Positions 1 to 53,441 of a stretch of DNA of 53,441 bases are shown here, piece after piece. The stretch's first letter is position 1. Every line of letters begins with the position of its first letter. A program made the translations under genes and the position numbers. Location of the stretch: NCBI RefSeq assembly GCF_000455365.1, contig NZ_HG315684.1, forward strand, positions 94,920 to 148,360, in the 5' to 3' direction. The notes beneath the pieces were generated by a model. The model was not told where the DNA came from. It was given only the letters and a program-made list of their open reading frames with translations, and searched no databases. Source of the stretch: Halopiger djelfimassiliensis (GTDB taxonomy: Archaea > Halobacteriota > Halobacteria > Halobacteriales > Natrialbaceae).

Positions 1-1152
1 CGAGAGCAGCACTTTCGTGACGCCTTCCTCGCGTTCGTCGAACCGGTCGTACATCTCGGGAGCCTCCTCGAGCGAGGCCCGATGTGAGATCAGAAAGCTC
101 GGTTCGGCCCGCCCCGCGAGGATCATATCCCGGAGCTTGCGGTTGTACCGCTTGACGGGGCACTGACCGGTCCCGAACTGCAACCCCTTTTCGAAGGCCG
201 TCCCGAGGTCGACGTTCAGCGTCCCCTGCTCGTCGATGTGTGCGGGTGGGTCGGGTTCCTCGGAGATGTACAGGCCGACGATCCCGATCTTGCCGCCCGC
301 CCGGACCGTTCGGATCAACTGGTTGAGCACGATCGAGGGGTTCTCGCGCTCGTGGTCGTAGGGGTGGTCGCCCTCGCGGTCGGCGTCGATCGCCTGATAG
401 CCGACGGCGTCGACGCCCTTGTCGACCCCGCCGCCGTGGGCGTCCGTGATCGCGTCGACGGGATCGGTCTCCTCGAAATCGATCGGGATCGCGTCGCAGT
501 GGGTTTCCGCCAGCTCGAGGCGGCTTTCGACGCGGTCGACGACGTAGATTTCCGCAGCGCCCTTGAGTTTCGCGCTGTAGGCTGCCATGAGGCCGACGGG
601 GCCGGCACCGAAGACCGCGACGGATTCGCCGGGCTGGAGGTCGGCGAGTTCCGTGCCGTGCCAGCCGGTCGGGAACACGTCCGCAAGCAGGATGAAATTC
701 TCCTCGTGGCCCTCGGGTGGCAGTTCGAGCGCGTTGAAATCGGCGTAGGGGACCCGGACCTGCTCGGCCTGCCCGCCCTGATACGGCCCCATCTTCACGT
801 ATCCGTAGGCCCCGCCGGGGCTCTCCGCGACGTTTCGACAGTAGCCGTAGTCGCCGGCCTCGCAGTTTTCACAGAACCCGCAGGCGACGTTAAACGGCAG
901 GACGACCCGGTCGCCCGGCTGCAGGCTCTCGACGCCGTCGCCGACCGCGCTGATCTCGCCCATGATCTCGTGTCCGAACACCATCCCCTCGTCGGCACCG
1001 GCCCGCCCCTCGTACATGTGGAGGTCGGAGCCACAGATCGCCGTCGTCGTCACCTCCAGAATCGCGTCCGTGGGGGCCTCGAGTTCGGGTTCGTCGATCT
1101 CCTCGACCGAAACGTCGTTCGCGTCGTGGTAGACGACGCCGTGGATGGCCAT
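1..1152 (-). CDS. Zinc-dependent alcohol dehydrogenase, glutathione-independent formaldehyde dehydrogenase type (3' end outside window)
   Basis: Medium-chain Zn dehydrogenase that would oxidise an alcohol or formaldehyde with NAD. The reading frame runs from ATG 1152 through the window edge, giving 384 codons with no stop, close to the roughly 400 residues of FdhA-type enzymes, so only a few residues are missing. Visible: catalytic-zinc ligands Cys40 (CGSDLH) and His61 (GHE), the structural-zinc cysteines 91, 94, 97 and 105 (CGFCENC...C), and a Rossmann glycine motif (VFGAGPVGLMAA). The family is clear, but the substrate cannot be read from sequence. The gene stands alone, with a long upstream gap and no convincing TATA box at the usual distance; a weak GTTATC lies about 40 bases before the ATG. 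Confidence 0.85.
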   Translation of the reverse strand, partial: MAIHGVVYHDANDVSVEEIDEPELEAPTDAILEVTTTAICGSDLHMYEGRAGADEGMVFGHEIMGEISAVGDGVESLQPGDRVVLPFNVACGFCENCEAGDYGYCRNVAESPGGAYGYVKMGPYQGGQAEQVRVPYADFNALELPPEGHEENFILLADVFPTGWHGTELADLQPGESVAVFGAGPVGLMAAYSAKLKGAAEIYVVDRVESRLELAETHCDAIPIDFEETDPVDAITDAHGGGVDKGVDAVGYQAIDADREGDHPYDHERENPSIVLNQLIRTVRAGGKIGIVGLYISEEPDPPAHIDEQGTLNVDLGTAFEKGLQFGTGQCPVKRYNRKLRDMILAGRAEPSFLISHRASLEEAPEMYDRFDEREEGVTKVLLS

Positions 1153-1817
1153 CGGTGAAACACCTACGGCCGAGCACGCCGGAAGCGCGGATAACGGTTG
1201 GCCGGACACTCGCAACGTCGCCGGCGGGACCGGACGGCGAGGACACGGCGGTGGCGACCGACCGGGGTTCGACGCGGGTACGGGCCGCAGGTCGGATACG
1301 TTCTTCCCCTCCCCAGTAAATATGAGTCACTCTGCATGATAGTTTCGGCCGGAAGCTACCGTCTCCAGAACCGTCGCAGGGGGCATGCGCTGAAATGCCC
1401 CGGGTGAGCCAACACCCGAGACGTGGCTTCCAACCCGGAAAGGTCTGAAGCCATGATAGCGTATCCGCTCCCGAGACATAAACGTCTCGCACGACATTCC
1501 GTTCTTCCGACGCGGAAAGCGACGCGTCCGAGATGCGTTTTCGGGTCGTACTCGCCCGCGGCGTCGTCCCTGCGGCGAGTCGGCTCGCTCGAGAACGGCG
1601 GCGGGGACTCTGGGGGATTCCCGCGAGGAGCGCATCGTGGCGGCGACCGATCCGGGACGTTGCGCTGGACCGCGAGTCACGGCCGGGGCCGACCGACCGC
1701 CGGAATCGGTTCCGGCCGTGACGGTATCGGGGGTTTCCAGCCCGCCCCCGCCGTCGCCCGCTCGAGTCTCGAGCCGCCGCTGGCGTGCTCGAGCGCCCTG
1801 AAAACGTCATACCGGCC
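1153..1817. other. Long intergenic region between adh and pstA with a possible insertion-sequence remnant
   Basis: No convincing gene. Reading frames here lack conserved motifs. It holds a short plus-strand frame (1394-1456) resembling a TnpB C-terminal tail, a small hairpin at 1472-1489, and a CATATTTACT element on the minus strand near 1316-1325 that could be a distal promoter for the dehydrogenase. The rest is GC-rich without recognisable features. Confidence 0.5.
1394..1489 (+). mobile_element. Possible TnpB 3' tail plus right-end hairpin of a lost IS200/IS605-type element
   Basis: Frame 1394-1456 reads NAPGEPTPETWLPTRKGLKP then stop, in the style of C-terminal tails of haloarchaeal IS1341-type TnpB proteins as I remember them. 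It is followed 15 bases later by a 6-bp stem (CGAGAC 1472-1477, GTCTCG 1484-1489). No other part of the element is visible. This rests on recall, not alignment, so it is tentative. Confidence 0.3.
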
Positions 1818-2738
1818 TCACTGTTGTTGCTGGAACCGGTTCCGGATGAGGATCGCGATCGAGTTGATCGACAGCAGGATGACCAGCAGCGTCACGACGC
1901 CGGCCGCGACGACGCCGTACTGAAACTCCATCTCGGGGCGATCGGCCCACGTGAAGATCTGCATCGGCATCGCGCTGATCTTGCTGAACAGGCTGTTCGG
2001 CACCCCGAACACCGCGGTCGGTGCGCCGATCATGATCAGCGGCGCGGTCTCGCCGATCGCCCGCCCGAGCGCGAGGATCGTCCCGGTCAGAATCCCCGGC
2101 ATCGCCCGCGGCAGGACGACGTTTCGGATCGTCTGCCACTTGGTCGCGCCCATCCCGTAGCTGGCCTGCCGCTGGGAGTCGGGCACCGATCGGATCGCCT
2201 CCTGTGCCGAGATGATGACGATCGGCAGGATAAGCAGGGAGACGGTGAAGCCGGCGACGAGCAACGTCCCGAAGCCGAGATCCAGCAGGCTCACGAACAG
2301 GCCGAGTCCGAGCAGCCCGTAGACGACCGACGGGACGCCCGCGAGGTTGGCGATGTTAAGCTGGACGAACTGCGTCAGATAGCCGTCGCTCGCGTACTCC
2401 TCGAGATAGATCGCCGCGCCGACGCCCAGTGGAAACGTGATCAGCGCGATCACGAGCATGAGCGCGATCGAGCCGACGATCGCCGGGAAGAACCCGGCCT
2501 CGTAGGGATCGCTGAAACTCGGCGGCCCCGTGATGAACCCCCAGTCGATCCAGGGGCCGTGTGCGGGATCGAACAGCGCGAGCGCGTCGACGAGGACGTT
2601 CAACAGCAACACGGCCAGCGCGAGGATGCCGACGAGCGCCGCGGCGAGGGTCAACCACCGGAACGCCACGTCTTTCACCCGGCTGACCTGTCCGAACGCC
2701 GTCTCCGGCGTCTCGGCCTGTTCCGTATCGGCGGTCAT
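1818..2738 (-). CDS. pstA: Phosphate ABC transporter permease PstA
   Basis: Inner permease subunit of the high-affinity phosphate importer, pairing with PstC. 306 residues with about six membrane helices. The EAIRSVPDSQRQASYGMGAT and RAIGETAPLIM segments are the conserved cytoplasmic coupling region of PstA. I start it at ATG 2738, giving MTADTEQAE. The pstC stop and this ATG share one base (TGATG), which indicates translational coupling. A longer frame upstream overlaps pstC and was not used. It is the last gene of pstSCA; the ATPase gene pstB is absent here and lies near 14.4 kb. Confidence 0.95.
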   Translation of the reverse strand: MTADTEQAETPETAFGQVSRVKDVAFRWLTLAAALVGILALAVLLLNVLVDALALFDPAHGPWIDWGFITGPPSFSDPYEAGFFPAIVGSIALMLVIALITFPLGVGAAIYLEEYASDGYLTQFVQLNIANLAGVPSVVYGLLGLGLFVSLLDLGFGTLLVAGFTVSLLILPIVIISAQEAIRSVPDSQRQASYGMGATKWQTIRNVVLPRAMPGILTGTILALGRAIGETAPLIMIGAPTAVFGVPNSLFSKISAMPMQIFTWADRPEMEFQYGVVAAGVVTLLVILLSINSIAILIRNRFQQQQ

Positions 2739-3655
2739 CAGCGATACACCTCCCGGTAGCGCGAGGAGACCCATTCACTAAAGAGGTTCATGGCGAACGT
2801 AAGGACGAACAGCGTCAATCCGACCGCAAAGAGGCTCTTGTACTCCGTCGACTGTCCGACGACGTCGCTCTGTCCGATCTGGACCATCGCGGCCGTCATC
2901 GTCTGGACGGACTCGAGGAACATCCCGCCGGGATCGGTCAGATCCATCATCTTCGGGGTCTGACCGGCGGCGATCGCGACGATCATCGTCTCGCCGATCG
3001 CCCGCGAGAGCGCGAGAATGTACGACGAGAGGATCCCCGACAGCGCCGACGGGACGACGACCGACGTCGAGACGGTAAACTTCGTCGCACCCAGTCCGTA
3101 ACTGGCCTGTCGAAGCGAGTCGGGCACCGCGCTCATCGCGTCCTCGCTGATCGAGGAGACCATCGGGATGATCATGATCCCGACCATGATCGACGCCGAC
3201 AGGGCGTTGAACGTCCCGATCGGGAAGATCCGGTCGAGCGCGGGCGTAATGTACACCAGTGCGAAGTAGCCGTAGACGACCGTCGGCACGCCCGCAAGCA
3301 CCTCGAGGGCGGGTTTGAGGTAGGCCCGCCGGCGCTCGCTTGCGTACTCCGAGAGGTAGATCGCCGTCAGGAGGCCGATCGGCAGCGCGATCAGCGCCGA
3401 GCCGATCGTGATGATCAGCGTGCCGGAGATCAGCGGCCACACGCCGTAAACCTCGTTCGAGGGCGTCCACTGGGTACCCGTGAAGAACTCGACGGGCGAG
3501 ACGACCGCGAAGAAGTCGACGGCGTCGTACAGTAACGTCGCGATGATCGCGAGGGTCGTCAGAACCGAGAGGAAGGCACACAGCGCGAAGAAGGCCTTGA
3601 ACGCGGCCCCGCGGAACGACCGCGCGCCGTCGTGGGTGAGATCCGGCGCACTCAT
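2738..3655 (-). CDS. pstC: Phosphate ABC transporter permease PstC
   Basis: Second permease subunit of the Pst importer, 305 residues with about six membrane segments. Conserved features: GTQWTP in the periplasmic region, the coupling segment [20 protein letters not shown] and the following [14 protein letters not shown], all typical of PstC. Its ATG overlaps the pstS stop by four bases (ATGA, 3652-3655) and its own stop overlaps pstA, so the three genes form one tightly coupled operon read leftwards from the pstS promoter. Confidence 0.95.
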
Positions 3656-4626
3656 TCCCCGGTCACCTCGCTGATCGCGGTCTCGAGTCTCTCGAGGTTC
3701 TCGTCACGGACGTCCTCGGTAACCGGCACGTACCCGACCTCGTTGACGATATCGGTCGCGGCTTGCTCGAGGTAGAATCGAACGAAATCCCGGACCTCGG
3801 CCCGCTCGAGGGATTCCCGGGCGACGTAGATGAAAAGCGGACGGGAAAGCGGCGTGTACTCGCCTTCTTTGGCCGTCTCGATCGAGGGCTCGACGCAGCC
3901 GTCGCCGTCGTCGATCCCGAGGGCCTTGATCTGGTTCGGGTTCTCGTCGTAGTAGGCGAACCCGAAGTAGCCGATCGCGTACTCGTTGCCCTGAACCCCC
4001 TGGACGATCGTCCGGTCGCGCTCGGTGGCGTGGTAATCGGTTCGGTGGCTACCGTCCTCGCCGAGAACCGCCTCGGAGAAGTAGTCGAACGTTCCCGAGG
4101 TCGTGTCCGCACCGAAGAACTCGATCGGTTCGTCGGGCCACTCGTCGCGAACGTCACTCCACCGGTCGGCACCGCCGTCGCGCCAGAGCTCCTGGAGTTC
4201 CTCGACGGTGACACAGTCGATCCAGTCGGCGTCGGGATTGACCACGACCGTCAGCGCGTCCGTCGCGACCGTAAACTCGATCGGTTCGATTCCGTTACCC
4301 CCACACTGTTCTTGCTCGACGTCGGCGATCTCGCGGCTGGCGTTGTTGATGTCCGTCATCCCCGGACAGAAGAAATTCGAGAAGCCACCGCCGGTCCCTG
4401 TCTGGCTGATCGAGACGGTGACGTCGGTCCGTTCCTCCGAGAACGCAGACGCGATCACCTCGGTGATGGGAAACACCGTCGAACTCCCGGCGACGTTCAC
4501 CTCCCTTGCACGGCCCGCGATCGTGCCGACGCAACCGGCCAGTCCGGTCGCGGCGGCGACGCCCGTCCCGGCCAAAAAATCCCGCCGTCCGAGCCCGAAC
4601 GACGGTCCAGTCGTGTCTTTCGACAT
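3652..4626 (-). CDS. pstS: Phosphate-binding lipoprotein PstS
   Basis: Extracytoplasmic phosphate receptor of the Pst system, 324 residues. The N-terminus has a twin-arginine motif (RRDFLAG, residues 14-20) and a lipobox ending in Cys32 (LAGC), so it should be exported folded by Tat and lipid-anchored. Next come AGSSTVFPI and SQTGTGGGF, the phosphate-binding loops of the family, and later [13 protein letters not shown] 4626 is preferred over GTG 4629 because a TATA box (TACTTATC, minus strand, 4651-4658) lies about 31 bases upstream, giving a leaderless mRNA. A 19-base inverted repeat directly upstream of that box is shared with pstB and probably mediates phosphate control. Confidence 0.95.
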
Positions 4627-4661
4627 CACTGAAAGATCGCCAGCAGCCGGATAAGTACCCT

Positions 4662-4680
4662 ACTATGATGGCTATATAGT
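4662..4680 (-). promoter_or_regulatory. Putative Pho operator of pstSCA
   Basis: ACTATGATGGCTATATAGT (plus strand) has 5-base inverted arms ACTAT/ATAGT around a 9-base centre. It sits immediately upstream of the pstS TATA box at 4651-4658. The pstB promoter carries the same repeat at the same place, 15474-15492, with 16 of 19 bases identical and only the three centre bases different. Phosphate-responsive promoter elements are known in Halobacterium pst operons; assigning this one that role is inference. Confidence 0.65.
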
Positions 4681-5165
4681 AGTATGTATCGACGGCACCC
4701 GAATGTCTACTTTCTGAATACACCGATCCGGTGCTCGAGACGCCGGTATAACGCCACAGTACGGGTCACGAGACCTACCGAGAGAAGTGAATACGGACTA
4801 TCGTCCGCCACAGGTAGTTTTTCTGTACTGTAGTATATAGAACGCTCATGGAGTACGTTGTCTCACCGGCGGCAGGAGTCGATACACGGCCGGTTCTCCG
4901 GTCACCGAAACCGACTCTCGGGCGACCCGACGGCTGGAAAAGAACGACGGCAAGTGGGGTCTGGTTCGTTACCGACTGGTAATTGAACACACAGCGGAGT
5001 TCAGCGGAATCTCGAGATCCGGCTGAGGCCGAGGCGGTTGCTGTGCAAGCCCCCTCCATGTGCAAAGCACGACATCACTCAGGCGGAACGTGCGAAGTCA
5101 GTAGGGAACTGGTCGTCTCCGTTGGAAGCCGTACCGTTTACAGCCCAGCGGATGTCACTAACGGT
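4681..5165. other. Intergenic region between pstS and the PAP2 gene
   Basis: Divergent upstream region of about 485 bases. No gene is supported; the reading frames on both strands lack family motifs. A second AT-rich element (TACTGTAGTATATAGAAC, 4826-4843) resembles but does not match the pst repeat. GTTTACAG at 5136-5143 is placed correctly as the TATA box of the PAP2 gene. Confidence 0.5.
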
Positions 5166-6194
5166 ATGTCACGTGGAATCGGTGAGTTCGATCCCATCCA
5201 AGAGGTGATACCAGAGTGGGCAGCAGTTTTCATCGCACTCATCACCCAGTTAGGTGATACCTGGTTTCTCGCGATCCTCGTTGGCGTTGTCTACTGGTTT
5301 GGGACGGAGAAACGCGAAGATGCAGTTGTGATCGTCGGATTCACTGTAGCTGGACTTGGCCTGATCAGTGGGCTCAAACACGTATTCAGGTTGCCCCGAC
5401 CCGACGAACCATTAGTCCAACTCGAATCGCTACCGTGGATCGTTCAGCCGCTTTACGACGTTACTGCAGCAGCTGGTGGCTACGGATTTCCGAGCGGTCA
5501 TGCGTTGATGACGACGATTGTGTATTTCAGTCTGGCACATCGGCTCTCGATCAGTACCCGCCATCGTCGGTTGCTTGGAGCCGCAATTCTCGTCGGAGCG
5601 GTCTGTTTCTCGCGTGTTGCACTGGGCGTCCACTATCTTGTAGACGTGGTTGCCGGAGTCGGTATTGGAATCGCCTTCTTGATCGGTGGCGAAATACTCC
5701 TCGCGCGGATCCCCACTGACCACGGAACAGTTGCACTCGCACTTGCGATCGGTATCGGTCTCTTTGATCTAATTGTCGGAGATATCACTGCTGGAGATGT
5801 GATCTTACTCGGAACGGCACTCGGTTCGTTCGGGAGTTGGCAACTCGTGTTGCTCAGCCAGCGGCTACTCGAGCTTGATCGACCATCACAGATAGATCGC
5901 CCCCTCATCGGACGGGGACTCCTTGCAGTTGGGACACTAACACCAGTACTCATCGCGGTTGAAGAGTACTCCCTGTTTTCGGCACTCGGTCGTGGCGGGG
6001 CTATAGGGCTTACCCTCGCCGTGTTCATTGCGATTCCAATCGCGCGCCACTCCGAACGCGCCCGCCGATTCTGGGTTGCACTCGTCTTCTGGACGAACAT
6101 GGCCGGTCTCGGCGTTCGATTTTTACTTGCTCCAACGACATGGCAGCGGGCGTTCTCACAGGCCAGAGAATACGGTTCCAGACTCTACCGGTAA
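5166..6194 (+). CDS. PAP2 superfamily membrane phosphatase
   Basis: Integral-membrane phosphatase of the type-2 phosphatidic acid phosphatase superfamily, expected to remove phosphate from lipid phosphates or polyprenyl pyrophosphates. 342 residues with about nine membrane helices. All three catalytic motifs are present: KHVFRLPRP (71-79), PSGH (109-112) and SRVALGVHYLVD (149-160). A C-terminal half of further helices extends beyond the core. ATG 5166 is chosen because GTTTAC lies 30 bases upstream and the conserved region starts soon after. The codons use A and T at third positions much more than neighbouring genes, which suggests recent acquisition. Its neighbour pstSCA is a phosphate uptake system, but a functional link is not shown. 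Confidence 0.88.
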   Translation: MSRGIGEFDPIQEVIPEWAAVFIALITQLGDTWFLAILVGVVYWFGTEKREDAVVIVGFTVAGLGLISGLKHVFRLPRPDEPLVQLESLPWIVQPLYDVTAAAGGYGFPSGHALMTTIVYFSLAHRLSISTRHRRLLGAAILVGAVCFSRVALGVHYLVDVVAGVGIGIAFLIGGEILLARIPTDHGTVALALAIGIGLFDLIVGDITAGDVILLGTALGSFGSWQLVLLSQRLLELDRPSQIDRPLIGRGLLAVGTLTPVLIAVEEYSLFSALGRGGAIGLTLAVFIAIPIARHSERARRFWVALVFWTNMAGLGVRFLLAPTTWQRAFSQAREYGSRLYR

Positions 6195-6460
6195 AGATAG
6201 CGCTTTATGATGGATATATGCACCTTCATTCGATGAGTGTTCGAAAGTATCGGAAAATATCCGAATGTATCGTGCTATATCGGCCCTGAGGACTTAAACA
6301 CAAAACCAGTGGACGGGAGATACTATGGGGATCCCGGACGGGGACCTACATACTCCATCGAACGGCCGTTCCCACTTCCTTTCACCATGTCCACTCGAAA
6401 CCGACTCCCTCGAGGTGATCGACTATTGAGCGACAGACGCTGATCGCGCTCGGGACGGTC
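6195..6460. other. AT-rich gap before the next gene, with an alternative start frame
   Basis: AT-rich from 6200 to 6290, then GC-rich. ATG 6388 opens an 18-codon frame that stops at TGA 6442-6444 and overlaps, in another frame, the 5' part of the following gene. One base change could join them, so the true N-terminus of the downstream protein may lie here. Confidence 0.4.
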
Positions 6461-7672
6461 GTGGTCCTCTTCGGCGCGCTCGCCCTGGGATCCGCCATCG
6501 CCGCCCCGTTCGACGACGGTTCGGGCGACCCCCAACAGTCGCTCGTCGCGACCGACGACGACTCGTCGCTATGGCCGTACACAAGCCGCGCAACAGCGTT
6601 CGAAGAGCGGACATTACCGATCAACGTCTTCGTCGGCGGCGATCCGTCCGAAACCCGCCGGTACCTCGAGCAACGCAGTCGCGGCGAGTGGGACGCACCG
6701 ACGTCCGAAGAAGCGGACGTGAGCGACGAGACCCCCGGTTTCGTCGGCACCGAGACCGCCTGGAGTCGCGCCGACGGCTCGACGCGATACGTCTACATCG
6801 ACCACAGTAGTGACGACGAACCGACCGACTCGGACGGCGGCCGCTGGCTTGCTGAGAGCTACCAGCTACATGATGGCGAGTATCTCGGATCGCGACACCA
6901 CATTCGGGCCTACGCACCCGAAGACGATGATGAGTGGACCGCGATACAGGCCCACAGCGAACACTGGGACTGGTTCCGACTCAGCCACACGGTCGACAGC
7001 GTCGAGACCTCGCAGCGATACGTCGAACGCGAATTCATGGGCCACGGGGGCGTGGGAAACGTCACGCGCGTTCACCTCGGAAACGATCGCGGCTCCGATG
7101 CGAACGGCTGGGTGACGATCGTCGATTTCGATGGCGAACCGCCGTTTCACCTCGTCCTCCTCGGCCTGCTTCCGGGAGCGGTGCTCACCCGACGCCGTTC
7201 GATCCGAGACCTGGTTCGGACGCTGTGTGCCGCTCAAGCCCCGCAAAAAGTCGTGCTGCCGGCGTCGTTGATCGGACTCTACCTCTTCGTTCGCTTCGGC
7301 GCGATCGCTGTCGAGACGCGACTTGGCGGCGTCGATCCGCGGCTCATCGCGGTCGCGTTCTATCCGCTCCTCGCCGTTGGGTTACCGGTGTGTGCGTACT
7401 CCTTCGCGCGGGTACTCGATCGGCAGACGGCGTTCGCCGTCAGTGCGGTTGGGTTCGCGATCGCGATTCTGCTCGACTATACGCTGCTCGGCGTGACGCG
7501 GCTTCCGGTCAACGCGTTCGTACACCGCTTCTCGACGGCGATTGCACTCGGATTTATCGCTGCCGGTGCGTCACACACGGCTCGAGTCGATCCCGTCGAT
7601 CACGATTTCGTTCGGCTCGGAGTCCTTCTCTGGCTCGTGACGTTACTCGTGCCGCTGCTCCGATTTCTCTGA
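6461..7672 (+). CDS. Haloarchaeal membrane protein of unknown function
   Basis: 403 residues from GTG 6461. Layout: an N-terminal hydrophobic segment, a roughly 230-residue extracytoplasmic domain containing WPYTSRATAFEERTLPINV and the conserved-looking stretch ESYQLHDGEYLGSRHHIRAY followed by HSEHWDWFRLSH, then about six C-terminal membrane helices. I recognise the pattern from other haloarchaeal genomes but know no function; the His/Tyr-rich motifs could bind metal or form an active site. The start is uncertain: the frame continues upstream without an ATG to TGA 6416, and ATG 6388 lies in another frame. The last 30 bases overlap the convergent gene on the other strand. It precedes a sulfotransferase-like gene, so a cell-envelope role is possible. 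Confidence 0.75.
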   Translation: MVLFGALALGSAIAAPFDDGSGDPQQSLVATDDDSSLWPYTSRATAFEERTLPINVFVGGDPSETRRYLEQRSRGEWDAPTSEEADVSDETPGFVGTETAWSRADGSTRYVYIDHSSDDEPTDSDGGRWLAESYQLHDGEYLGSRHHIRAYAPEDDDEWTAIQAHSEHWDWFRLSHTVDSVETSQRYVEREFMGHGGVGNVTRVHLGNDRGSDANGWVTIVDFDGEPPFHLVLLGLLPGAVLTRRRSIRDLVRTLCAAQAPQKVVLPASLIGLYLFVRFGAIAVETRLGGVDPRLIAVAFYPLLAVGLPVCAYSFARVLDRQTAFAVSAVGFAIAILLDYTLLGVTRLPVNAFVHRFSTAIALGFIAAGASHTARVDPVDHDFVRLGVLLWLVTLLVPLLRFL

Positions 7673-8023
7673 CTGCCGTTCATCGGCGTCCCGTTCGAAC
7701 CGTTCGAAGTTGGAATCGCCGGGGCTTCTGTACGGTCGCGTCCACGGGGACGTCAGTTGTGCGTAGCCGACGATGCCGACGAACGTAACCGCGTAGTACA
7801 TCCACCGCGAGAATCCAGGTCCGGTCCACTGGAACCAGCTCGTCATCACCAGCGCCCAACTGCCCAAGACGATCGCGTCGCGGCAGATCCGCTCCCCGTT
7901 GTGGCGAAGGTACGCGCGCAACCGGTCACGGCGCGCTTCGATCACGGGACGGCCGTCGGACGCCGCTGTCGTGGTTGCAGGCGCACGATCCGCGTCGGCG
8001 GGCGTCTGTTCCGTTCCGGTCAC
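7643..8023 (-). CDS. Small haloarchaeal membrane protein, unknown function
   Basis: 126 residues from GTG 8023. A hydrophilic, Ala/Asp-rich N-terminus (1-45) is followed by RHNGERICRDAIVLGSWALV and two membrane helices (about 50-65 and 75-90), then a charged C-terminal tail. The pattern of two helices with the WFQWTG...SRWMYY segment between them looks conserved-protein-like, but I cannot assign a family. Its 3' end overlaps the end of the convergent gene by 30 bases. It is divergent from the arylsulfotransferase-like gene. Confidence 0.6.
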   Translation of the reverse strand: MTGTEQTPADADRAPATTTAASDGRPVIEARRDRLRAYLRHNGERICRDAIVLGSWALVMTSWFQWTGPGFSRWMYYAVTFVGIVGYAQLTSPWTRPYRSPGDSNFERFERDADERQSEKSEQRHE

Positions 8024-8124
8024 TGTTGTATCGCCGATTCGGCATCGTCCGCATACGCTTTCCGGTCGGCGTCGCGCTGGTGGTGGAAAAAGACACTAAT
8101 AGCCTGCTCGGAAAACAACGCCCG

Positions 8125-8172
8125 ATGGGCTTCCAGTCGGCAGTTCAACACTTGAGGGGGACCAGAGCGTGA
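8125..8172 (+). other. Possible 15-residue leader ORF before the arylsulfotransferase-like gene
   Basis: ATG 8125 opens MGFQSAVQHLRGTRA and stops at TGA 8170-8172, overlapping the GTG start of the next gene (GTGA, 8169-8172). TAATAG at 8098-8103 lies about 27-30 bases before the ATG, the usual place for a TATA box of a leaderless transcript. The first translated frame may therefore be this short peptide, with the main gene reached by coupled re-initiation. A sequencing or true frameshift could also explain it. Confidence 0.35.
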
Positions 8173-9551
8173 CGGATCGGTCGCTTCTCTCGCGAGTCCA
8201 AGCGGGGATCTCCCGGAACCGACTTCGGATCGCGTTCGTCGCCGTTCTCCTTCTGTCGGCAGCCGCGCTCGCGGCCGCGGCGTCGGACAGTCTGTCGACG
8301 GCCTCGGAGGACGAGCTTCCGAACGCACCCGAAACGGACAATCACACGGTCATCACTGAATCGGGACGCGTGGGAACGATCACCGCGTACGCACCCGACG
8401 GCGAGGTACTGTACTACAATAACACGCGAACGAAGTACTTCGATGTCGATCCCGTCGAAGCCGATCCACTGACAGTCGAGTACGCCGCGACGGATACGAT
8501 TCACTCCGAAGGACCGACGTGTAGCGACCCGCCGTGCGCGAGAAACGTTCTCGAGCGCGCCGATCTCGAGACCGGCGAGGTCGAGGTGCTGTACGACCGC
8601 TACGACTACAAGGAACACGCCGGCGAGTGGCACGACGCGGATCGAATCAACGAATCGCACGTGCTGATCGCCGATATCGTCGCCGACCAGGTATTCATCG
8701 TGAATACCGAGACGGAAATCGTCGAGTGGTTGTGGGACGCCCAGAGTGACTTCCCGGTCGAGGGCGGCGGCCCGTATCCGGACGACTGGGCCCACATCAA
8801 CGATGTCGAGTACATCGAGGAAGGCACCCACGACGGACACGTGATGGTCAGCCTCCGGAATCAGGATCAGGTGGTTTTCATCGACCCTGACGAGGGACTA
8901 CTCGAGGAGTGGACACTCGGCACCGAGGACGACTACGACGTCATGTACGAACAGCACAACCCGGATTACGTCCCCGAGTCACGGGGCGGCCCGGCGGTCG
9001 TCGTCTCCGATTCCGAGAACGGCCGCGTCGAGGAGTTCCAGCGCGAGGACGGCGAGTGGACCCGAAGTTGGGAGTGGGCGGACGACAGACTGCAGTGGCC
9101 CCGCGACGCCGATCGCCTTCCCAACGGGAACACGCTCGTCACCGACACGCACGGCAACCGCGTTATGGAACTCGACGCGGACGGCGAGATCGTCTGGCAG
9201 GTCGCGTCCACGCTGCCCTACGAGGCCGAGCGACTCGAGACGGGCGACGAGAGCGCAGGGGGACACAGTGCGCAGGAACTGGACCTCGAGTCACGAACGA
9301 CCGACGGTGCTACCGCCGACGGGTTCGACGTTCTTGCGGTGGGGAGCGACGTCGTCGAAGCGGTCGTCCCTAACCGCATCCACAACGGCATTCTCTTCGC
9401 CACCCCGGTGTGGATGGGGCGTCTCGAGTTTGCCGTCGCCGGCGTCGCCCTCCTCACGGGACTCGTTTGGGTCGGGCTCGAGATCAAGTGGCACCTTGGA
9501 GACGCGGGCATCGGATTCCGACTGCCGGTCTACCGTCGCGGCGACGAGTAA
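8169..9551 (+). CDS. Arylsulfotransferase-like (ASST family) membrane-anchored beta-propeller protein
   Basis: 460 residues. An N-terminal membrane segment (about 20-40), then a repeat-rich beta-propeller with motifs such as HINDVEYI, VVSDSENGRVEEFQ and LPNGNTLVTDTHGNRVMELD, which are characteristic of the arylsulfotransferase (ASST) family, and a C-terminal membrane helix (about 417-436) with a short basic tail. ASST enzymes move sulfate between phenolic compounds; in haloarchaea related genes sit with surface-glycan genes, so transfer of sulfate to an exported lipid or glycan is plausible inference. The start is GTG 8169, overlapping the end of a 15-codon frame. A sulfatase-family gene lies 3 kb downstream on the same strand. 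Confidence 0.75.
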   Translation: MTDRSLLSRVQAGISRNRLRIAFVAVLLLSAAALAAAASDSLSTASEDELPNAPETDNHTVITESGRVGTITAYAPDGEVLYYNNTRTKYFDVDPVEADPLTVEYAATDTIHSEGPTCSDPPCARNVLERADLETGEVEVLYDRYDYKEHAGEWHDADRINESHVLIADIVADQVFIVNTETEIVEWLWDAQSDFPVEGGGPYPDDWAHINDVEYIEEGTHDGHVMVSLRNQDQVVFIDPDEGLLEEWTLGTEDDYDVMYEQHNPDYVPESRGGPAVVVSDSENGRVEEFQREDGEWTRSWEWADDRLQWPRDADRLPNGNTLVTDTHGNRVMELDADGEIVWQVASTLPYEAERLETGDESAGGHSAQELDLESRTTDGATADGFDVLAVGSDVVEAVVPNRIHNGILFATPVWMGRLEFAVAGVALLTGLVWVGLEIKWHLGDAGIGFRLPVYRRGDE

Positions 9552-9622
9552 TGCGCAGCGAACGACCGGCCGCGCTTCGCTACCCACACATACGATTCCA
9601 CGCTCGTCGCGAGGTCACCTGT

Positions 9623-10150
9623 TCAGAAGAAGACGGGTACACGGCCGCTGATCAGGTAGAGGGCGGCGAGGAGGGACTGGAAGAACAGCGATCCGATCGC
9701 CGATAACGCGGTGAACCGTCGCGGATCCATTTCGGACAGTCCAGCGGGGACGGTAAGCACGCCTCTTACGAACAGCATCGTATTGCTGACGCTGACGGCG
9801 ATACCGCCCCACCGGTTGAACCAGCCGTCGAACCGCTCAAGCCGTGATTCCGTGATCGGAAACCACCGCTTTTGCAGCACGTAGTCTCGGCCGGCGCGGC
9901 GAACGAGTACGAACAGTACGAGCTGTCCGATCGTCGTTCCGACCACTGCGACGGCGACGATCGTGAGCAGCGTCGGAATCGACGAGCCGATCAGCGCCAG
10001 TGCTGCCGGAACGACCACTTCGCTCGGCATGAACCGCAGCATCATCGCTCCCTCGAGGATGCAAATTCCCAGCAGGACGACGAACGCGAGGTCCGACGCG
10101 AACAGCGCCTCGAGCCAGGGCGGAACGGCCTCGAGTTGCAGGAGCGCCAT
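9623..10150 (-). CDS. DedA/VTT-domain membrane protein
   Basis: 175 residues with about five hydrophobic segments. The pattern EGAMMLRFMPSEVVVPAALA near the N-terminus, the GTTIGQLVLFVLVRRAGRDYV stretch and the later FNRWGGIAVSVSNTMLFVRGVLTVPAGLSEMDPRRF match the DedA/SNARE-associated (VTT) fold, whose members move or flip lipid carriers across membranes and support membrane homeostasis. CTTAGC on the minus strand about 30 bases before ATG 10150 fits a TATA box. Its neighbours include a flippase-like protein and sulfate-handling enzymes, consistent with envelope lipid traffic. Confidence 0.8.
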   Translation of the reverse strand: MALLQLEAVPPWLEALFASDLAFVVLLGICILEGAMMLRFMPSEVVVPAALALIGSSIPTLLTIVAVAVVGTTIGQLVLFVLVRRAGRDYVLQKRWFPITESRLERFDGWFNRWGGIAVSVSNTMLFVRGVLTVPAGLSEMDPRRFTALSAIGSLFFQSLLAALYLISGRVPVFF

Positions 10151-10246
10151 CGATACCGGCTACAACGAGTCGAAGCTAAGTGTTGGTGCCTGAGATACGA
10201 TATCCGTCACAAGATCTGTGGCGGTGTGAGCCGAAGAACCATCGTG

Positions 10247-10699
10247 ATGGAGACGGGACGAGTGCTGTTTCTGACGGGAGCGGTCCTTACGCACGCTGTC
10301 GTTGGATACGCGCTCGTTCGCGGATTTACCGACGCCGATCCGCGGATCGGAATCGTCTTTGGAATCGCTCCGGACGCGGACTTCTGGTTTCCCGCGGCGT
10401 GGGGCTGGCCGCTGGTCCACCGTGGGCTTACCCACACGCCGCTTTTCGCACTGCTGCTCGTCGTCGGAGCGTACGCGATTTCTCGGGATCGAACGGCTGC
10501 GCTCGCCGTCGGGCTGGCGATCAGTTCCCACCTCGCTATCGATTCGCTGTCGCCGGCGGGCATCGCCTGGCTGTTCCCGCTTGAGGCGAGTGCAGGTCCC
10601 GGTCTTCCCGTCCACGGACCGGCCGCGACGGCGGCGCTCTGGCTCGTCTCGATCGGAGTCCTCGCGTGGCGAGCCGGCGACGACCCGTCGATCCGATGA
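10247..10699 (+). CDS. Membrane-bound metal-dependent hydrolase, DUF457/YdjM-like
   Basis: 150 residues with about four membrane helices. The conserved histidines and acids lie in GIAPDADFW, HRGLTHTPLF and SSHLAIDSLSP, which is the DUF457 (YdjM/LexA-regulated membrane hydrolase) pattern of metal ligands at membrane-helix ends. The substrate is unknown for this family. ATG 10247 is used; GTG 10226 in the same frame is an alternative with a weak AT-rich element 30 bases upstream. A second DUF457 protein is encoded on the opposite strand just downstream, and the two genes converge. Confidence 0.75.
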   Translation: METGRVLFLTGAVLTHAVVGYALVRGFTDADPRIGIVFGIAPDADFWFPAAWGWPLVHRGLTHTPLFALLLVVGAYAISRDRTAALAVGLAISSHLAIDSLSPAGIAWLFPLEASAGPGLPVHGPAATAALWLVSIGVLAWRAGDDPSIR

Positions 10700-10769
10700 G
10701 GAGAGCCGTTTCGATCCGCGACGGTCACGCGACAAGCGATTTCGAGCGCGGCCACGGAATCCGCAGGGA

Positions 10770-11237
10770 TTATCGGATCGTCAAGATCGCCGATGCGAGC
10801 AACGTTCCTGATCCGAGAACCAACAGCGCGCGATTGATCCGGTGGTTTTTGGACTTGAACCAATCGAGGGTGACGTGTCGTCGCGAAAGCGGCGCGAGGG
10901 GACTGATCCCCATCGGCGTCACGATGTCACCCGCAAGGTGGGCGAGGATGCTGCAGGTCCCGATGACGAACCCGAACCGAAACGCGAGACTCGAGCCGAG
11001 GACGAGTACCGACGTGAGACCGGCGAGCAGCCCGACAAGGACGGCGAACCAGACCGTGTGTGTCGGTCCGCGGTGGCGAAGCTGTGGGAGCGGTTGATCA
11101 ACGTCCGGGAGGTTTGCCAATCCGACGGCGAGCCCCGCGCCGAACACCGCTAACTCGAGCGACCAGCGGTGACTCACCAGCGGCAGGAGGGGGGCGTAAA
11201 GCAGCGCGTTGAATCCGATATGGCCGCCTCGATACAT
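10770..11237 (-). CDS. Membrane-bound metal-dependent hydrolase, DUF457 family
   Basis: 155 residues with about four membrane helices. Motifs GLANLPDVDQPLP, LRHRGPTHTVWF and HLAGDIVTPMGISPL give the Asp/His ligand set of DUF457 proteins, followed by a soluble tail with DWFKSKNHRINR. It converges on another DUF457 gene, and the two are diverged in sequence, so they are paralogues rather than a recent duplication. This version, with the TPMGISPL segment, is the more typical haloarchaeal form. The substrate is unknown. Confidence 0.8.
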   Translation of the reverse strand: MYRGGHIGFNALLYAPLLPLVSHRWSLELAVFGAGLAVGLANLPDVDQPLPQLRHRGPTHTVWFAVLVGLLAGLTSVLVLGSSLAFRFGFVIGTCSILAHLAGDIVTPMGISPLAPLSRRHVTLDWFKSKNHRINRALLVLGSGTLLASAILTIR

Positions 11238-11325
11238 GGGAGCGAGGTACCCAACCTCCGGGCCGAACGGAGATTAACCGCTCGATTTCGCCTCCAGTCG
11301 AGCGCTCAAGTCGGTGTCCGAGCGG

Positions 11326-12345
11326 TCACTCAATCGCCCTGACGCCGAACGTCGAGACCGAGACCCCGCCGATCAAGACCGGCATCCAGTAGATCGCTCC
11401 ACGGAAGAGAAGCACGGCTGCGGTGATCGCCGACGCTGCGACGCCGGTCGTCGGCACGAGCAGCGTGACGAACGCGGCCTCAATACCGCCGAGCCCGCCC
11501 GGAAGCGGCGCTGCGCCGGCGAGATTGGCCAGCGGAATTACGAACAAGAGGACGGACAGCGGGACGCTGTAGCCGATTGCGGTGAAGGCCGCCGCGAGCG
11601 CTGCTACTTGAAAGAGCCACCCTATCAGCGAGAGGCTGACCACCGTCGCAAGGCGGTACCGATCCGTCGCGACGCGCTCGATGTTCTCGAAGAACCGTTC
11701 CATTCGATCCGTCAGATCAGTCTCGAGCGTTTCGGAGTCGAACCCCGCGAATCCGAATCGCTCGATACGGTGAGCGATGATGGCGGGAAGCCGGTCGACG
11801 ACGGCATCTCGGGACCGCCAGACGAGCGCCATCCCGAGAACGATGGCCGCGATCAGCGCGATAGCGGAGCCGACGGCGGTCTCGAGGCGTTCGCCGACGG
11901 TGGCAGTAGTTGCGTAGTAGCCGATCCCGACGAGGATCAGTGAAATCGACGGAACGACGTTGAGCACATCGACGCTCGCGATTCCGGCGAGTCCGGTCTC
12001 ATAGCGCGCGTCGGATACGTTCGAGATGAGCAGGGCGGCGACGGGTTCGCCGCCGGCCTGTCCGAAGGGCGTGACGTTATTGGCGAAAACCGCGCCGGCA
12101 TAAACGAAAAACACCTTTCCGACGGGAACCTCGACCCCGAACGCGCCGAGGACGCTCCGGAGCATCAAGCTCCAAGCGGCCAGCCAACACAGCGCGAGAA
12201 CGAAGGTGGCGACGACCAGCAACGGCGTGGCCGAGCGTAAGGCGGCGAGGACGTCGCGCGCGCCGACGGCGAAAAACAGGACGGCGAAGACGGCAACCGT
12301 TCCGAAAGCGCCCGTCAGGAGAGCGCGCTTGTTTCGCTCGTCCAT
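11326..12345 (-). CDS. Flippase-like / lysylphosphatidylglycerol synthase TM-domain protein
   Basis: 339 residues, about eight membrane helices, starting at ATG 12345. The segment VYAGAVFANNVTPFGQAGGEPVAALLI is the signature of the LPG_synthase_TM (UPF0104) family, and the late LANLAGAAPLPGGLGGIEAAFV repeats the same family pattern. Members include the transmembrane part of MprF and candidate flippases for lipid-linked sugars; no soluble aminoacyl-transferase domain is present here. It lies between DUF457 genes and a sulfatase-family gene, which supports a role in export of modified lipids or glycans. Confidence 0.85.
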   Translation of the reverse strand: MDERNKRALLTGAFGTVAVFAVLFFAVGARDVLAALRSATPLLVVATFVLALCWLAAWSLMLRSVLGAFGVEVPVGKVFFVYAGAVFANNVTPFGQAGGEPVAALLISNVSDARYETGLAGIASVDVLNVVPSISLILVGIGYYATTATVGERLETAVGSAIALIAAIVLGMALVWRSRDAVVDRLPAIIAHRIERFGFAGFDSETLETDLTDRMERFFENIERVATDRYRLATVVSLSLIGWLFQVAALAAAFTAIGYSVPLSVLLFVIPLANLAGAAPLPGGLGGIEAAFVTLLVPTTGVAASAITAAVLLFRGAIYWMPVLIGGVSVSTFGVRAIE

Positions 12346-12607
12346 AGCAGATGTGGATCATCAGACCTCTTGCAACGTCAGATTGTCGCTGACAGCCGTT
12401 GGACGGAACGCGACGCCGCCAGCCTCGTCGATGGATCGCGGTCGAGGGCGAGGCACCGGTCGCGCCGTGTTCGCCTTCTGTAGTGAACGACTCCCGAGCC
12501 ACGGATCGGTCGTGAGGGGGCTTCGAACTGCGGCGCGAAGATGAAGCACCGCGTCGGCGCGCAAGCAGCGACGCGTTTTATTGGGACGGCTCTATTCGTC
12601 ACCCGTA

Positions 12608-14215
12608 ATGGCCGAGACCCAGCAGTCGAACGTGCTCTTCGTCGTGCTAGACACGGTTCGAAAGGACCGGTTGAGTCCGTACGGCTACGACCGCGGGACG
12701 ACGCCCGAACTCTCGCAATTCGCTGCGGAAGCGACCGTTTTCGAATCGGCCATTGCTCCCGCTCCCTGGACGCTGCCAGTCCACGCCTCACTGTTCACTG
12801 GCCAGTATCCGAGCCAGCACGGGGCCGTTCAGCGGAGTCCGTACCTTGAGGGGGAGACGACCCTCGCATCGGTGCTGTCGGCCGCCGGATACGACACGGC
12901 GTGTTACTCCTCGAACGCCTGGATCACCCCCTACACCGGCCTCTCCGAGGGGTTTGACAGGCAGGACTCGTTCTTCAAGGCGCTTCCCGACGACGTCCTC
13001 TCGGGGCCGCTGGCGAATGCATGGCAGACCGTCAACGATAACGACTACCTCCGCGATCTGGCGTCGAAGCTTGTGCGTCTCGGGGCGGTGGCCCACGCCA
13101 AACTCGCCAGCAGCGAAGGCGAGGACTCGAAAACGCCGTCAGTGATCGACCGCACGAAATCCTTCATCGACGACAGCGGCGACGGCTGGTTCGCGTTCGT
13201 TAACCTGATGGATGCCCACCTGCCCTACTATCCGCCCGAGGAGTACCGTGAGGCGTTTGCTCCCGGCGTCGACCCCGACGAGGTCTGTCAAAATTCGAAA
13301 ACGTACAACTCCGGTGCCCGAGAAATCGACGACGATGAGTGGGAAGCGATCCGGAGGCTCTATGACGCAGAGATAGCTCACATGGACGCTGAACTCGGAC
13401 GCCTGTTCACGTGGCTCCGAGAGACCGATCGATGGGAGGAAACGACCATCGTCGTCTGCGCCGACCACGGGGAACTTCACGGCGAGCACGACCTCTACGG
13501 CCATGAGTTCGCACTTTACGACGAACTCGTCAATGTCCCGCTGCTGATCAACCATTCCGAGCTCGAAGCCGACCGACGCGCCGATCTCGTCGAACTGCTC
13601 GACTGCTACCACACGGTCCTCGAAGCGCTCGACGTCGATCCCGACGCCGTCGTCGACCTCGAGGCGAGGGACGCTGTCAGCGTCACTGCGTTCGATCCGA
13701 CGCGATCGCTGCTTTCGGACGAGTATCGCTCCTTCGACGACGTCTTGGAATCGGACCGAGACCTTGAGCCCGATCCCGGTCAGCGGGCCGTCCTTGAGTC
13801 CGAAAGCGAGACTGAAGCCGAAGACGACTACGCGTTCATCGAGTACGCCCAGCCGGTCATCGAACGACACCACTTAGAGGAGAAAGCAAGCGAGGCCGGT
13901 ATTGATCTTCCCGACGACCACCGCGCCTACTCGCGGCTGCGAGCCGCCCGAGGGCTCGACGCGAAGTACATCCGTGCGGATCGGATTCCCGACGAAGGCT
14001 ATCGACTCGACGAGGACCGACCGAAAGAGACGCCGATCGATCCAGCAGATGACGAAGTCGTCGCCGCTGCCGAGCGGACACTCTCTCGCTTCGAGGACGC
14101 GGTCGGGGGTGCGTGGGTCGACCCGAGCGAGACGACCGGTGATGAGCAGGACGTCTTGGCGGATACCGACGAGGAAACGCGCGATCGGTTGCGAGAACTC
14201 GGCTATCTCGAGTGA
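12608..14215 (+). CDS. Sulfatase / alkaline phosphatase superfamily hydrolase
   Basis: 535 residues from ATG 12608, chosen because TTTTATT (12576-12582) lies 32 bases upstream. NVLFVVLDTVRKDRLSPYGY carries the first metal-binding Asp; CADHGELHGEHDLYGH carries the later Asp/His ligands. The nucleophile region APWTLPVHASLFTG (51-64) has Thr55 where true sulfatases have the Cys or Ser that becomes formylglycine, and His instead of the usual Arg. This makes a phosphatase, phosphotransferase or non-FGly hydrolase as likely as a sulfatase. The acidic C-terminal third (from about 400) is a soluble extension. No signal peptide is visible, so it probably acts in the cytoplasm. Confidence 0.8.
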   Translation: MAETQQSNVLFVVLDTVRKDRLSPYGYDRGTTPELSQFAAEATVFESAIAPAPWTLPVHASLFTGQYPSQHGAVQRSPYLEGETTLASVLSAAGYDTACYSSNAWITPYTGLSEGFDRQDSFFKALPDDVLSGPLANAWQTVNDNDYLRDLASKLVRLGAVAHAKLASSEGEDSKTPSVIDRTKSFIDDSGDGWFAFVNLMDAHLPYYPPEEYREAFAPGVDPDEVCQNSKTYNSGAREIDDDEWEAIRRLYDAEIAHMDAELGRLFTWLRETDRWEETTIVVCADHGELHGEHDLYGHEFALYDELVNVPLLINHSELEADRRADLVELLDCYHTVLEALDVDPDAVVDLEARDAVSVTAFDPTRSLLSDEYRSFDDVLESDRDLEPDPGQRAVLESESETEAEDDYAFIEYAQPVIERHHLEEKASEAGIDLPDDHRAYSRLRAARGLDAKYIRADRIPDEGYRLDEDRPKETPIDPADDEVVAAAERTLSRFEDAVGGAWVDPSETTGDEQDVLADTDEETRDRLRELGYLE

Positions 14216-14329
14216 TTTCGAGCAAAAGATTTGGTTTAGCCGTTTTCTTTCGCTATTTTCCGATTTCGACCGGATAGACGTATTAAAGCCGTGTTTTCTG
14301 GCCTCGGAAAAGGAAAAGCCGATGCTAAA

Positions 14330-14440
14330 GCCCAGCAGTCGACGCGTGGAACGTATGCGTCTTGAAACCACAGGGCCATTGCACTCGGCCTGAAACCCCG
14401 TGGCGGGATTCTCGCGTCTTCAGGCGCGGGAGGTGGTCAA
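14330..14440 (+). mobile_element. Solo right end of an IS200/IS605-type element with TnpB 3' stub
   Basis: The plus-strand frame ending at the TGA near 14391 reads SSRRVERMRLETTGPLHSA, which matches the C-terminal tail of haloarchaeal TnpB proteins (RVERMRxET). It is followed by a right-end block with a stem-loop (CTCGCGTCTTCAGGCGCGGG, about 14412-14431) and a GTCAA-like end. Nothing of the rest of tnpB or a left end is visible upstream, where the sequence turns into the sulfatase gene's AT-rich trailer. It is a relic lying between the sulfatase-family gene and pstB. Confidence 0.6.
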
Positions 14441-15438
14441 CCGAACTTGCCGGTAATGTAGTCTTCGACGCGGTCGCTTTCGGGGTTTTCGAAGATCTTG
14501 TCGGTATCGTCGAACTCGACGAGGTTCCCGCCGGTGAGAAAGACCGCGGTCTTGTCCGAGATACGCGCGGCCTGTTGCATGTTGTGAGTGACGATGACCA
14601 CGGTGTACTCCTCGGCGAGTTCCTCGACGAGGTCCTCGATCTTCGAGGTCGCGACCGGATCGAGCGCGGAGGCGGGTTCGTCCATCAGGATGACTTCCGG
14701 ATCGGTCGCGATCGCCCGCGCGATACAGAGTCGCTGTTGTTGGCCGCCCGAGAGATCCATCCCGCTCGAGTCGAGCTGGTCCTCGACCTCGTCCAGAAGC
14801 GCGGCTCGCTCGAGTGCGGTGTGGACCTTTTCTTCGACATCGTCGTCTTTGCCCTGCACCCGGAGCCCGTAGGCGACGTTGTCGAAGATGCTCTTCGGGA
14901 ACGGGTTCGGTTTCTGGAAGACCATCCCGATCTTTCGGCGCAGCGCGACGGGGTCGACGTCCTCGTCGTAGACGTTTTTCCCGTGGAAGTAGAGGTCGCC
15001 CTCGACACGGGCGACGTCGATGAGATCGTTCATTCGATTGATCGACCGCAGGAACGTCGATTTCCCACACCCCGACGGCCCGATCAGCGCCGTCACCTTC
15101 TTTTCGGGGATATCCATGTTGATCCCCTGCAGCGCCTGCGTATCGCCGTAGAAAACGTCGAGATCCCGCGCCTCGATGACGGCGTTGTCGACGCGGGGCG
15201 ATCCAAGCGGTTGGCTCTCGCTTGCCATCTCGGCCCCGGTAGCCGATTCGGACGCAAGCGCCGACGTAGTTTCGGTCTCCGCGTCCGCTACCGTCTCGGA
15301 ACTGCCGCTGCTCGAAGTCATGCCGGACGCTTTTGCGTCGGTCCCGAGCATGGTTGTCGTAAAACGCCCGAGATCGGGAGCGGCCGATGTGAGGGTCGAT
15401 TGGAGTCCCCGAAGCCGATCATTCGTCTCATCACTCAT
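14437..15438 (-). CDS. pstB: Phosphate ABC transporter ATP-binding protein PstB
   Basis: ATPase of the Pst phosphate importer, 333 residues. Walker [10 protein letters not shown] (120-128), the [15 protein letters not shown] signature and Walker [14 protein letters not shown] are intact, followed by the PstB-typical [18 protein letters not shown]. The ABC domain begins near residue 86; before it is an unusual Ser/Thr/Ala/Glu-rich extension absent from ordinary PstB. ATG 15438 is supported by TATTTAG (minus strand, 15463-15469) 31 bases upstream, so the extension is probably made. It is separated by about 10 kb from pstSCA but carries the same promoter repeat. phoU is divergent from it. Confidence 0.95.
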
Positions 15439-15473
15439 CACGTCATTCGAGAGCTGGATTGCCTAAATACCAT

Positions 15474-15492
15474 ACTATGTCCGCTATATAGT
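15474..15492 (-). promoter_or_regulatory. Putative Pho operator of pstB
   Basis: ACTATGTCCGCTATATAGT (plus strand) with arms ACTAT/ATAGT, directly upstream of the pstB TATA box at 15463-15469. It is the twin of the repeat at 4662-4680 before pstS, differing only in three central bases, and at the same distance from box A and start codon. Confidence 0.65.
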
Positions 15493-15903
15493 TCTATATT
15501 GCACTCTGATATCGTGAAGATAACCCCAGCGCAAACGGTCGCGGGGACGGAAACGTCGACACCCCAGCCGAGCAGCCACAATCCGGACCGAACGCCCAGT
15601 AACCCGTGCGAACCGACGATTCGAGTATCCCGCTCTCACCGTCTCCGGCGCTCGCCTCGCCTCGAAACCGGTCTTTCGTGTCTCGTAGTCTGACAGCCTA
15701 CTCAGCCGCCGTGTGACGGAGGCGGTGATCGTTTCGACTCCTATATACTTCTTCTCGTTAGGCGTATGGTTGCAATAATAGAACGGGAAGTATCGACGAA
15801 CGGAAACCCGGATCACGCGATGTGTGGATTGATTCCGGAGATATCGATACCTCTCTATAGACCCGGGTATGTTTATATTCTGGAGTCCGAAGCGATCCAG
15901 TAT
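15493..15903. other. Divergent pstB-phoU intergenic region
   Basis: About 410 bases. No gene is supported. The phoU promoter is TTTATA at 15872-15877, 32 bases before ATG 15904; just upstream is ATATCGATACCTCTCTATAG (15841-15860), an AT-rich stretch that could bind a regulator. The remainder is ordinary GC-rich sequence. Confidence 0.5.
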
Positions 15904-16899
15904 ATGGAAACGCGAAAGGTTCAGGTAACGGGTGGGTCCACGTACACCGTCTCCCTCCCGAAAACCTGGGCGACCGAAAACGGCGTCGATGCCGGGACGA
16001 CCGTCGAATTCTATCCCGAGGACGATACGCTGCTGTTGACGCCGCGATCGGAGACGGAACGCCAGGAGGGAACGCTCGACGTCTCTGATCTCGAGGGCGA
16101 GCGGCTCACGCGAGCCGTGATGACGATGTACGTCAGCGGCTTCGACATCATCGGACTCGAGGCCAACCGCATCACGACCGATCAGCGTCGGGCGATCCGG
16201 GACGCGACACAGAGCCTCGTCGGCGTCGAGGTCCTCGAAGAGACGACCGACAGCGTCGTTATTCAGGACCTGCTCGACTCGTCGGAGCTATCGATCGTCA
16301 ACGCCGTTTCCCGGATGCGGCTGATCGCCCAGTCGATGCTCGCGGATGCGGTCACGGCCCTCGTCGAGAACGACGACGACATCGCCCGGGACGTCATCGA
16401 TCGGGACGACGACGTCGACCGACTCTGGCTCGTCGTCTCCCGGATCTTTCGTGCGACCCTTCGGTCGCCGCGGGCCGCCGAAGAACTCGGCGTCCACCGC
16501 GAGGACTGTTTCGACTACCACTCGAGCGCCCGCCAACTCGAGCGGGTCGCCGACCACGCGGCCAAGATCAGCAACCTCGCGCTCAAACTCGACGAGATCC
16601 CCGCCGACGTCGCCGACGCGTTGCAAGCGCTGCATGCCGATGCGTCCGATGTCCTCGAGAAGTCGATGGATGCGCTGTTTGCCACCGAGACGGACGAGGC
16701 AAACCGGCTGGGTCACGCCGCCCGCGAGGCCGTTCTCGAGATCGACGAGCATACGCGAACGATCGACGACATGCTCCGTGACCTCGAACCCGTTCAGGCC
16801 CAGTCGCTCGGGCTGATCGTCGACTCGCTGTCCCGCAGCGCCGACTACGGCGGGAACATCGCGGAGACGGCGCTTCAGAAGGCAGCACCGCGCCCCTGA
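15904..16899 (+). CDS. phoU: PhoU-family phosphate regulator with N-terminal AbrB-type DNA-binding domain
   Basis: 331 residues. Residues 1-48 form a SpoVT/AbrB swapped-hairpin domain (METRKVQVTGGSTYTVSLPKTW...), and the remainder is PhoU-like helical bundles, for example DYHSSARQLERVADHAAKISN and the repeated metal-binding helix SLSRSADYGGNIAE at the C-terminus. This fusion is typical of archaea, where PhoU itself can be the DNA-binding phosphate regulator. ATG 15904 is chosen because TTTATA lies 32 bases upstream; a longer frame from 15766 would put the AbrB domain internally. It is the best candidate to bind the shared pst repeat, though that is inference. Confidence 0.9.
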   Translation: METRKVQVTGGSTYTVSLPKTWATENGVDAGTTVEFYPEDDTLLLTPRSETERQEGTLDVSDLEGERLTRAVMTMYVSGFDIIGLEANRITTDQRRAIRDATQSLVGVEVLEETTDSVVIQDLLDSSELSIVNAVSRMRLIAQSMLADAVTALVENDDDIARDVIDRDDDVDRLWLVVSRIFRATLRSPRAAEELGVHREDCFDYHSSARQLERVADHAAKISNLALKLDEIPADVADALQALHADASDVLEKSMDALFATETDEANRLGHAAREAVLEIDEHTRTIDDMLRDLEPVQAQSLGLIVDSLSRSADYGGNIAETALQKAAPRP

Positions 16900-17079
16900 G
16901 CGGACTCCGGTCGGCCCACGCTTTCGGCGCTTCGTTCCATTGCGGTCGGTCCGCTCGACGTTCCGGCCCGGCCCACGTTCGGGTTCGAACGCGTACGTAC
17001 TCCTCAATAGCCCACTTAGCACACGCTTTGTAGGTGGACTGCCTGCGTCCCGACACGGCGTTTCATCGCCGGCCGAACC

Positions 17080-17316
17080 ATGACCGGATCCGAAAGCGGT
17101 TACGACGATCGTCTCGCTCGAGACCGAGCACCAGAAGCCACGCCCGACGAACCGACCGGCTCCCGGGACCGGACCCTCAAATCGGTCATCGTCAAATACG
17201 AGGACCAACCGGATCGTCGGACGGTGTTTCCGCGGAACTGTCCCGACGACCGGAAGCTGACGGCGTGGCTCAGCGCGGACGACAACGACTTCGTCGATCT
17301 GCATGCGGTCCGTTGA
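17080..17316 (+). CDS. Small conserved haloarchaeal protein (DUF7511-like)
   Basis: 78 residues, soluble. A disordered acidic N-terminus is followed by a compact domain LKSVIVKYEDQPDRRTVFP, the CPDDRKLTAWLSADDNDFVDL segment and a short end. I recall this as a widespread haloarchaeal family (DUF7511) of unknown function; the family number is from memory. It stands alone, downstream of phoU on the same strand with a 180-base gap, and converges on the S8e gene. Confidence 0.7.
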   Translation: MTGSESGYDDRLARDRAPEATPDEPTGSRDRTLKSVIVKYEDQPDRRTVFPRNCPDDRKLTAWLSADDNDFVDLHAVR

Positions 17317-17439
17317 TCCGCCGTCGAATCGGGGGACCAATTGGACGTGGCCACTCCGCGTTCCTCTTCGGTTCGTCAGAAATAGCCCAGTGGTGCCCCT
17401 CTCGGGTAGCCTTCGATAGCACCGTCGAACGATCGGCGA

Positions 17440-17814
17440 CTAGTCCTCGAGAAGGACGGCGTTTACCTGCCCGGTCTGGCCGGGTCGGGACATCACGCGC
17501 GCCTCGCCTTCGGTGGTGTCGATGATGGCACCTTTGGTGATGATGTTTCGACGGACGTAGTTCGGGTTGGCGTCGTTCTCGACGACGTCTTCGATCTCCG
17601 CGGAGACCGTTTCGCCGCCCTTGTTGACGCTGGCGACGTTCGTCGACAGCGCACGGACCTTCGTCTCGTTGCCGCGAACGTCGACGGTGCGGAACCGCGG
17701 TTCGCCGACCTGCGTTTCCGTCGGCAGTCGACCCAGTTCGTCCTTGCGGCGCTTTCGAACGTTCTTCAGTCGACCGCCGGTTCGCTTGCGCGTAGAGCGT
17801 CCCTGATCTTGCAT
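17440..17814 (-). CDS. rps8e: 30S ribosomal protein S8e
   Basis: Archaeal/eukaryal small-subunit ribosomal protein, 124 residues, the usual archaeal length. It begins MQDQGRSTRKRTGGRLKNVR with the basic rRNA-binding N-terminus, and contains RKDELGRLPTETQVGE, then NPNYVRRNIITKGAIIDT and a C-terminal RPGQTGQVNAVLL that mark S8e. AAGTATTCG on the minus strand about 28 bases before ATG 17814 fits a TATA box for a leaderless mRNA. It is a single-gene unit. Confidence 0.95.
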   Translation of the reverse strand: MQDQGRSTRKRTGGRLKNVRKRRKDELGRLPTETQVGEPRFRTVDVRGNETKVRALSTNVASVNKGGETVSAEIEDVVENDANPNYVRRNIITKGAIIDTTEGEARVMSRPGQTGQVNAVLLED

Positions 17815-17874
17815 ACGCGGGAAAAGTTCCGGCGAATACTTGAATGCACGCTTTCGCCGCGGCCGCCCCGCGGC

Positions 17875-19272
17875 TCACTCGTCCCCGACCAGACAGTACG
17901 CGTGGCCGGGTTCCTCGAAGACAGTGGGCTTGTCGTCGTAGTAGTTCGAGAAGACGCCCCGTTCAGCGTAGTAGATCCGGCCGTCGACCGGCACCGGGGA
18001 CGTGGTCACCCGACCGCGGTTTTCGACGCGCCAGCGCCGATCGCCGGTCTTCTTGTCGAGCGCGTACAGGTACGAATCGTACGACCCCGCCAGTACCGTT
18101 TCCGCGGTCACCGTCAGCGCCCCGACGACGCGACCGTTGACGTTCGCCGACCAGTACTGGTCGCCGGTTTCGGGATCGAGGGCGTAGACGTAGCCGTCGT
18201 CGCTGCCCATGTAGACGACGCCCGCGTCCGGATCGACCGCCGCGTTCGACATGATCGCCCTGTCGGTCTCGAACGACCAGACCTCGCTGCCGTCCATGAT
18301 ATCGACGCAGTAGAAACAGCCGTTGAACGACCCGAAATACGCGTGTCCGTCGTAGAGCGGGGCCGATCCCTTGATCTCGGAGCCGAGGTTGAACGTGCCG
18401 TCGACTTGCGATGCGCCGTTCGCTTCGAGCTGGAACTTCCAGGCGAACTCGAGCGAGGGAAACTCCCAGCAGTAGACGGCACCGTCGTTCGACCCGGCGA
18501 GGATCCGACCCCGCTGGAGGTCGATCGACGGCGACGGATGTGCCCGGCCCCAGATGCGGTCGTCCTGCCAGATCGGCTCCCCGGTTTCGGGATCGATCGC
18601 CCACAGCGCGCCCGAGAAGGGGTCTGCGAACTCGGAGATGAAATAGAGCGTGCCGTCGTAGTAGGCCGGACTCGAGCCGACGGCGAGGGCCCCGTCGAGT
18701 TCCGAAGCCTCCGTTTTCCAGCGCAGTTCGCCGTCGTCGACGTTCATGGCGTACAACGCCCCGTCGTAGCCGCCGATGTAGACGACGTCGTCGACGATGG
18801 CCGCTGACCCGTGAAAGCCCTTATCGGTCGCGTCCGTCTGTGTCTCCCATCGCTGCTCGCCGTCGGGGGTCATACCGACCACGCGGCCCGTGTCGCCGGC
18901 GAAGACGATCGTCTCGCCGTCGGGAGTCGGAACGGGGCTGGATTTCGCGGCGGTGTGGCCGGCCTCGTTGAGCGGAAACTCCCAGTCGACGGTGACCGAG
19001 TCGGGGACGACTTCGTCGGGGAAATACCCGAGCCGGCGAAGTCCGCGTCGAAACATCGAGACGTCGTCGTTGGGATGGGGGACGTACCGGGACTGGAACT
19101 CGTCGCTGATTTTCGGCCGGCTACGGTCCGTTTCATCGTCGGTTATGCCTCCCAGTCCGGCACAGCCGGCGAGTCCGATCGTCGCGGCGACGCCGCCGGC
19201 TCGGAGAAACCGGCGACGTGCCCGATCGTGTTCGGCTTCGCTGGAGGGCCCGGATGGATTCGTCGGTTGCAT
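17875..19272 (-). CDS. Exported PQQ-type beta-propeller lipoprotein
   Basis: 465 residues. A twin-arginine export signal (ARRRFLRAGG, 19-27) and lipobox ending at Cys37 (LAGC) point to a membrane-anchored surface lipoprotein. The rest is built of repeated propeller blades with the PQQ-like pattern: VYIGGYDGALYAMNVDDGELRWK, VYMGSDDGYVYALDPETGD and VLAGSYDSYLYALDKKTGD lie in order in the second half. Such repeats occur in quinoprotein dehydrogenases and in BamB-like scaffolds; no catalytic Asp-Glu pattern can be confirmed, so binding or scaffolding is as likely as enzymatic activity. The S8e gene follows after 60 bases but has its own promoter. Confidence 0.8.
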   Translation of the reverse strand: MQPTNPSGPSSEAEHDRARRRFLRAGGVAATIGLAGCAGLGGITDDETDRSRPKISDEFQSRYVPHPNDDVSMFRRGLRRLGYFPDEVVPDSVTVDWEFPLNEAGHTAAKSSPVPTPDGETIVFAGDTGRVVGMTPDGEQRWETQTDATDKGFHGSAAIVDDVVYIGGYDGALYAMNVDDGELRWKTEASELDGALAVGSSPAYYDGTLYFISEFADPFSGALWAIDPETGEPIWQDDRIWGRAHPSPSIDLQRGRILAGSNDGAVYCWEFPSLEFAWKFQLEANGASQVDGTFNLGSEIKGSAPLYDGHAYFGSFNGCFYCVDIMDGSEVWSFETDRAIMSNAAVDPDAGVVYMGSDDGYVYALDPETGDQYWSANVNGRVVGALTVTAETVLAGSYDSYLYALDKKTGDRRWRVENRGRVTTSPVPVDGRIYYAERGVFSNYYDDKPTVFEEPGHAYCLVGDE

Positions 19273-19376
19273 CGGGGGTTCTGCTGCTCTCCGACGAAGA
19301 GCAGACGCAAAAATTTCACGGTATCGAGCCCCTCTCGAAACGGCGGTGTCGACCGCTCACCGCTGCTCGGCGTTCC

Positions 19377-21635
19377 CTAGTCGCTCTGTTGCGCGTCGAC
19401 GACCGCGACGCCCGCCAGATTCACGATGTCTTTGACCTCGTCGCCCCGCTGGAGGACGTGGACCGGCTTGTCCATCCCGACCAGCATCGGGCCGATGGCG
19501 TCGGCCCCGCCGAGGCGCTGGAGGAGTTTGTAGCCGATGTTGCCCGACTCGAGGTTCGGGAAGACGAGCACGTTCGCGGGGTCATCGAGTTCCGAGAAGC
19601 CGTATGTCCCTTCGAGGATGTCCTCGACGACGGCGGTGTCGGCCTGCATCTCGCCGTCGACCGGGAAGTCGGCTTCGGGGTCGTCCTGCAGCATCTGGGC
19701 CGCACGGCGGGGCTTTCGGGTCCCCTCGTTGTCGACGCTGCCGAAGTTCGAGTACGATAGCAACGCCGCACGCGGTTCGATGTTGAACCGGCGGGCGAGT
19801 TTGCCCGTCTGCCGGGTGACTTCCGCGAGGACCTCCTCGTCGGGGTCCTGGTTGACCGTCGCGTCGGCCACGAAGATCACCCGGTTTTTGAACGTGAGCA
19901 TGTAGACGCCCGCCGCGTAATCGACGTCCGGGGCGGTTCCGATCACTTGCAGCGGCGGCCGCAGCGCCGACGGGTAGTGGTGCGAGAGGCCGGTGAGTAA
20001 GGCGTCGGCGTCGCCCCGTTCGACCATCACGCTGCCGAAGTAGTTCGAGTCGCGTTCGATGAGTTCGCCGGCCTCGGTCCGCGTGATTCCCTTTCGGGCA
20101 CGAAGCTCGTGCAGGCGGTCGGCGTAGCCCTCGTAGTCGCCGGCCGCCGGATCGGCGACGGTCGGATCGAAGTCCAGTCCGAGGTTTGCGGCCGTCCGCC
20201 GGATCTCGGACTCGTCGCCGATGAGGATCGGCAGGGCGATCCCCTGTTCCTGGATCTGGTAGGCCGCCCGGATCATCTTCTCGTTTTCGCCCTCCGCGAG
20301 CGCGACCGTCTTGGGGTCGCTTTTCGCCTTGTTCAGGACGACCCGCATCATCTCGCGGGACTTGCCCAGCCGGGCCTCGAGTTCCTCCTCGTACTCGTCG
20401 AGATCGAGTTCGGTCCGGGCAGCGCCGGACTCCATCGCGGCCTCGGCGATCGACGGCGCGACGCGGAAGAGCACGCGCGGATCGACCGGTTTCGGGATGA
20501 TGTACTCGGGCCCGTACTGGATCGGTTCGTCGCCGTAGGCCTTGACGACCGCGTCGGGGACGTCCTGGCGTGCGAGTTCGGCCAGCGCCTCGGCGCAGGC
20601 GACTTTCATCTCCTCGTTGATCTCCGTTGCGCGCACGTCAAGCGCGCCGCGGAAGATGAAGGGGAACCCGAGGACGTTGTTGACCTGATTGGGGTAGTCC
20701 GACCGGCCGGTCGCCATGATGACCGTGTCGTCGCGGGCCGACTTGGCCTCCTCGTACCCGATCTCCGGATCGGGATTGGCCATCGCGAAGACGATCGGGT
20801 CGTCGGCCATCGACTGAATCATCCCCTGAGAGACGATGCCGCCGACCGAGAGGCCGACGAAGACGTCCGCGCCTGCCATCGCGTCCGCGAGGTCTCCCTC
20901 GGGCACGTCGCGGGCGAACTCCCGTTTGTACTCGTTGATCTCGTCTCGCCGCGCCCGTTCCTCGGTGATGATCCCCGAGGAGTCACACATGGTGATGTTC
21001 TCCCGCTTACAGCCCAGCGAGACGTAAAAGCGGGCCGTCGCGATCGCGCTCGCACCGGCCCCCGAGAAGACGATCTCGAGGTCCTCGAGGTCCTTGTCGG
21101 CGATATCGGCGGCGTTCAGTAACGCCGCGCCGCTGATGATCGCGGTCCCGTGCTGGTCGTCGTGGAAGACGGGAATGTCGATCTCTTCGCGGAGTCGTTC
21201 CTCGATGGTGAAACACTCGGGGGCCTTGATGTCCTCCAGGTTGATGCCGCCGAACGTCGGCTCCATCATTTTGACGGCCTCGACGAACTTGTCGGGGTCT
21301 GCCTCGTCGAGTTCGATGTCGAACACGTCGATGTCCGCGAAGCGTTTGAACAGGACGCCTTTCCCCTCCATGACGGGTTTCGACGCCTGTGCACCGATGT
21401 CGCCGAGGCCCAGTACGGCCGATCCGTTCGAGACGACGCCGACGAGGTTCCCCTTTGCCGTGTACGTGTAGGCGTCGGTCTCGTCGTCGTCGATCTCCAG
21501 ACACGGGGCGGCCACGCCGGGCGAGTACGCGAGCGAGAGGTCCCGTTGCGTATTCGTGGGTTTCGTCGTCGAAATCTCGATCTTTCCGGGCGGATCCGTC
21601 CGGTGGTACTCGAGTGCGTCCTCGTCTAATCCCAT
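19377..21635 (-). CDS. maeB: NADP-dependent malic enzyme with phosphotransacetylase-like domain
   Basis: Decarboxylates malate to pyruvate with NAD(P) reduction. 752 residues: an N-terminal malic-enzyme module (about 1-410; [47 protein letters not shown] and the dinucleotide motif [12 protein letters not shown]) joined to a C-terminal phosphotransacetylase-like module (from about 430; [49 protein letters not shown]). This MaeB architecture is common; the second module is generally regulatory, sensing acetyl-CoA or acetyl-phosphate in relatives. ATG 21635 is supported by TTTTTAGTAG about 30 bases upstream; a longer in-frame extension overlaps coaD and was rejected. Confidence 0.93.
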
Positions 21636-21770
21636 ATCATGGACACTGTGGGCGACTACTAAAAACAATGCGAAGGTGCATATCGACAGTTGTCGAACAC
21701 ACGGCACCCGCGGGCTGTATTGATACCCGGTTTCGACCGTTTTATACCGTCCGCGACAGTGAGGTGGGGT

Positions 21771-22253
21771 ATGGACGTCGCGCTTGGTGGGACGTTCGAC
21801 CCCGTTCACGATGGCCATCGAAAACTGTTCGAACGGGCGTTCGAACTCGGAGACGTGACCGTCGGATTGACGAGCGACGAACTCGCACCGAAGACTCGAC
21901 ACGTCGAGCGGCCGGTCAGGCCCTACGAAACCCGAAAGGAATCCCTCGAGCGGGAGCTCGAATCCATCGCCGAGGACCACGATCGGGAGTTCGAGATCCG
22001 GCCCCTCGAGAAGCCCACGGGGATCGCGACCGAACCCCAGTTCGAGTATCTCGTCGTCTCGCCGGAAACCCGCGACGGCGGCGAGCGGATCAACGAGATC
22101 CGGCGCGAACGGGGCCACGACCCGCTCGAGGTCGTCGTCGTCCCGCACGTACTCGCCGACGACGGCGAGATCATCTCGAGTACGCGGATCGTCAACGGCG
22201 AGATCGACGAACACGGGACCGTCCTCGAAGAGACTGACGACGGCGACGAGTGA
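21771..22253 (+). CDS. coaD: Phosphopantetheine adenylyltransferase, archaeal type
   Basis: Penultimate step of coenzyme A synthesis: transfers AMP to 4'-phosphopantetheine. 160 residues with the nucleotidyltransferase motif [11 protein letters not shown] (6-16) and the late ISSTRIV segment that closes the active site. Lacking close similarity to bacterial CoaD, it fits the archaeal/eukaryal PPAT branch (LGGTFDxxHxGH, EYLVVSPET). ATG 21771 is fixed by TTTATA at 21741-21746, exactly 30 bases upstream. It is divergent from maeB, and both mRNAs appear leaderless. Confidence 0.9.
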
Positions 22254-22315
22254 CGGCATTCGATCCGGAGCTGCGGGGTTCGGCGAGAGTACCGCCGTTC
22301 ACGACACGGAGGACG

Positions 22316-23020
22316 TCACACGGACGCTGTAAGCCCTCCATCGACGCGGATGTTCTGGCCGGTGATGTAGCTCGCGGCAGGTGAAAGCAGGTACGCGACT
22401 GCGTCCGCGATCTCTGCCGTTTCTGCCGGTCGTCCCATCGGGATTCGGTCCCTCGTTTCCTCATCGACCTCGTAGCTATCGACGAATCCGGGCTGTACCG
22501 TGTTCATCCGGATCCCGTGCGCCGCGTACTGGTCGGCGTAGAGTTTGGTGAAACTCCCGAGTCCGGCCCGAAGCACCGACGACACGGGAAACTCACTCGA
22601 CGGTTCGAACGCCGAGAACGTCGAGATGTTCACGATCGACCCGTGGCCTTGTTCTTCCATGATGGGTGTAACGAGCCGGGCCATCCGGACGGTATTCAAC
22701 AGCACGAGGTCGAGCCCCTCGTGCCACTCCTCGTCGGAGATCTCGAGGAGATCGCCGGACGGCGGGTGACCCGTGTTGTTCACCACCGCGTCGATACGTT
22801 CGTAGCGTTCGTTCGTCGTCTCGACGAGGGCTGCCAAGTCGTCGGGATCGGTCACCGAACCTTCGAACCCATCTCCGCCGAGGTCGGTCGCAACCTCGAC
22901 GGCGCTCCCCGACCGTGATAACAGAACCGGCGTGTATCCGTCCTCGTTTAATCGCCGGGCACAGGCTTCTCCAATGCCGCTTCCCGCCGCTGTCACTACC
23001 GCGACGTTCTGCTCAGCCAT
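22316..23020 (-). CDS. Short-chain dehydrogenase/reductase family protein with degenerate active site
   Basis: 234 residues, SDR fold. The cofactor motif TAAGSGIGEA (10-19), the NNTGHPPSGD segment (usually NNAG) and C-terminal SYITGQNIRVDGGL are recognisable. At the catalytic site the usual YxxxK is replaced: the PxYSASKAGL position reads PVSSVLRAGL, so Tyr becomes Ser and Lys becomes Arg, whereas the preceding Ser (NIST) remains. Classical SDR chemistry is therefore doubtful; a different reaction or a binding role is possible. Start is ATG 23020. The right end of an IS200/IS605 derivative lies about 25 bases upstream, so its promoter must lie in that element or was altered by it. Confidence 0.8.
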   Translation of the reverse strand: MAEQNVAVVTAAGSGIGEACARRLNEDGYTPVLLSRSGSAVEVATDLGGDGFEGSVTDPDDLAALVETTNERYERIDAVVNNTGHPPSGDLLEISDEEWHEGLDLVLLNTVRMARLVTPIMEEQGHGSIVNISTFSAFEPSSEFPVSSVLRAGLGSFTKLYADQYAAHGIRMNTVQPGFVDSYEVDEETRDRIPMGRPAETAEIADAVAYLLSPAASYITGQNIRVDGGLTASV

Positions 23021-23044
23021 ACGACCACGACCATGGCCGCCTTC

Positions 23045-23555
23045 TTGAGCTACCCCCGGCTGAAGCCGTGGGATTCAGCGTGGACTTCCGTTCTGGCCGA
23101 TTCCTCGGCAGGAGAGTAGCCTCCATTCACGTTCACCATCCCGCTGTTCAAGCGCACGCCCAAGGGTGCGCCTCCGTCACCCCCGGTTTGGTTACGACGG
23201 AGAAACCGCAAGCCAATGTTCTTTGCGGCGTTGTAATCAGCGTGATTCTTGTACCCGCACTTCAAGCACTCGAAGTCTTCGCCCTCGCGGTTGTTCGGGT
23301 GCGTGAACCCACAGTGCGAACACCGCTGTGACGTGTTCTCCGGGTCCACCTGTTCGACTGTGATACCGTGTTCTCTGGCTTTATACTCGACGTACTCGTA
23401 CAGACGGTCGAACGCCCACTTGTGGCCCCACGATGCGCCAGTCCGCTCACGAATGCCGGTCAAGTTCTCGAACGCAATCACCGAACACTCGTTCTCACGT
23501 GGATTGCTACCCTGCTGACGGCTTCATCCCACGGCTAAAGCCGTGGGTTTTCGCC
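23045..23555 (-). mobile_element. Internally deleted IS200/IS605-type element (TnpB only)
   Basis: Both ends carry nearly the same 20-base stem-loop: CCCACGGCTAAAGCCGTGGG at 23528-23547 (left end, before tnpB) and CCCCCGGCTGAAGCCGTGGG at 23053-23072 (right end, after tnpB). Such subterminal hairpins are what TnpA transposases of this family recognise. Between them only the 3' part of tnpB remains and there is no tnpA. The element of about 510 bases could still be mobilised in trans. Exact cleavage points cannot be read. Confidence 0.75.
23050..23520 (-). pseudogene. TnpB C-terminal fragment
   Basis: The open frame reads from just inside the left-end hairpin to the right end. It contains VIAFENL (RuvC-II Glu), [19 protein letters not shown], the four-cysteine zinc ribbon CSHCGF...CLKCGY and [12 protein letters not shown] (RuvC-III Asp). 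The N-terminal half, including the wedge and recognition domains and the RuvC-I Asp, is missing, so RNA-guided nuclease activity is not possible. The first Met (23481) is internal to the original protein. The C-terminal residues continue into the right-end hairpin, where the guide RNA of intact TnpB elements is encoded. Confidence 0.85.
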
Positions 23556-23560
23556 TCCTA

Positions 23561-23699
23561 ACTTCTAAAACCACTCAGCGCGCATTTCTTTCTTCGTCAG
23601 CGAAAATCGCGGCAAGCACGGAGACCGTCTCCTGCGCAGTAGCGGTATCGTGGTCGGATTCATCGAATCGTCACGGAGCAAACGTGAAAACGAGACCGC
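23561..23699. other. Short gene-free stretch with a possible second gene remnant
   Basis: A minus-strand frame of about 31 codons after a TGA (ending near 23570) reads DESDHDTATAQETVSVLAAI and on to a stop. It has the acidic, GC3-rich look of a haloarchaeal protein C-terminus but I cannot assign it. Together with the next entry it suggests eroded genes beside the IS derivative. Confidence 0.3.
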
Positions 23700-23876
23700 T
23701 TACTCGAATTCAATGTGGTTGTTCTGGGGGTCGACGGTAGCCATTGCGCCGATGGGGACGGGGACGATCGGATTCGTGTGACCGAAATCGACACTGCAAA
23801 CGATCGGCGCAGTCGAATTGTACTGCGTACTGATATCCACGATCGTCTCGTGTATTCGTTCCGCTCGAGTTGACTG
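23700..23876 (-). pseudogene. 3' stub of a peptidase S66 (LD-carboxypeptidase / MccF-like) gene
   Basis: Fifty-eight codons remain before TAA 23702, following an in-frame TGA. They read ...ERIHETIVDISTQYNSTAP, then CSVDFGHTNPIVPVPIGAMA and a short tail. DFGHTxPxxPxPxGxxA is the C-terminal catalytic-histidine segment of peptidase S66 proteins, which cleave L,D-peptides or microcin-like conjugates. The nucleophile domain is gone. The stub sits about 150 bases beyond the left end of the IS derivative, consistent with deletion after insertion. Confidence 0.65.
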
Positions 23877-23977
23877 TCACTAAAGACCGGAATCGTATTT
23901 CCAACTGCTGCTAGTCACCCTTTCCGTCCGCGTATCGTACACTTTCGAACTGGAATCCGGCGTAACGGTTCGATTCG

Positions 23978-24286
23978 TTACCATCGCGGCGGCTCGAGCC
24001 CCGCGGTCTCGAGCAACTCCTTCCAGCGGGTCTGGATCGAGAGGCGGGAGACGTCCGCGGCGTCGGCGACCGCACCCTGGGTGCGGCCGTCGCCGGCGAC
24101 CAGCGAGCCGGCGTAGACGCTGGCGGCGAGGACGGCCCGCTTGGACCGGTCATCGTCGGGAACGTCCGCGAGGAAGAGATCGACCGCACACGACCGCGCC
24201 TCGGTCGACAGGTCGAGTCGGTCGGCGACCTGCTCGAGTTCCTCGAGCCACGGTTCGTATTCGACGCGGTCTCTGGCGCTGTGCAT
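23978..24286 (-). CDS. Small TFB-like protein: single cyclin repeat without zinc ribbon
   Basis: 102 residues. The core, ADRLDLSTEARSCAVDLFLA followed by AASVYAGSLVAGDGRTQGAV and SRLSIQTRWKELLETAG, matches the second cyclin repeat of archaeal TFB including the end helix-turn-helix that contacts the BRE; the TFB at the right window edge shows the same pattern (VTIRNRYKELLEAS). There is no zinc ribbon, B-finger or first repeat, so it cannot recruit polymerase in the normal way. ATG 24286 is chosen since TTTATC (minus, 24311-24316) lies 30 bases upstream; the longer TTG frame was rejected. It may compete with TFBs at promoters or act as a specific regulator. Confidence 0.75.
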   Translation of the reverse strand: MHSARDRVEYEPWLEELEQVADRLDLSTEARSCAVDLFLADVPDDDRSKRAVLAASVYAGSLVAGDGRTQGAVADAADVSRLSIQTRWKELLETAGLEPPRW

Positions 24287-24496
24287 ACGGCGGGATACCG
24301 TTTCATCCGAGATAAATCCAGGGTCCGGCGCGTCCAATACCCTGCTACTCGATCCAACGTGCAGCTACGAACGATTCGTCGAATCGGCCGTTTCACCTCG
24401 GTATCACTAGGAGACGACTACTAAAGCACGGAAGCCGCCAACACCGACCGGACGCGTAGTGCCCAGTCTCGGGACGGGCGTGCGTCCGGCCAGTCC

Positions 24497-24670
24497 ATGA
24501 CGGAACCAACATGCAAGCTCGTCTGTACCGGCTGCGGGCTCGAGATGCCCTACCGAGATCGGTCGTTAGCCGAGCAGGCGGCGGAACTCCATCAGCTCCG
24601 AGACCCCGAGCACGTGACGTTTATCGTTCCGCCGGACTGGTCCCCGGAAGAGCCGGTCAAACATCAGTAG
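24497..24670 (+). CDS. Small cysteine-containing protein, possibly zinc-binding
   Basis: 57 residues from ATG 24497 to TAG 24668. It begins MTEPTCKLVCTGCGLEMPYR, with three closely spaced cysteines, followed by a helix AEQAAELHQLRDPEHVTFIV and PPDWSPEEP. This resembles the many haloarchaeal microproteins with half zinc-finger motifs, though a complete CxxC pair set is not present. Codon third positions are GC-rich as in real genes. It lies 47 bases upstream of the tRNA-Leu gene on the same strand. Confidence 0.6.
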   Translation: MTEPTCKLVCTGCGLEMPYRDRSLAEQAAELHQLRDPEHVTFIVPPDWSPEEPVKHQ

Positions 24671-24716
24671 CCCGGATCGACAGGTTCTTACTCGATTCGT
24701 GACAACCCGCATGTGA

Positions 24717-24801
24717 GCGCGGGTAGCCAAGCTAGGCCAACGGCGCAGCGCTTAGGACGCTGTCCCGTAGGGGTCCGCCGGTTCGAATCCGGTCCCGCGC
24801 A
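24717..24801 (+). tRNA. tRNA-Leu (UAG)
   Basis: 85 bases. Acceptor stem GCGCGGG (24717-24723) pairs with CCCGCGC (24794-24800), discriminator A 24801. The anticodon stem is CAGCG/CGCTG with loop CTTAGGA, giving anticodon UAG. A long variable arm and the T arm with GGTTCGAATCC identify a class II tRNA-Leu. No CCA is encoded. The T-arm/acceptor end is repeated 93 bases downstream. Confidence 0.92.
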
Positions 24802-24894
24802 TGAGCGAACGAAGTGAGCGAAGAGCAGGACCGAGTCGAGCCCTGGAAACCGAACGAAGTGAGGTTTCCTCCGGTTCGAATCCGGTCCCACGCA
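24778..24894 (+). repeat. Direct repeat of the tRNA-Leu 3' end (attachment-site-like)
   Basis: The last 24 bases of the tRNA (24778-24801) recur at 24871-24894 with a single mismatch in the acceptor strand (G to A). Both copies are followed or preceded by GAACGAAGTGAG-type sequence (24804-24816 and 24852-24863). Tyrosine integrases of archaeal elements use tRNA 3' ends as attachment sites and leave exactly such partial copies. The 69 bases between the copies are too short for an element, so this looks like a scar. Confidence 0.6.
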
Positions 24895-25131
24895 CTGACG
24901 GTGCCTCGAGCACGCTTGCGTGGCCCTGTCGACGACGCGGGTTCAGCGTCGAGGTCGACACGTCGAAAGGGCTGTGCGGTCGGGAACGCACCGCAGCAGG
25001 GACTCGAGACAGTTCGGAGACCCCTGTGTACTGGTCGTCCGGTCGCTCGAGGGTCGCCGAACGTGTCGTGGCTTCGCTGTCCCCGGTACACAAAACGGTT
25101 ATCTGTATACACTTTGTCCATTTCAGTACTG
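24895..25131. other. Gene-free region between the tRNA repeat and the next gene
   Basis: About 240 bases without a supported gene. TTATCTGTATAC (25099-25110) at its end is the likely promoter of the downstream membrane-protein gene. Confidence 0.5.
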
Positions 25132-25803
25132 ATGCTCGGTCGGATCGCGTCCTGCTACGAGAACACCGCCCTCCGGACGGCCGTCGGCGCGGTCGTCGTC
25201 CTGGCCGCCCTCGTGTGGGTCACCGAGATGACGCTGCGAACCGCAGTCCCGCTTGTGGTGCTCCTCGCCGCGATGACGGTCCTCGATGTCGTGGACGCGG
25301 AGTACGATCTCCCCGACGGGACGAACGGACTCGGCTACGGGACGGCCGTCTTCGTTGCGGGTGCATACGTGGCAGTCATCGATCCCTCCCCACGGGTCGG
25401 CGGACTCCTGGCGCTTGCGGGTCTCTGGTTCGCCTTCGACGGCGCGACGACTGTTCGGTACGCACCGTCCCGGACGAAACACGAGTACGTGTCCGATCTC
25501 GACGACGACGGTAGCGGCGAGGTGCTGCTTCGAATGCAGACGTTGAACGTGGTGTATCAGGGCCTGCGGGACGCCGCAGAGCCGAAAACCGCCACGGCGC
25601 TCGCCGCCGATCTCGACCTCACCGACTCACGCGTCGAAAGCGCCCTCGGATATCTGGAGACCAGGGGCCGTGTCGAGCGGATCGAAGGGCGCTACCGGGC
25701 GACGCCGCCCCGGTGGGGTCGCCTGACGCCGGTCGTTCGGTTCCTCGTCTGGCTTCCCCGCCGCCTTCTTCGGCCGTTCCATCGGCTGGCTGTCAGGGAG
25801 TGA
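25132..25803 (+). CDS. Membrane protein with C-terminal winged-helix domain
   Basis: 223 residues. About four membrane helices in residues 15-110 are followed by a cytoplasmic domain with TLNVVYQGLRDAAEPKTATALAADLDLTDSRVESALGYLETRGRVERIEGRY, a winged-helix pattern of the MarR/HTH type with recognition helix near SRVESALGYL. Such haloarchaeal proteins may sense membrane signals and bind DNA, but no function is established for this one to my knowledge. ATG 25132 has TTATCT about 33 bases upstream. A basic amphipathic tail (RFLVWLPRRLLRPFHRL) ends the protein. Confidence 0.75.
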   Translation: MLGRIASCYENTALRTAVGAVVVLAALVWVTEMTLRTAVPLVVLLAAMTVLDVVDAEYDLPDGTNGLGYGTAVFVAGAYVAVIDPSPRVGGLLALAGLWFAFDGATTVRYAPSRTKHEYVSDLDDDGSGEVLLRMQTLNVVYQGLRDAAEPKTATALAADLDLTDSRVESALGYLETRGRVERIEGRYRATPPRWGRLTPVVRFLVWLPRRLLRPFHRLAVRE

Positions 25804-25819
25804 CCGAAATCGGGGGACG

Positions 25820-26311
25820 TTAGAACGCCGAGTCGCTCGAGCAGTCGTAGCTGAAGGCTTTCCACGCGAGGACGTCCCCGTCGGCAGTCTCGACCGCGAC
25901 CCGGAAGCGGCCGGCGACGGGCATGGTGCCGATCGTCTGTTCCTTGCGGACGACCTCGCCGTCACCCATGAGATCCGTCGGTTGGGTGTCGCCGACGTTG
26001 AGGGGGATCGCGTATTCGGGTTTCGACGCGTTCGTCTCGGGTTCGGAGACCGTGATCCACTTCGCGTCGGTGTCCTCGAGTTCGGATTTCACGAGGCTCA
26101 CCCGAAGCGTCGCCTGCTCGCCGCGTCTCGACACCATCTTGGCACCCCGCAACGGGGGATTCCGCTCGCTCTCCTGATCGAACCCCGTACAGCTCGGGTC
26201 GTTCTCGTCCGCCGCCGTTCCGGTATCCCAGCCGAAACAGCCGCTCAGTCCGACGGCCGAAGCGATCGAAAGGGAGTGCAGAACCGCTCGGCGAGGGATC
26301 GTGTCGTCCAT
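25820..26311 (-). CDS. Secreted lipoprotein, unknown function
   Basis: 163 residues. PRRAVLHSLSIASAVGLSGC gives a Tat-type signal with lipobox cysteine at 25. The mature domain is small and acidic, about 135 residues, probably beta-sandwich; it contains ATLRVSLVKSELEDTDAKWI and the end VLAWKAFSYDCSS, so a Cys pair (Cys near 41 and near 157) could form a disulphide. No family could be assigned. It converges on the membrane winged-helix gene with a 16-base gap. Confidence 0.7.
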   Translation of the reverse strand: MDDTIPRRAVLHSLSIASAVGLSGCFGWDTGTAADENDPSCTGFDQESERNPPLRGAKMVSRRGEQATLRVSLVKSELEDTDAKWITVSEPETNASKPEYAIPLNVGDTQPTDLMGDGEVVRKEQTIGTMPVAGRFRVAVETADGDVLAWKAFSYDCSSDSAF

Positions 26312-26384
26312 CAGTAACGTAGCACGCGGTGGGAAGCCTGTTGTATCTGTTGTAATCGCCGGCCCGATGGAGCCGGTCAGCCGC

Positions 26385-26645
26385 TCACTCCTCCTCCGCG
26401 GTCAGCGAACCCGCGTCCAGCTCCCCCTCGAGATACGATCGGCCGGCGTCGGTGATGACGTAGAAGCCGCGAGAGGGGCGATCGACCAGTCCGTAGGAGG
26501 CGAGTTTGCGGCAGCGAACGCCGATGTAGTCGTTACTTCGATCGAGCGCGTCCGCGATCACTTTCGGAGTACCAGCGTTCTCGGATGCGAGATACTCCAA
26601 TATCTCATCGTCTGCCCGCGTCATCCACTCGGCACGCTTTCGCAT
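26385..26645 (-). CDS. PhiH1-repressor-like winged-helix protein
   Basis: 86 residues from ATG 26645. The frame MTRADDEILEYLASENAGTP, VIADALDRSNDYIGVRCRKL, ASYGLVDRPSRGFYVITDAG and RSYLEGELD is the small winged-helix fold common in haloarchaea and similar to the repressor of halovirus PhiH1. The recognition helix would be SNDYIGVRCRKLA. A strong inverted repeat GAACAGTGTTC lies directly upstream of the start codon, a likely self-operator. Such genes occur both in proviral remnants and as ordinary regulators. Confidence 0.8.
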   Translation of the reverse strand: MRKRAEWMTRADDEILEYLASENAGTPKVIADALDRSNDYIGVRCRKLASYGLVDRPSRGFYVITDAGRSYLEGELDAGSLTAEEE

Positions 26646-26647
26646 CT

Positions 26648-26678
26648 ATTCATCTATGTCGAACAGTGTTCTATGAAT
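26648..26678 (-). promoter_or_regulatory. Putative operator of the winged-helix gene
   Basis: A perfect GAACA-G-TGTTC palindrome (26661-26671) sits 16-26 bases upstream of ATG 26645 and is flanked by ATTCAT (26648-26653) and ATGAAT (26673-26678), which are also inverted copies. The position overlaps where box A or the start of transcription should be, as expected for autorepression by a dimeric winged-helix protein. Confidence 0.5.
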
Positions 26679-26889
26679 GTACGCAATAGCAGTTCTACCT
26701 GCTGTTTTAGACGTTTCTTGTAACTATAATAAAGGTCGATAGCTCGCTTAAGCATAGTTTTTTATTTCTGCAGTGTAAATTAAGGTCTGGCGGGATGAGA
26801 GATTGGCTGTGAGAAGACAGTCAGGAAAACGCGCAGGCGGTGAAAGGGCACCGACCTGCGCTAGCTCCCGCTTCAGGCCTACAGAAGCC

Positions 26890-27324
26890 ATGCTAGACGA
26901 CGATTTGCGGGGCCTTGAAAGTCCCGACCGACAGGGCGCATCGACCGAGCCGGCCGCTCGGGAGCGGTCCGAAAAGACCCTTCCGACCCGCGATCGGCTC
27001 GAGACGATCGACGAGACGGCACAGGCGTTGCTCGTGGACGTGCGGCGGGCAAGCGGTGCCGGCATGCTCGAGGACAGGCGGCGTCGGACTGCGGTGCGGC
27101 ACCTGCGCGAGATCCGCGCGGAAGCGGCGTGTGTCCGGCGGGAACTGTTAGGCGAGGGGTCGACGCCGAGCGACGAGCGCGATCGCGACGCCGACGAGTG
27201 TGCCGAACGCGCGGACGGCCGGACCGACGACACGTCGATACCGATGCTCGTCCGCCGGGGCGGCGGGACGACGACCGTCCTCGGCCCGGACCCAGGGGTC
27301 TTCGAACGCGAGTACGAGGACTGA
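26890..27324 (+). CDS. Hypothetical haloarchaeal protein, unknown function
   Basis: 144 residues from ATG 26890. GC-rich third positions and an acidic/arginine-rich composition suggest coding. A predicted helical central part (RDRLETIDETAQALLVDVRR, RTAVRHLREIRAEAACVRREL) is followed by an acidic linker and a C-terminal IPMLVRRGGGTTTVLGPDPG that looks conserved. No family recognised; antisense frames in the same span lack such structure. The AT-rich 240-base stretch before it contains no other gene but has an AACTAT/ATAGTT inverted pair (26724-26729, 26756-26761). Confidence 0.5.
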   Translation: MLDDDLRGLESPDRQGASTEPAARERSEKTLPTRDRLETIDETAQALLVDVRRASGAGMLEDRRRRTAVRHLREIRAEAACVRRELLGEGSTPSDERDRDADECAERADGRTDDTSIPMLVRRGGGTTTVLGPDPGVFEREYED

Positions 27325-27553
27325 AACCGAAGGGGGTGACAGCTACCGCACCGCGGTGTCGCCCTCGCGCTCGACTGTCGACGGCCCGCGCCATCCCCTC
27401 GAATGCGGGCGGACGGCCGCCGCTCGAGGGCGAAACCCATCGTTCGGTCGCGCACGAACCACTAATTAAACACGATCGATCGTAGAGAGAAGCGACAGAC
27501 GAGCGTCAGACGGCCCATAACGCTTATTCGCGCGGAAGCAGCTTATACGAGCA

Positions 27554-28366
27554 ATGGTCGGGTTAGACGACGTGTTCGGTGATCTCTTCTCGAACGTCGA
27601 CGCCGTCATGCTCTTTTCCCCCAGCGGGTCGTACTACGAGCAGGTTCGGGAGGTCGACGGCCCCGACGTGATCGTGGTCGGAACGGAAAACGAGGTGAGC
27701 GCGGAGACGTTCGTCGAACTCCCCCTCGAGTTCGCCGACGTCGCCGAGCGGATCCGTTTCGGGATCGAGGGCGCGCTAGAGCAGGACGTGATCGAGGACG
27801 GCGACGACCTCGCGTGTGCGACGAGCATCTTCGACGACGAGATCGATACCGTCTCCCGCGTTCGCGCGAACATGGACGCCCACACCGGGATTTACGACCT
27901 GTTCGCGAAATCGCGGGCGGAGCCGGAAGTCATCAAGGCCGTCCTCGAACTCGCGATCGAACTGGGCAAGAAAGGACAGAAGGGCAAGCCGGTCGGCGCG
28001 CTGTTCGTCGTCGGCGACGCGGGCAAGGTGATGAACAAGTCCCGGCCGCTCTCGTACAACCCCTTCGAGAAGTCCCACGTCCACGTCGGCGATCCGATCG
28101 TGAACGTCATGCTCAAGGAGTTCTCGCGCCTCGACGGCGCGTTTATCATCTCGGATGCGGGCAAGATCGTCTCGGCCTACCGGTACCTCGAGCCGTCCGC
28201 CGAGGGCGTCGACATCCCGAAGGGGCTAGGGGCGCGCCACATGGCCGGCGGCGCGATCACGCGGGATACCAACTCGATTTCGATCGTGCTTTCGGAAAGC
28301 GATGGGCTCGTCCGGGCGTTCAAAGCCGGCGAGCTCATCCTGGAGGTCGATCCGGAGGCGTACTGA
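27554..28366 (+). CDS. dacZ: Diadenylate cyclase DacZ (c-di-AMP synthase)
   Basis: Makes cyclic di-AMP from two ATP. 270 residues: an N-terminal domain (1-120) as in archaeal DacZ, then the DisA_N cyclase domain with DGA (194-196, DGAFIISDAG) and the RH motif (228-229, LGARHMAGGAITRDT), the two ATP/metal-binding signatures. In Haloferax volcanii the homologue is essential and c-di-AMP affects osmotic homeostasis. ATG 27554 is preceded at 30 bases by TTATTC (27524-27529). Next gene, one base after the stop, is an MscS-type channel, so the enzyme and a potential osmotic effector are co-transcribed. Confidence 0.93.
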   Translation: MVGLDDVFGDLFSNVDAVMLFSPSGSYYEQVREVDGPDVIVVGTENEVSAETFVELPLEFADVAERIRFGIEGALEQDVIEDGDDLACATSIFDDEIDTVSRVRANMDAHTGIYDLFAKSRAEPEVIKAVLELAIELGKKGQKGKPVGALFVVGDAGKVMNKSRPLSYNPFEKSHVHVGDPIVNVMLKEFSRLDGAFIISDAGKIVSAYRYLEPSAEGVDIPKGLGARHMAGGAITRDTNSISIVLSESDGLVRAFKAGELILEVDPEAY

Positions 28367-28367
28367 T

Positions 28368-29132
28368 ATGGACTGGCAGACGCTCATCGACGAGCCGGCG
28401 GTTATCGCGGCCGCGGTGCTTGCACTCGGGATCGTCGTGGGGTATCTGGTCGGCCGGCTCAACAGGGAGTTGCTCGCGGCGTCGGGCGTCCCCGAGGCCG
28501 TCGAGGGAACGCCGTTCGAGCGGACTGCCCAGTCGATCGGTACGTCGACGGTCGATATCGTCGCCCGGTTGAGTTCGTGGTTTATCTACGGGATCGCCGT
28601 CCTGACCGCCATCCACATCGCGCAGTTGCTCGACACCGACGCCTTCTGGCTCCGGGTCACGGAGTTCATCCCGCAGGTCTTCATCGCGGTGCTCGTGCTC
28701 GTCGTCGGGTTCGTCATCGCGGACAAATCCGAACTTCAGGTCAGCGAGGCCCTGCGCGGGGTCAAACTCCCCGAAGTCTCGGTGCTCCCCAAACTCGTCA
28801 AGTACTCGGTACTGTTCGTGGCCGTCCTCGTCGCGCTCGGCCAGATCGGCGTCTACGTCAACCCGCTGTTGATCTTGCTTGCGGTCTACGCGCTCGGCAT
28901 CGTCGTCGTCGGCACCGTCGCCTTCAAGGACTTCCTCGTCTCGAGCGCGGCGGGGATCTACCTGTTGCTCAACCAACCATACGGGATCGGCGACCGCGTC
29001 CGGATCGGCGACCAGTCGGGGATCGTTCAGGAGGTCGATCTGTTCGTGACGAAACTCGAGGACGACGACGCCGAGTACGTCATCCCGAACCGGCGGGTGT
29101 TCGAGGAGGACATCGTCCGGCTCCGGGAGTGA
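28368..29132 (+). CDS. MscS-type mechanosensitive channel-like protein
   Basis: 254 residues, about four membrane helices (residues 11-28, 65-85, 100-120 and 140-185) followed by a short beta domain. The pore-lining region resembles TVAFKDFLVSSAAGIYLLLNQPYGIGDRVRIGDQSGIVQEVDLFVT, the signature of the MscS fold from TM3 into the beta domain, ending soon after EYVIPNRRVFEEDI. The usual C-terminal alpha/beta domain is missing, which is common in short archaeal members. It starts one base after the dacZ stop and must be in the same transcript, suggesting control of channel level with c-di-AMP synthesis. Confidence 0.85.
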   Translation: MDWQTLIDEPAVIAAAVLALGIVVGYLVGRLNRELLAASGVPEAVEGTPFERTAQSIGTSTVDIVARLSSWFIYGIAVLTAIHIAQLLDTDAFWLRVTEFIPQVFIAVLVLVVGFVIADKSELQVSEALRGVKLPEVSVLPKLVKYSVLFVAVLVALGQIGVYVNPLLILLAVYALGIVVVGTVAFKDFLVSSAAGIYLLLNQPYGIGDRVRIGDQSGIVQEVDLFVTKLEDDDAEYVIPNRRVFEEDIVRLRE

Positions 29133-29144
29133 CGCGCTCCCGGG

Positions 29145-29966
29145 TCACTCGAGCGAGAGGCCCGCGTGCCACCGCTTCGCGCCGGCCTCGCGTTTGACCG
29201 CGTCCATCTTCGCCAGCAGATGCGTCGCCAGCGTCGCGGTTTCGGCCGCGCGCGACTCGCCTTCCGTCCTGAACTCGCCGGTCTCGCGGTTGGCGTAGAC
29301 GGTACAGACCGCGCCGGCACGGAGCCCGTAGAGGTTCGCGATCGTGAGGATGGCGCTGGCCTCCATCTCGATGTTCTTGACGTTCGCGTCCCGGAGCTGG
29401 TCGACGAGATCGTCGGCACCGGCGGCCTCGAAGCCCTCGTAGCCGGGGCGACCCTGTCCCGCGTAGAAGGAGTCGGCGCTCATCGTGACGCCGGTGTGGT
29501 AGTCGTATCCCAGCCGCTCGGCGGCGGCGACGAGCGCGCTGACGACCTCGTGATCCGCGGCGGCGGGGTAGTCCTCCCGGACGTACTCGTCGCTGGTGCC
29601 TTCCTGCCGGACCGCGCCGGTCGTGATCACGAGGTCGCCGACGTCCATCTCGGGCTGGAGCGCGCCACAGGAGCCGACCCGGATGAACGTCTCGCAGCCG
29701 ACGCGGGCCAGTTCCTCGACGGCGATGGCCGCCGACGGACTCCCGATCCCCGTCGAGGTCACCGAGATCGGCGTCCCCTCGGCGGATCCAGTCGCGGTCC
29801 GATACTCGCGGTGATGGGCGGTGATCTCGTGGTCGTCCCAGCAGTCGACGATCTTCTCGAGGCGTTCGGGGTTGCCCGGCAGGAGGACGGTGTCGGCGAC
29901 GTCATCGCCGTCGACTTCGAGGTGGTACTGTACGTCCGCGTTCGGGTCTTCGCTGTGCCCGGTCAT
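29145..29966 (-). CDS. udp: Nucleoside phosphorylase, uridine-phosphorylase type
   Basis: Cleaves a nucleoside with phosphate to base and (deoxy)ribose-1-phosphate. 273 residues with the PNP/UDP superfamily fold: LLPGNPERLEKI (phosphate loop), STGIGSPSAAIAVEEL, IRVGSCGALQPEMDVGDLVI and VKNIEMEASAILTIANLYG (the ribose-binding Met-Glu-Met-Glu-like EMEAS). The family match is strong; uridine versus other nucleosides cannot be decided. ATG 29966 is preceded by the TATATAAAT element at 29995-30003, which also serves the divergent gene. It lies in a block of nucleoside uptake and salvage genes. Confidence 0.9.
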   Translation of the reverse strand: MTGHSEDPNADVQYHLEVDGDDVADTVLLPGNPERLEKIVDCWDDHEITAHHREYRTATGSAEGTPISVTSTGIGSPSAAIAVEELARVGCETFIRVGSCGALQPEMDVGDLVITTGAVRQEGTSDEYVREDYPAAADHEVVSALVAAAERLGYDYHTGVTMSADSFYAGQGRPGYEGFEAAGADDLVDQLRDANVKNIEMEASAILTIANLYGLRAGAVCTVYANRETGEFRTEGESRAAETATLATHLLAKMDAVKREAGAKRWHAGLSLE

Positions 29967-29994
29967 CGATTAGCGGGGGTTCGAACCGACGCCG

Positions 29995-30003
29995 TATATA
30001 AAT
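29995..30003. promoter_or_regulatory. Shared TATA element between divergent udp and DUF488 genes
   Basis: TATATAAAT is the only AT-rich element between the two divergent starts, which are 59 bases apart. On the plus strand it begins 31 bases before ATG 30026; read on the minus strand it lies about 34-37 bases before ATG 29966. Both mRNAs would be leaderless or nearly so. A single TATA box appears to serve both directions. Confidence 0.5.
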
Positions 30004-30025
30004 GCGGGGCGGCCGTAGCCGTGGT

Positions 30026-30484
30026 ATGGAACGCGAGACCGAGGGGACGCTCGCGGATACCTACGTCGCCGCCCTCCAGCACGACCTCGCGGACGTTCCC
30101 GACGCCGCCACGCTTGTGGGCGTCGTCCGAAAGCCGGCCCCGTGGTTTCACGCGGCCGTCGACGAGAACCGACCCGAACTCGGGCCGCCGGCCGACCTCC
30201 TCGAGTCGATGCGCGACCGCGAGGAGGACATGAAGCTGCAGGGACTCTGCGAGGAGGGGGCACACAACGCCGCGTGGGAACAGGTCGGGTTCGGCGCGGC
30301 CTACCGCGAGCACCTCGAGACCGCGCCGGAGGCCCGGGCGGCGCTCGAGGAACTGACGGCGCGTCTCGAGTCGGGGGAGTCGATCGCGCTCGTGTGCTTC
30401 GAGAACACGGCGCAGAAACGGTGTCACCGGACGATCCTTCGGGAGCGGCTCGCGGATCGACTCGCAGCCGATCGGACGGGATAG
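30026..30484 (+). CDS. DUF488 family protein
   Basis: 152 residues from ATG 30026, preceded by the shared TATA element. The domain WFHAAVDENRPELGPPADLL and the late CFENTAQKRCHRTILRERLADRL correspond to DUF488, where the CFE....CHR segment (two Cys plus His) is the conserved signature. Members are small alpha/beta proteins of unknown function, sometimes linked to DNA or nucleotide metabolism. Its position beside a nucleoside phosphorylase is suggestive but not proof. ATG 30002 in the same frame lies inside the TATA element and was rejected. Confidence 0.8.
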   Translation: MERETEGTLADTYVAALQHDLADVPDAATLVGVVRKPAPWFHAAVDENRPELGPPADLLESMRDREEDMKLQGLCEEGAHNAAWEQVGFGAAYREHLETAPEARAALEELTARLESGESIALVCFENTAQKRCHRTILRERLADRLAADRTG

Positions 30485-30568
30485 CCGGAACCCGTGGGGA
30501 CCGGTGTCGCGTGTGAAACCCGGACATCCCACCACAAGGATTCTATCGGACGAACTGGAACGTCGAGT

Positions 30569-31630
30569 ATGGACGACGTTCCCGAATCACGGGAGCTATC
30601 GGACGCGACGGTCGCGGCGATGGTCCGGGAAGTCGACCCGGACCGGGGCGTCGAGACGGTGACGCGGGTCGACCGGGGCTTCTGTTCGGTGTATCGGATC
30701 GGCATCGCCGACGCCGATTCGACGCTGCAGCTGTACCTCAAAGCTTCACCCGACGGACAGCCCTGGGCGATTCCGACCGAAGCGCGGATTCAGGCCACTC
30801 TCGAGGCCCACACGTCGGTTCCAGTGCCCGAGGTTCTCGGCGTCGTCGACGACCACGACACCCTCCCGACGCCGTATTACCTCATGCGCGGACTGCCCGG
30901 CGACGAACTCGCCTACGAACGCATCGGCCGGGTTGACGACGAGACGCTGGACCGACTCGCTCGAGAGACCGGGCGGTATCTGGCCGCGTTGCATTCGGTT
31001 CCGGCCGTCGATCGGTTCGGACACGTCCGCCACGACGGCCCGGACCTGACGGGCGGACGACCCGTCGGCGATCCCTCGACGCTGACCGTCGGGGATCCCC
31101 ACGAAACTTGGCCGTCCTTCCTGCGCGAGTACGTCGACCGGGAACTCGAGCGCCACGCGGACTCGCGGTTTTCCGATCTCACGCCGGCCCTCCGCCGGTG
31201 GTTCGAGGCGGGTCTCGACGATCTGGACGGCCCGTTCGAGCCCGTTCTGGGACGCAACGATCACGGACTCCACAACCTGCTGGTCGATCCCGAAACGGGC
31301 GAGGTCACGGCGATGCTCGACTGGGGCTATACGCTCGCCGTGCCGGCGGCGTTCGATTTCGAGTTCGCCGTCTACCTCTACAGCGGGGCCTTTCTGGCGG
31401 GCCGTCCCGACGTCTCGGATCGACGCCCGCTCGTCCGCGAGGCGATGCTGGCGGGCTATCGGGCGATCGCGCCGGAGCTTGCCGCGAGGGTTTCGACTCC
31501 CGAGCCGTGCTACGAGGCGGCAGCGATGGTCCGGATCATGAACGACTTCGATTCCCTGACGTTGCCCGACGGCTCCGAATCGGCAGTGATGGAGCGCATT
31601 CGGACGGACGTCCGGACACTTCTCGAGTGA
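30569..31630 (+). CDS. APH-fold small-molecule kinase (phosphotransferase family)
   Basis: 353 residues. The aminoglycoside-phosphotransferase fold is visible: an N-lobe ending in LYLKASPDGQPWA with the ATP-binding Lys, an EAR segment for its Glu partner, YLMRGLPGDEL as hinge, then the catalytic loop RNDHGLHNLL, which keeps the Asp and Asn of the HGDxxxxN motif but has Arg-Asn for His-Gly, and MLDWGY with the metal-binding Asp. The superfamily includes choline, homoserine and methylthioribose kinases. Its place between nucleoside phosphorylase and cytidine deaminase makes a nucleoside or ribose-derivative substrate attractive; that is inference. Confidence 0.8.
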   Translation: MDDVPESRELSDATVAAMVREVDPDRGVETVTRVDRGFCSVYRIGIADADSTLQLYLKASPDGQPWAIPTEARIQATLEAHTSVPVPEVLGVVDDHDTLPTPYYLMRGLPGDELAYERIGRVDDETLDRLARETGRYLAALHSVPAVDRFGHVRHDGPDLTGGRPVGDPSTLTVGDPHETWPSFLREYVDRELERHADSRFSDLTPALRRWFEAGLDDLDGPFEPVLGRNDHGLHNLLVDPETGEVTAMLDWGYTLAVPAAFDFEFAVYLYSGAFLAGRPDVSDRRPLVREAMLAGYRAIAPELAARVSTPEPCYEAAAMVRIMNDFDSLTLPDGSESAVMERIRTDVRTLLE

Positions 31631-31640
31631 GAGCGATCCG

Positions 31641-32045
31641 TTAGGCTTCCTCGAGGGTCTCCTCGGTGATCGTGTCCGGCAGCAGTTCGCCGAGGGTGTA
31701 CTCGGTCGGCTTTTCCTCCTCGCCCTCGTCACAGAGGACCACCAGATCGTCGCCACAGAACTCCGCGAGCGTTTGCCGGCACATACCACAGGGGGTGACG
31801 CCGTCCCGTCGATCGGAACTGACCGCGATGCGGGTAAACTCGCGGTGTCCCTCTTTGACCGCCTCGGCGACGGCGACTTCCTCGGCGTGGAGGCTGTTGC
31901 TGAAGTTCGCGTTCTCGAGGTTGCAGCCGACGAAGACCTCGCCGTCGGCGGTCTCGAGGGCGGCTCCGACGCGGTACTCGGAGTAGGGGACGTGTGCCTG
32001 CGACTGGATCTCCCGGGCGGCTTCGACGAGTGGGTCGGTCGTCAT
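31641..32045 (-). CDS. cdd: Cytidine deaminase
   Basis: Deaminates cytidine or deoxycytidine to uridine or deoxyuridine. 134 residues, normal for the small tetrameric form. The active-site zinc motif HAEE (53-56) and PCGMC (85-89) are intact, plus the GCNLENANFSNSLHAEE substrate loop. ATG 32045 gives MTTDPLVEAA, matching family length; an upstream in-frame extension was rejected. The gene lies 146 bases downstream of the nucleoside ABC transporter operon on the same strand and may be its last gene. It converges with the kinase gene (10-base gap). Confidence 0.95.
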   Translation of the reverse strand: MTTDPLVEAAREIQSQAHVPYSEYRVGAALETADGEVFVGCNLENANFSNSLHAEEVAVAEAVKEGHREFTRIAVSSDRRDGVTPCGMCRQTLAEFCGDDLVVLCDEGEEEKPTEYTLGELLPDTITEETLEEA

Positions 32046-32191
32046 ACCCAGCCCTTTCGTGAGGACGCATGAAAGCACTGTCTTCCCAGAGGCCGCCGGC
32101 CCGTCGGCGCGAGTAATCGGTTCGTACGACTGGGCCGGCGACGGTAGGCCGTTCGTAACGGTTGGCCGTCCGTCGAATCGCGAGCGGGCGG

Positions 32192-33259
32192 TCAGTCCTC
32201 GCCGGAGTCGTAGTTCTCGCCGGCCGCGTCGGGCAGTCGCGTGCGGCCGACGAGCACGAGGACGACGATGACCGTCATGTGCGGGATCGTTCGGATGAGT
32301 TCCGTCGGGATCTCGTAGCCCGCAAGCTGCAGCGAGTTCTGGATCGAGTTCAGCCCCGCAAAGAGGAACGATCCGAGCAACGCGCCGACGGGGTGGTAGT
32401 TCGCGAGCAGGTAGGTTGCGATCGCAATGAAGCCGCGGCCGTTGATCGCGGTGTCGCCGCCGCCGGCGAACGTGCCGAGGGTACCGAGGGCGAACCCTGC
32501 GCCGCCGAGGCCCGCGAAGACGCCCGAGAGCACCACGGCCGCGTATCTGATCTTGCGAACGTCGACCCCGGCGGTGTCGAGCGCCTTGGGGTTTTCGCCG
32601 CTGGCGACGACCCAGCGGCCGAACGCCGTCCGGGAGAGCAGATACCAGCCCGCGAAGACGCCACCGAGCATCACGTACACCTGCGGTTCGGTATCGAACA
32701 GCAGGTAGCCGAGGATCGGTATCTCGGACAGCCCCGGGACCGTTACGGTGGAAAACCGGTCGACCTTCGGGATGTTCGGGCTTCCGAAGACGATCTGGGA
32801 GACAAACGGCGCGAGGCCGAGCGAGATGAGCCAGACCGCGAGGCCGGCGATGATCTGATCGGCCTTGAACTCGATACAGACGACCGCAAAGAGCAACGCG
32901 AACACGACGCTGACGAGGACGCCGGCAAGCAGTCCCCACCACCGGTTCGACAGGCCGAGGGTCGTCCCGCCGTTGCCGAGCCAGTGGACGGCGAGGATCG
33001 AACTGAACGCCGAGACGATGAGCAGCCCCTCGATCCCGATGTTGATGACGCCGCTTTTCTCGGCGAAGATGCCGCCGACCGCCGCCAGAGCGATCGGAAC
33101 GGCGAATCGAAGCGTCGCCGTATGGGTGCTCGGGCTGGCCACGATCGAAAGCAAGACGCCGGGCCACGAGTCGGGGGCGAGAAGGCCAACGATGGCCCAG
33201 ACGACGGTGAGTCCGCCGAGAGTCGCCACGGCGTCCCGTCGCGAAAACCGGTCACGCAT
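32192..33259 (-). CDS. Nucleoside-type ABC transporter permease 2 (YufQ/NupQ-like)
   Basis: Second permease of a BMP-dependent nucleoside importer, 355 residues with about nine membrane helices. The family signature EKSGVINIGIEGLLIVSAF and later RTAFGRWVVASGENPKALDTAGV and GGAGFALG place it with ABC-2 (BPD_transp_2) permeases of nucleoside or ribose type. ATG 33259 overlaps the previous permease's stop by eight bases (ATGCGTGA), so the two are translationally coupled. A tail of short charged residues (GENYDSGED) closes it. Confidence 0.88.
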   Translation of the reverse strand: MRDRFSRRDAVATLGGLTVVWAIVGLLAPDSWPGVLLSIVASPSTHTATLRFAVPIALAAVGGIFAEKSGVINIGIEGLLIVSAFSSILAVHWLGNGGTTLGLSNRWWGLLAGVLVSVVFALLFAVVCIEFKADQIIAGLAVWLISLGLAPFVSQIVFGSPNIPKVDRFSTVTVPGLSEIPILGYLLFDTEPQVYVMLGGVFAGWYLLSRTAFGRWVVASGENPKALDTAGVDVRKIRYAAVVLSGVFAGLGGAGFALGTLGTFAGGGDTAINGRGFIAIATYLLANYHPVGALLGSFLFAGLNSIQNSLQLAGYEIPTELIRTIPHMTVIVVLVLVGRTRLPDAAGENYDSGED

Positions 33260-34496
33260 CGGTCTCACCTCCGTCGCCGCCGTCGGCACGAGTCGGACGG
33301 GTCGTCTCGACGTCGACGTACCGCCGCCCGAGCATCCGGAAGAACTCCGGCATCGCGACGAACAGGATGATAAGCCCGGTGAGGATATCGATGAGTTCCC
33401 GCGGAACGCTGGTCGACGTGCCGACGGCAGTCGCGCCGCTCTGGAGGACGCCGAACAGGAACGCCGCCGCGCCGACGCCCAGCGGGTTGTTCCCGGCCAG
33501 CACCGAGACGGCGATCCCGTCGAATCCGATCGAGGGGACGTTCTCGAGCCAACTGCCGTGAACCATGAGCACCCAGAACGCGCCGGCGATTCCGCCGAGT
33601 GCCCCCGAAAGGCTCATGCTGGCGACGGTCATCCGCTTGCCGTCGACGCCGCCGTAGGCGGCCGCGGCCGGCTGGATGCCGCTGGTCCGCAGCTCGTAGC
33701 CGAACGAGGTGCGAGCGAACAGCCACGCGATCCCCAGCATGAGTACGACGGCAAACCCGAACGCGAGCAGCGAGAAGTCCGTACCGCGGAAGCCGTGCGG
33801 AACGTTCGGGATCTCGGCGTACTCGGGGACCGACGTCGTCCGCGGGTTGCTACTGTTTGGGTCCTGAAACCGCCACGAGAGCAGCGTCGACGTGAGGCCG
33901 ACCGCGATGAAGTTGAGCATGATCGTCGTGATGACCTCGTTTGCGTCGGCGTAGGCCTTCAGGACGCCCGGTATCGCGCCGTAGAGTCCGCCGACGACCG
34001 CGCCGGCGAGGACGCCGATCGGGATGAGCACGACCGCCCCGAGAAAGCCCCCGGGAACGACTGCCATCCCGTCGACGGCGACGACGGTAACGGCCGTCGC
34101 GAGGCCGCCCACGACGAGTTGCCCCTGCGTCCCGATGTTGAGCAGGCCGGCCCGGAACGCGACCGCGACCGACAGTCCCGCGAAGATCAACAGCGTCGTC
34201 TGCTGGAGCGTCGTCGCGATGCGGTAGCTCGTCGGACTCCAGCCGCCCTCGAGCGGATGGCCGAGAGGCCCGAGGAACAGTTCGTAGTAGACCTGCATCG
34301 GGTTGTAACAGAACGTCATGCCGGCCAGATCGAGGCCGGATCGACAGGAGGCGAACCCGCCGGAGACGAACACGAGCACGGCACCGACGAGGACGGACGC
34401 GAAAAGCGCCGCGACGCTGATGACGACCCGTTCGAGCACCGATGCCCGAACGAGATGCTCGAGGAGCCGCTCCACTCGAGCTTTCGCCCCGCTCAT
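33252..34496 (-). CDS. Nucleoside-type ABC transporter permease 1 (YufP/NupP-like)
   Basis: 414 residues with about nine membrane helices. FRAGLLNIGTQGQLVVGGLAT is the conserved periplasmic loop of this permease family; KAYADANEVITTIMLNFIAV and FDGIAVSVLAGNNPLGVGAAA follow in the order seen in nucleoside permeases. The N-terminal helix precedes an exported loop with two cysteines (CRSGLDLAGMTFC), perhaps disulphide-bonded. Its ATG overlaps the ATPase stop by four bases (ATGA). It partners with the second permease downstream. Confidence 0.88.
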   Translation of the reverse strand: MSGAKARVERLLEHLVRASVLERVVISVAALFASVLVGAVLVFVSGGFASCRSGLDLAGMTFCYNPMQVYYELFLGPLGHPLEGGWSPTSYRIATTLQQTTLLIFAGLSVAVAFRAGLLNIGTQGQLVVGGLATAVTVVAVDGMAVVPGGFLGAVVLIPIGVLAGAVVGGLYGAIPGVLKAYADANEVITTIMLNFIAVGLTSTLLSWRFQDPNSSNPRTTSVPEYAEIPNVPHGFRGTDFSLLAFGFAVVLMLGIAWLFARTSFGYELRTSGIQPAAAAYGGVDGKRMTVASMSLSGALGGIAGAFWVLMVHGSWLENVPSIGFDGIAVSVLAGNNPLGVGAAAFLFGVLQSGATAVGTSTSVPRELIDILTGLIILFVAMPEFFRMLGRRYVDVETTRPTRADGGDGGETDA

Positions 34497-36121
34497 TGTG
34501 TATCACCTCCGTTGGCGGCGGTCGGCCGTTGACCGGCCATCAGCAATCCGAGTTCCTCCTCGGTAACGGCTTCGGGATCGGTGACGTCGATGAACTCGCC
34601 CTCGTAGATGACCGCAAGCCGGTCCGACAGCGACCGGACTTCGTCGAGTTTCGAGGAGACGAGCAGGATTGCGACCCCGTCGCGGCGAAGTTCGAGCAGG
34701 CGGTCGTGGATGAACTCCGTCGAACCGATGTCGACGCCGCGGGTCGGGTGGGTTGCGACGACCAGCGAGGGATCGCGCTCGAACTCGCGGCCGACGATGA
34801 ACTTCTGTTGGTTGCCGCCGGAGAACGAGCGGGCGTCGGCGTCGGCGTCCGGCGGACGCACGTCGTAGGTATCGATGATCTCCTCGGCGTGGTCGCGAGC
34901 CTCGGTCCAGTCGATCCGACCGCCGGCGGCAAACTCCGGCGACCGCTGGCTCCCGAGGACGCCGTTTTCGACGAGGTCGAAGGGCATGACGAGCCCGCGC
35001 TCGTGGCGATCCTCCGGGACGTAGGCCATCCCGGCCTCGATGCGCCGGCGGCGGGACCAGTCGGTGATGTCGGTCCCGTCGTACGTAATCGTCCCCTCGT
35101 CGGGCGTCCGCAGCCCCGTGACCGCCTCGATCAGTTCCGACTGGCCGTTTCCGTCGACGCCCGCGATGCCGACGATCTCGCCGGCCCGAACGTCGAGATC
35201 GATCCCGGAGACGACCTCGACCCCGCGGGCGTCCTCGACGGCGACGTCCCGCGTCGAGAGAACGACCTCGCCGGTCTCGACCGGGTCGGACTCGGCCTCC
35301 AGTAGTACCTCCCGGCCGACCATGCGTTCGGCCAGGTCCGACCGGTTCGTAGCGGTCGGATCGACCGTTCCGACCGACTCACCGTCCCGGAGGACGGTGA
35401 TCGCATCGGCCGCGTGGGTCGCCTCCTCGAGCTTGTGGGTGATGAAGATGATCGTCTTCCCCTGTGCGGTGAGTTCCTCGAGGACGTCGTAGAGTCCCTC
35501 GACTTCCTGTGGCGTGAGCACGGCTGTCGGCTCATCGAGGATGAGGACGTCAGCGCCGCGAAACAGCGCTTTGAGGATCTCGACGCGCTGTTGGACGCCG
35601 ACGCTGAGGTCCTCGACGGTCGCCTCCGTGTCGACGTCGAAGCCGTACCGGTCACAGAGGTCGCGGACCTCGCGGTCGATTCGCTCGCGATCGACCGCCA
35701 TCCCGAACCACTTCGTCGGTTCGTTGCCAAGCGCGATGTTCTCCGCGACCGTCATCGGATCGACCAGCATGAAGTGCTGGTGGATCATCCCGATCCCGGC
35801 GTCGATGGCGTCGCGGGGCGAGTCGAACGATCGCTCCTCGCCGTCGACGATGACCCGACCCTCCTCGGGCTCGTAGAGGCCGTAGAGGACGTTCATCAGG
35901 GTCGTTTTGCCGGCACCGTTTTCCCCGAGCAGGGCGTGGACGGTCCCACGCTCGACCCGGAGATCGACGTCGTCGTTCGCGACGACGCCGGGGAATCGCT
36001 TGGTGATGCCGTCGAGGTGGACGGCCAGTTCCGCGTTCGTGTTCTTCGGGCCGGCGGTACGTACCCCCGATCCCTCGGTCGGTCCCGTTCCGTCGGTCGT
36101 ACCCGCTCCCGGCTCGGTCAT
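34493..36121 (-). CDS. Nucleoside-type ABC transporter ATP-binding protein, two ABC domains (YufO/NupO-like)
   Basis: 542 residues with two fused ABC modules. First: Walker A LLGENGAGKTTLMNVL, signature DLSVGVQQRVEILKAL, Walker B VLILDEPTAVLTP. Second: degenerate Walker A IVGIAGVDGNGQSELIEAV, signature RSFSGGNQQKFIVGREF and no strict Walker B (LVVATHPTRGVD). This is the ribose/galactofuranose/nucleoside-type double ATPase. Start ATG 36121 is 4 bases after the lipoprotein stop; an upstream extension inside the previous gene was rejected. The N-terminal 30 residues are a Gly/Thr-rich tail. Confidence 0.92.
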   Translation of the reverse strand: MTEPGAGTTDGTGPTEGSGVRTAGPKNTNAELAVHLDGITKRFPGVVANDDVDLRVERGTVHALLGENGAGKTTLMNVLYGLYEPEEGRVIVDGEERSFDSPRDAIDAGIGMIHQHFMLVDPMTVAENIALGNEPTKWFGMAVDRERIDREVRDLCDRYGFDVDTEATVEDLSVGVQQRVEILKALFRGADVLILDEPTAVLTPQEVEGLYDVLEELTAQGKTIIFITHKLEEATHAADAITVLRDGESVGTVDPTATNRSDLAERMVGREVLLEAESDPVETGEVVLSTRDVAVEDARGVEVVSGIDLDVRAGEIVGIAGVDGNGQSELIEAVTGLRTPDEGTITYDGTDITDWSRRRRIEAGMAYVPEDRHERGLVMPFDLVENGVLGSQRSPEFAAGGRIDWTEARDHAEEIIDTYDVRPPDADADARSFSGGNQQKFIVGREFERDPSLVVATHPTRGVDIGSTEFIHDRLLELRRDGVAILLVSSKLDEVRSLSDRLAVIYEGEFIDVTDPEAVTEEELGLLMAGQRPTAANGGDTQ

Positions 36122-36125
36122 GCGG

Positions 36126-37178
36126 TTACAGTTCCGTTGGGACGTCGATTTCGCCGTCGATGATCGCTTGTCTGGACGCCTCGAGTTCGGCCTTGATCTC
36201 GTCGGGGATCTCGTCACCGACCGTGTCTCCGTAGACGGCTTCGACGCCGTTTTCCGCGAGACCCAGGGTCTCCGTTTCGCCGCCCTCGAACTCGTCGTTC
36301 GCGACGGATTCGATGGCGGAATACACCGCGTTGTCGACGTATTTGACCATGCTCGCGAGGATGACGTCCGCGTAGTCGTCGTTGGAGATCGACTGGTCGT
36401 CGTCGACGCCGATCGCGAACCGGTCTTCGTCCCTGGCCGCCTGGAAGACGCCGATCCCGGTCCGGCCGGCCGCGTGGAAGACGATGTCGGCGTTCTGGTC
36501 CTGGTACATCCGTCGAGCGGCCTGCTGTCCGGCAGACGTATCGGTAAACGAGTCGACGTACGACGAGACGACCTCGGCGTCGTCGTTTGCGTGTTCGACG
36601 CCCGCCTCGAAGCCGGCGTGGAACGACTGGATCAGCGGCGACTCCGTCCCGCCGATGAAGCCGACGACGTCCGCGTCCGGGTTCGTTTCGTTACCCTTGG
36701 CCGCGAACTCCCGATCGGTTATCAGGCCGGCAAGGTGGCCGACCTGAAACGACCCCTCGGGTTCGCCGAACTCGTAACTCCGGACGTTGTCCGCGTCGAC
36801 GCTTTCATCGACGATGATGAAGTTCTGGTCCGGATACTCCGGCGCGTTCTCCGAGAGCGCGTCCTGCTGTGCGTAGCCGATACAACAGATCAGGTCGTAG
36901 TCGCCGGATTCCGCGAAGTTCCGCTGTGCACTGGAGAACTCGCTATCGGACTCCGGTTGGGTCTCTTCGAACGCGAGGTCGAACTCGGACGCCGCCGCTT
37001 CGAGTCCCTGCTTTGCCATATCGTTGAACGAGTCGTCTCCGAGACCGCCGGTCGCGTAGACCACGCCGATATTCAATTCGGCGTCGACATCGGCACCGAA
37101 CCCGTCGACGCAACCGGCAAGGCTCGCGAGTCCGACCGCCCCTGCAGCTTCGAGAAACCGTCGTCGGTCGTGTCCCAT
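36126..37178 (-). CDS. BMP-family nucleoside-binding lipoprotein (PnrA-like)
   Basis: 350 residues. Twin-arginine signal RRRFLEAAG and lipobox Cys23 (LAGC) give a membrane-anchored receptor. The core matches Bmp/PnrA-type periplasmic nucleoside-binding proteins: INIGVVYATGGLGDDSFND-like opening (NIGVVYATGGLGDDSFND, about 36-53), GFIGGTESPLIQSFHAGFEAG in the middle and GVDDDQS near the ligand site. It is first in an operon with the double ATPase and two permeases. ATG 37178 is preceded by a minus-strand TATAAACC about 31 bases upstream. Downstream genes include cytidine deaminase, so purine or pyrimidine nucleosides are the likely cargo. Confidence 0.92.
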   Translation of the reverse strand: MGHDRRRFLEAAGAVGLASLAGCVDGFGADVDAELNIGVVYATGGLGDDSFNDMAKQGLEAAASEFDLAFEETQPESDSEFSSAQRNFAESGDYDLICCIGYAQQDALSENAPEYPDQNFIIVDESVDADNVRSYEFGEPEGSFQVGHLAGLITDREFAAKGNETNPDADVVGFIGGTESPLIQSFHAGFEAGVEHANDDAEVVSSYVDSFTDTSAGQQAARRMYQDQNADIVFHAAGRTGIGVFQAARDEDRFAIGVDDDQSISNDDYADVILASMVKYVDNAVYSAIESVANDEFEGGETETLGLAENGVEAVYGDTVGDEIPDEIKAELEASRQAIIDGEIDVPTEL

Positions 37179-37264
37179 GGAGCGGACTAGCGAAAACCTT
37201 CGGTTTATACTCGTCGGAATCGACGGCGCTGACCGATCACTCCACTAAACTGTTCCGTTTCGGA

Positions 37265-38647
37265 TCAGGGATTCGAACGGTCGACCGCGCGCTCGACGAG
37301 CGATCGCGTGTGCTCGACGAGGTCGTCGACGTCGTCGCTTTCGGCGTAGATCCGGACGTAGGGCTCGGTTCCGCTGGGCCGGACGAGAACCCAGGACGCG
37401 TCGTTGAACTCGAGGCGGACGCCGTAGTCGGTGTCGACCGTCGCGTCCGGGAAGGCATCGGGGAGGTCGGTCTCGAGGGCGGTCATGACCTCGTCTTTGG
37501 CCGGATCGGGACAGTCGACGCTCAGTTTCCGGTAGGGCCGTTCAGTCACGGGTGCCCGGAGAGCATCGGTGCTGCCGGCGTCGGCGACGAGCGCGGCGAC
37601 GGCGGCGGCGCTTGCGATCCCGTCGATCCAGCCGCCGAAGGCGGTGTGGATGTGTTTCCACGGTTCGGCGGCGAAGACGACCTCGGTCGAGTCGTCCCCC
37701 TCGCGGCGCTCGCGGGCGATCCCCTCGTGGAGGGACCCGAGTCGGACGCGCTCGACGCGGCCGCCGGCGGCACGGACCCGTTCGTCGATGCGGGCGGAGG
37801 CGTTTGGCGTCGTGACGACGACGGGGTCGCCGGCGTCGCTCGCCGCCGCGTAGTGGGCTGCGACGACGGCCAGTACGGTGTCCTCGTGGATCACCTCGCC
37901 GTCGGGACCGAGGACGACGAGCCGGTCGGCGTCGCCGTCGTGGGCCAACCCGAGGTCGAACGACGCGTCGGCGAGAAACGCGGCGAACTCCGACAGCGTC
38001 TCCGGCGTCGGCTTGCTCTCGCGGGCTGGGAAGTGCCCGTCGACGGTCGCGTTGACCGCGACGACCTCGGCCCCGAGGGCCTCGAGCACCTGCGGCGTCG
38101 CGAGCGCGCCGACGCCGGTGCCACAGTCGACGGCGACGGAGAGCCCGGCGAGTGGATCGCGGTCGTCTTCGCTGTCGCCGAACTCCCGCCGGACGTACGC
38201 CGCGACGGCGTCGCGGTAGCGATCGAGTATCCGGAGCCGGTCGGAGCGACCCCACTCGTCCCACCGAGCCCGATCGGACGCGTCGCTCGCAAGGCGGTCT
38301 TCGATGGCCCGTTCGGCGTCACGGTCGTACTCGACGCCGTCGGTAAAGAGCTTGATACCGTTGTCCTCCGGCGGATTGTGCGAGGCCGTGATCATGACGC
38401 CCTGGCGTCCACGCGAGGCGAACGCGAGCGCCGGGGTCGGCACCTGCCCGAGGCGATAGACGTCGGCACCGGCGCTCTCGAGGCCGGCTTCCATCGCCGC
38501 CGCGAGCGCGGGTCCCGTCTCGCGGCCGTCGCGGCCGACGACGAACGTTGCTCCGGGCTCGCCCGCTGCTTGCCCGACCGAGAGGGCGAGCGACGGCGTG
38601 ACCTCCTCGACTGGACCACGGATTCCTGCGGTCCCGAACGATGTCAT
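37265..38647 (-). CDS. Phosphohexomutase family protein (phosphomannomutase/phosphoglucomutase/GlmM type)
   Basis: 460 residues of the alpha-D-phosphohexomutase family, which moves phosphate between C1 and C6 (or C5) of a sugar phosphate. The catalytic serine is in TASHNP (Ser89); the metal loop HDGDADRLVVLG and the phosphate-binding RPSGTEPYVRIYAES are both present. Substrate is not predictable: glucose, mannose, glucosamine and possibly pentose phosphates are all handled by archaeal members. A minus-strand TTTTATAAGT (38671-38680) lies about 30 bases before ATG 38647. It stands just beyond the nucleoside operon on the same strand. Confidence 0.9.
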   Translation of the reverse strand: MTSFGTAGIRGPVEEVTPSLALSVGQAAGEPGATFVVGRDGRETGPALAAAMEAGLESAGADVYRLGQVPTPALAFASRGRQGVMITASHNPPEDNGIKLFTDGVEYDRDAERAIEDRLASDASDRARWDEWGRSDRLRILDRYRDAVAAYVRREFGDSEDDRDPLAGLSVAVDCGTGVGALATPQVLEALGAEVVAVNATVDGHFPARESKPTPETLSEFAAFLADASFDLGLAHDGDADRLVVLGPDGEVIHEDTVLAVVAAHYAAASDAGDPVVVTTPNASARIDERVRAAGGRVERVRLGSLHEGIARERREGDDSTEVVFAAEPWKHIHTAFGGWIDGIASAAAVAALVADAGSTDALRAPVTERPYRKLSVDCPDPAKDEVMTALETDLPDAFPDATVDTDYGVRLEFNDASWVLVRPSGTEPYVRIYAESDDVDDLVEHTRSLVERAVDRSNP

Positions 38648-38760
38648 GTAGGGCCGTTCCGGGGGGAAGTACTTATAAAAACCGCAAGGGAGATATCGCT
38701 TCGAAAGCGGGAGAAACGCAACGAACGCGGGACCGACGGGGTGACCGCGGTCTCGTCCGG

Positions 38761-39408
38761 CTATCGGCTCCGATACTCGTCGGGTAGCTCGTCGATCAGG
38801 ACGACCGCCTCGCCGTCGATGGCCGTCGCGTCGTCGCTCTCGTTGCGGATGACCGTCTCGAGTCGGTACTGGTCGTTGCCGAGGGACTCGACGACTTCGA
38901 CGCGCGCGGAGACGCGGTCGCCGACGCCGACCGGGCCGGTAAACTCGAGGTCCTGCGAGAGGTAGATCGTGAGTCCGGGCAGTCTGGCGAGGGCGGCGCT
39001 GATGAGCCCCGAGACGAGCGTTCCGTGGACGATGCGTTCGCCGAACCGGGTGTCGGCGGCGAACCCGTCGTCGAGGTGGAGGCGGTTCGTGTCGCCGCTG
39101 ATCTCGGCGAAGGCGCGAACGTCCTCGTCGCTGATCGTCTTTTCGAACGTGACCGTGTCACCGACTTCGATGTCGGACGGGTCGTCGACGGTCCGATCGA
39201 ACCCCCAGTCGAGGTTGGAGTGATCGACGGACGGAATCGACGCGGGCACGGTATCGCCGTTCGAACTGTTCTCGGCGGCAGCGGGGAACATCGCGGAGAC
39301 AGCAGCACGGTTGGCGGCGGTAGCAGTCTGGAGGAAGCTCTGGGTCATCGCCGTCCACGCGTTCGTCATGGCAGCGAGATTAGGTCGCCCAGTATTCTGC
39401 TGTGACAT
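38761..39408 (-). CDS. MaoC-like (R)-specific enoyl-CoA hydratase of the PHA cluster
   Basis: 215 residues. The hot-dog hydratase domain (about 75-210) has the catalytic Asp/His element FAEISGDTNRLHLDDGFA followed by RIVHGTLVSGLISAAL, the MaoC/PhaJ signature. It is preceded by a roughly 70-residue helical extension rich in Ala/Gln/Ser that resembles a phasin-like granule-targeting segment. It would supply (R)-3-hydroxyacyl-CoA from enoyl-CoA for polymer synthesis, and it lies divergent from phaR. ATG 39408 has CATATACC about 30 bases upstream (minus strand, near 39433-39440). Confidence 0.88.
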   Translation of the reverse strand: MSQQNTGRPNLAAMTNAWTAMTQSFLQTATAANRAAVSAMFPAAAENSSNGDTVPASIPSVDHSNLDWGFDRTVDDPSDIEVGDTVTFEKTISDEDVRAFAEISGDTNRLHLDDGFAADTRFGERIVHGTLVSGLISAALARLPGLTIYLSQDLEFTGPVGVGDRVSARVEVVESLGNDQYRLETVIRNESDDATAIDGEAVVLIDELPDEYRSR

Positions 39409-39779
39409 CTATGGGCGGTTTAGTGTGGGGGGTATATGACTTCTTTGGCTGTGCAAACGGGATATTACCGGCTAAATTCGACCGTAATTCCCCATTGGAG
39501 GGGCGACAGGGGCGCTCGAGCGGACGACTTCGATAGGACGGTCGTCGTCACAACCCGGACAGGGCGGTCCCGAGAGCCAGCCGAGTAATCTGCCGCTGTA
39601 CTGGTAGTTCGACGGTCTCATCGCCTGTGGACGTTCCCGAAAGCACGCTGGCCGGCGCTCGACTGGGCGTCGTCTCGCTTTCTACGCCATCCACAACCCG
39701 TGCCTACTCGAACCATCTCATGCCATTAGATGGTATTCAGTGGAAAACCTTATTAGCGACGGGACCGTTGTCACGGGTG
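39409..39779. other. Divergent maoC-phaR regulatory region
   Basis: About 370 bases. No gene is supported. It contains the maoC TATA element near 39436, and for phaR the box CTTATTAG (39749-39756) plus an inverted repeat listed separately. Between about 39480 and 39700 the sequence is GC-rich without a recognised signal. Confidence 0.5.
39713..39733 (+). promoter_or_regulatory. Putative PhaR operator
   Basis: An inverted repeat CCATCT-N9-AGATGG (39713-39718 and 39728-39733) lies 16 bases upstream of the phaR TATA box. In Haloferax mediterranei the AbrB-type PhaR represses its own operon by binding the promoter; this repeat is the best candidate site here, by inference. Confidence 0.4.
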
Positions 39780-40100
39780 ATGACGGACGACTCCGACCGG
39801 TCGCTCTGGTTTCCACCTGCGATGTTCACCGAGCAGTTGCAGGAGGCAGGCGAGCAGGTAGCCGAATCTCAGCAGGAGATGCTGAAACAGTGGTTCCAGG
39901 CGAGCACGATGAATCCGCTCGAGGAGACGTCGGCGTTCGGCCCGATGAACATGGGTACGGCGACGTTCAAGGCCCGCGTTCAGAGCGGCGGTCGGATCAG
40001 CATTCCCGGCCCGGAACGGGACGCCCTCGACATCGAAGAGGGTGATATCGTCCAGACGATCGTCGTCCCCGTCAAACGCAACCGAGAGGACAACTCATGA
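39780..40100 (+). CDS. phaR: PHA regulator PhaR (AbrB-type)
   Basis: 106 residues: an N-terminal helical part (MTDDSDRSLWFPPAMFTEQLQEAGEQ) similar to phasins and a C-terminal SpoVT/AbrB hairpin (ATFKARVQSGGRISIPGPERDALDIEEGDIVQTIVV). In haloarchaea PhaR represses phaRP transcription when granules are absent and leaves DNA by binding granules. ATG 39780 is used because CTTATTAG lies 30 bases upstream; a longer frame starting at 39627 would add an unconserved N-terminus. Its stop overlaps the phaP ATG (ATGA). Confidence 0.88.
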   Translation: MTDDSDRSLWFPPAMFTEQLQEAGEQVAESQQEMLKQWFQASTMNPLEETSAFGPMNMGTATFKARVQSGGRISIPGPERDALDIEEGDIVQTIVVPVKRNREDNS

Positions 40101-40582
40101 ATCAGAACCCGTTTACCGCCGTCTTCGACGCACAGCGCACCGCTCTCGAACAATCCCAGACCCTCACCCACGACGCGCTCGAAGCACAGAAGTCGTCGAT
40201 CGGTGCCATGGCAGACGCCGTCGAGAGTTCGAGCGTCCTCGTCGAGTCCAACGCCGAACTCACCAAGGGCGCGGTCCACGCGTACTTCGACGCCCTCGAG
40301 TCGGCGATGCCCGAGCAGGCCGCCGAGTTCGACGACTTCCGCGCGTTCGTCGACGAGAGCGTCGACTCCGCGACCGAAGCGCAGGCGCAGTCGATCGAAG
40401 CCGTCCACGAGGCGCTCGCGGAATCCGAAGCCGCCTACGACGAGTTCGCCGCAAGCTACGCCGAGGTCGTCGACACCTCCTTCGACGCGTTCCTCGAGGC
40501 CCACGAGCAGGTCGAGGAAAACGTCGCGGCGGTCGCCGAAAACGTCGAGGAGGCGGCCGACGAAATGGACGTCCCGGCGTAG
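40097..40582 (+). CDS. phaP: Phasin PhaP
   Basis: 161 residues, almost entirely helical and very acidic with few hydrophobic stretches, as in haloarchaeal PhaP, which coats polyhydroxyalkanoate granules. Long heptad-like segments (ALEQSQTLTHDALEAQKSSI, VHEALAESEAAYDEFAASYAE, VEENVAAVAENVEEAADE) suggest coiled coil. It overlaps phaR by four bases and precedes phaE by 43 bases. No enzyme motif. Family assignment is based on composition, order in the cluster and length. Confidence 0.85.
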   Translation: MNQNPFTAVFDAQRTALEQSQTLTHDALEAQKSSIGAMADAVESSSVLVESNAELTKGAVHAYFDALESAMPEQAAEFDDFRAFVDESVDSATEAQAQSIEAVHEALAESEAAYDEFAASYAEVVDTSFDAFLEAHEQVEENVAAVAENVEEAADEMDVPA

Positions 40583-40625
40583 ATCCGGCCGCATCTTTTT
40601 CCCACTTCGAGCCCAATTTAGTACA

Positions 40626-41177
40626 ATGTCTGACTCACAGCAGCCACAGGCACAACAGTGGAACGAGTTCGTCGAACAGTGGAACGAACAGTTCCTCGAG
40701 GCCCTCGAGGAAAACATGGAGGCACAGGCGGAGTTCGTCGAAAGCTGGTCGGAAACCGTCGGCGAGGTCAGCGAGGAACACGAGATCTCCGACGGCGTCG
40801 AGGGCTACGCTCGGGCCTACGAGACGTGGATGAACGCCTCACAGCAGATGGTCGAGCGGATGAACGACGCCCTCGAAGGCGAGGACGTCGACGTCGAGGA
40901 GTTCCGGGATATCTGGCTCAACACGGCCAACGAGGCGTTCAAGGAGGTCATGTCGACGACCGCGTTCGCCCGGATGACCGGCGAAACCGTCGGTGACATC
41001 CTCGAACTCCAGCAGCAGGCCGAAGAATCGTCCCAGGAGACGCTGCGGACGCTCGGGTTCGCCACCGAGGCGGACATCGTCGAGGTCGGCGACCGACTCG
41101 TCGAACTCGAGCGCCGGCAACACGCCGTCGAACGAAAACTCGACCGCGTCCTCGAGCACCTCGAAGACGAACCATGA
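40626..41177 (+). CDS. phaE: PHA synthase subunit PhaE
   Basis: 183 residues from ATG 40626. A helical, Gln/Glu-rich N-terminus ([20 protein letters not shown]) precedes the typical haloarchaeal PhaE core with [45 protein letters not shown] and [21 protein letters not shown]. PhaE is the smaller, regulatory subunit of the class III synthase and is required for PhaC activity. Its stop overlaps the phaC start by four bases (ATGA), the coupling typical of a two-subunit enzyme. Confidence 0.9.
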
Positions 41178-42757
41178 ACTACCCGTACGCCACCGCACTG
41201 GACATCCAGCGACAGGCCTGGGAGGAGGCCGCCGAACTGGCCGAGAAATCCAGGGTCGCTCCCGGCCGCACCGAAACCGTACAGAACATCGAAGTCGGAC
41301 AGACGCCGAGCGAGATCGTCTACGAGGAAAACAAACTCGAACTCCTCCACTACGAGTCCCAGACCGAGGAACAACACGACGTGCCGATCCTCATCGTCTA
41401 CGCGCTGATCAACAAGCCCTACATTCTCGACTTACAGCCCGACCGGTCGGTCGTCCGGACGCTGCTCGAGGCGGGCTTTGACGTCTATCTGATCGACTGG
41501 GGCGAACCCTCGAAGCTGGATCGATCGCTCGGTCTCGACGACTACGTCAACCGGTACATCGACAACTGCGTCGATGTCGTCCGCGAACGTTCCGGGCAGG
41601 ACGAGATCAACGTTCTCGGCTACTGTATGGGCGGAACGAAGTCGGCCATGTACGCCGCGCTCTATCCGGAGAAGGTCAGGAACCTCGGACTGATGGCTGC
41701 CGGCCTCTGTTTCGCCGGCGAGGGCGGCGTGCTCGAACTCTGGGGGGCCGAGGACTACTACGATCCGGAAGCGGTCACCGAGACCTTCGACAACGTCCCG
41801 GCGGAGTTTCTGGATATCGGCTTCGCGTTGATGGATCCCGTCGCCAACAACGTGACGAAGTACGTCCGCTTCTACGACAACGTCGAGGACGAGGACTTCG
41901 TCGAGAACTTCGCCCGGATGGAACGCTGGCTCGACGAGGGCATCGACGTCGCCGGCAAGGCCTACGAGGAGTTCATCCGGGACATCTACCAGGAGAACAA
42001 GCTCTACAACAACGAACTCGAGCTAGGCGGTGAGCGCGTCGATCTCTCGAACATCGATATGCCCGTCCTCCAGATCGTCGCGGAGTACGACCACCTCATC
42101 CCGCCGGGGGCGTCCAAGCCGTTCAACGACGTGATCGCGTCGGATGACACCGAGGTCATGGAGTTCCCGACGGGACACATCGGCATGTCGGTCTCCTCGC
42201 GGAGCCACGACGAACTCTGGCCCGACGTCTGTGAGTGGTTCGAAGAGCGATCGATCGTCGAGGAGGCGGCCGAAGCGGCCGAGCCGGAAACGCCCGAACC
42301 CAAAGAAGCCGACGCCGCGCTCGCCGAAGACGTCGCCGGCGACGAAACCGGCCCCGATGATCTCGCCGACGGCGGGGCGGCCGCCGAGACCGGAACCGAC
42401 GCCGGCAACGACCTCGACGCCGAAACGAGCGACCTCCACGGCGAAGATCGGTCCGACGAAGAGATCGTCGAGCGCGGCGAGGACAACGTCCGGGAGGAAC
42501 CCGCGGAGCCGGGCGAGATGACCGTCGACGAGGAGGTCGTCGAGGAAGTCACCGACGAGGACGTCACGGCCGACTCCGAGGCCGACGACTTCACCGAACT
42601 GAACGGCGTCGGTCGAGCCTACGCTGACGACCTCGCCGAAGCCGGTATCGAGACGTTCGACCAGCTTGCAACGGCCGACGCCGCGGAACTGGCGGCCGAG
42701 ACGGGCATCGCACCGAGCCGAATCGAAGATTGGATCGAACAGGCTCGAGAACGCTGA
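41174..42757 (+). CDS. phaC: Class III PHA synthase PhaC with C-terminal HhH domain
   Basis: Polymerises 3-hydroxyacyl-CoA. 527 residues. An alpha/beta-hydrolase core with lipase-like box GYCMGG (Cys151 nucleophile), Asp306 (AEYDHL) and His335 (TGHIG) is followed by a roughly 105-residue acidic linker and a terminal helix-hairpin-helix-like domain (about 471-527; [20 protein letters not shown] and [14 protein letters not shown]). Haloarchaeal PhaC is usually somewhat shorter, and this HhH tail resembles domains in DNA-binding or ring proteins; its purpose is unknown. PhaE lies directly upstream, and the phaB gene follows 131 bases later with its own TATA box. Confidence 0.93.
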
Positions 42758-42888
42758 TAAACGGTTCGCGGCGAGCATTCCCCTTTTCCGGTCTCTCGGA
42801 TCGGTACCCGAACGAATCGGTCGCCGGAACAGTTAGTTCTGATTACCAACAGGTCGTTATTTACCGCGGGAGGTTGAATGTGTGAACT

Positions 42889-43632
42889 ATGTCCATGGAT
42901 GGACGCACATGCGTCATCACCGGCTCGGCACGGGGAATCGGTCGCGGCATCGCCGAATACCTCGGGCAAGAGGGCGCGCACGTCGTAGTCAACTACCGGT
43001 CGTCGGAAGGGCCGGCACACGAGGCGGTCGAGGCGATCGAAGACGCGGGCGGGCAGGCCGTGACGGCTCAGGCCGACGTCACCGACCGCGAGGACGTCGA
43101 ACACATGCGAGAGGTCTGCCACGAGGCGTTCGGGCCGGCCGACGTGCTGGTAAACAACGCCGGCATCACCGCCGACCAGCAGTTCACCGAGATGACCCGC
43201 GAAGACTGGGATCGGGTCATGGACGTCAATCTCGGCGGCATGTTCAACTGTACGCAGGAGTTCTACGACGACATCTGGAACGCCGAGGAAGGACGGCTCA
43301 TCAACATCTCGAGCGTCGTCGGCAAACAGGGCAACTTCGGGCAGGCCAACTACGCCGCCGCGAAAAGCGGCATGTTCGGCTTTACCCGCACCATCGCGCT
43401 CGAACTCGCACAGGGCGGTTCGACGGCCAACTGTGTTGCACCCGGTTTTACACGGACGGACATGCTCGAGAGCGTCCCGGAAACGGTGCTCGATCGGATC
43501 GTCTCGGGCATCCCGCTCGAGCGACTGGCCGAAGTCGAGGACATCGCGGCGGTGGTGCGGTTCCTCGCCAGCCCCGAATCGTCGTACGTGACCGGCGAAG
43601 TGATCGACGTCAACGGCGGGATGGACCTTTAG
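42889..43632 (+). CDS. phaB: Acetoacetyl-CoA reductase PhaB (FabG-like SDR)
   Basis: Reduces acetoacetyl-CoA to (R)-3-hydroxybutyryl-CoA with NAD(P)H, feeding PhaC. 247 residues with the complete SDR set: cofactor motif TGSARGIGRG (11-20), NNAG, catalytic Ser (INISS), YAAAK (Tyr and Lys intact), and C-terminal PGFTRTDM. Contrast with the degenerate SDR at 22.3 kb. ATG 42889 has TTATTTA about 32 bases upstream (42856-42862), so it has its own promoter and a leaderless mRNA. Confidence 0.9.
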   Translation: MSMDGRTCVITGSARGIGRGIAEYLGQEGAHVVVNYRSSEGPAHEAVEAIEDAGGQAVTAQADVTDREDVEHMREVCHEAFGPADVLVNNAGITADQQFTEMTREDWDRVMDVNLGGMFNCTQEFYDDIWNAEEGRLINISSVVGKQGNFGQANYAAAKSGMFGFTRTIALELAQGGSTANCVAPGFTRTDMLESVPETVLDRIVSGIPLERLAEVEDIAAVVRFLASPESSYVTGEVIDVNGGMDL

Positions 43633-43815
43633 AGTTCCCGTTCGAACGTCCAGCCCGACGACATCCGACGCCCGAAGTCCGACGTTCCGTCGCCGATTTC
43701 GCGCCTCCGCTTTCGATGGCGTCCGTCCCCATCGCTCGCCGAGACGGGTTCGTACGCCCCCGCGGCTAAATTATATTTTAGCTAACATACTTTCCCTCGC
43801 GGCCCTTCCTCTCGG
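43633..43815. promoter_or_regulatory. Proteasome operon promoter with palindromic TATA element
   Basis: The 18-base GCTAAATTATATTTTAGC (43765-43782), arms GCTAAA/TTTAGC around TTATAT, is a perfect inverted repeat containing the only TATA-like sequence. Initiation about 26 bases on would leave a short leader of about 16 bases before ATG 43816. A regulator binding the arms would cover the TATA box. Confidence 0.45.
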
Positions 43816-44604
43816 ATGATGACAGGAACGGATCGTACTATCGGCGCTGGGCCGTCTACCGTGCCCTCCAGCGAGAGCGGCGGGGCGTTCCACGAACACG
43901 GCGGGCAAACCGTCCCGGCGGAGCGATCGACCGGTATCACGACCGGGACAACGACAGTCGGCCTCGTCGGCCGGGACGGCGTCGCCCTCGCGGCCGACAG
44001 GCGCGCCAGCCTCGGCGGCCGGTTCGTGACGAACCGATCGGCGCGGAAGATCGAACCGGTAGCTGACCGGATCGCCGTCGCGTTTTCGGGCAGCGTCGGC
44101 GACGCCCAGTCGTTCGTCCGTCAGTTGCGAGCGGACCTTCGGGCGTACGAACTGCGCCACGACGGTCCCGTGTCGGTGCGAACCGCAGCAACCGTCGCCG
44201 GGGCCCTCGTTCGTCGCGGCCCGTTTCAGGCCCTCGACCTCGTACTCGGGGGCGTCGACGACACGCCGGCCGTTTACCAGGTCGGCGGCGGTGGCGGTGT
44301 CATGGAGACCCGATACGCCGCCAGCGGCAGCGGCATGCAACTCGCCTACGGCACGCTCGAGGACACCTACGAGCCCGATCTCTCGGTGACGGCGCTGCGG
44401 TCCGTCGCCGCGACCGCCGTTCGAAACGCGACCGAGCGAGACACTGCCAGCGGCGACGGGATGACCGTCGGCACGATCACCGGGGACGGGCTCGAGATCG
44501 AGGCGTTCGACGGGATCGCGACCGCACTCGAGGCGACGAGCGATACCGACGGAAAGACGGATCCCCGGTCGGTCGCCGGCGAAACCGGCGAGGAGGAACG
44601 CTGA
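43816..44604 (+). CDS. psmB: Proteasome beta subunit (N-terminal threonine hydrolase)
   Basis: 262 residues. A 44-residue propeptide ends in ITTG before the catalytic TTTVGLVG, so self-cleavage would expose the Thr nucleophile. Asp17 (ALAADRR) and the Lys aligned with Lys33 (ARKIEP) complete the catalytic set, with one extra residue in the loop between them. GSGSGMQLAYG-like (SGSGMQLAYGTLEDTY) is present. The long C-terminal tail (about 240-262) is acidic. It precedes the alpha-subunit gene by one base, so the two ring components are co-expressed. It is a divergent relative of usual haloarchaeal PsmB. Confidence 0.9.
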   Translation: MMTGTDRTIGAGPSTVPSSESGGAFHEHGGQTVPAERSTGITTGTTTVGLVGRDGVALAADRRASLGGRFVTNRSARKIEPVADRIAVAFSGSVGDAQSFVRQLRADLRAYELRHDGPVSVRTAATVAGALVRRGPFQALDLVLGGVDDTPAVYQVGGGGGVMETRYAASGSGMQLAYGTLEDTYEPDLSVTALRSVAATAVRNATERDTASGDGMTVGTITGDGLEIEAFDGIATALEATSDTDGKTDPRSVAGETGEEER

Positions 44605-44605
44605 G

Positions 44606-45370
44606 ATGGACCCGAACACCCACCAGCAGGCCTACGACCGTGGCAGCACGATTTTCTCGCCGGACGGACGGCTCTACCAGGTCGAGTACGCACGTGAAGC
44701 CGTCGAACGAGGCGCGCCGAGCGTGGGCGTGGTGACCGACGACGGCGTCGTCCTCGCGGCCCGAAAGCGGCTCCGGTCGCCGCTGCTCGAGGCCGAGACC
44801 GTCGAGAAGCTCTACGACGTCGACGATCACCTCGCGGTCGCCGCCGCGGGTCACGCCGCCGACGCCCGACAGCTCGTCGACGTCGCGCGACGAGCCGGGC
44901 AGCGACAGCGGCTGCGGTACGGCGAGCCGATCGGCGTCGCGCCGCTTGCGACCCGACTCGCCGATCACGTACAGGAACACACCCAGACCGGCGGCTCGCG
45001 ACCGTACGGATCGGCGCTGCTGGTCGCCGGCGTCGATCCGGAGACCGGCAGCGACGCCGGATCACCGCGCCTCTACGAGGTCGATCCCGGCGGCACGTCG
45101 ACCGGCTGGCGAGCCGCCGCTATCGGCCACGGGGCCGACGAAAGGAGACGGTTCTTCGAGGAGCAGTTGCCGGAGAGCAGTACGGACGGGACGGGCCGAA
45201 CGCTCCAGCGGGGGGCAACGGTCGCTCTCGAGGCACTCGCGGCGACGGCCGAGGACGCGCTGACGACGGCGACGGTCGACCTCTTGGCCATCGATTCGAC
45301 GGCGACGATCGACCGGTACTCGACAGACGATCTCGAGGCGACGCTCGCCGATGCCGGCGTCGGATCGTAA
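44606..45370 (+). CDS. psmA: Proteasome alpha subunit
   Basis: 254 residues. The alpha-type N-terminus (YDRGSTIFSPDGRLYQVEYAREAV) includes the gate and the YxVEYA element; GVVTDDGVVLAARKRLRSPLLEAETVEKLY follows as in other alpha subunits. Active-site Thr is absent, as expected. The region around the gate and the loops is more divergent than typical haloarchaeal PsmA, suggesting a secondary alpha type. It is directly downstream of a beta gene, so it probably assembles with that beta subunit. Its end converges with the winged-helix gene (11-base gap). Confidence 0.88.
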   Translation: MDPNTHQQAYDRGSTIFSPDGRLYQVEYAREAVERGAPSVGVVTDDGVVLAARKRLRSPLLEAETVEKLYDVDDHLAVAAAGHAADARQLVDVARRAGQRQRLRYGEPIGVAPLATRLADHVQEHTQTGGSRPYGSALLVAGVDPETGSDAGSPRLYEVDPGGTSTGWRAAAIGHGADERRRFFEEQLPESSTDGTGRTLQRGATVALEALAATAEDALTTATVDLLAIDSTATIDRYSTDDLEATLADAGVGS

Positions 45371-45381
45371 CCCGATCCCGG

Positions 45382-46386
45382 TCAGGCTCCGCCGCTCGCG
45401 CTCGCCGATCCCGGCGATTCGGTATGGTCGACCTGCAGATCCATCCCATCCGAGCGCTGGACATCCACAACCGTCAGCTCGTCCGTGACGTACAGCGCGA
45501 GCACGTCCCCCTCGAGTTCGACGACGACCCGGAGCGCGAGCGGCTCCTCGGAGAGCACCGTCTCGGCCCACTCGGGTCCGACGTTCCAGATCGGACGCTC
45601 CCGAACGTCGCGGCCGTGATCGTGATAGAAGGAGACGACCGCGGGCTGTTCGAGCAACGTCAGCGCGACGGGACAGCGCACGGTCGTCCCACAGCCGTCA
45701 CACGAGAGTTCGGCCTGGACGTGGTCGGTGAGTTCGGCGGGGAGTTCGTCGGCGACGTCCGCGGATGGGGTGACGAGCCGCGCGGAGACGCTGCCGGCAC
45801 AGTCCGGACAGATGCCGTCCCGCATGCGTGCGAGTCGATCGCGGTGGTACCGGTCGAGCGCGTCCGGGAACGCATCGCCGTGTGCCTCGAGTCCGGCAGG
45901 CGGCAAGCCGAGATCGAGGAGTGTTCGATCACAGCCGGCACAGGCCACCGTCACGACGTTGTCCGTCGAGCGTGCCTCGAGCGCCTCGCGTTCACAGAAC
46001 GGACAGGCGTCGTCGAGATCGACCGGCGGATGGTCGACCCGGCGGGTGTACGCCCCGGTCGCGATGTCTCGGGCGGCCCGAACGCCGGCATAGGTGAGTT
46101 CGTAGCCGCCGTCGGATCCGTTTTCGTCTCTCTCGTCTTTTCGGACGTACGGGCCGACGAGTTGGTCGAGGTGGTAGGCGAATCCGGCTGACGTCTCGAC
46201 GTCGGACGCCGCGAACAGTTCCGAGAACGTGGCTCTCGAGGTGGCGTCGCCGTCCGTTCGCTCGAGCAGTGTCTCGAGAATCCCCGTCCGGACGTCGTTA
46301 CCGAGCACCTGAAAGGCATCGCCGGGCTCGACGAGTTGCTCGCCGTTCGGACCGCCGACCGACGCATCCGAATCCTGCCGGGACAT
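45382..46386 (-). CDS. Winged-helix regulator with two zinc ribbons
   Basis: 334 residues from ATG 46386. An N-terminal winged helix (residues 20-100; GNDVRTGILETLLERTDGDA, FSELFAASDVETSAGFAYHL and DQLVGPYVRKDERDENGSDG) is of the ArsR/DUF7347 type. Two cysteine clusters follow, CPFCE...CAGC and CPDCAG...CDGC, forming two zinc ribbons, and then a beta-rich C-terminus. Such proteins occur widely in haloarchaea, but their targets are unknown. A longer upstream frame overlapping the moaC region was rejected. Confidence 0.75.
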   Translation of the reverse strand: MSRQDSDASVGGPNGEQLVEPGDAFQVLGNDVRTGILETLLERTDGDATSRATFSELFAASDVETSAGFAYHLDQLVGPYVRKDERDENGSDGGYELTYAGVRAARDIATGAYTRRVDHPPVDLDDACPFCEREALEARSTDNVVTVACAGCDRTLLDLGLPPAGLEAHGDAFPDALDRYHRDRLARMRDGICPDCAGSVSARLVTPSADVADELPAELTDHVQAELSCDGCGTTVRCPVALTLLEQPAVVSFYHDHGRDVRERPIWNVGPEWAETVLSEEPLALRVVVELEGDVLALYVTDELTVVDVQRSDGMDLQVDHTESPGSASASGGA

Positions 46387-46532
46387 ATCACGTCGTTTGC
46401 CCGTCGAGAGGGATGTCGGTTCCGTGACCGGCAATCGAGCGTCCCCGTCGAAGCGGCGACCCGCCCGAACGTCCGGCCAGTCGGGCAGGAAAACCAGCGT
46501 GAGAGCACCGCCTATGCCGGTTTCGCTCCCCG

Positions 46533-47090
46533 TCACCGACCGCTCGAGGTCGGCTCTCGCTTTTCCTTCTCGAGCACCCGGACGTTCTCGATGCCGGTCT
46601 CGGGGTACTGGCCGTCGGCGTTTTTCTCGACGGCCTTTACCATGTCCCAGACGACGTTCAACCCCGTCGTGACGCCCTCGAGGGCCTCCATCTCGCACCC
46701 GGTCTTGCCGGTGGTCTCGACGGCGACCTCGAGTTCGACCCGATCCCCGCGGAGGTCGAAGGCGGTGTCGACGTTCGTGATCGGAATCTGGTGGCACATC
46801 GGGATCGTCTCCCATGTGTGTTTGACCGCCTGCACGGCTCCGACGCGGGCGGTCGCGAGCACGTCGCCCTTGCCGATCGCGTCGTCGCGGATCGCCTCGA
46901 TCGTCGACGGTTGCAGACGGATCTCGCCCGCTGCGACGGCGCGGCGTTCGCTGTCGGGCTTGTCGCCGACGTCGACCATCTGGACCTCGCCCTCCTCGGT
47001 GGTGTGGGTGAGGTCGTCGGCGTCGGTCCCGTCAGTGGTCCCTCTCGGGTCCGGGTTCGACCCTTCGGCGGGAGCGGGGTCTTCAGACAT
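46533..47090 (-). CDS. moaC: Cyclic pyranopterin monophosphate synthase MoaC
   Basis: Second step of molybdenum cofactor synthesis. 185 residues, including an acidic 33-residue N-terminal extension before the normal MoaC core: VQMVDVGDKPDSERRAVAAG, GKGDVLATARVGAVQAVKHT, MCHQIPITNV and GCEMEALEGVTTGLNVVWDM. The MCHQIP and GCEMEALE segments hold the active-site residues. It overlaps the preceding NAD(P)HX-repair gene by eight bases, so these are translated together. Confidence 0.93.
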   Translation of the reverse strand: MSEDPAPAEGSNPDPRGTTDGTDADDLTHTTEEGEVQMVDVGDKPDSERRAVAAGEIRLQPSTIEAIRDDAIGKGDVLATARVGAVQAVKHTWETIPMCHQIPITNVDTAFDLRGDRVELEVAVETTGKTGCEMEALEGVTTGLNVVWDMVKAVEKNADGQYPETGIENVRVLEKEKREPTSSGR

Positions 47091-48516
47091 CGCGATCACC
47101 CCCGTCCCACAGGACCGCGGGGATCTCCGCGAGCAGATCCGATGCGAGGAAGCCGTGTTCGTTCGTCTCGGCGAGGCGTTCGCCCGCGAGACCGTTGACG
47201 TGTGCGGCCGCGGCGGCCGCATCGAGCGGGTCGGCGTGCTCGAGCAACGCGGCGACGATTCCGGCGAGCGTATCGCCGGTCCCGCCGACTTTCATCCCGG
47301 GTGTACCGGCCCGGTTGAGACGGGTTCGGTCCCCGTCGGTCACCACGTCGATGTCTCCCTTCGCGAGGACGACGTGGCCCAGCTCGGCCGCGAAGGTCTC
47401 GATTTCGTCGACGGCGTCCCGCAGCGAGTCGGCCTCGGGACCGCCCATCGCCGCCAGTTCGCCCCGGTTCGGCGTACAGACCAGCGTCGCCGCCGTCTCC
47501 ACATCGGGGACGATCTCGAGGGCGTCGGCGTCGACGACCGCACGGCCAGCGTAGGACTCGAGGAACCGGCGGACGGCCGCGAGCGTTTCGTCCGCGGTCC
47601 CGAGTCCGGGACCGATGACGACGACGTTGTCGTACCGCTGTGCGGTCTCGAGGAGGTCCTCGGCCGTCTCGGGTGTGAGAACCTCGCTCTCGTAGGGCTG
47701 GACGATCAGGTCCTCGGCGTAGCTCTGGATTTCTCCGGCGACGGATTCGGGGGCGGCGACGAACGGCAGTTCGGAACCGGCCCGCAGCGCGGCTTGAGCG
47801 GCCAGTGCCGGTGCGCCCGTATAAGGACCGCCACCGATGACGTACGGCCGGCCCTCGCGGTCGTAAGGACGAGCGAGCGAGACGTCCCCGGGACCGACGA
47901 ACCGCTCGGCCGCGGCCGGAATTCCGATGTCGGCGACGGTTATCTCGGCCGCAAGATCCTCGAGTCCCGGCTTCGCGTCGTGGAAGGTGACCACGCGGTC
48001 GGCGTCGACGCCGTTGTCGGCGTGCTCGCCCGCATCGGCGTCGAAACCCGACGGAACGTCGACCGCGACGACTGTTGCATCGGCGTCGGTGATCGTCTCG
48101 GCTGCGGTCGCGGCGGGCTCTCGAAGATCGCCGCTGATCCCCGTTCCGAGCATCGCGTCGACGACCACGTCGGCCTCGGGGAGCGAGAACTGGCTCGAGT
48201 CCGTCACCTCCCGGGCGTCGTGGTCGGCCCGTTGCAGGGCGTCCCAGTTCTCGCGAGCGATCTCGGTGCCGATGGTTTCGGCGCGCCCGAGCAGAAGCGT
48301 GGTAACGTCGTAGTCGTCCAGAAAGCGGGCGGCGACGAACGCGTCACCGCCGTTGTTCCCGCGGCCGGCGACGATGACGACCCGATCGGCCGGCTCCGCG
48401 ACCTCACGGACCGCGCGGGCGACGGCGTGTCCGCTCGACTCCATCAACTGCTTTCGGGGCACCCCCAGCGCCGCGGCGTTCTCGTCGACGGCGGCCATTC
48501 GCTCGCCTGTAATCAT
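47083..48516 (-). CDS. nnr: Bifunctional NAD(P)HX epimerase / ADP-dependent dehydratase (YjeF-type)
   Basis: Repairs hydrated NADH/NADPH. 477 residues: an N-terminal epimerase domain (about 1-210; MITGERMAAVDENAAALGVP, GRGNNGGDAFVAARFL, DAMLGTGISGDLREPAA, VDVPSGFDADAG) and a C-terminal ribokinase-like dehydratase domain (GGGPYTGAPALAAQAALRAG, GPGLGTADET, NRGELAAMGG, GGTGDTLAGIVAALL). ATG 48516 is the first start matching the family; an earlier in-frame Met was rejected. It shares its 3' end with moaC. Confidence 0.93.
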   Translation of the reverse strand: MITGERMAAVDENAAALGVPRKQLMESSGHAVARAVREVAEPADRVVIVAGRGNNGGDAFVAARFLDDYDVTTLLLGRAETIGTEIARENWDALQRADHDAREVTDSSQFSLPEADVVVDAMLGTGISGDLREPAATAAETITDADATVVAVDVPSGFDADAGEHADNGVDADRVVTFHDAKPGLEDLAAEITVADIGIPAAAERFVGPGDVSLARPYDREGRPYVIGGGPYTGAPALAAQAALRAGSELPFVAAPESVAGEIQSYAEDLIVQPYESEVLTPETAEDLLETAQRYDNVVVIGPGLGTADETLAAVRRFLESYAGRAVVDADALEIVPDVETAATLVCTPNRGELAAMGGPEADSLRDAVDEIETFAAELGHVVLAKGDIDVVTDGDRTRLNRAGTPGMKVGGTGDTLAGIVAALLEHADPLDAAAAAAHVNGLAGERLAETNEHGFLASDLLAEIPAVLWDGGDRDV

Positions 48517-48614
48517 GTGCGGGGGTTCGACGGGCCGTCCGTTCAACGTTGCGGACCCTACCGGAACACATCGTTAGGCCCCACGCACATGCTACTCGAG
48601 CCACTACGGCCGCC

Positions 48615-49112
48615 GTGAACGTCTTCTGGCTCGACGAGGACCCGCGGCTCGCCGCTCGCTATCACTGCGATCAGCACGTCAACAAACTCCTGCTCGAGGC
48701 CGCGCAGGTCCTCTGTACGGCGGCCCGCGAGAACGGGTACGACGCCGATTTCCTCTATCGATCGACCCACGTCGACCACCCAGTGACGCAGTGGGCGACC
48801 GAATCGCGGGCGAACTGGCTGCGCCTGCGCGACCACGCCGAAGCGCTCAACGCCGAGTTCGTCGACCGGTACGACAAGGACGACGACCACGCCTCGTGGG
48901 ACGTGATCGAACGCATCGATCCCGACGCGATCGAGTTTCCCAGCGAGGAGCCGACGCCGCGCCCGCAGGCGATGCCCGACGAGTACCGGCGACCCGGGGA
49001 CCCAGTCGCGGCCTACCGGGCCTACTACGCCGGCGAGAAGGCCGATTGGGCGGAGTGGAACCACTGCGACGAACCGCCGTGGCTCGAGACGTACACAGCC
49101 GACGCCGAGTGA
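48615..49112 (+). CDS. Conserved protein of unknown function, also resembling phage proteins
   Basis: 165 residues from GTG 48615. It begins VNVFWLDEDPRLAARYHCDQ followed by HVNKLLLEAAQVLCTAAREN, and later has HVDHPVTQWATESRANW and AYRAYYAGEKADWAEWNHCDEPPW. I recognise the opening DxDPxxAAxxHCDxHVxKxxxEsAQxL from uncharacterised phage and bacterial proteins. The cluster of His and Cys with a late Asp-Glu pair suggests a metal-dependent or nucleic-acid enzyme, but no function can be stated. ATG 48589 lies in another frame. Confidence 0.7.
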   Translation: MNVFWLDEDPRLAARYHCDQHVNKLLLEAAQVLCTAARENGYDADFLYRSTHVDHPVTQWATESRANWLRLRDHAEALNAEFVDRYDKDDDHASWDVIERIDPDAIEFPSEEPTPRPQAMPDEYRRPGDPVAAYRAYYAGEKADWAEWNHCDEPPWLETYTADAE

Positions 49113-49167
49113 CCGTCTCGAGTCGGGTTCGAACAGCGTTATCAATCAATGAGTCGTCACTCTCGCT

Positions 49168-49205
49168 ACACACCCGATCGCACGAGGGCCGTGCGATCGG
49201 TGTGT
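49168..49205. terminator. Strong hairpin between convergent genes
   Basis: A stem of about 15 pairs with one bulge, loop GAGGGCC (49184-49190), lies between the end of the gene at 48615-49112 and the end of the acylphosphatase gene. A transcription stop in both directions is the simplest role; archaeal termination usually depends on T tracts, which are not evident here. Confidence 0.4.
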
Positions 49206-49213
49206 GAATCGTT

Positions 49214-49507
49214 TCAGTTGTTACTATTGTCGTAGCGGATCTCGAACCCGGTTTCTCCCTGTGGCTCCTCGTACTCGACGTCGACGTCCTCGACCTCGGC
49301 GGCGGGGCTGCCCTCGTGGCAGAACTCGAGCATCGACTCGACGGCCTCCTCGGGTCCCTCGAAGACCGCCTCGACGCGACCGTCCGGGAGGTTCTTCACC
49401 CAGCCGTCGACGCCCGCCTCGCGGGCGGTATCGCGGGTCGTCGCGCGGTAGTAGACGCCCTGTACGGTTCCCGAGACGAACACGTGTGCGCGGGTGCGCT
49501 CGGACAT
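49214..49507 (-). CDS. acyP: Acylphosphatase
   Basis: Hydrolyses acyl-phosphates. 97 residues, normal length. The catalytic Arg21 (GVYYRATTRD) and Asn39 (WVKNLPDG) are present, with the phosphate loop RAHVFVSGTVQGVYYR (residues 6-21). ATG 49507 starts MSERTRAH; a longer frame upstream was rejected. It is acidic, as in other halophiles. The neighbour upstream on the same strand is an unknown small membrane-protein gene. Confidence 0.93.
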   Translation of the reverse strand: MSERTRAHVFVSGTVQGVYYRATTRDTAREAGVDGWVKNLPDGRVEAVFEGPEEAVESMLEFCHEGSPAAEVEDVDVEYEEPQGETGFEIRYDNSNN

Positions 49508-49575
49508 GTCGGAGTGGTCGACCGCGACCGTCAAAAATCCGCAGCAAACGAACTCGCCGGAACCGGGAGCGGCGG

Positions 49576-49896
49576 TTACTCGTCAGCTTCGTACCGACGC
49601 GTCCCGTACACCATCCGAACGAGCAGGGAAAGGTAAGCCACGGTCGCCGCCAGCCAGACGGCATCGGTTGCACGGTTCCCGAACAGCCCGGTGGCATCGC
49701 CGATCGCGACGACAAACACGAGCCCGCTGACGTAAAGCAGGTTCGTCCCGACGAAGTTCGCTAACCCGTCCTCGTCGGTGACCCGATCCGGATCGTACCC
49801 GGCGATCAGTTCGACCCGCCCGAAGTACTTGATCAGGACGCCGATCGTTCCGACGACGCCGGCAGCAGCGATAAGTATCAGTAACCGCCCATTCAT
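49576..49896 (-). CDS. Small membrane protein, DUF3784-like
   Basis: 106 residues from ATG 49896 (MNGRLLILIAAAG). Three to four membrane helices (about 4-22, 45-70, 75-95). The pattern IKYFGRVELIAGYDPDRVTDEDGLANFVG resembles the DUF3784 family, in which a short acid-containing loop follows the first helix. Function unknown. A longer in-frame start at 49923 is less likely. Immediately upstream of the acylphosphatase gene, same strand, with 68 bases between. Confidence 0.65.
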   Translation of the reverse strand: MNGRLLILIAAAGVVGTIGVLIKYFGRVELIAGYDPDRVTDEDGLANFVGTNLLYVSGLVFVVAIGDATGLFGNRATDAVWLAATVAYLSLLVRMVYGTRRYEADE

Positions 49897-50000
49897 ATGG
49901 CCATCGTCGCCCCGAACGCACAAATGGCTACCCCCAGCTGGCGTTCCCGGTTACGGAGGGACGTACCGTAACGTAGACTGGACGATATATTGCCGCACTA

Positions 50001-50020
50001 CTATATTTACTGTGATATAG
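50001..50020 (+). promoter_or_regulatory. Inverted repeat upstream of a secreted-protein gene
   Basis: CTATAT-N8-ATATAG (50001-50006 and 50015-50020) lies six bases before the TATA box TATTAATA (50026-50033). The arrangement repeat-box A-start resembles the pst promoters, although the arms and spacing differ. It may bind a regulator of the downstream exported protein. Confidence 0.4.
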
Positions 50021-50057
50021 AAAGGTATTAATATTCCCACTATCTGAATAAAATTGC

Positions 50058-50501
50058 ATGTCGGAAGATGGTGCATCTATATCCGGTCGACGTTCGTTTC
50101 TGAAACAAGGTGCAGTGACCGCTATCGCAGGAAGCGGCCTCGCACTTTCGTCCGGATCGGCAGCAGCAGCAGGCAAGGAGTACAGACTCACGGTCTACGC
50201 GGATACCGACACCGGCGAATACACGCTTGAAATTCCGGATGACGATCCGATAGAGAAAAACACCGAACTGACTGACGATGTTACCAGTCTCGATGACACC
50301 GCCATCGTCAGCGGGAAAGTGATCGACGGCTTTATCGGATCGGCCAAGGACCGGTACAAGTTCGATAATCAGGCCGGCTGGGCCTGCGGCGACTCGACGG
50401 ACCCCGCCCCGGAACACGAACCCGGTTGCAGCAATCCGGAGGACCTCGTCGAGGTACACGAACTCGATGCGGGCATCAGTTACGACGTAGAGAAACTGTG
50501 A
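50058..50501 (+). CDS. Tat-exported protein, unknown function
   Basis: 147 residues. GRRSFLKQGAVTAIAGSG (10-27) is a twin-arginine signal, with a signal-peptidase-like AAAAG site near residue 38 and no lipobox, so the mature protein (about 110 residues) is released or cell-surface bound. The mature part is a small beta-rich domain with EYRLTVYADTDTGEYTLEIP and VSGKVIDGFIGSAKDRYKF, resembling other small haloarchaeal secreted proteins, and two Cys (CGDS and CSNP) that could pair. The box TATTAATA lies 32 bases before the ATG. Confidence 0.75.
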   Translation: MSEDGASISGRRSFLKQGAVTAIAGSGLALSSGSAAAAGKEYRLTVYADTDTGEYTLEIPDDDPIEKNTELTDDVTSLDDTAIVSGKVIDGFIGSAKDRYKFDNQAGWACGDSTDPAPEHEPGCSNPEDLVEVHELDAGISYDVEKL

Positions 50502-50596
50502 AGCGACGGGAACGCGGTCCCTGTCGTGTGGGTGCTACCTGATCGAAACTGACCGAGGGGAAGCCTGATCGGGTTCTCGATTATTTTCTCCCCTTT

Positions 50597-51484
50597 CTAC
50601 CCGTCATCACCGGTTCGGAGGTGATGAAAGAGGTACGTCTGTGCGTAGCCGGCGTACTCGCCGCCGAGTCGGCCCCGGATCGCACGCGACGTCGCCGCGT
50701 AGGACCCACGGTCACAGTCCGGATAGTGGTCCGCAATCGCCGACTTGATCCACGTATCGAGCGGGACGGCCTCGTCGAACCCCAGCGAAAAGAGGAGCAC
50801 GCAGTCGGCAACCTTGTCGCCGACACCGACGAACTGACACAGGTACTCCCGTGCCGCTTCGTACTCGAGGTCGCGTGCCGCGGCCGGATGGACCTCGTCC
50901 TCGGCGACCATCTCGGCCGTCCGGACGACGTACGGCGCACGATACCCCAGTCCCAGCTCCCGGAGTTCGGCCTCGGTCGCGGCCGCGAGTTGATCGGGCG
51001 TCGGGAAGGCATAGTACTGCTCGCCGTCGAACCGAATCTCGTCGCCGTACTCGCGGGCCAGCGTCGACACCATGTCGTGGATGCGGCTCACTCGCATCTG
51101 GGCGGAACAGATAAACGAGACGAGCGTCCCGAACGGCGGATCCTCGACGAGTCGCATCCCGCGGTGGGCGTCGTAGGCTTCCCGGAGGAGCGGATCGTCC
51201 GGAGCCGCGTCGACGATCGCCTCGAGATCGTCGTCGAGTCGCAACAGTCGCCGGACGAGCGGTTCAGCGTCGGTCGTCGACTCCCACTCGAGAACGCCGT
51301 CGCGGATTCGAACCCTGAGCGGTGTGTCGTCGACGACGGTGTAGTACCACGCTTCGGGCGCAGGCGTTCCAGTATACATGTCGCCGTCCGCACGCCGCCA
51401 GAGGTAAGTCTGGCCGCTCTCGAGCGTCCGGTAGAGGTCGAGTCCCCCGGAGAGGTCGTCGGTCGGGATCGTTCCCGTTTCCAT
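50597..51484 (-). CDS. ogg: 8-oxoguanine DNA glycosylase (OGG1-type)
   Basis: Removes 8-oxoguanine and cleaves the abasic site. 295 residues, an HhH-GPD fold: FICSAQMRVSRIHDM (the CSxxN-like segment of OGG1), then FVGVGDKVADCVLLFSLGFDEAVPLDTW with Lys224 as Schiff-base residue and Asp243 activating it, exactly the OGG1 spacing. The N-terminal beta domain is of the OGG1 kind, with a LESGQTYLW start. ATG 51484; the divergent gene begins 133 bases on. Confidence 0.9.
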   Translation of the reverse strand: METGTIPTDDLSGGLDLYRTLESGQTYLWRRADGDMYTGTPAPEAWYYTVVDDTPLRVRIRDGVLEWESTTDAEPLVRRLLRLDDDLEAIVDAAPDDPLLREAYDAHRGMRLVEDPPFGTLVSFICSAQMRVSRIHDMVSTLAREYGDEIRFDGEQYYAFPTPDQLAAATEAELRELGLGYRAPYVVRTAEMVAEDEVHPAAARDLEYEAAREYLCQFVGVGDKVADCVLLFSLGFDEAVPLDTWIKSAIADHYPDCDRGSYAATSRAIRGRLGGEYAGYAQTYLFHHLRTGDDG

Positions 51485-51617
51485 TCATCCGACAGTTCGG
51501 TGGCGACGGCTTGGACTTTTCGGACCGCCGCAATGGGGATCACTCGCAGGGACTGTCCGTTCGCAGTGATGGTTGATGGGGCGAACCTTCATACTGGAGG
51601 CGACACAATGTCTAGGT

Positions 51618-52085
51618 ATGAACTGCAGGGTTGTCGTCGAAGCTGCCGTGCCGGTGTTCGACGTTGAGACGGAAGACGAGGCGATTCGTATCGCCATCTC
51701 GAAGACGGGCGAGATGTTGAACCCTGACCTGAACTACGTCGAAATTAACATGGGCGAGCGAACGTCCCCATCGGGGGAGGAACTCCCGCCCGCGTTCATC
51801 GCTGCCGACGAAGCGCTCGTCGCACTCGAACTCGAGATGACCGTCTTCAACGTCGAGCGCGAGGAACACGCCTCGCGTATCGCACGCAAGGAGATCGGTC
51901 AGCGTCTCGAGAACATTCCACTCGAGGTCAAATGCGTCGAAGTTCTGGAGGAGGAGGCGGTCGACGAGGAGACGGATGCCGAAACCGAAGACTCGGACGT
52001 GGACTCGTCGGGCGACCCGGAGTCGGCGGACGAAAGCGAGGAAGACGACGAAATTCTTCCGGAATTCGAAGATTTAGTCGAGTAA
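51618..52085 (+). CDS. UPF0212 (DUF555) family protein
   Basis: 155 residues from ATG 51618. MNCRVVVEAAVPVFDVETED, AIRIAISKTGEMLNPDLNYVEI and the middle RIARKEIGQRLENIPLEV match the archaeal UPF0212/DUF555 family, found throughout Euryarchaeota with unknown function. The family core is about 110 residues; the rest here is an acidic Glu/Asp tail (about 117-155) of low complexity. A TTCATACTGG element lies about 34 bases upstream. Confidence 0.88.
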   Translation: MNCRVVVEAAVPVFDVETEDEAIRIAISKTGEMLNPDLNYVEINMGERTSPSGEELPPAFIAADEALVALELEMTVFNVEREEHASRIARKEIGQRLENIPLEVKCVEVLEEEAVDEETDAETEDSDVDSSGDPESADESEEDDEILPEFEDLVE

Positions 52086-52229
52086 TACGATCCTAAGACC
52101 GGTTTTTCTGCCGTTACTCGGCGCACGGAGCCACCACAGCAGGTGGTGAAAGAGGGGAGAAGACGCACTGCTGACGGAAATAGCCTCGCCAGTCGACCGT
52201 TTTGGCGACCGAAGGATGCTCCGTGGTAC

Positions 52230-52472
52230 TCAGTCCGCGGTGGCGGCGACTGCTTCTTGTTCGTCTTCGCGCATGTTCGCCGTAATCCCTCCAGCAAGGG
52301 CAAAGACAGCGGCTTTGTGGTCCGTTTTCGATTTGTGAATCGATGTCGGTCGAATACCGAGTGATTCGTACTCCTCGAGGTCGATCTGACAGCCGTCCCA
52401 CTCTGCGCACTGGTTCGATACCTCCGCAAGAAGTCCGTGAAGGTGAATGAGCTCCTGCTTCTTCATAAGCAT
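52230..52472 (-). CDS. UPF0058 family protein
   Basis: 80 residues. MKKQELIHLHGLLAEVSNQC, the segment LGIRPTSIHKSKTDHKAAVF and the tail ALAGGITANM are the archaeal UPF0058 pattern; it is a small protein with conserved His and Asp of unknown function, thought by some to bind metal. ATG 52472 is used because AATATAAC (minus, near 52494-52500) lies about 26-28 bases upstream; ATG 52466, six bases in, is also possible. Single gene. Confidence 0.88.
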   Translation of the reverse strand: MLMKKQELIHLHGLLAEVSNQCAEWDGCQIDLEEYESLGIRPTSIHKSKTDHKAAVFALAGGITANMREDEQEAVAATAD

Positions 52473-52719
52473 GCACTCCTATCCACTGCAGGGTTATATT
52501 ATTATCTTGAGTCGCGTTACCATACGCCCAATATTATCGGATCTGAACGTCGTTTTCAGCGGATAGTCGAAGTCGGGAGATAACCCACTGAAACGCATCA
52601 CAACAGCAGTCCGTCACTGTAACGATCAGGATAACGACCGATTTCTTTCGGTCGAGCGGTCACTACGCTACGATTACTCGTCACTAAGATGAGCGGACGG
52701 CAACCCAAGACGGAACGAC

Positions 52720-52899
52720 CTACCCGAGTTGTTTTAGCGTCTGAAGGTCACGATCCGTTCGCATGAATTCGGCAGTCCGTCGAGACGCGTGACAGTTCGG
52801 ACAGTGAAACATTTCGGTCGATTCGGGGAGTTCGCCCGGAGACACCTGCCAGTCTTTCGTACATTCGGGACACAACAGTTGCACGGTCGTTTCGTCCAT
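52720..52899 (-). CDS. Small zinc-ribbon protein
   Basis: 59 residues. Two CxxC knuckles (CPECTKDW at 9-16 and CPNCHASR near 32-39) form a single zinc ribbon. Starts MDETTVQLLC at ATG 52899 with GTTTTTCAC (minus, near 52925-52933) upstream; the five-residue upstream extension was rejected. Such haloarchaeal mini zinc proteins are numerous and some affect growth or biofilms; this one has no known role. It lies just upstream of the TFB gene's end. Confidence 0.75.
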   Translation of the reverse strand: MDETTVQLLCPECTKDWQVSPGELPESTEMFHCPNCHASRRTAEFMRTDRDLQTLKQLG

Positions 52900-53016
52900 G
52901 GTATTCCATTTCACACCAGCAGTGAAAAACTTTGTCGCGGTCGTCGTTTCGGGGCGGAAATCAGCAACCCAACGTTACGACACCGATGACGATCCCTCTC
53001 GAGCGTACGGTGGGAT

Positions 53017-53441
53017 TTACGCCGGTGCCGCCGTGTCCGATGCCTCGAGCAGTTCCTTGTACCGGTTTCGGATGGTGACTTCGGAGATGCTTGCGACCTC
53101 GCTGACCTCGTTCTGGGTGACCTTCTCGTTGGTCAGGAGGGCTGCCGCGTAGACGCCCGCGGCGGCGAGACCGACCGGCGACTTGCCGCTGTGGACGCCT
53201 TCCGTCCGCGCCGATTCGAGGAGTTCCCGCGCCATCCGCTCGGTCTCGTCGGAGAGATCGAGGTCGCTGACGAACCGTGGGACGTAGTGTTCCGGATCGG
53301 CGGGTTTGACCTCGAGACCGAGTTCACGGATGATGTAGCGGTAGGTTCGGGTCAGTTCCATCTTGTCGACCCGGCTGACGGCGGAAATCTCGTCGAGGCT
53401 GCGGGGGGTGCCGGCCTGACGGGCGGCCGCGTAGAGGGCGG
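53017..53441 (-). CDS. tfb: Transcription factor TFB, C-terminal part (gene runs out of window)
   Basis: Archaeal TFIIB homologue. About 141 residues are visible and the frame continues past the window's right edge, so the zinc ribbon and most of the first cyclin repeat are outside. Visible: ALYAAARQAGTPRSLDEISA and SRVDKMELTRTYRYIIRELG (end of first cyclin repeat), then KSPVGLAAAGVYAAALLTNE and VTQNEVSEVASISEVTIRNR with YKELLEA, the second repeat and BRE-contacting HTH. Haloarchaea carry several TFBs with different promoter preferences. A one-repeat relative is encoded at 23.98 kb. Confidence 0.93.
   Translation of the reverse strand, partial: ALYAAARQAGTPRSLDEISAVSRVDKMELTRTYRYIIRELGLEVKPADPEHYVPRFVSDLDLSDETERMARELLESARTEGVHSGKSPVGLAAAGVYAAALLTNEKVTQNEVSEVASISEVTIRNRYKELLEASDTAAPA

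Follow-up and report, generated by a model that had tools for sequence, protein, structure and literature searches.

A three-unit repeat at two separated pst promoters of Halopiger djelfimassiliensis, its link to pst genes across the haloarchaeal order, and a candidate PhoU-AbrB regulator

We analysed a stretch of 53,441 nucleotides from Halopiger djelfimassiliensis (contig NZ_HG315684.1, positions 94,920 to 148,360 of the forward strand; hereafter the window), in which the genes of a Pst phosphate transporter lie in two places. The genes for the phosphate-binding protein and both permeases (pstSCA) stand together, and the gene for the ATPase, pstB, is found further along the same strand behind a promoter of its own (Table 1). 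Divergent from pstB is a gene whose product matches MazE_antitoxin at residues 7–50 (E 4.6e-11) and PhoU at residues 135–224 (E 2.8e-19); both Pfam matches are above cut-off and correspond to the PhoU2-type domain plan, which we call PhoU-AbrB here. Tandem GTG-ATG start codons are present at pstS (4624–4629) and at pstB (15436–15441), and an RTGATG start is common in the pst genes of relatives. Between pstA and an alcohol-dehydrogenase-like gene (named by eye) there is a GC-rich, hairpin-like stretch at 1340–1490; an Rfam search of window positions 1–20000, this stretch included, gave no match.

Table 1. Genes, promoter elements and inserted segment discussed in the text, with window coordinates.
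Feature	Position	Strand	Evidence
pstA, permease	1818..2774	-	TIGR00974 250 bits, above cut-off
pstC, permease	2738..3655	-	TIGR02138 270 bits, above cut-off
pstS, phosphate-binding protein	3652..4626	-	NCBIfam TIGR02136 272 bits, above cut-off
P-box and box A of pstSCA, TACATACTACTATATAGCCATCATAGTAGGGTACTTAT	4651..4688	-	PWM score 56.7 (training site); model E 1.2e-9 in own genome
Box A (TATA box) of pstS, TACTTA	4652..4657	-	31 bases to pstS ATG; conserved in alignment
Repeat unit 3 of pstS promoter, TCATAG	4663..4668	-	
Repeat unit 2 of pstS promoter, ATATAG	4672..4677	-	
Repeat unit 1 of pstS promoter, ACATAC	4682..4687	-	unit at same offset in 35/53 non-redundant sites
Segment of ~9.7 kb between pstB and pstSCA without counterpart in four relatives	4689..14436	.	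blastn colinearity
pstB, ATPase, own boxed promoter	14437..15438	-	TIGR00972 386 bits, above cut-off
P-box and box A of pstB, AATATAGAACTATATAGCGGACATAGTATGGTATTTAG	15463..15500	-	PWM score 56.4 (training site); model E 1.3e-9
Box A of pstB, TATTTA	15464..15469	-	31 bases to pstB ATG; conserved in alignment
Repeat unit 3 of pstB promoter, ACATAG	15475..15480	-	
Repeat unit 2 of pstB promoter, ATATAG	15484..15489	-	
Repeat unit 1 of pstB promoter, ATATAG	15494..15499	-	
PhoU with N-terminal AbrB/MazE-type DNA-binding domain, divergent from pstB, candidate regulator	15904..16899	+	

The original prediction, made from the letters of the window, held that both pst loci carry the same 19-base promoter repeat, identical at 16 positions and equally far from the start codon within otherwise unrelated surroundings, and on recounting each of these points was borne out. 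The window contains exactly two copies of the pattern ACTATGNNNGCTATATAGT, at 4662–4680 and 15474–15492, with all 16 specified positions matched, and there is no further window match at three or fewer mismatches. At that threshold shuffled windows yielded a mean of 0.03 matches, and two matches were seen in none of 100 shuffles. Read on the minus strand, which carries the genes, the element is ACTATATAG-N4-CATAGT; a few bases separate its end from box A, whose first base is the same counted distance from the ATG at pstS and pstB. Across the 94 bases upstream of the two genes only 37 positions are identical, most of them inside the element. Elsewhere in the genome of 3.78 Mb, nothing else matches the 19-base pattern at two or fewer mismatches; four more places match at exactly three, and a reversed control gave six at three or fewer. 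The two sites are near-identical, as would be expected had one promoter recently been copied from the other, and chance would be the remaining explanation of a match between just two promoters. We give these ideas almost no credence, since the flanks are unrelated, the spacer bases differ and, in relatives, the pstS and pstB promoters of other genera carry the box as well.

The repeat as drawn in the prediction turned out to be too short, with a third unit lying upstream and box A conserved too. In an alignment of 74 unique pst-upstream sites, the unit A-Y-A-T-A-G appears three times in the same orientation, at steps of 10 and 9 bp, and the row ends just before the TATA box; the units lie at model positions -9, 1 and 10, and the third is followed by TAG and then by a conserved TA(C/T)TTA box A. 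Units 2 and 3 were part of the search seed, while unit 1 was not used for finding sites. It nevertheless matches AYATAG at five or more of six positions in 35 of 53 non-redundant sites, compared with at most 5/53 at offsets -30 to -10; unit-like matches are also seen at offset -1 (13/53) and at offset 22, which is box A (22/53 sites at 5/6). Of the two window promoters, that of pstS has ACATAC as unit 1 and that of pstB has ATATAG, and the complete boxes score above the training median of 53.8, the maximum being 59.0 (Table 1). At a spacing of 10 and 9 bp, the units would all face roughly the same side of the helix. A simple dyad, ACTAT-N9-ATAGT, was considered and rejected: its outer left A is only 42% conserved, and unit 1, predicted by the direct-repeat reading, duly turned up. 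The element as a whole is a direct repeat, in which unit 2 (CTATATAG) alone among the parts is a perfect palindrome. This palindrome ranks highest in a self-comparison of the PWM, which leaves room for the binding of a dimer at each unit.

We then have to consider how specific the element is for pst promoters. Among 100 relatives, the 19-base pattern at two or fewer mismatches is found at 76 places in 62 genomes, against 64 places for the reversed control. All 21 places with no or one mismatch precede pst genes. The 55 places with two mismatches include 35 before pst genes, two before an ArsC-like gene and 16 before neither (53 were assigned by the neighbouring gene, and two were without fetched surroundings). 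Since the number at two mismatches is near background, we relied on a sequence-only covariance model built from 53 sites. In the own genome this model finds the pstSCA and pstB boxes (Table 1) and a second pst operon (8.3e-5), and the next match is at 0.355; all three sites are in the training set, which flatters their E-values but not the absence of other matches. In 61 haloarchaeal genomes, the model finds at least 78 places at E<=0.05. Of these, 69 were assigned by script to pst genes, one to an ArsC-like gene and four to other genes, and four were left unfetched. Three of the unfetched places (G020, G073:2136630 and G007:C2) are directly upstream of PstS matches and two of the others (L097 and L110) are some 240–250 bp upstream of pstS or pstB, which gives a final placing of 74 at pst genes, one at an ArsC-like gene and three leftover (G064, G077 and G082, all with E >0.02). 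At E<=0.01, 70 of 71 places are upstream of pst genes and one is upstream of the ArsC-like gene; five of these 71 placements were made from PstS match positions and mapped boxes. All such counts are lower bounds, with at most 107 candidates scored per genome here, 16 in the search of 392 genomes and 22 in the phylum-wide draw described below, under stricter filters.

Across the own genome and the relatives, the element is therefore, by the sequence model, almost exclusive to pst promoters, and frequent occurrence before unrelated genes is not seen in the 61 genomes. P-boxes also stand before arsenate-reductase/low-molecular-weight phosphatase-like genes at L160 (G073:C1:1274840-1274869), which is the model match, and at L089 (8019–8056), which was found with the pattern; boxes in this position would link arsenate handling with the uptake of phosphate. 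In a reading without any operator, the TATATAG and CATAG units would be core-promoter elements, forming a tandem TATA box that gives a second start site. They are indeed A/T-rich and close to box A, which itself resembles a unit in the 22 sites mentioned above. General promoter elements would however be widespread, whereas these units are phased, mostly keep a fixed final G and are near-exclusive to pst by the model, and we consider a purely core-promoter role improbable.

The element is spread throughout the order, with at least 267 of 392 genomes having a site at E<=0.001 and one to four sites in each; the regulon appears tiny. A phylum-wide draw of 294 genomes contains at least 50 with a site at E<=0.01, of which six lie outside the order and have weak matches (E 3.1e-4 to 3.6e-3). 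Six exact matches to the core pattern in viral contigs, all A/T-rich and without a match to pst, PhoU or ArsC queries, are taken as chance. A protein search brought in 40 named loci, comprising 13 from Haloferax (H. volcanii not among them), 9 from other haloarchaea and 18 from bacteria. Twelve of the 13 Haloferax loci reach a box score of 48 or more before pstS and also have a divergent PhoU-AbrB of 70–72% identity; the thirteenth is the second pst copy of H. gibbonsii, with a score of 34 and no PhoU-AbrB beside it. Both box and PhoU-AbrB are present in five of the 9 other haloarchaeal loci (L258 and L260-L263), L266 has PhoU-AbrB with a box score of only 16, and L259, L264 and L265 have neither. 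No box score above 8 was found in the 18 bacterial loci. No box precedes pstS in two plasmid-borne pst loci, one in Halorussus limi and one in Natronosalvus rutilus, and the PhoU-AbrB relatives there are all distant. In the genus g33 (L146-L148), several genomes with pst genes have a box that consists of unit 3 and box A or is undetectable, and two other g33 genomes have a site at E<=0.001. Box loss, which would count against the prediction in close relatives whose pst genes respond to phosphate, is seen at some second or more distant pst loci.

The prediction had described the pst loci as split, and they are indeed about 10 kb apart; the separation of pstB from pstSCA appears to be specific to the lineage, with DNA inserted between units that were neighbours. 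In relatives pstB usually adjoins pstSCA, and several have separate boxes for pstB and pstS. Four of them (G045, G002, G022 and G038; L066, L083, L112 and L113) have pstB just upstream of pstSCA and colinear with the window by blastn. The distance from the pstB stop codon to the pstS box is 403 bp in G045 and 250 bp in G002, and the gap between the aligned stretches is about 130 bp in G022 and about 290 bp in G038. The simplest reading is that the split arose by insertion of the ~9.7 kb segment, which encodes a PAP2 phosphatase, an arylsulfotransferase-like protein, an LPG-synthase-TM protein and a sulfatase, and includes a weak match to DedA/UptA-type transporters. The stretch at 14390–14440, by the pstB stop codon and at the right border of the insertion, is hairpin-rich and looks like the right end of an IS200/IS605-type element; its core has one exact copy in the genome (itself) and two with 2 mismatches. 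In G022 and G038, two pstB-like copies flank pstSCA, and the copy beyond pstA is missing from the window. With the integrity of the operon lost and the shared box kept, the locus would illustrate how coordination of an archaeal transporter can survive the separation of its genes. The accompanying claim, that a single regulator governs both halves, has strong support: the box is almost exclusive to pst promoters by the model, fixed in position relative to TATA box and start codon, and kept at both promoters 10 kb apart.

The original prediction named the PhoU protein with its AbrB domain as the nearest candidate for this regulator, and here the support comes from association. Of 119 mapped boxes, 87 have a divergent PhoU-AbrB no more than 1.5 kb away, a count that carries no estimate of specificity as the loci were chosen for box, pstS or PhoU. 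Four of the 119 boxes are without a pst gene by script, of which L156, L168 and L177 precede pstB or a fragmented pstS and L224 is left over. When the genes around 60 loci were clustered, PhoU-AbrB was present at 43 of the loci and in most cases transcribed away from the pst genes with the box. It is the most widespread gene with a DNA-binding domain there; the other DNA-binding or transcription clusters are DUF7344 (9 loci, counted as possible), BAT/HTH_10 (7), TFIIB-repeat (4) and TFB (3), with ten gene clusters covered by the domain scan. In 20 loci from other families of the order, picked from the strongest of the matches listed in the search of 392 genomes, PhoU-AbrB is beside the box in every case, four times with another class of PstS. 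Box and PhoU-AbrB are both kept at L206, L213, L219 and L221, where PstS is of another class.

The N-terminal strand of PhoU-AbrB, RKVQxTGGSTxTVSxPKxWA, is also strongly conserved. Its fixed letters (R4-K5-V6-Q7, T9-G10-G11-S12-T13, T15-V16-S17, P19-K20 and W22-A23) are invariant in all 72 proteins beside strong boxes and are the same in 12 proteins beside weak or variant boxes, so that no residue can be named for the variant box. This variant belongs to a second pst operon, which in many Natrialbaceae faces a paralogous PhoU-AbrB (~75–83% identity); it approximates to GATATATAG-N-TATTAG, and the box A behind it is rich in T. Variant boxes face PhoU-AbrB at L225-L229, L232, L233, L235, L240 and L244, and do not at L230 and L234. 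Among 60 PstS-selected promoters (L145 was left out as too near a contig edge), 26 have both a box above the score threshold and a divergent PhoU-AbrB, 15 PhoU only, 4 box only and 15 neither (Fisher p = 0.005), a sample that is phylogenetically dependent (13 Haloferax loci) and of mixed origin and so lends weak support. By eye, 11 of the 15 PhoU-only promoters show a different box.

Some PhoU-AbrB genes have no adjacent box (L163, L164, L170, L178, L179, L191 and L192 among others), and in G006 and G033 a PhoU-AbrB of 80–81% identity occurs where no box was found and the PstS matches are very weak. Conversely, PhoU-AbrB is absent from the 1.5 kb around 32 of the 119 mapped boxes, one case being the plasmid pst locus of Halostagnicola larsenii. 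Such cases would be expected if the box were a phosphate operator read by an unlinked transcription factor, with PhoU-AbrB only a partner or in control of other sites, and direct repeats at 9–10 bp also recall the sites of tandem winged-helix proteins. We regard this as rather unlikely, though it is the alternative that deserves most weight. No other DNA-binding gene is nearly as common in the 60 loci (43 against at most 9), and some of the 32 are second boxes of loci whose first box faces PhoU-AbrB. A PhoU-AbrB match is moreover found somewhere in all 100 genomes searched, being remote only in a few such as G067 and G077; for the same reason its presence or absence cannot discriminate between the readings. 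By this association PhoU-AbrB is the best candidate ligand of the box, and a link between the two is likely.

Taken together, we favour as probable the reading that the repeat is a P-box operator of a small regulon essentially limited to Pst genes, with the divergent PhoU-AbrB as its likeliest ligand. The three AYATAG repeats, at about one-turn spacing, would present the protein immediately upstream of BRE/TATA, where it could touch or recruit TFB/TBP. The position suits either an activator aiding TFB/TBP or a repressor blocking both. The PhoU domain presumably senses the transport state of Pst, as in bacteria, and in PhoU-AbrB this part would follow the state of the PstSCAB transporter while the AbrB part would read the box, one protein thereby replacing the bacterial PhoU-PhoR-PhoB relay. 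The two boxes of the window would let the regulator switch pstSCA and pstB together despite the insertion. The usual preference of AbrB-type dimers is for dyad sites, and this element, taken whole, is a direct repeat; the palindrome in unit 2 is consistent with a single AbrB dimer on each unit, successive dimers being separated by about one turn. We infer that PhoU-AbrB binds the box, with the units bound in tandem on one face of the DNA, and that it activates at low phosphate. Activation is favoured by what has been stated of the pho-boxes in both H. salinarum pst promoters, namely that they are essential for upregulation (PMC6560208). More tentatively, and with somewhat more doubt than confidence, we suggest that a single PhoU-AbrB fusion has replaced PhoU-PhoR-PhoB altogether, sitting as a row of AbrB dimers on a three-turn AYATAG ladder in register with the TATA box at one to four promoters per genome, and that the paralogue and its GATATATAG-N-TATTAG box serve the second pst operon. 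A precise three-unit operator across the order and one leading candidate protein reduce the question to a simple experiment.

Furtwangler et al. reportedly described, in 2010 (Mol Microbiol 76:378), a P-box or pho-box in the pst promoters of Halobacterium salinarum. Set beside the published box by description only, the window element is very probably this haloarchaeal P-box/Pho-box. Both are promoter elements of Pst operons, and the boxes of the window lie, like the H. salinarum P-box, directly upstream of the TATA box. The prediction had called for a comparison with the Halobacterium box, and the element itself is present in G119, a genome taken as H. salinarum because its bacteriorhodopsin is 100% identical over residues 3-262: a box at E 2.0e-6 lies upstream of pstS, with PhoU-AbrB divergent. 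The search of G119 yielded a single full pst operon with this class of PstS, and the second reported operon was not located there. In Haloferax, the transcripts of HVO_2375-2378 are leaderless and present at low phosphate (PMC6560208), and HVO_2374 (PhoU2), with its N-terminal DNA-binding domain, is a predicted regulator of phosphate uptake syntenic with a pst operon (PMC6267482). The PhoU-AbrB of the window has the same domain plan and is likewise syntenic with pst; unlike HVO_2374, it faces pstB, with pstSCA 10 kb away. These papers already describe a pho-box for pst promoters of haloarchaea and assign PhoU proteins a part in regulation, and in the literature searched the regulator reading the box is proposed rather than proven; the titles and abstract openings searched contain no description of a three-unit layout or of a proven ligand. 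The three-unit layout, the order-wide spread, the separate pstB box and the ArsC-like targets come from the present analysis.

The bacterial counterpart differs in sequence and spacing. The Pho box of PhoB is built of 7-bp CTGTCAT-type units with 4-bp spacers, giving an 11-bp period, and, like the window element, it repeats its unit in one direction, about once per helical turn, upstream of the pst core promoter. The haloarchaeal element, with AYATAG units at a period of 10 and 9 bp and an archaeal core promoter immediately downstream, is not a PhoB-type Pho box.

Follow-up and report, generated by a model that had tools for sequence, protein, structure and literature searches.

The window analyzed here, a stretch of 53,441 nucleotides from Halopiger djelfimassiliensis, encodes a PHA synthase whose polypeptide extends well beyond its catalytic domain into an acidic tail with a helix-hairpin-helix (HhH) end, and the question that this locus raises is what such a tail contacts and whether it could tie PHA granules to the nucleoid. 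The reading frame at 41174–42757 is intact and comprises 527 residues. On the evidence of its profile match, its catalytic triad, and the adjoining phaE, the product is assigned as the class III PHA synthase subunit PhaC, with a predicted activity. The phaE gene lies directly upstream, its end overlapping the start of phaC by 4 bases, and the two belong to a cluster in which the order MaoC-phaR-phaP-phaE-phaC is identical to that in Haloferax larsenii. The cluster has the following content.

38761–39408, minus strand: MaoC-type dehydratase, possible phaJ (PF01575, 77.4 bits)
39717–40100, plus strand: probable phaR, AbrB-like regulator (TIGR01439, 21.3 bits, under the cut-off; gene order; exact start codon uncertain)
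40097–40582, plus strand: phaP-type phasin (groups with PhaPs upstream of phaE in related clusters; placed as in Haloferax larsenii)
40629–41177, plus strand: phaE, small haloarchaeal-type synthase subunit (PF09712, 27.4 bits, cut-off 25.7; TIGR01834, 36.3 bits, under its cut-off)
41174–42757, plus strand: phaC, class III PHA synthase catalytic subunit, 527 residues (TIGR01836, 421.8 bits; PDB PhaC catalytic domains, E down to 5e-30)
42889–43632, plus strand: SDR reductase, FabG/PhaB type (TIGR01830, 292.2 bits, and TIGR01829, 256.9 bits, both just under the cut-off)

The match to TIGR01836, the class III PhaC profile with a cut-off of 365.3 bits, spans residues 17–359 and stops there, and the triad residues Cys151, Asp306, and His335 are present and invariant in the aligned homologues. 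PhaC comprises three contiguous parts.

41174–42253, plus strand: residues 1–360, catalytic part with the Cys151/Asp306/His335 triad and an N-terminal helix (residues 4–38)
42254–42583, plus strand: residues 361–470, acidic disordered linker (39% Asp plus Glu, net charge −39, pLDDT mostly below 50)
42584–42754, plus strand: residues 471–527, C-terminal HhH domain (HHH_5) with a GxG hairpin at 478–480, Tyr483, Arg516, and the invariant Trp520

The earlier note had placed the end of the catalytic domain near residue 365 and the HhH at 471–527, which is right to within a few residues, and the long acidic tail that it described is borne out by the composition of the linker. In the AlphaFold2 model of full-length PhaC, the pLDDT is below 50 across most of residues 379–467, as expected of predicted disorder. 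The tail as a whole (residues 361–527) has a net charge of −50 and contains a single lysine. The linker ranges from 5 to 150 residues in length across 169 PhaCs, and its columns have a mean gap of 45% in the homologue alignment. Two PhaC3-type orphan synthases have another, longer linker that is not low-complexity in look, with the HhH end still present.

L266, 3968–5665: PhaC3-type orphan synthase of Haloferax mediterranei pHME505
L202, 3953–5605: PhaC3-type orphan synthase

A low-complexity acidic linker could give rise to a spurious reading of an HhH at its end, but the Pfam HHH_5 model (PF14520) matches residues 472–526 at 44.9 bits, where the cut-off is 27 (E 1.7e-11), the domain folded alone by AlphaFold2 has a pLDDT of 95.3 with four main helices (about 90–97 in the full-length model), and HHH_5 is matched in 68 of 68 diverse PhaC homologues (E ≤ 0.001), far above chance. 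Because of these three results, a chance match or a mis-annotated low-complexity tail is refuted and has practically no probability. The HhH-like end was thus correctly recognized in the earlier note, and the structure prediction that it proposed for residues 471–527 gives a confident all-helical HhH fold. The domain has a net charge of −11 and no lysine; Gly478, Gly480, Leu487, and Trp520 are invariant in the 68 homologues, and the surface positions vary widely. A Foldseek comparison with the PDB placed RadA/Rad51 N-domains at the top (TM about 0.85), with NusA AR2 also high (TM about 0.8), the E-values being modest (best 0.026) for a query of only 57 residues. These domains have the fold in common with the PhaC HhH, but their parent proteins and functions differ. 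A profile search of PDB sequences with the HhH returned haloarchaeal eL32, Rad51/RadA, DNA polymerase IV/beta, and NusA.

By analogy with bacterial granule proteins, the reading slightly preferred here, quite possible if short of probable, is that the PhaC HhH is a tether that contacts DNA. The catalytic core would synthesize polymer at the granule surface, and the flexible acidic arm would hold out toward the cytoplasm the small folded HhH, presumably exposed, an interaction module that has become fixed in this lineage. In the manner of PhaH, the HhH might then make weak, sequence-independent contacts with nucleoid DNA, by which granules would be spread and kept apart. The HhH of Haloferax mediterranei PhaC and the nucleoid idea were published in 2025 by analogy with Caulobacter PhaH (PMC12028471), so the tail and the proposed tether are already known, and the window provides one more example. 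The literature searched contained no experiments on the PhaC HhH itself.

The architecture of PhaC, with its disordered linker and folded HhH, is observed in the present analysis to be near-universal. PhaC is present in 222 of the 391 class genomes sampled, and the HhH tail is found in 169 of 175 PhaC-type frames at all loci examined and in all 102 complete PhaCs with an adjoining phaE. The survey of haloarchaeal C termini recommended in the earlier note thus reveals that the HhH-tailed PhaC is the ordinary haloarchaeal form of the class III synthase and is not peculiar to the Halopiger djelfimassiliensis genome. The PhaCs of Haloferax mediterranei and other haloarchaea are of the same catalytic class (class III PhaEC), and only the length and sequence of the linker vary. 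Of the six frames that lack the HhH, one is truncated at the edge of its contig and another is bacterial. The remaining four are from haloarchaea (loci L062, L203, L267, and L268); three of these have no adjoining phaE, the fourth having too little upstream sequence to tell. Among the first 90 PhaCs read, the only one without a tail is a second copy in its genome. The retention of HHH_5 in 68 of 68 and 169 of 175 PhaCs argues for the tether, and the preservation of the HhH fold while the linker is hypervariable is the pattern expected of one.

A strong rival, itself a reasonable possibility, is that the HhH binds protein, the candidate partners being PhaE, PhaP, a second PhaC molecule, and the phasin-HhH protein described below, and is required for assembly or activation of the synthase without itself contacting DNA directly. 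It is favored by the retention of the HhH in every complete PhaC with an adjoining phaE, by the acidic surface of the domain, and by NusA AR2, which has the same fold and binds protein (PDB 6ib8, a complex with SuhB). The long C-terminal extension of PhaC is also described, in earlier work cited by two papers (PMC6631277; PMC2939530), as indispensable for PHBV synthesis in vivo, which counts against the tether because pure positioning would not need it. The surface positions of the HhH are, however, highly variable, unlike those of a tight co-evolved interface, and seven PhaC copies without a neighboring phaE retain the HhH, although a PhaE encoded elsewhere might serve them. These seven copies, together with a Sinorhizobium class III cluster in which a short PhaC (about 368 residues) accompanies a small PhaE, led to the rejection of an obligatory association between the HhH and an adjoining phaE.

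Contact of the tether with DNA is also favored by its nearest folds, which include the RadA/Rad51 N-domains, and its charge bears on the same point. The PhaC HhH has a mean of 2.7 Lys plus Arg residues as compared with 5.7 in the TopA HhH of haloarchaea, and its mean net charge is −9.7. In TopA, lysine occupies hairpin positions; the PhaC domain lacks the conserved basic residues round the hairpin by which DNA-binding HhH domains are recognized. Basic residues are just as scarce in the RadA HhH, and the low Lys plus Arg content is therefore not decisive against DNA contact. The earlier note had compared the tail to PhaM-like proteins of bacteria. PhaM of Ralstonia eutropha is likewise proposed to link synthase, granule, and nucleoid, and its contact with DNA is made by a tail that is basic, rich in lysine, and histone-like (PMC9049629). 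PhaM is a separate protein, whereas the haloarchaeal tail is fused to PhaC, acidic, and nearly lysine-free. With one lysine and a net charge of −50 in residues 361–527, a PhaM-like basic tail was rejected on composition and the comparison is a poor fit; a PhaM-type mechanism is not supported because the tail is extremely acidic and lacks basic hairpin residues of the TopA type.

PhaH of Caulobacter crescentus is the closer analogue. The protein associates with granules, and its C-terminal HhH reportedly binds DNA and positions the granules (PMC13052382). PhaH is a phasin, whereas the carrier of the haloarchaeal HhH considered here is the synthase, and orthology of PhaC with PhaH was rejected since the NF045508 profile, whose cut-off is 250 bits, aligns with the HhH region of PhaC at only about 21–23 bits (21.4–22.6). 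The best two matches of the PhaH profile genome-wide, both weak, are PhaC and a phasin-HhH protein, and they are in line with the tether. The latter is among the proteins read from an HhH search of the genome that gave 13 places at E ≤ 1, the others including RadA, TopA, eL32, and a small acidic protein.

L104 (contig 3, outside the window), 8399–9373, minus strand: phasin-HhH protein, 324 residues, with two PhaP-type units and a C-terminal HhH

The two units match a profile of 47 pha-cluster PhaPs with 110 bits, the next unrelated frame scoring 17 bits, and no shuffled copies were found among the top matches of this search. The HhH that follows scores 42.2 bits and is 49% identical to that of PhaC. 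Judged from its sequence, the protein is probably a phasin of haloarchaea laid out like PhaH, and it is the one new lead of the analysis. Relatives occur in 31 of the 391 class genomes, and all 31 also encode PhaC. Fisher tests of this co-occurrence give p = 0.005 for genomes of the family and 0.001 for those outside, with the effect of relatedness not fully removed. A phasin-HhH fusion in the same genome, from a family confined to PhaC-positive genomes, suggests a role for the HhH at the granule.

A motif, P..(..)(F/L/I/M)(D/E).QR, is located near the N termini of PhaC, PhaP, and the phasin-HhH protein (41174–41290 and 40097–40200 in the window) and was found in 107 of 174 PhaCs and 19 of 19 phasin-HhH proteins. 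Despite the common motif, homology of the PhaC N-terminal helix to phasins is not claimed, the score with the PhaP profile being only 8.9 bits.

The small acidic protein (about 214 residues, L105/L273, on another contig) has an N-terminal LEKLKSLLGLDD-like helix and a C-terminal HhH that is 55% identical to that of PhaC, and it is encoded in 355 of the 391 class genomes irrespective of PHA. The tail of PhaC might similarly be a generic haloarchaeal module of acidic linker and HhH that helps the protein to fold or stay soluble at high salt and does nothing particular to granules, a reading that would accommodate this distribution as well as the HHH_5-type matches in models of the unrelated L21, S2, and NuoE and the HhH domains in eL32, RadA, and TopA of the same genome. 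It is improbable, given that the HhH is near-universally kept in PhaC, that a second, phasin-based granule protein bears the same module, and that tail-less paralogues exist, from which it follows that the core can persist without the tail.

What the survey adds to the published tether idea is scope: the HhH is near-constant among the PhaCs of haloarchaea, and the same tail is also borne by a phasin that accompanies PhaC. The positioning of archaeal PHA granules thereby becomes directly testable by a short deletion. It is rather unlikely, but conceivable, that haloarchaea have a synthase with an inbuilt nucleoid tether, joined in some lineages by a second tether in the tandem phasin-HhH protein, and that an acidic HhH contacts DNA at molar KCl. 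If so, the granule tether borne by the synthase would be an archaeal counterpart of PhaH, PhaM, and PhaF in bacteria.
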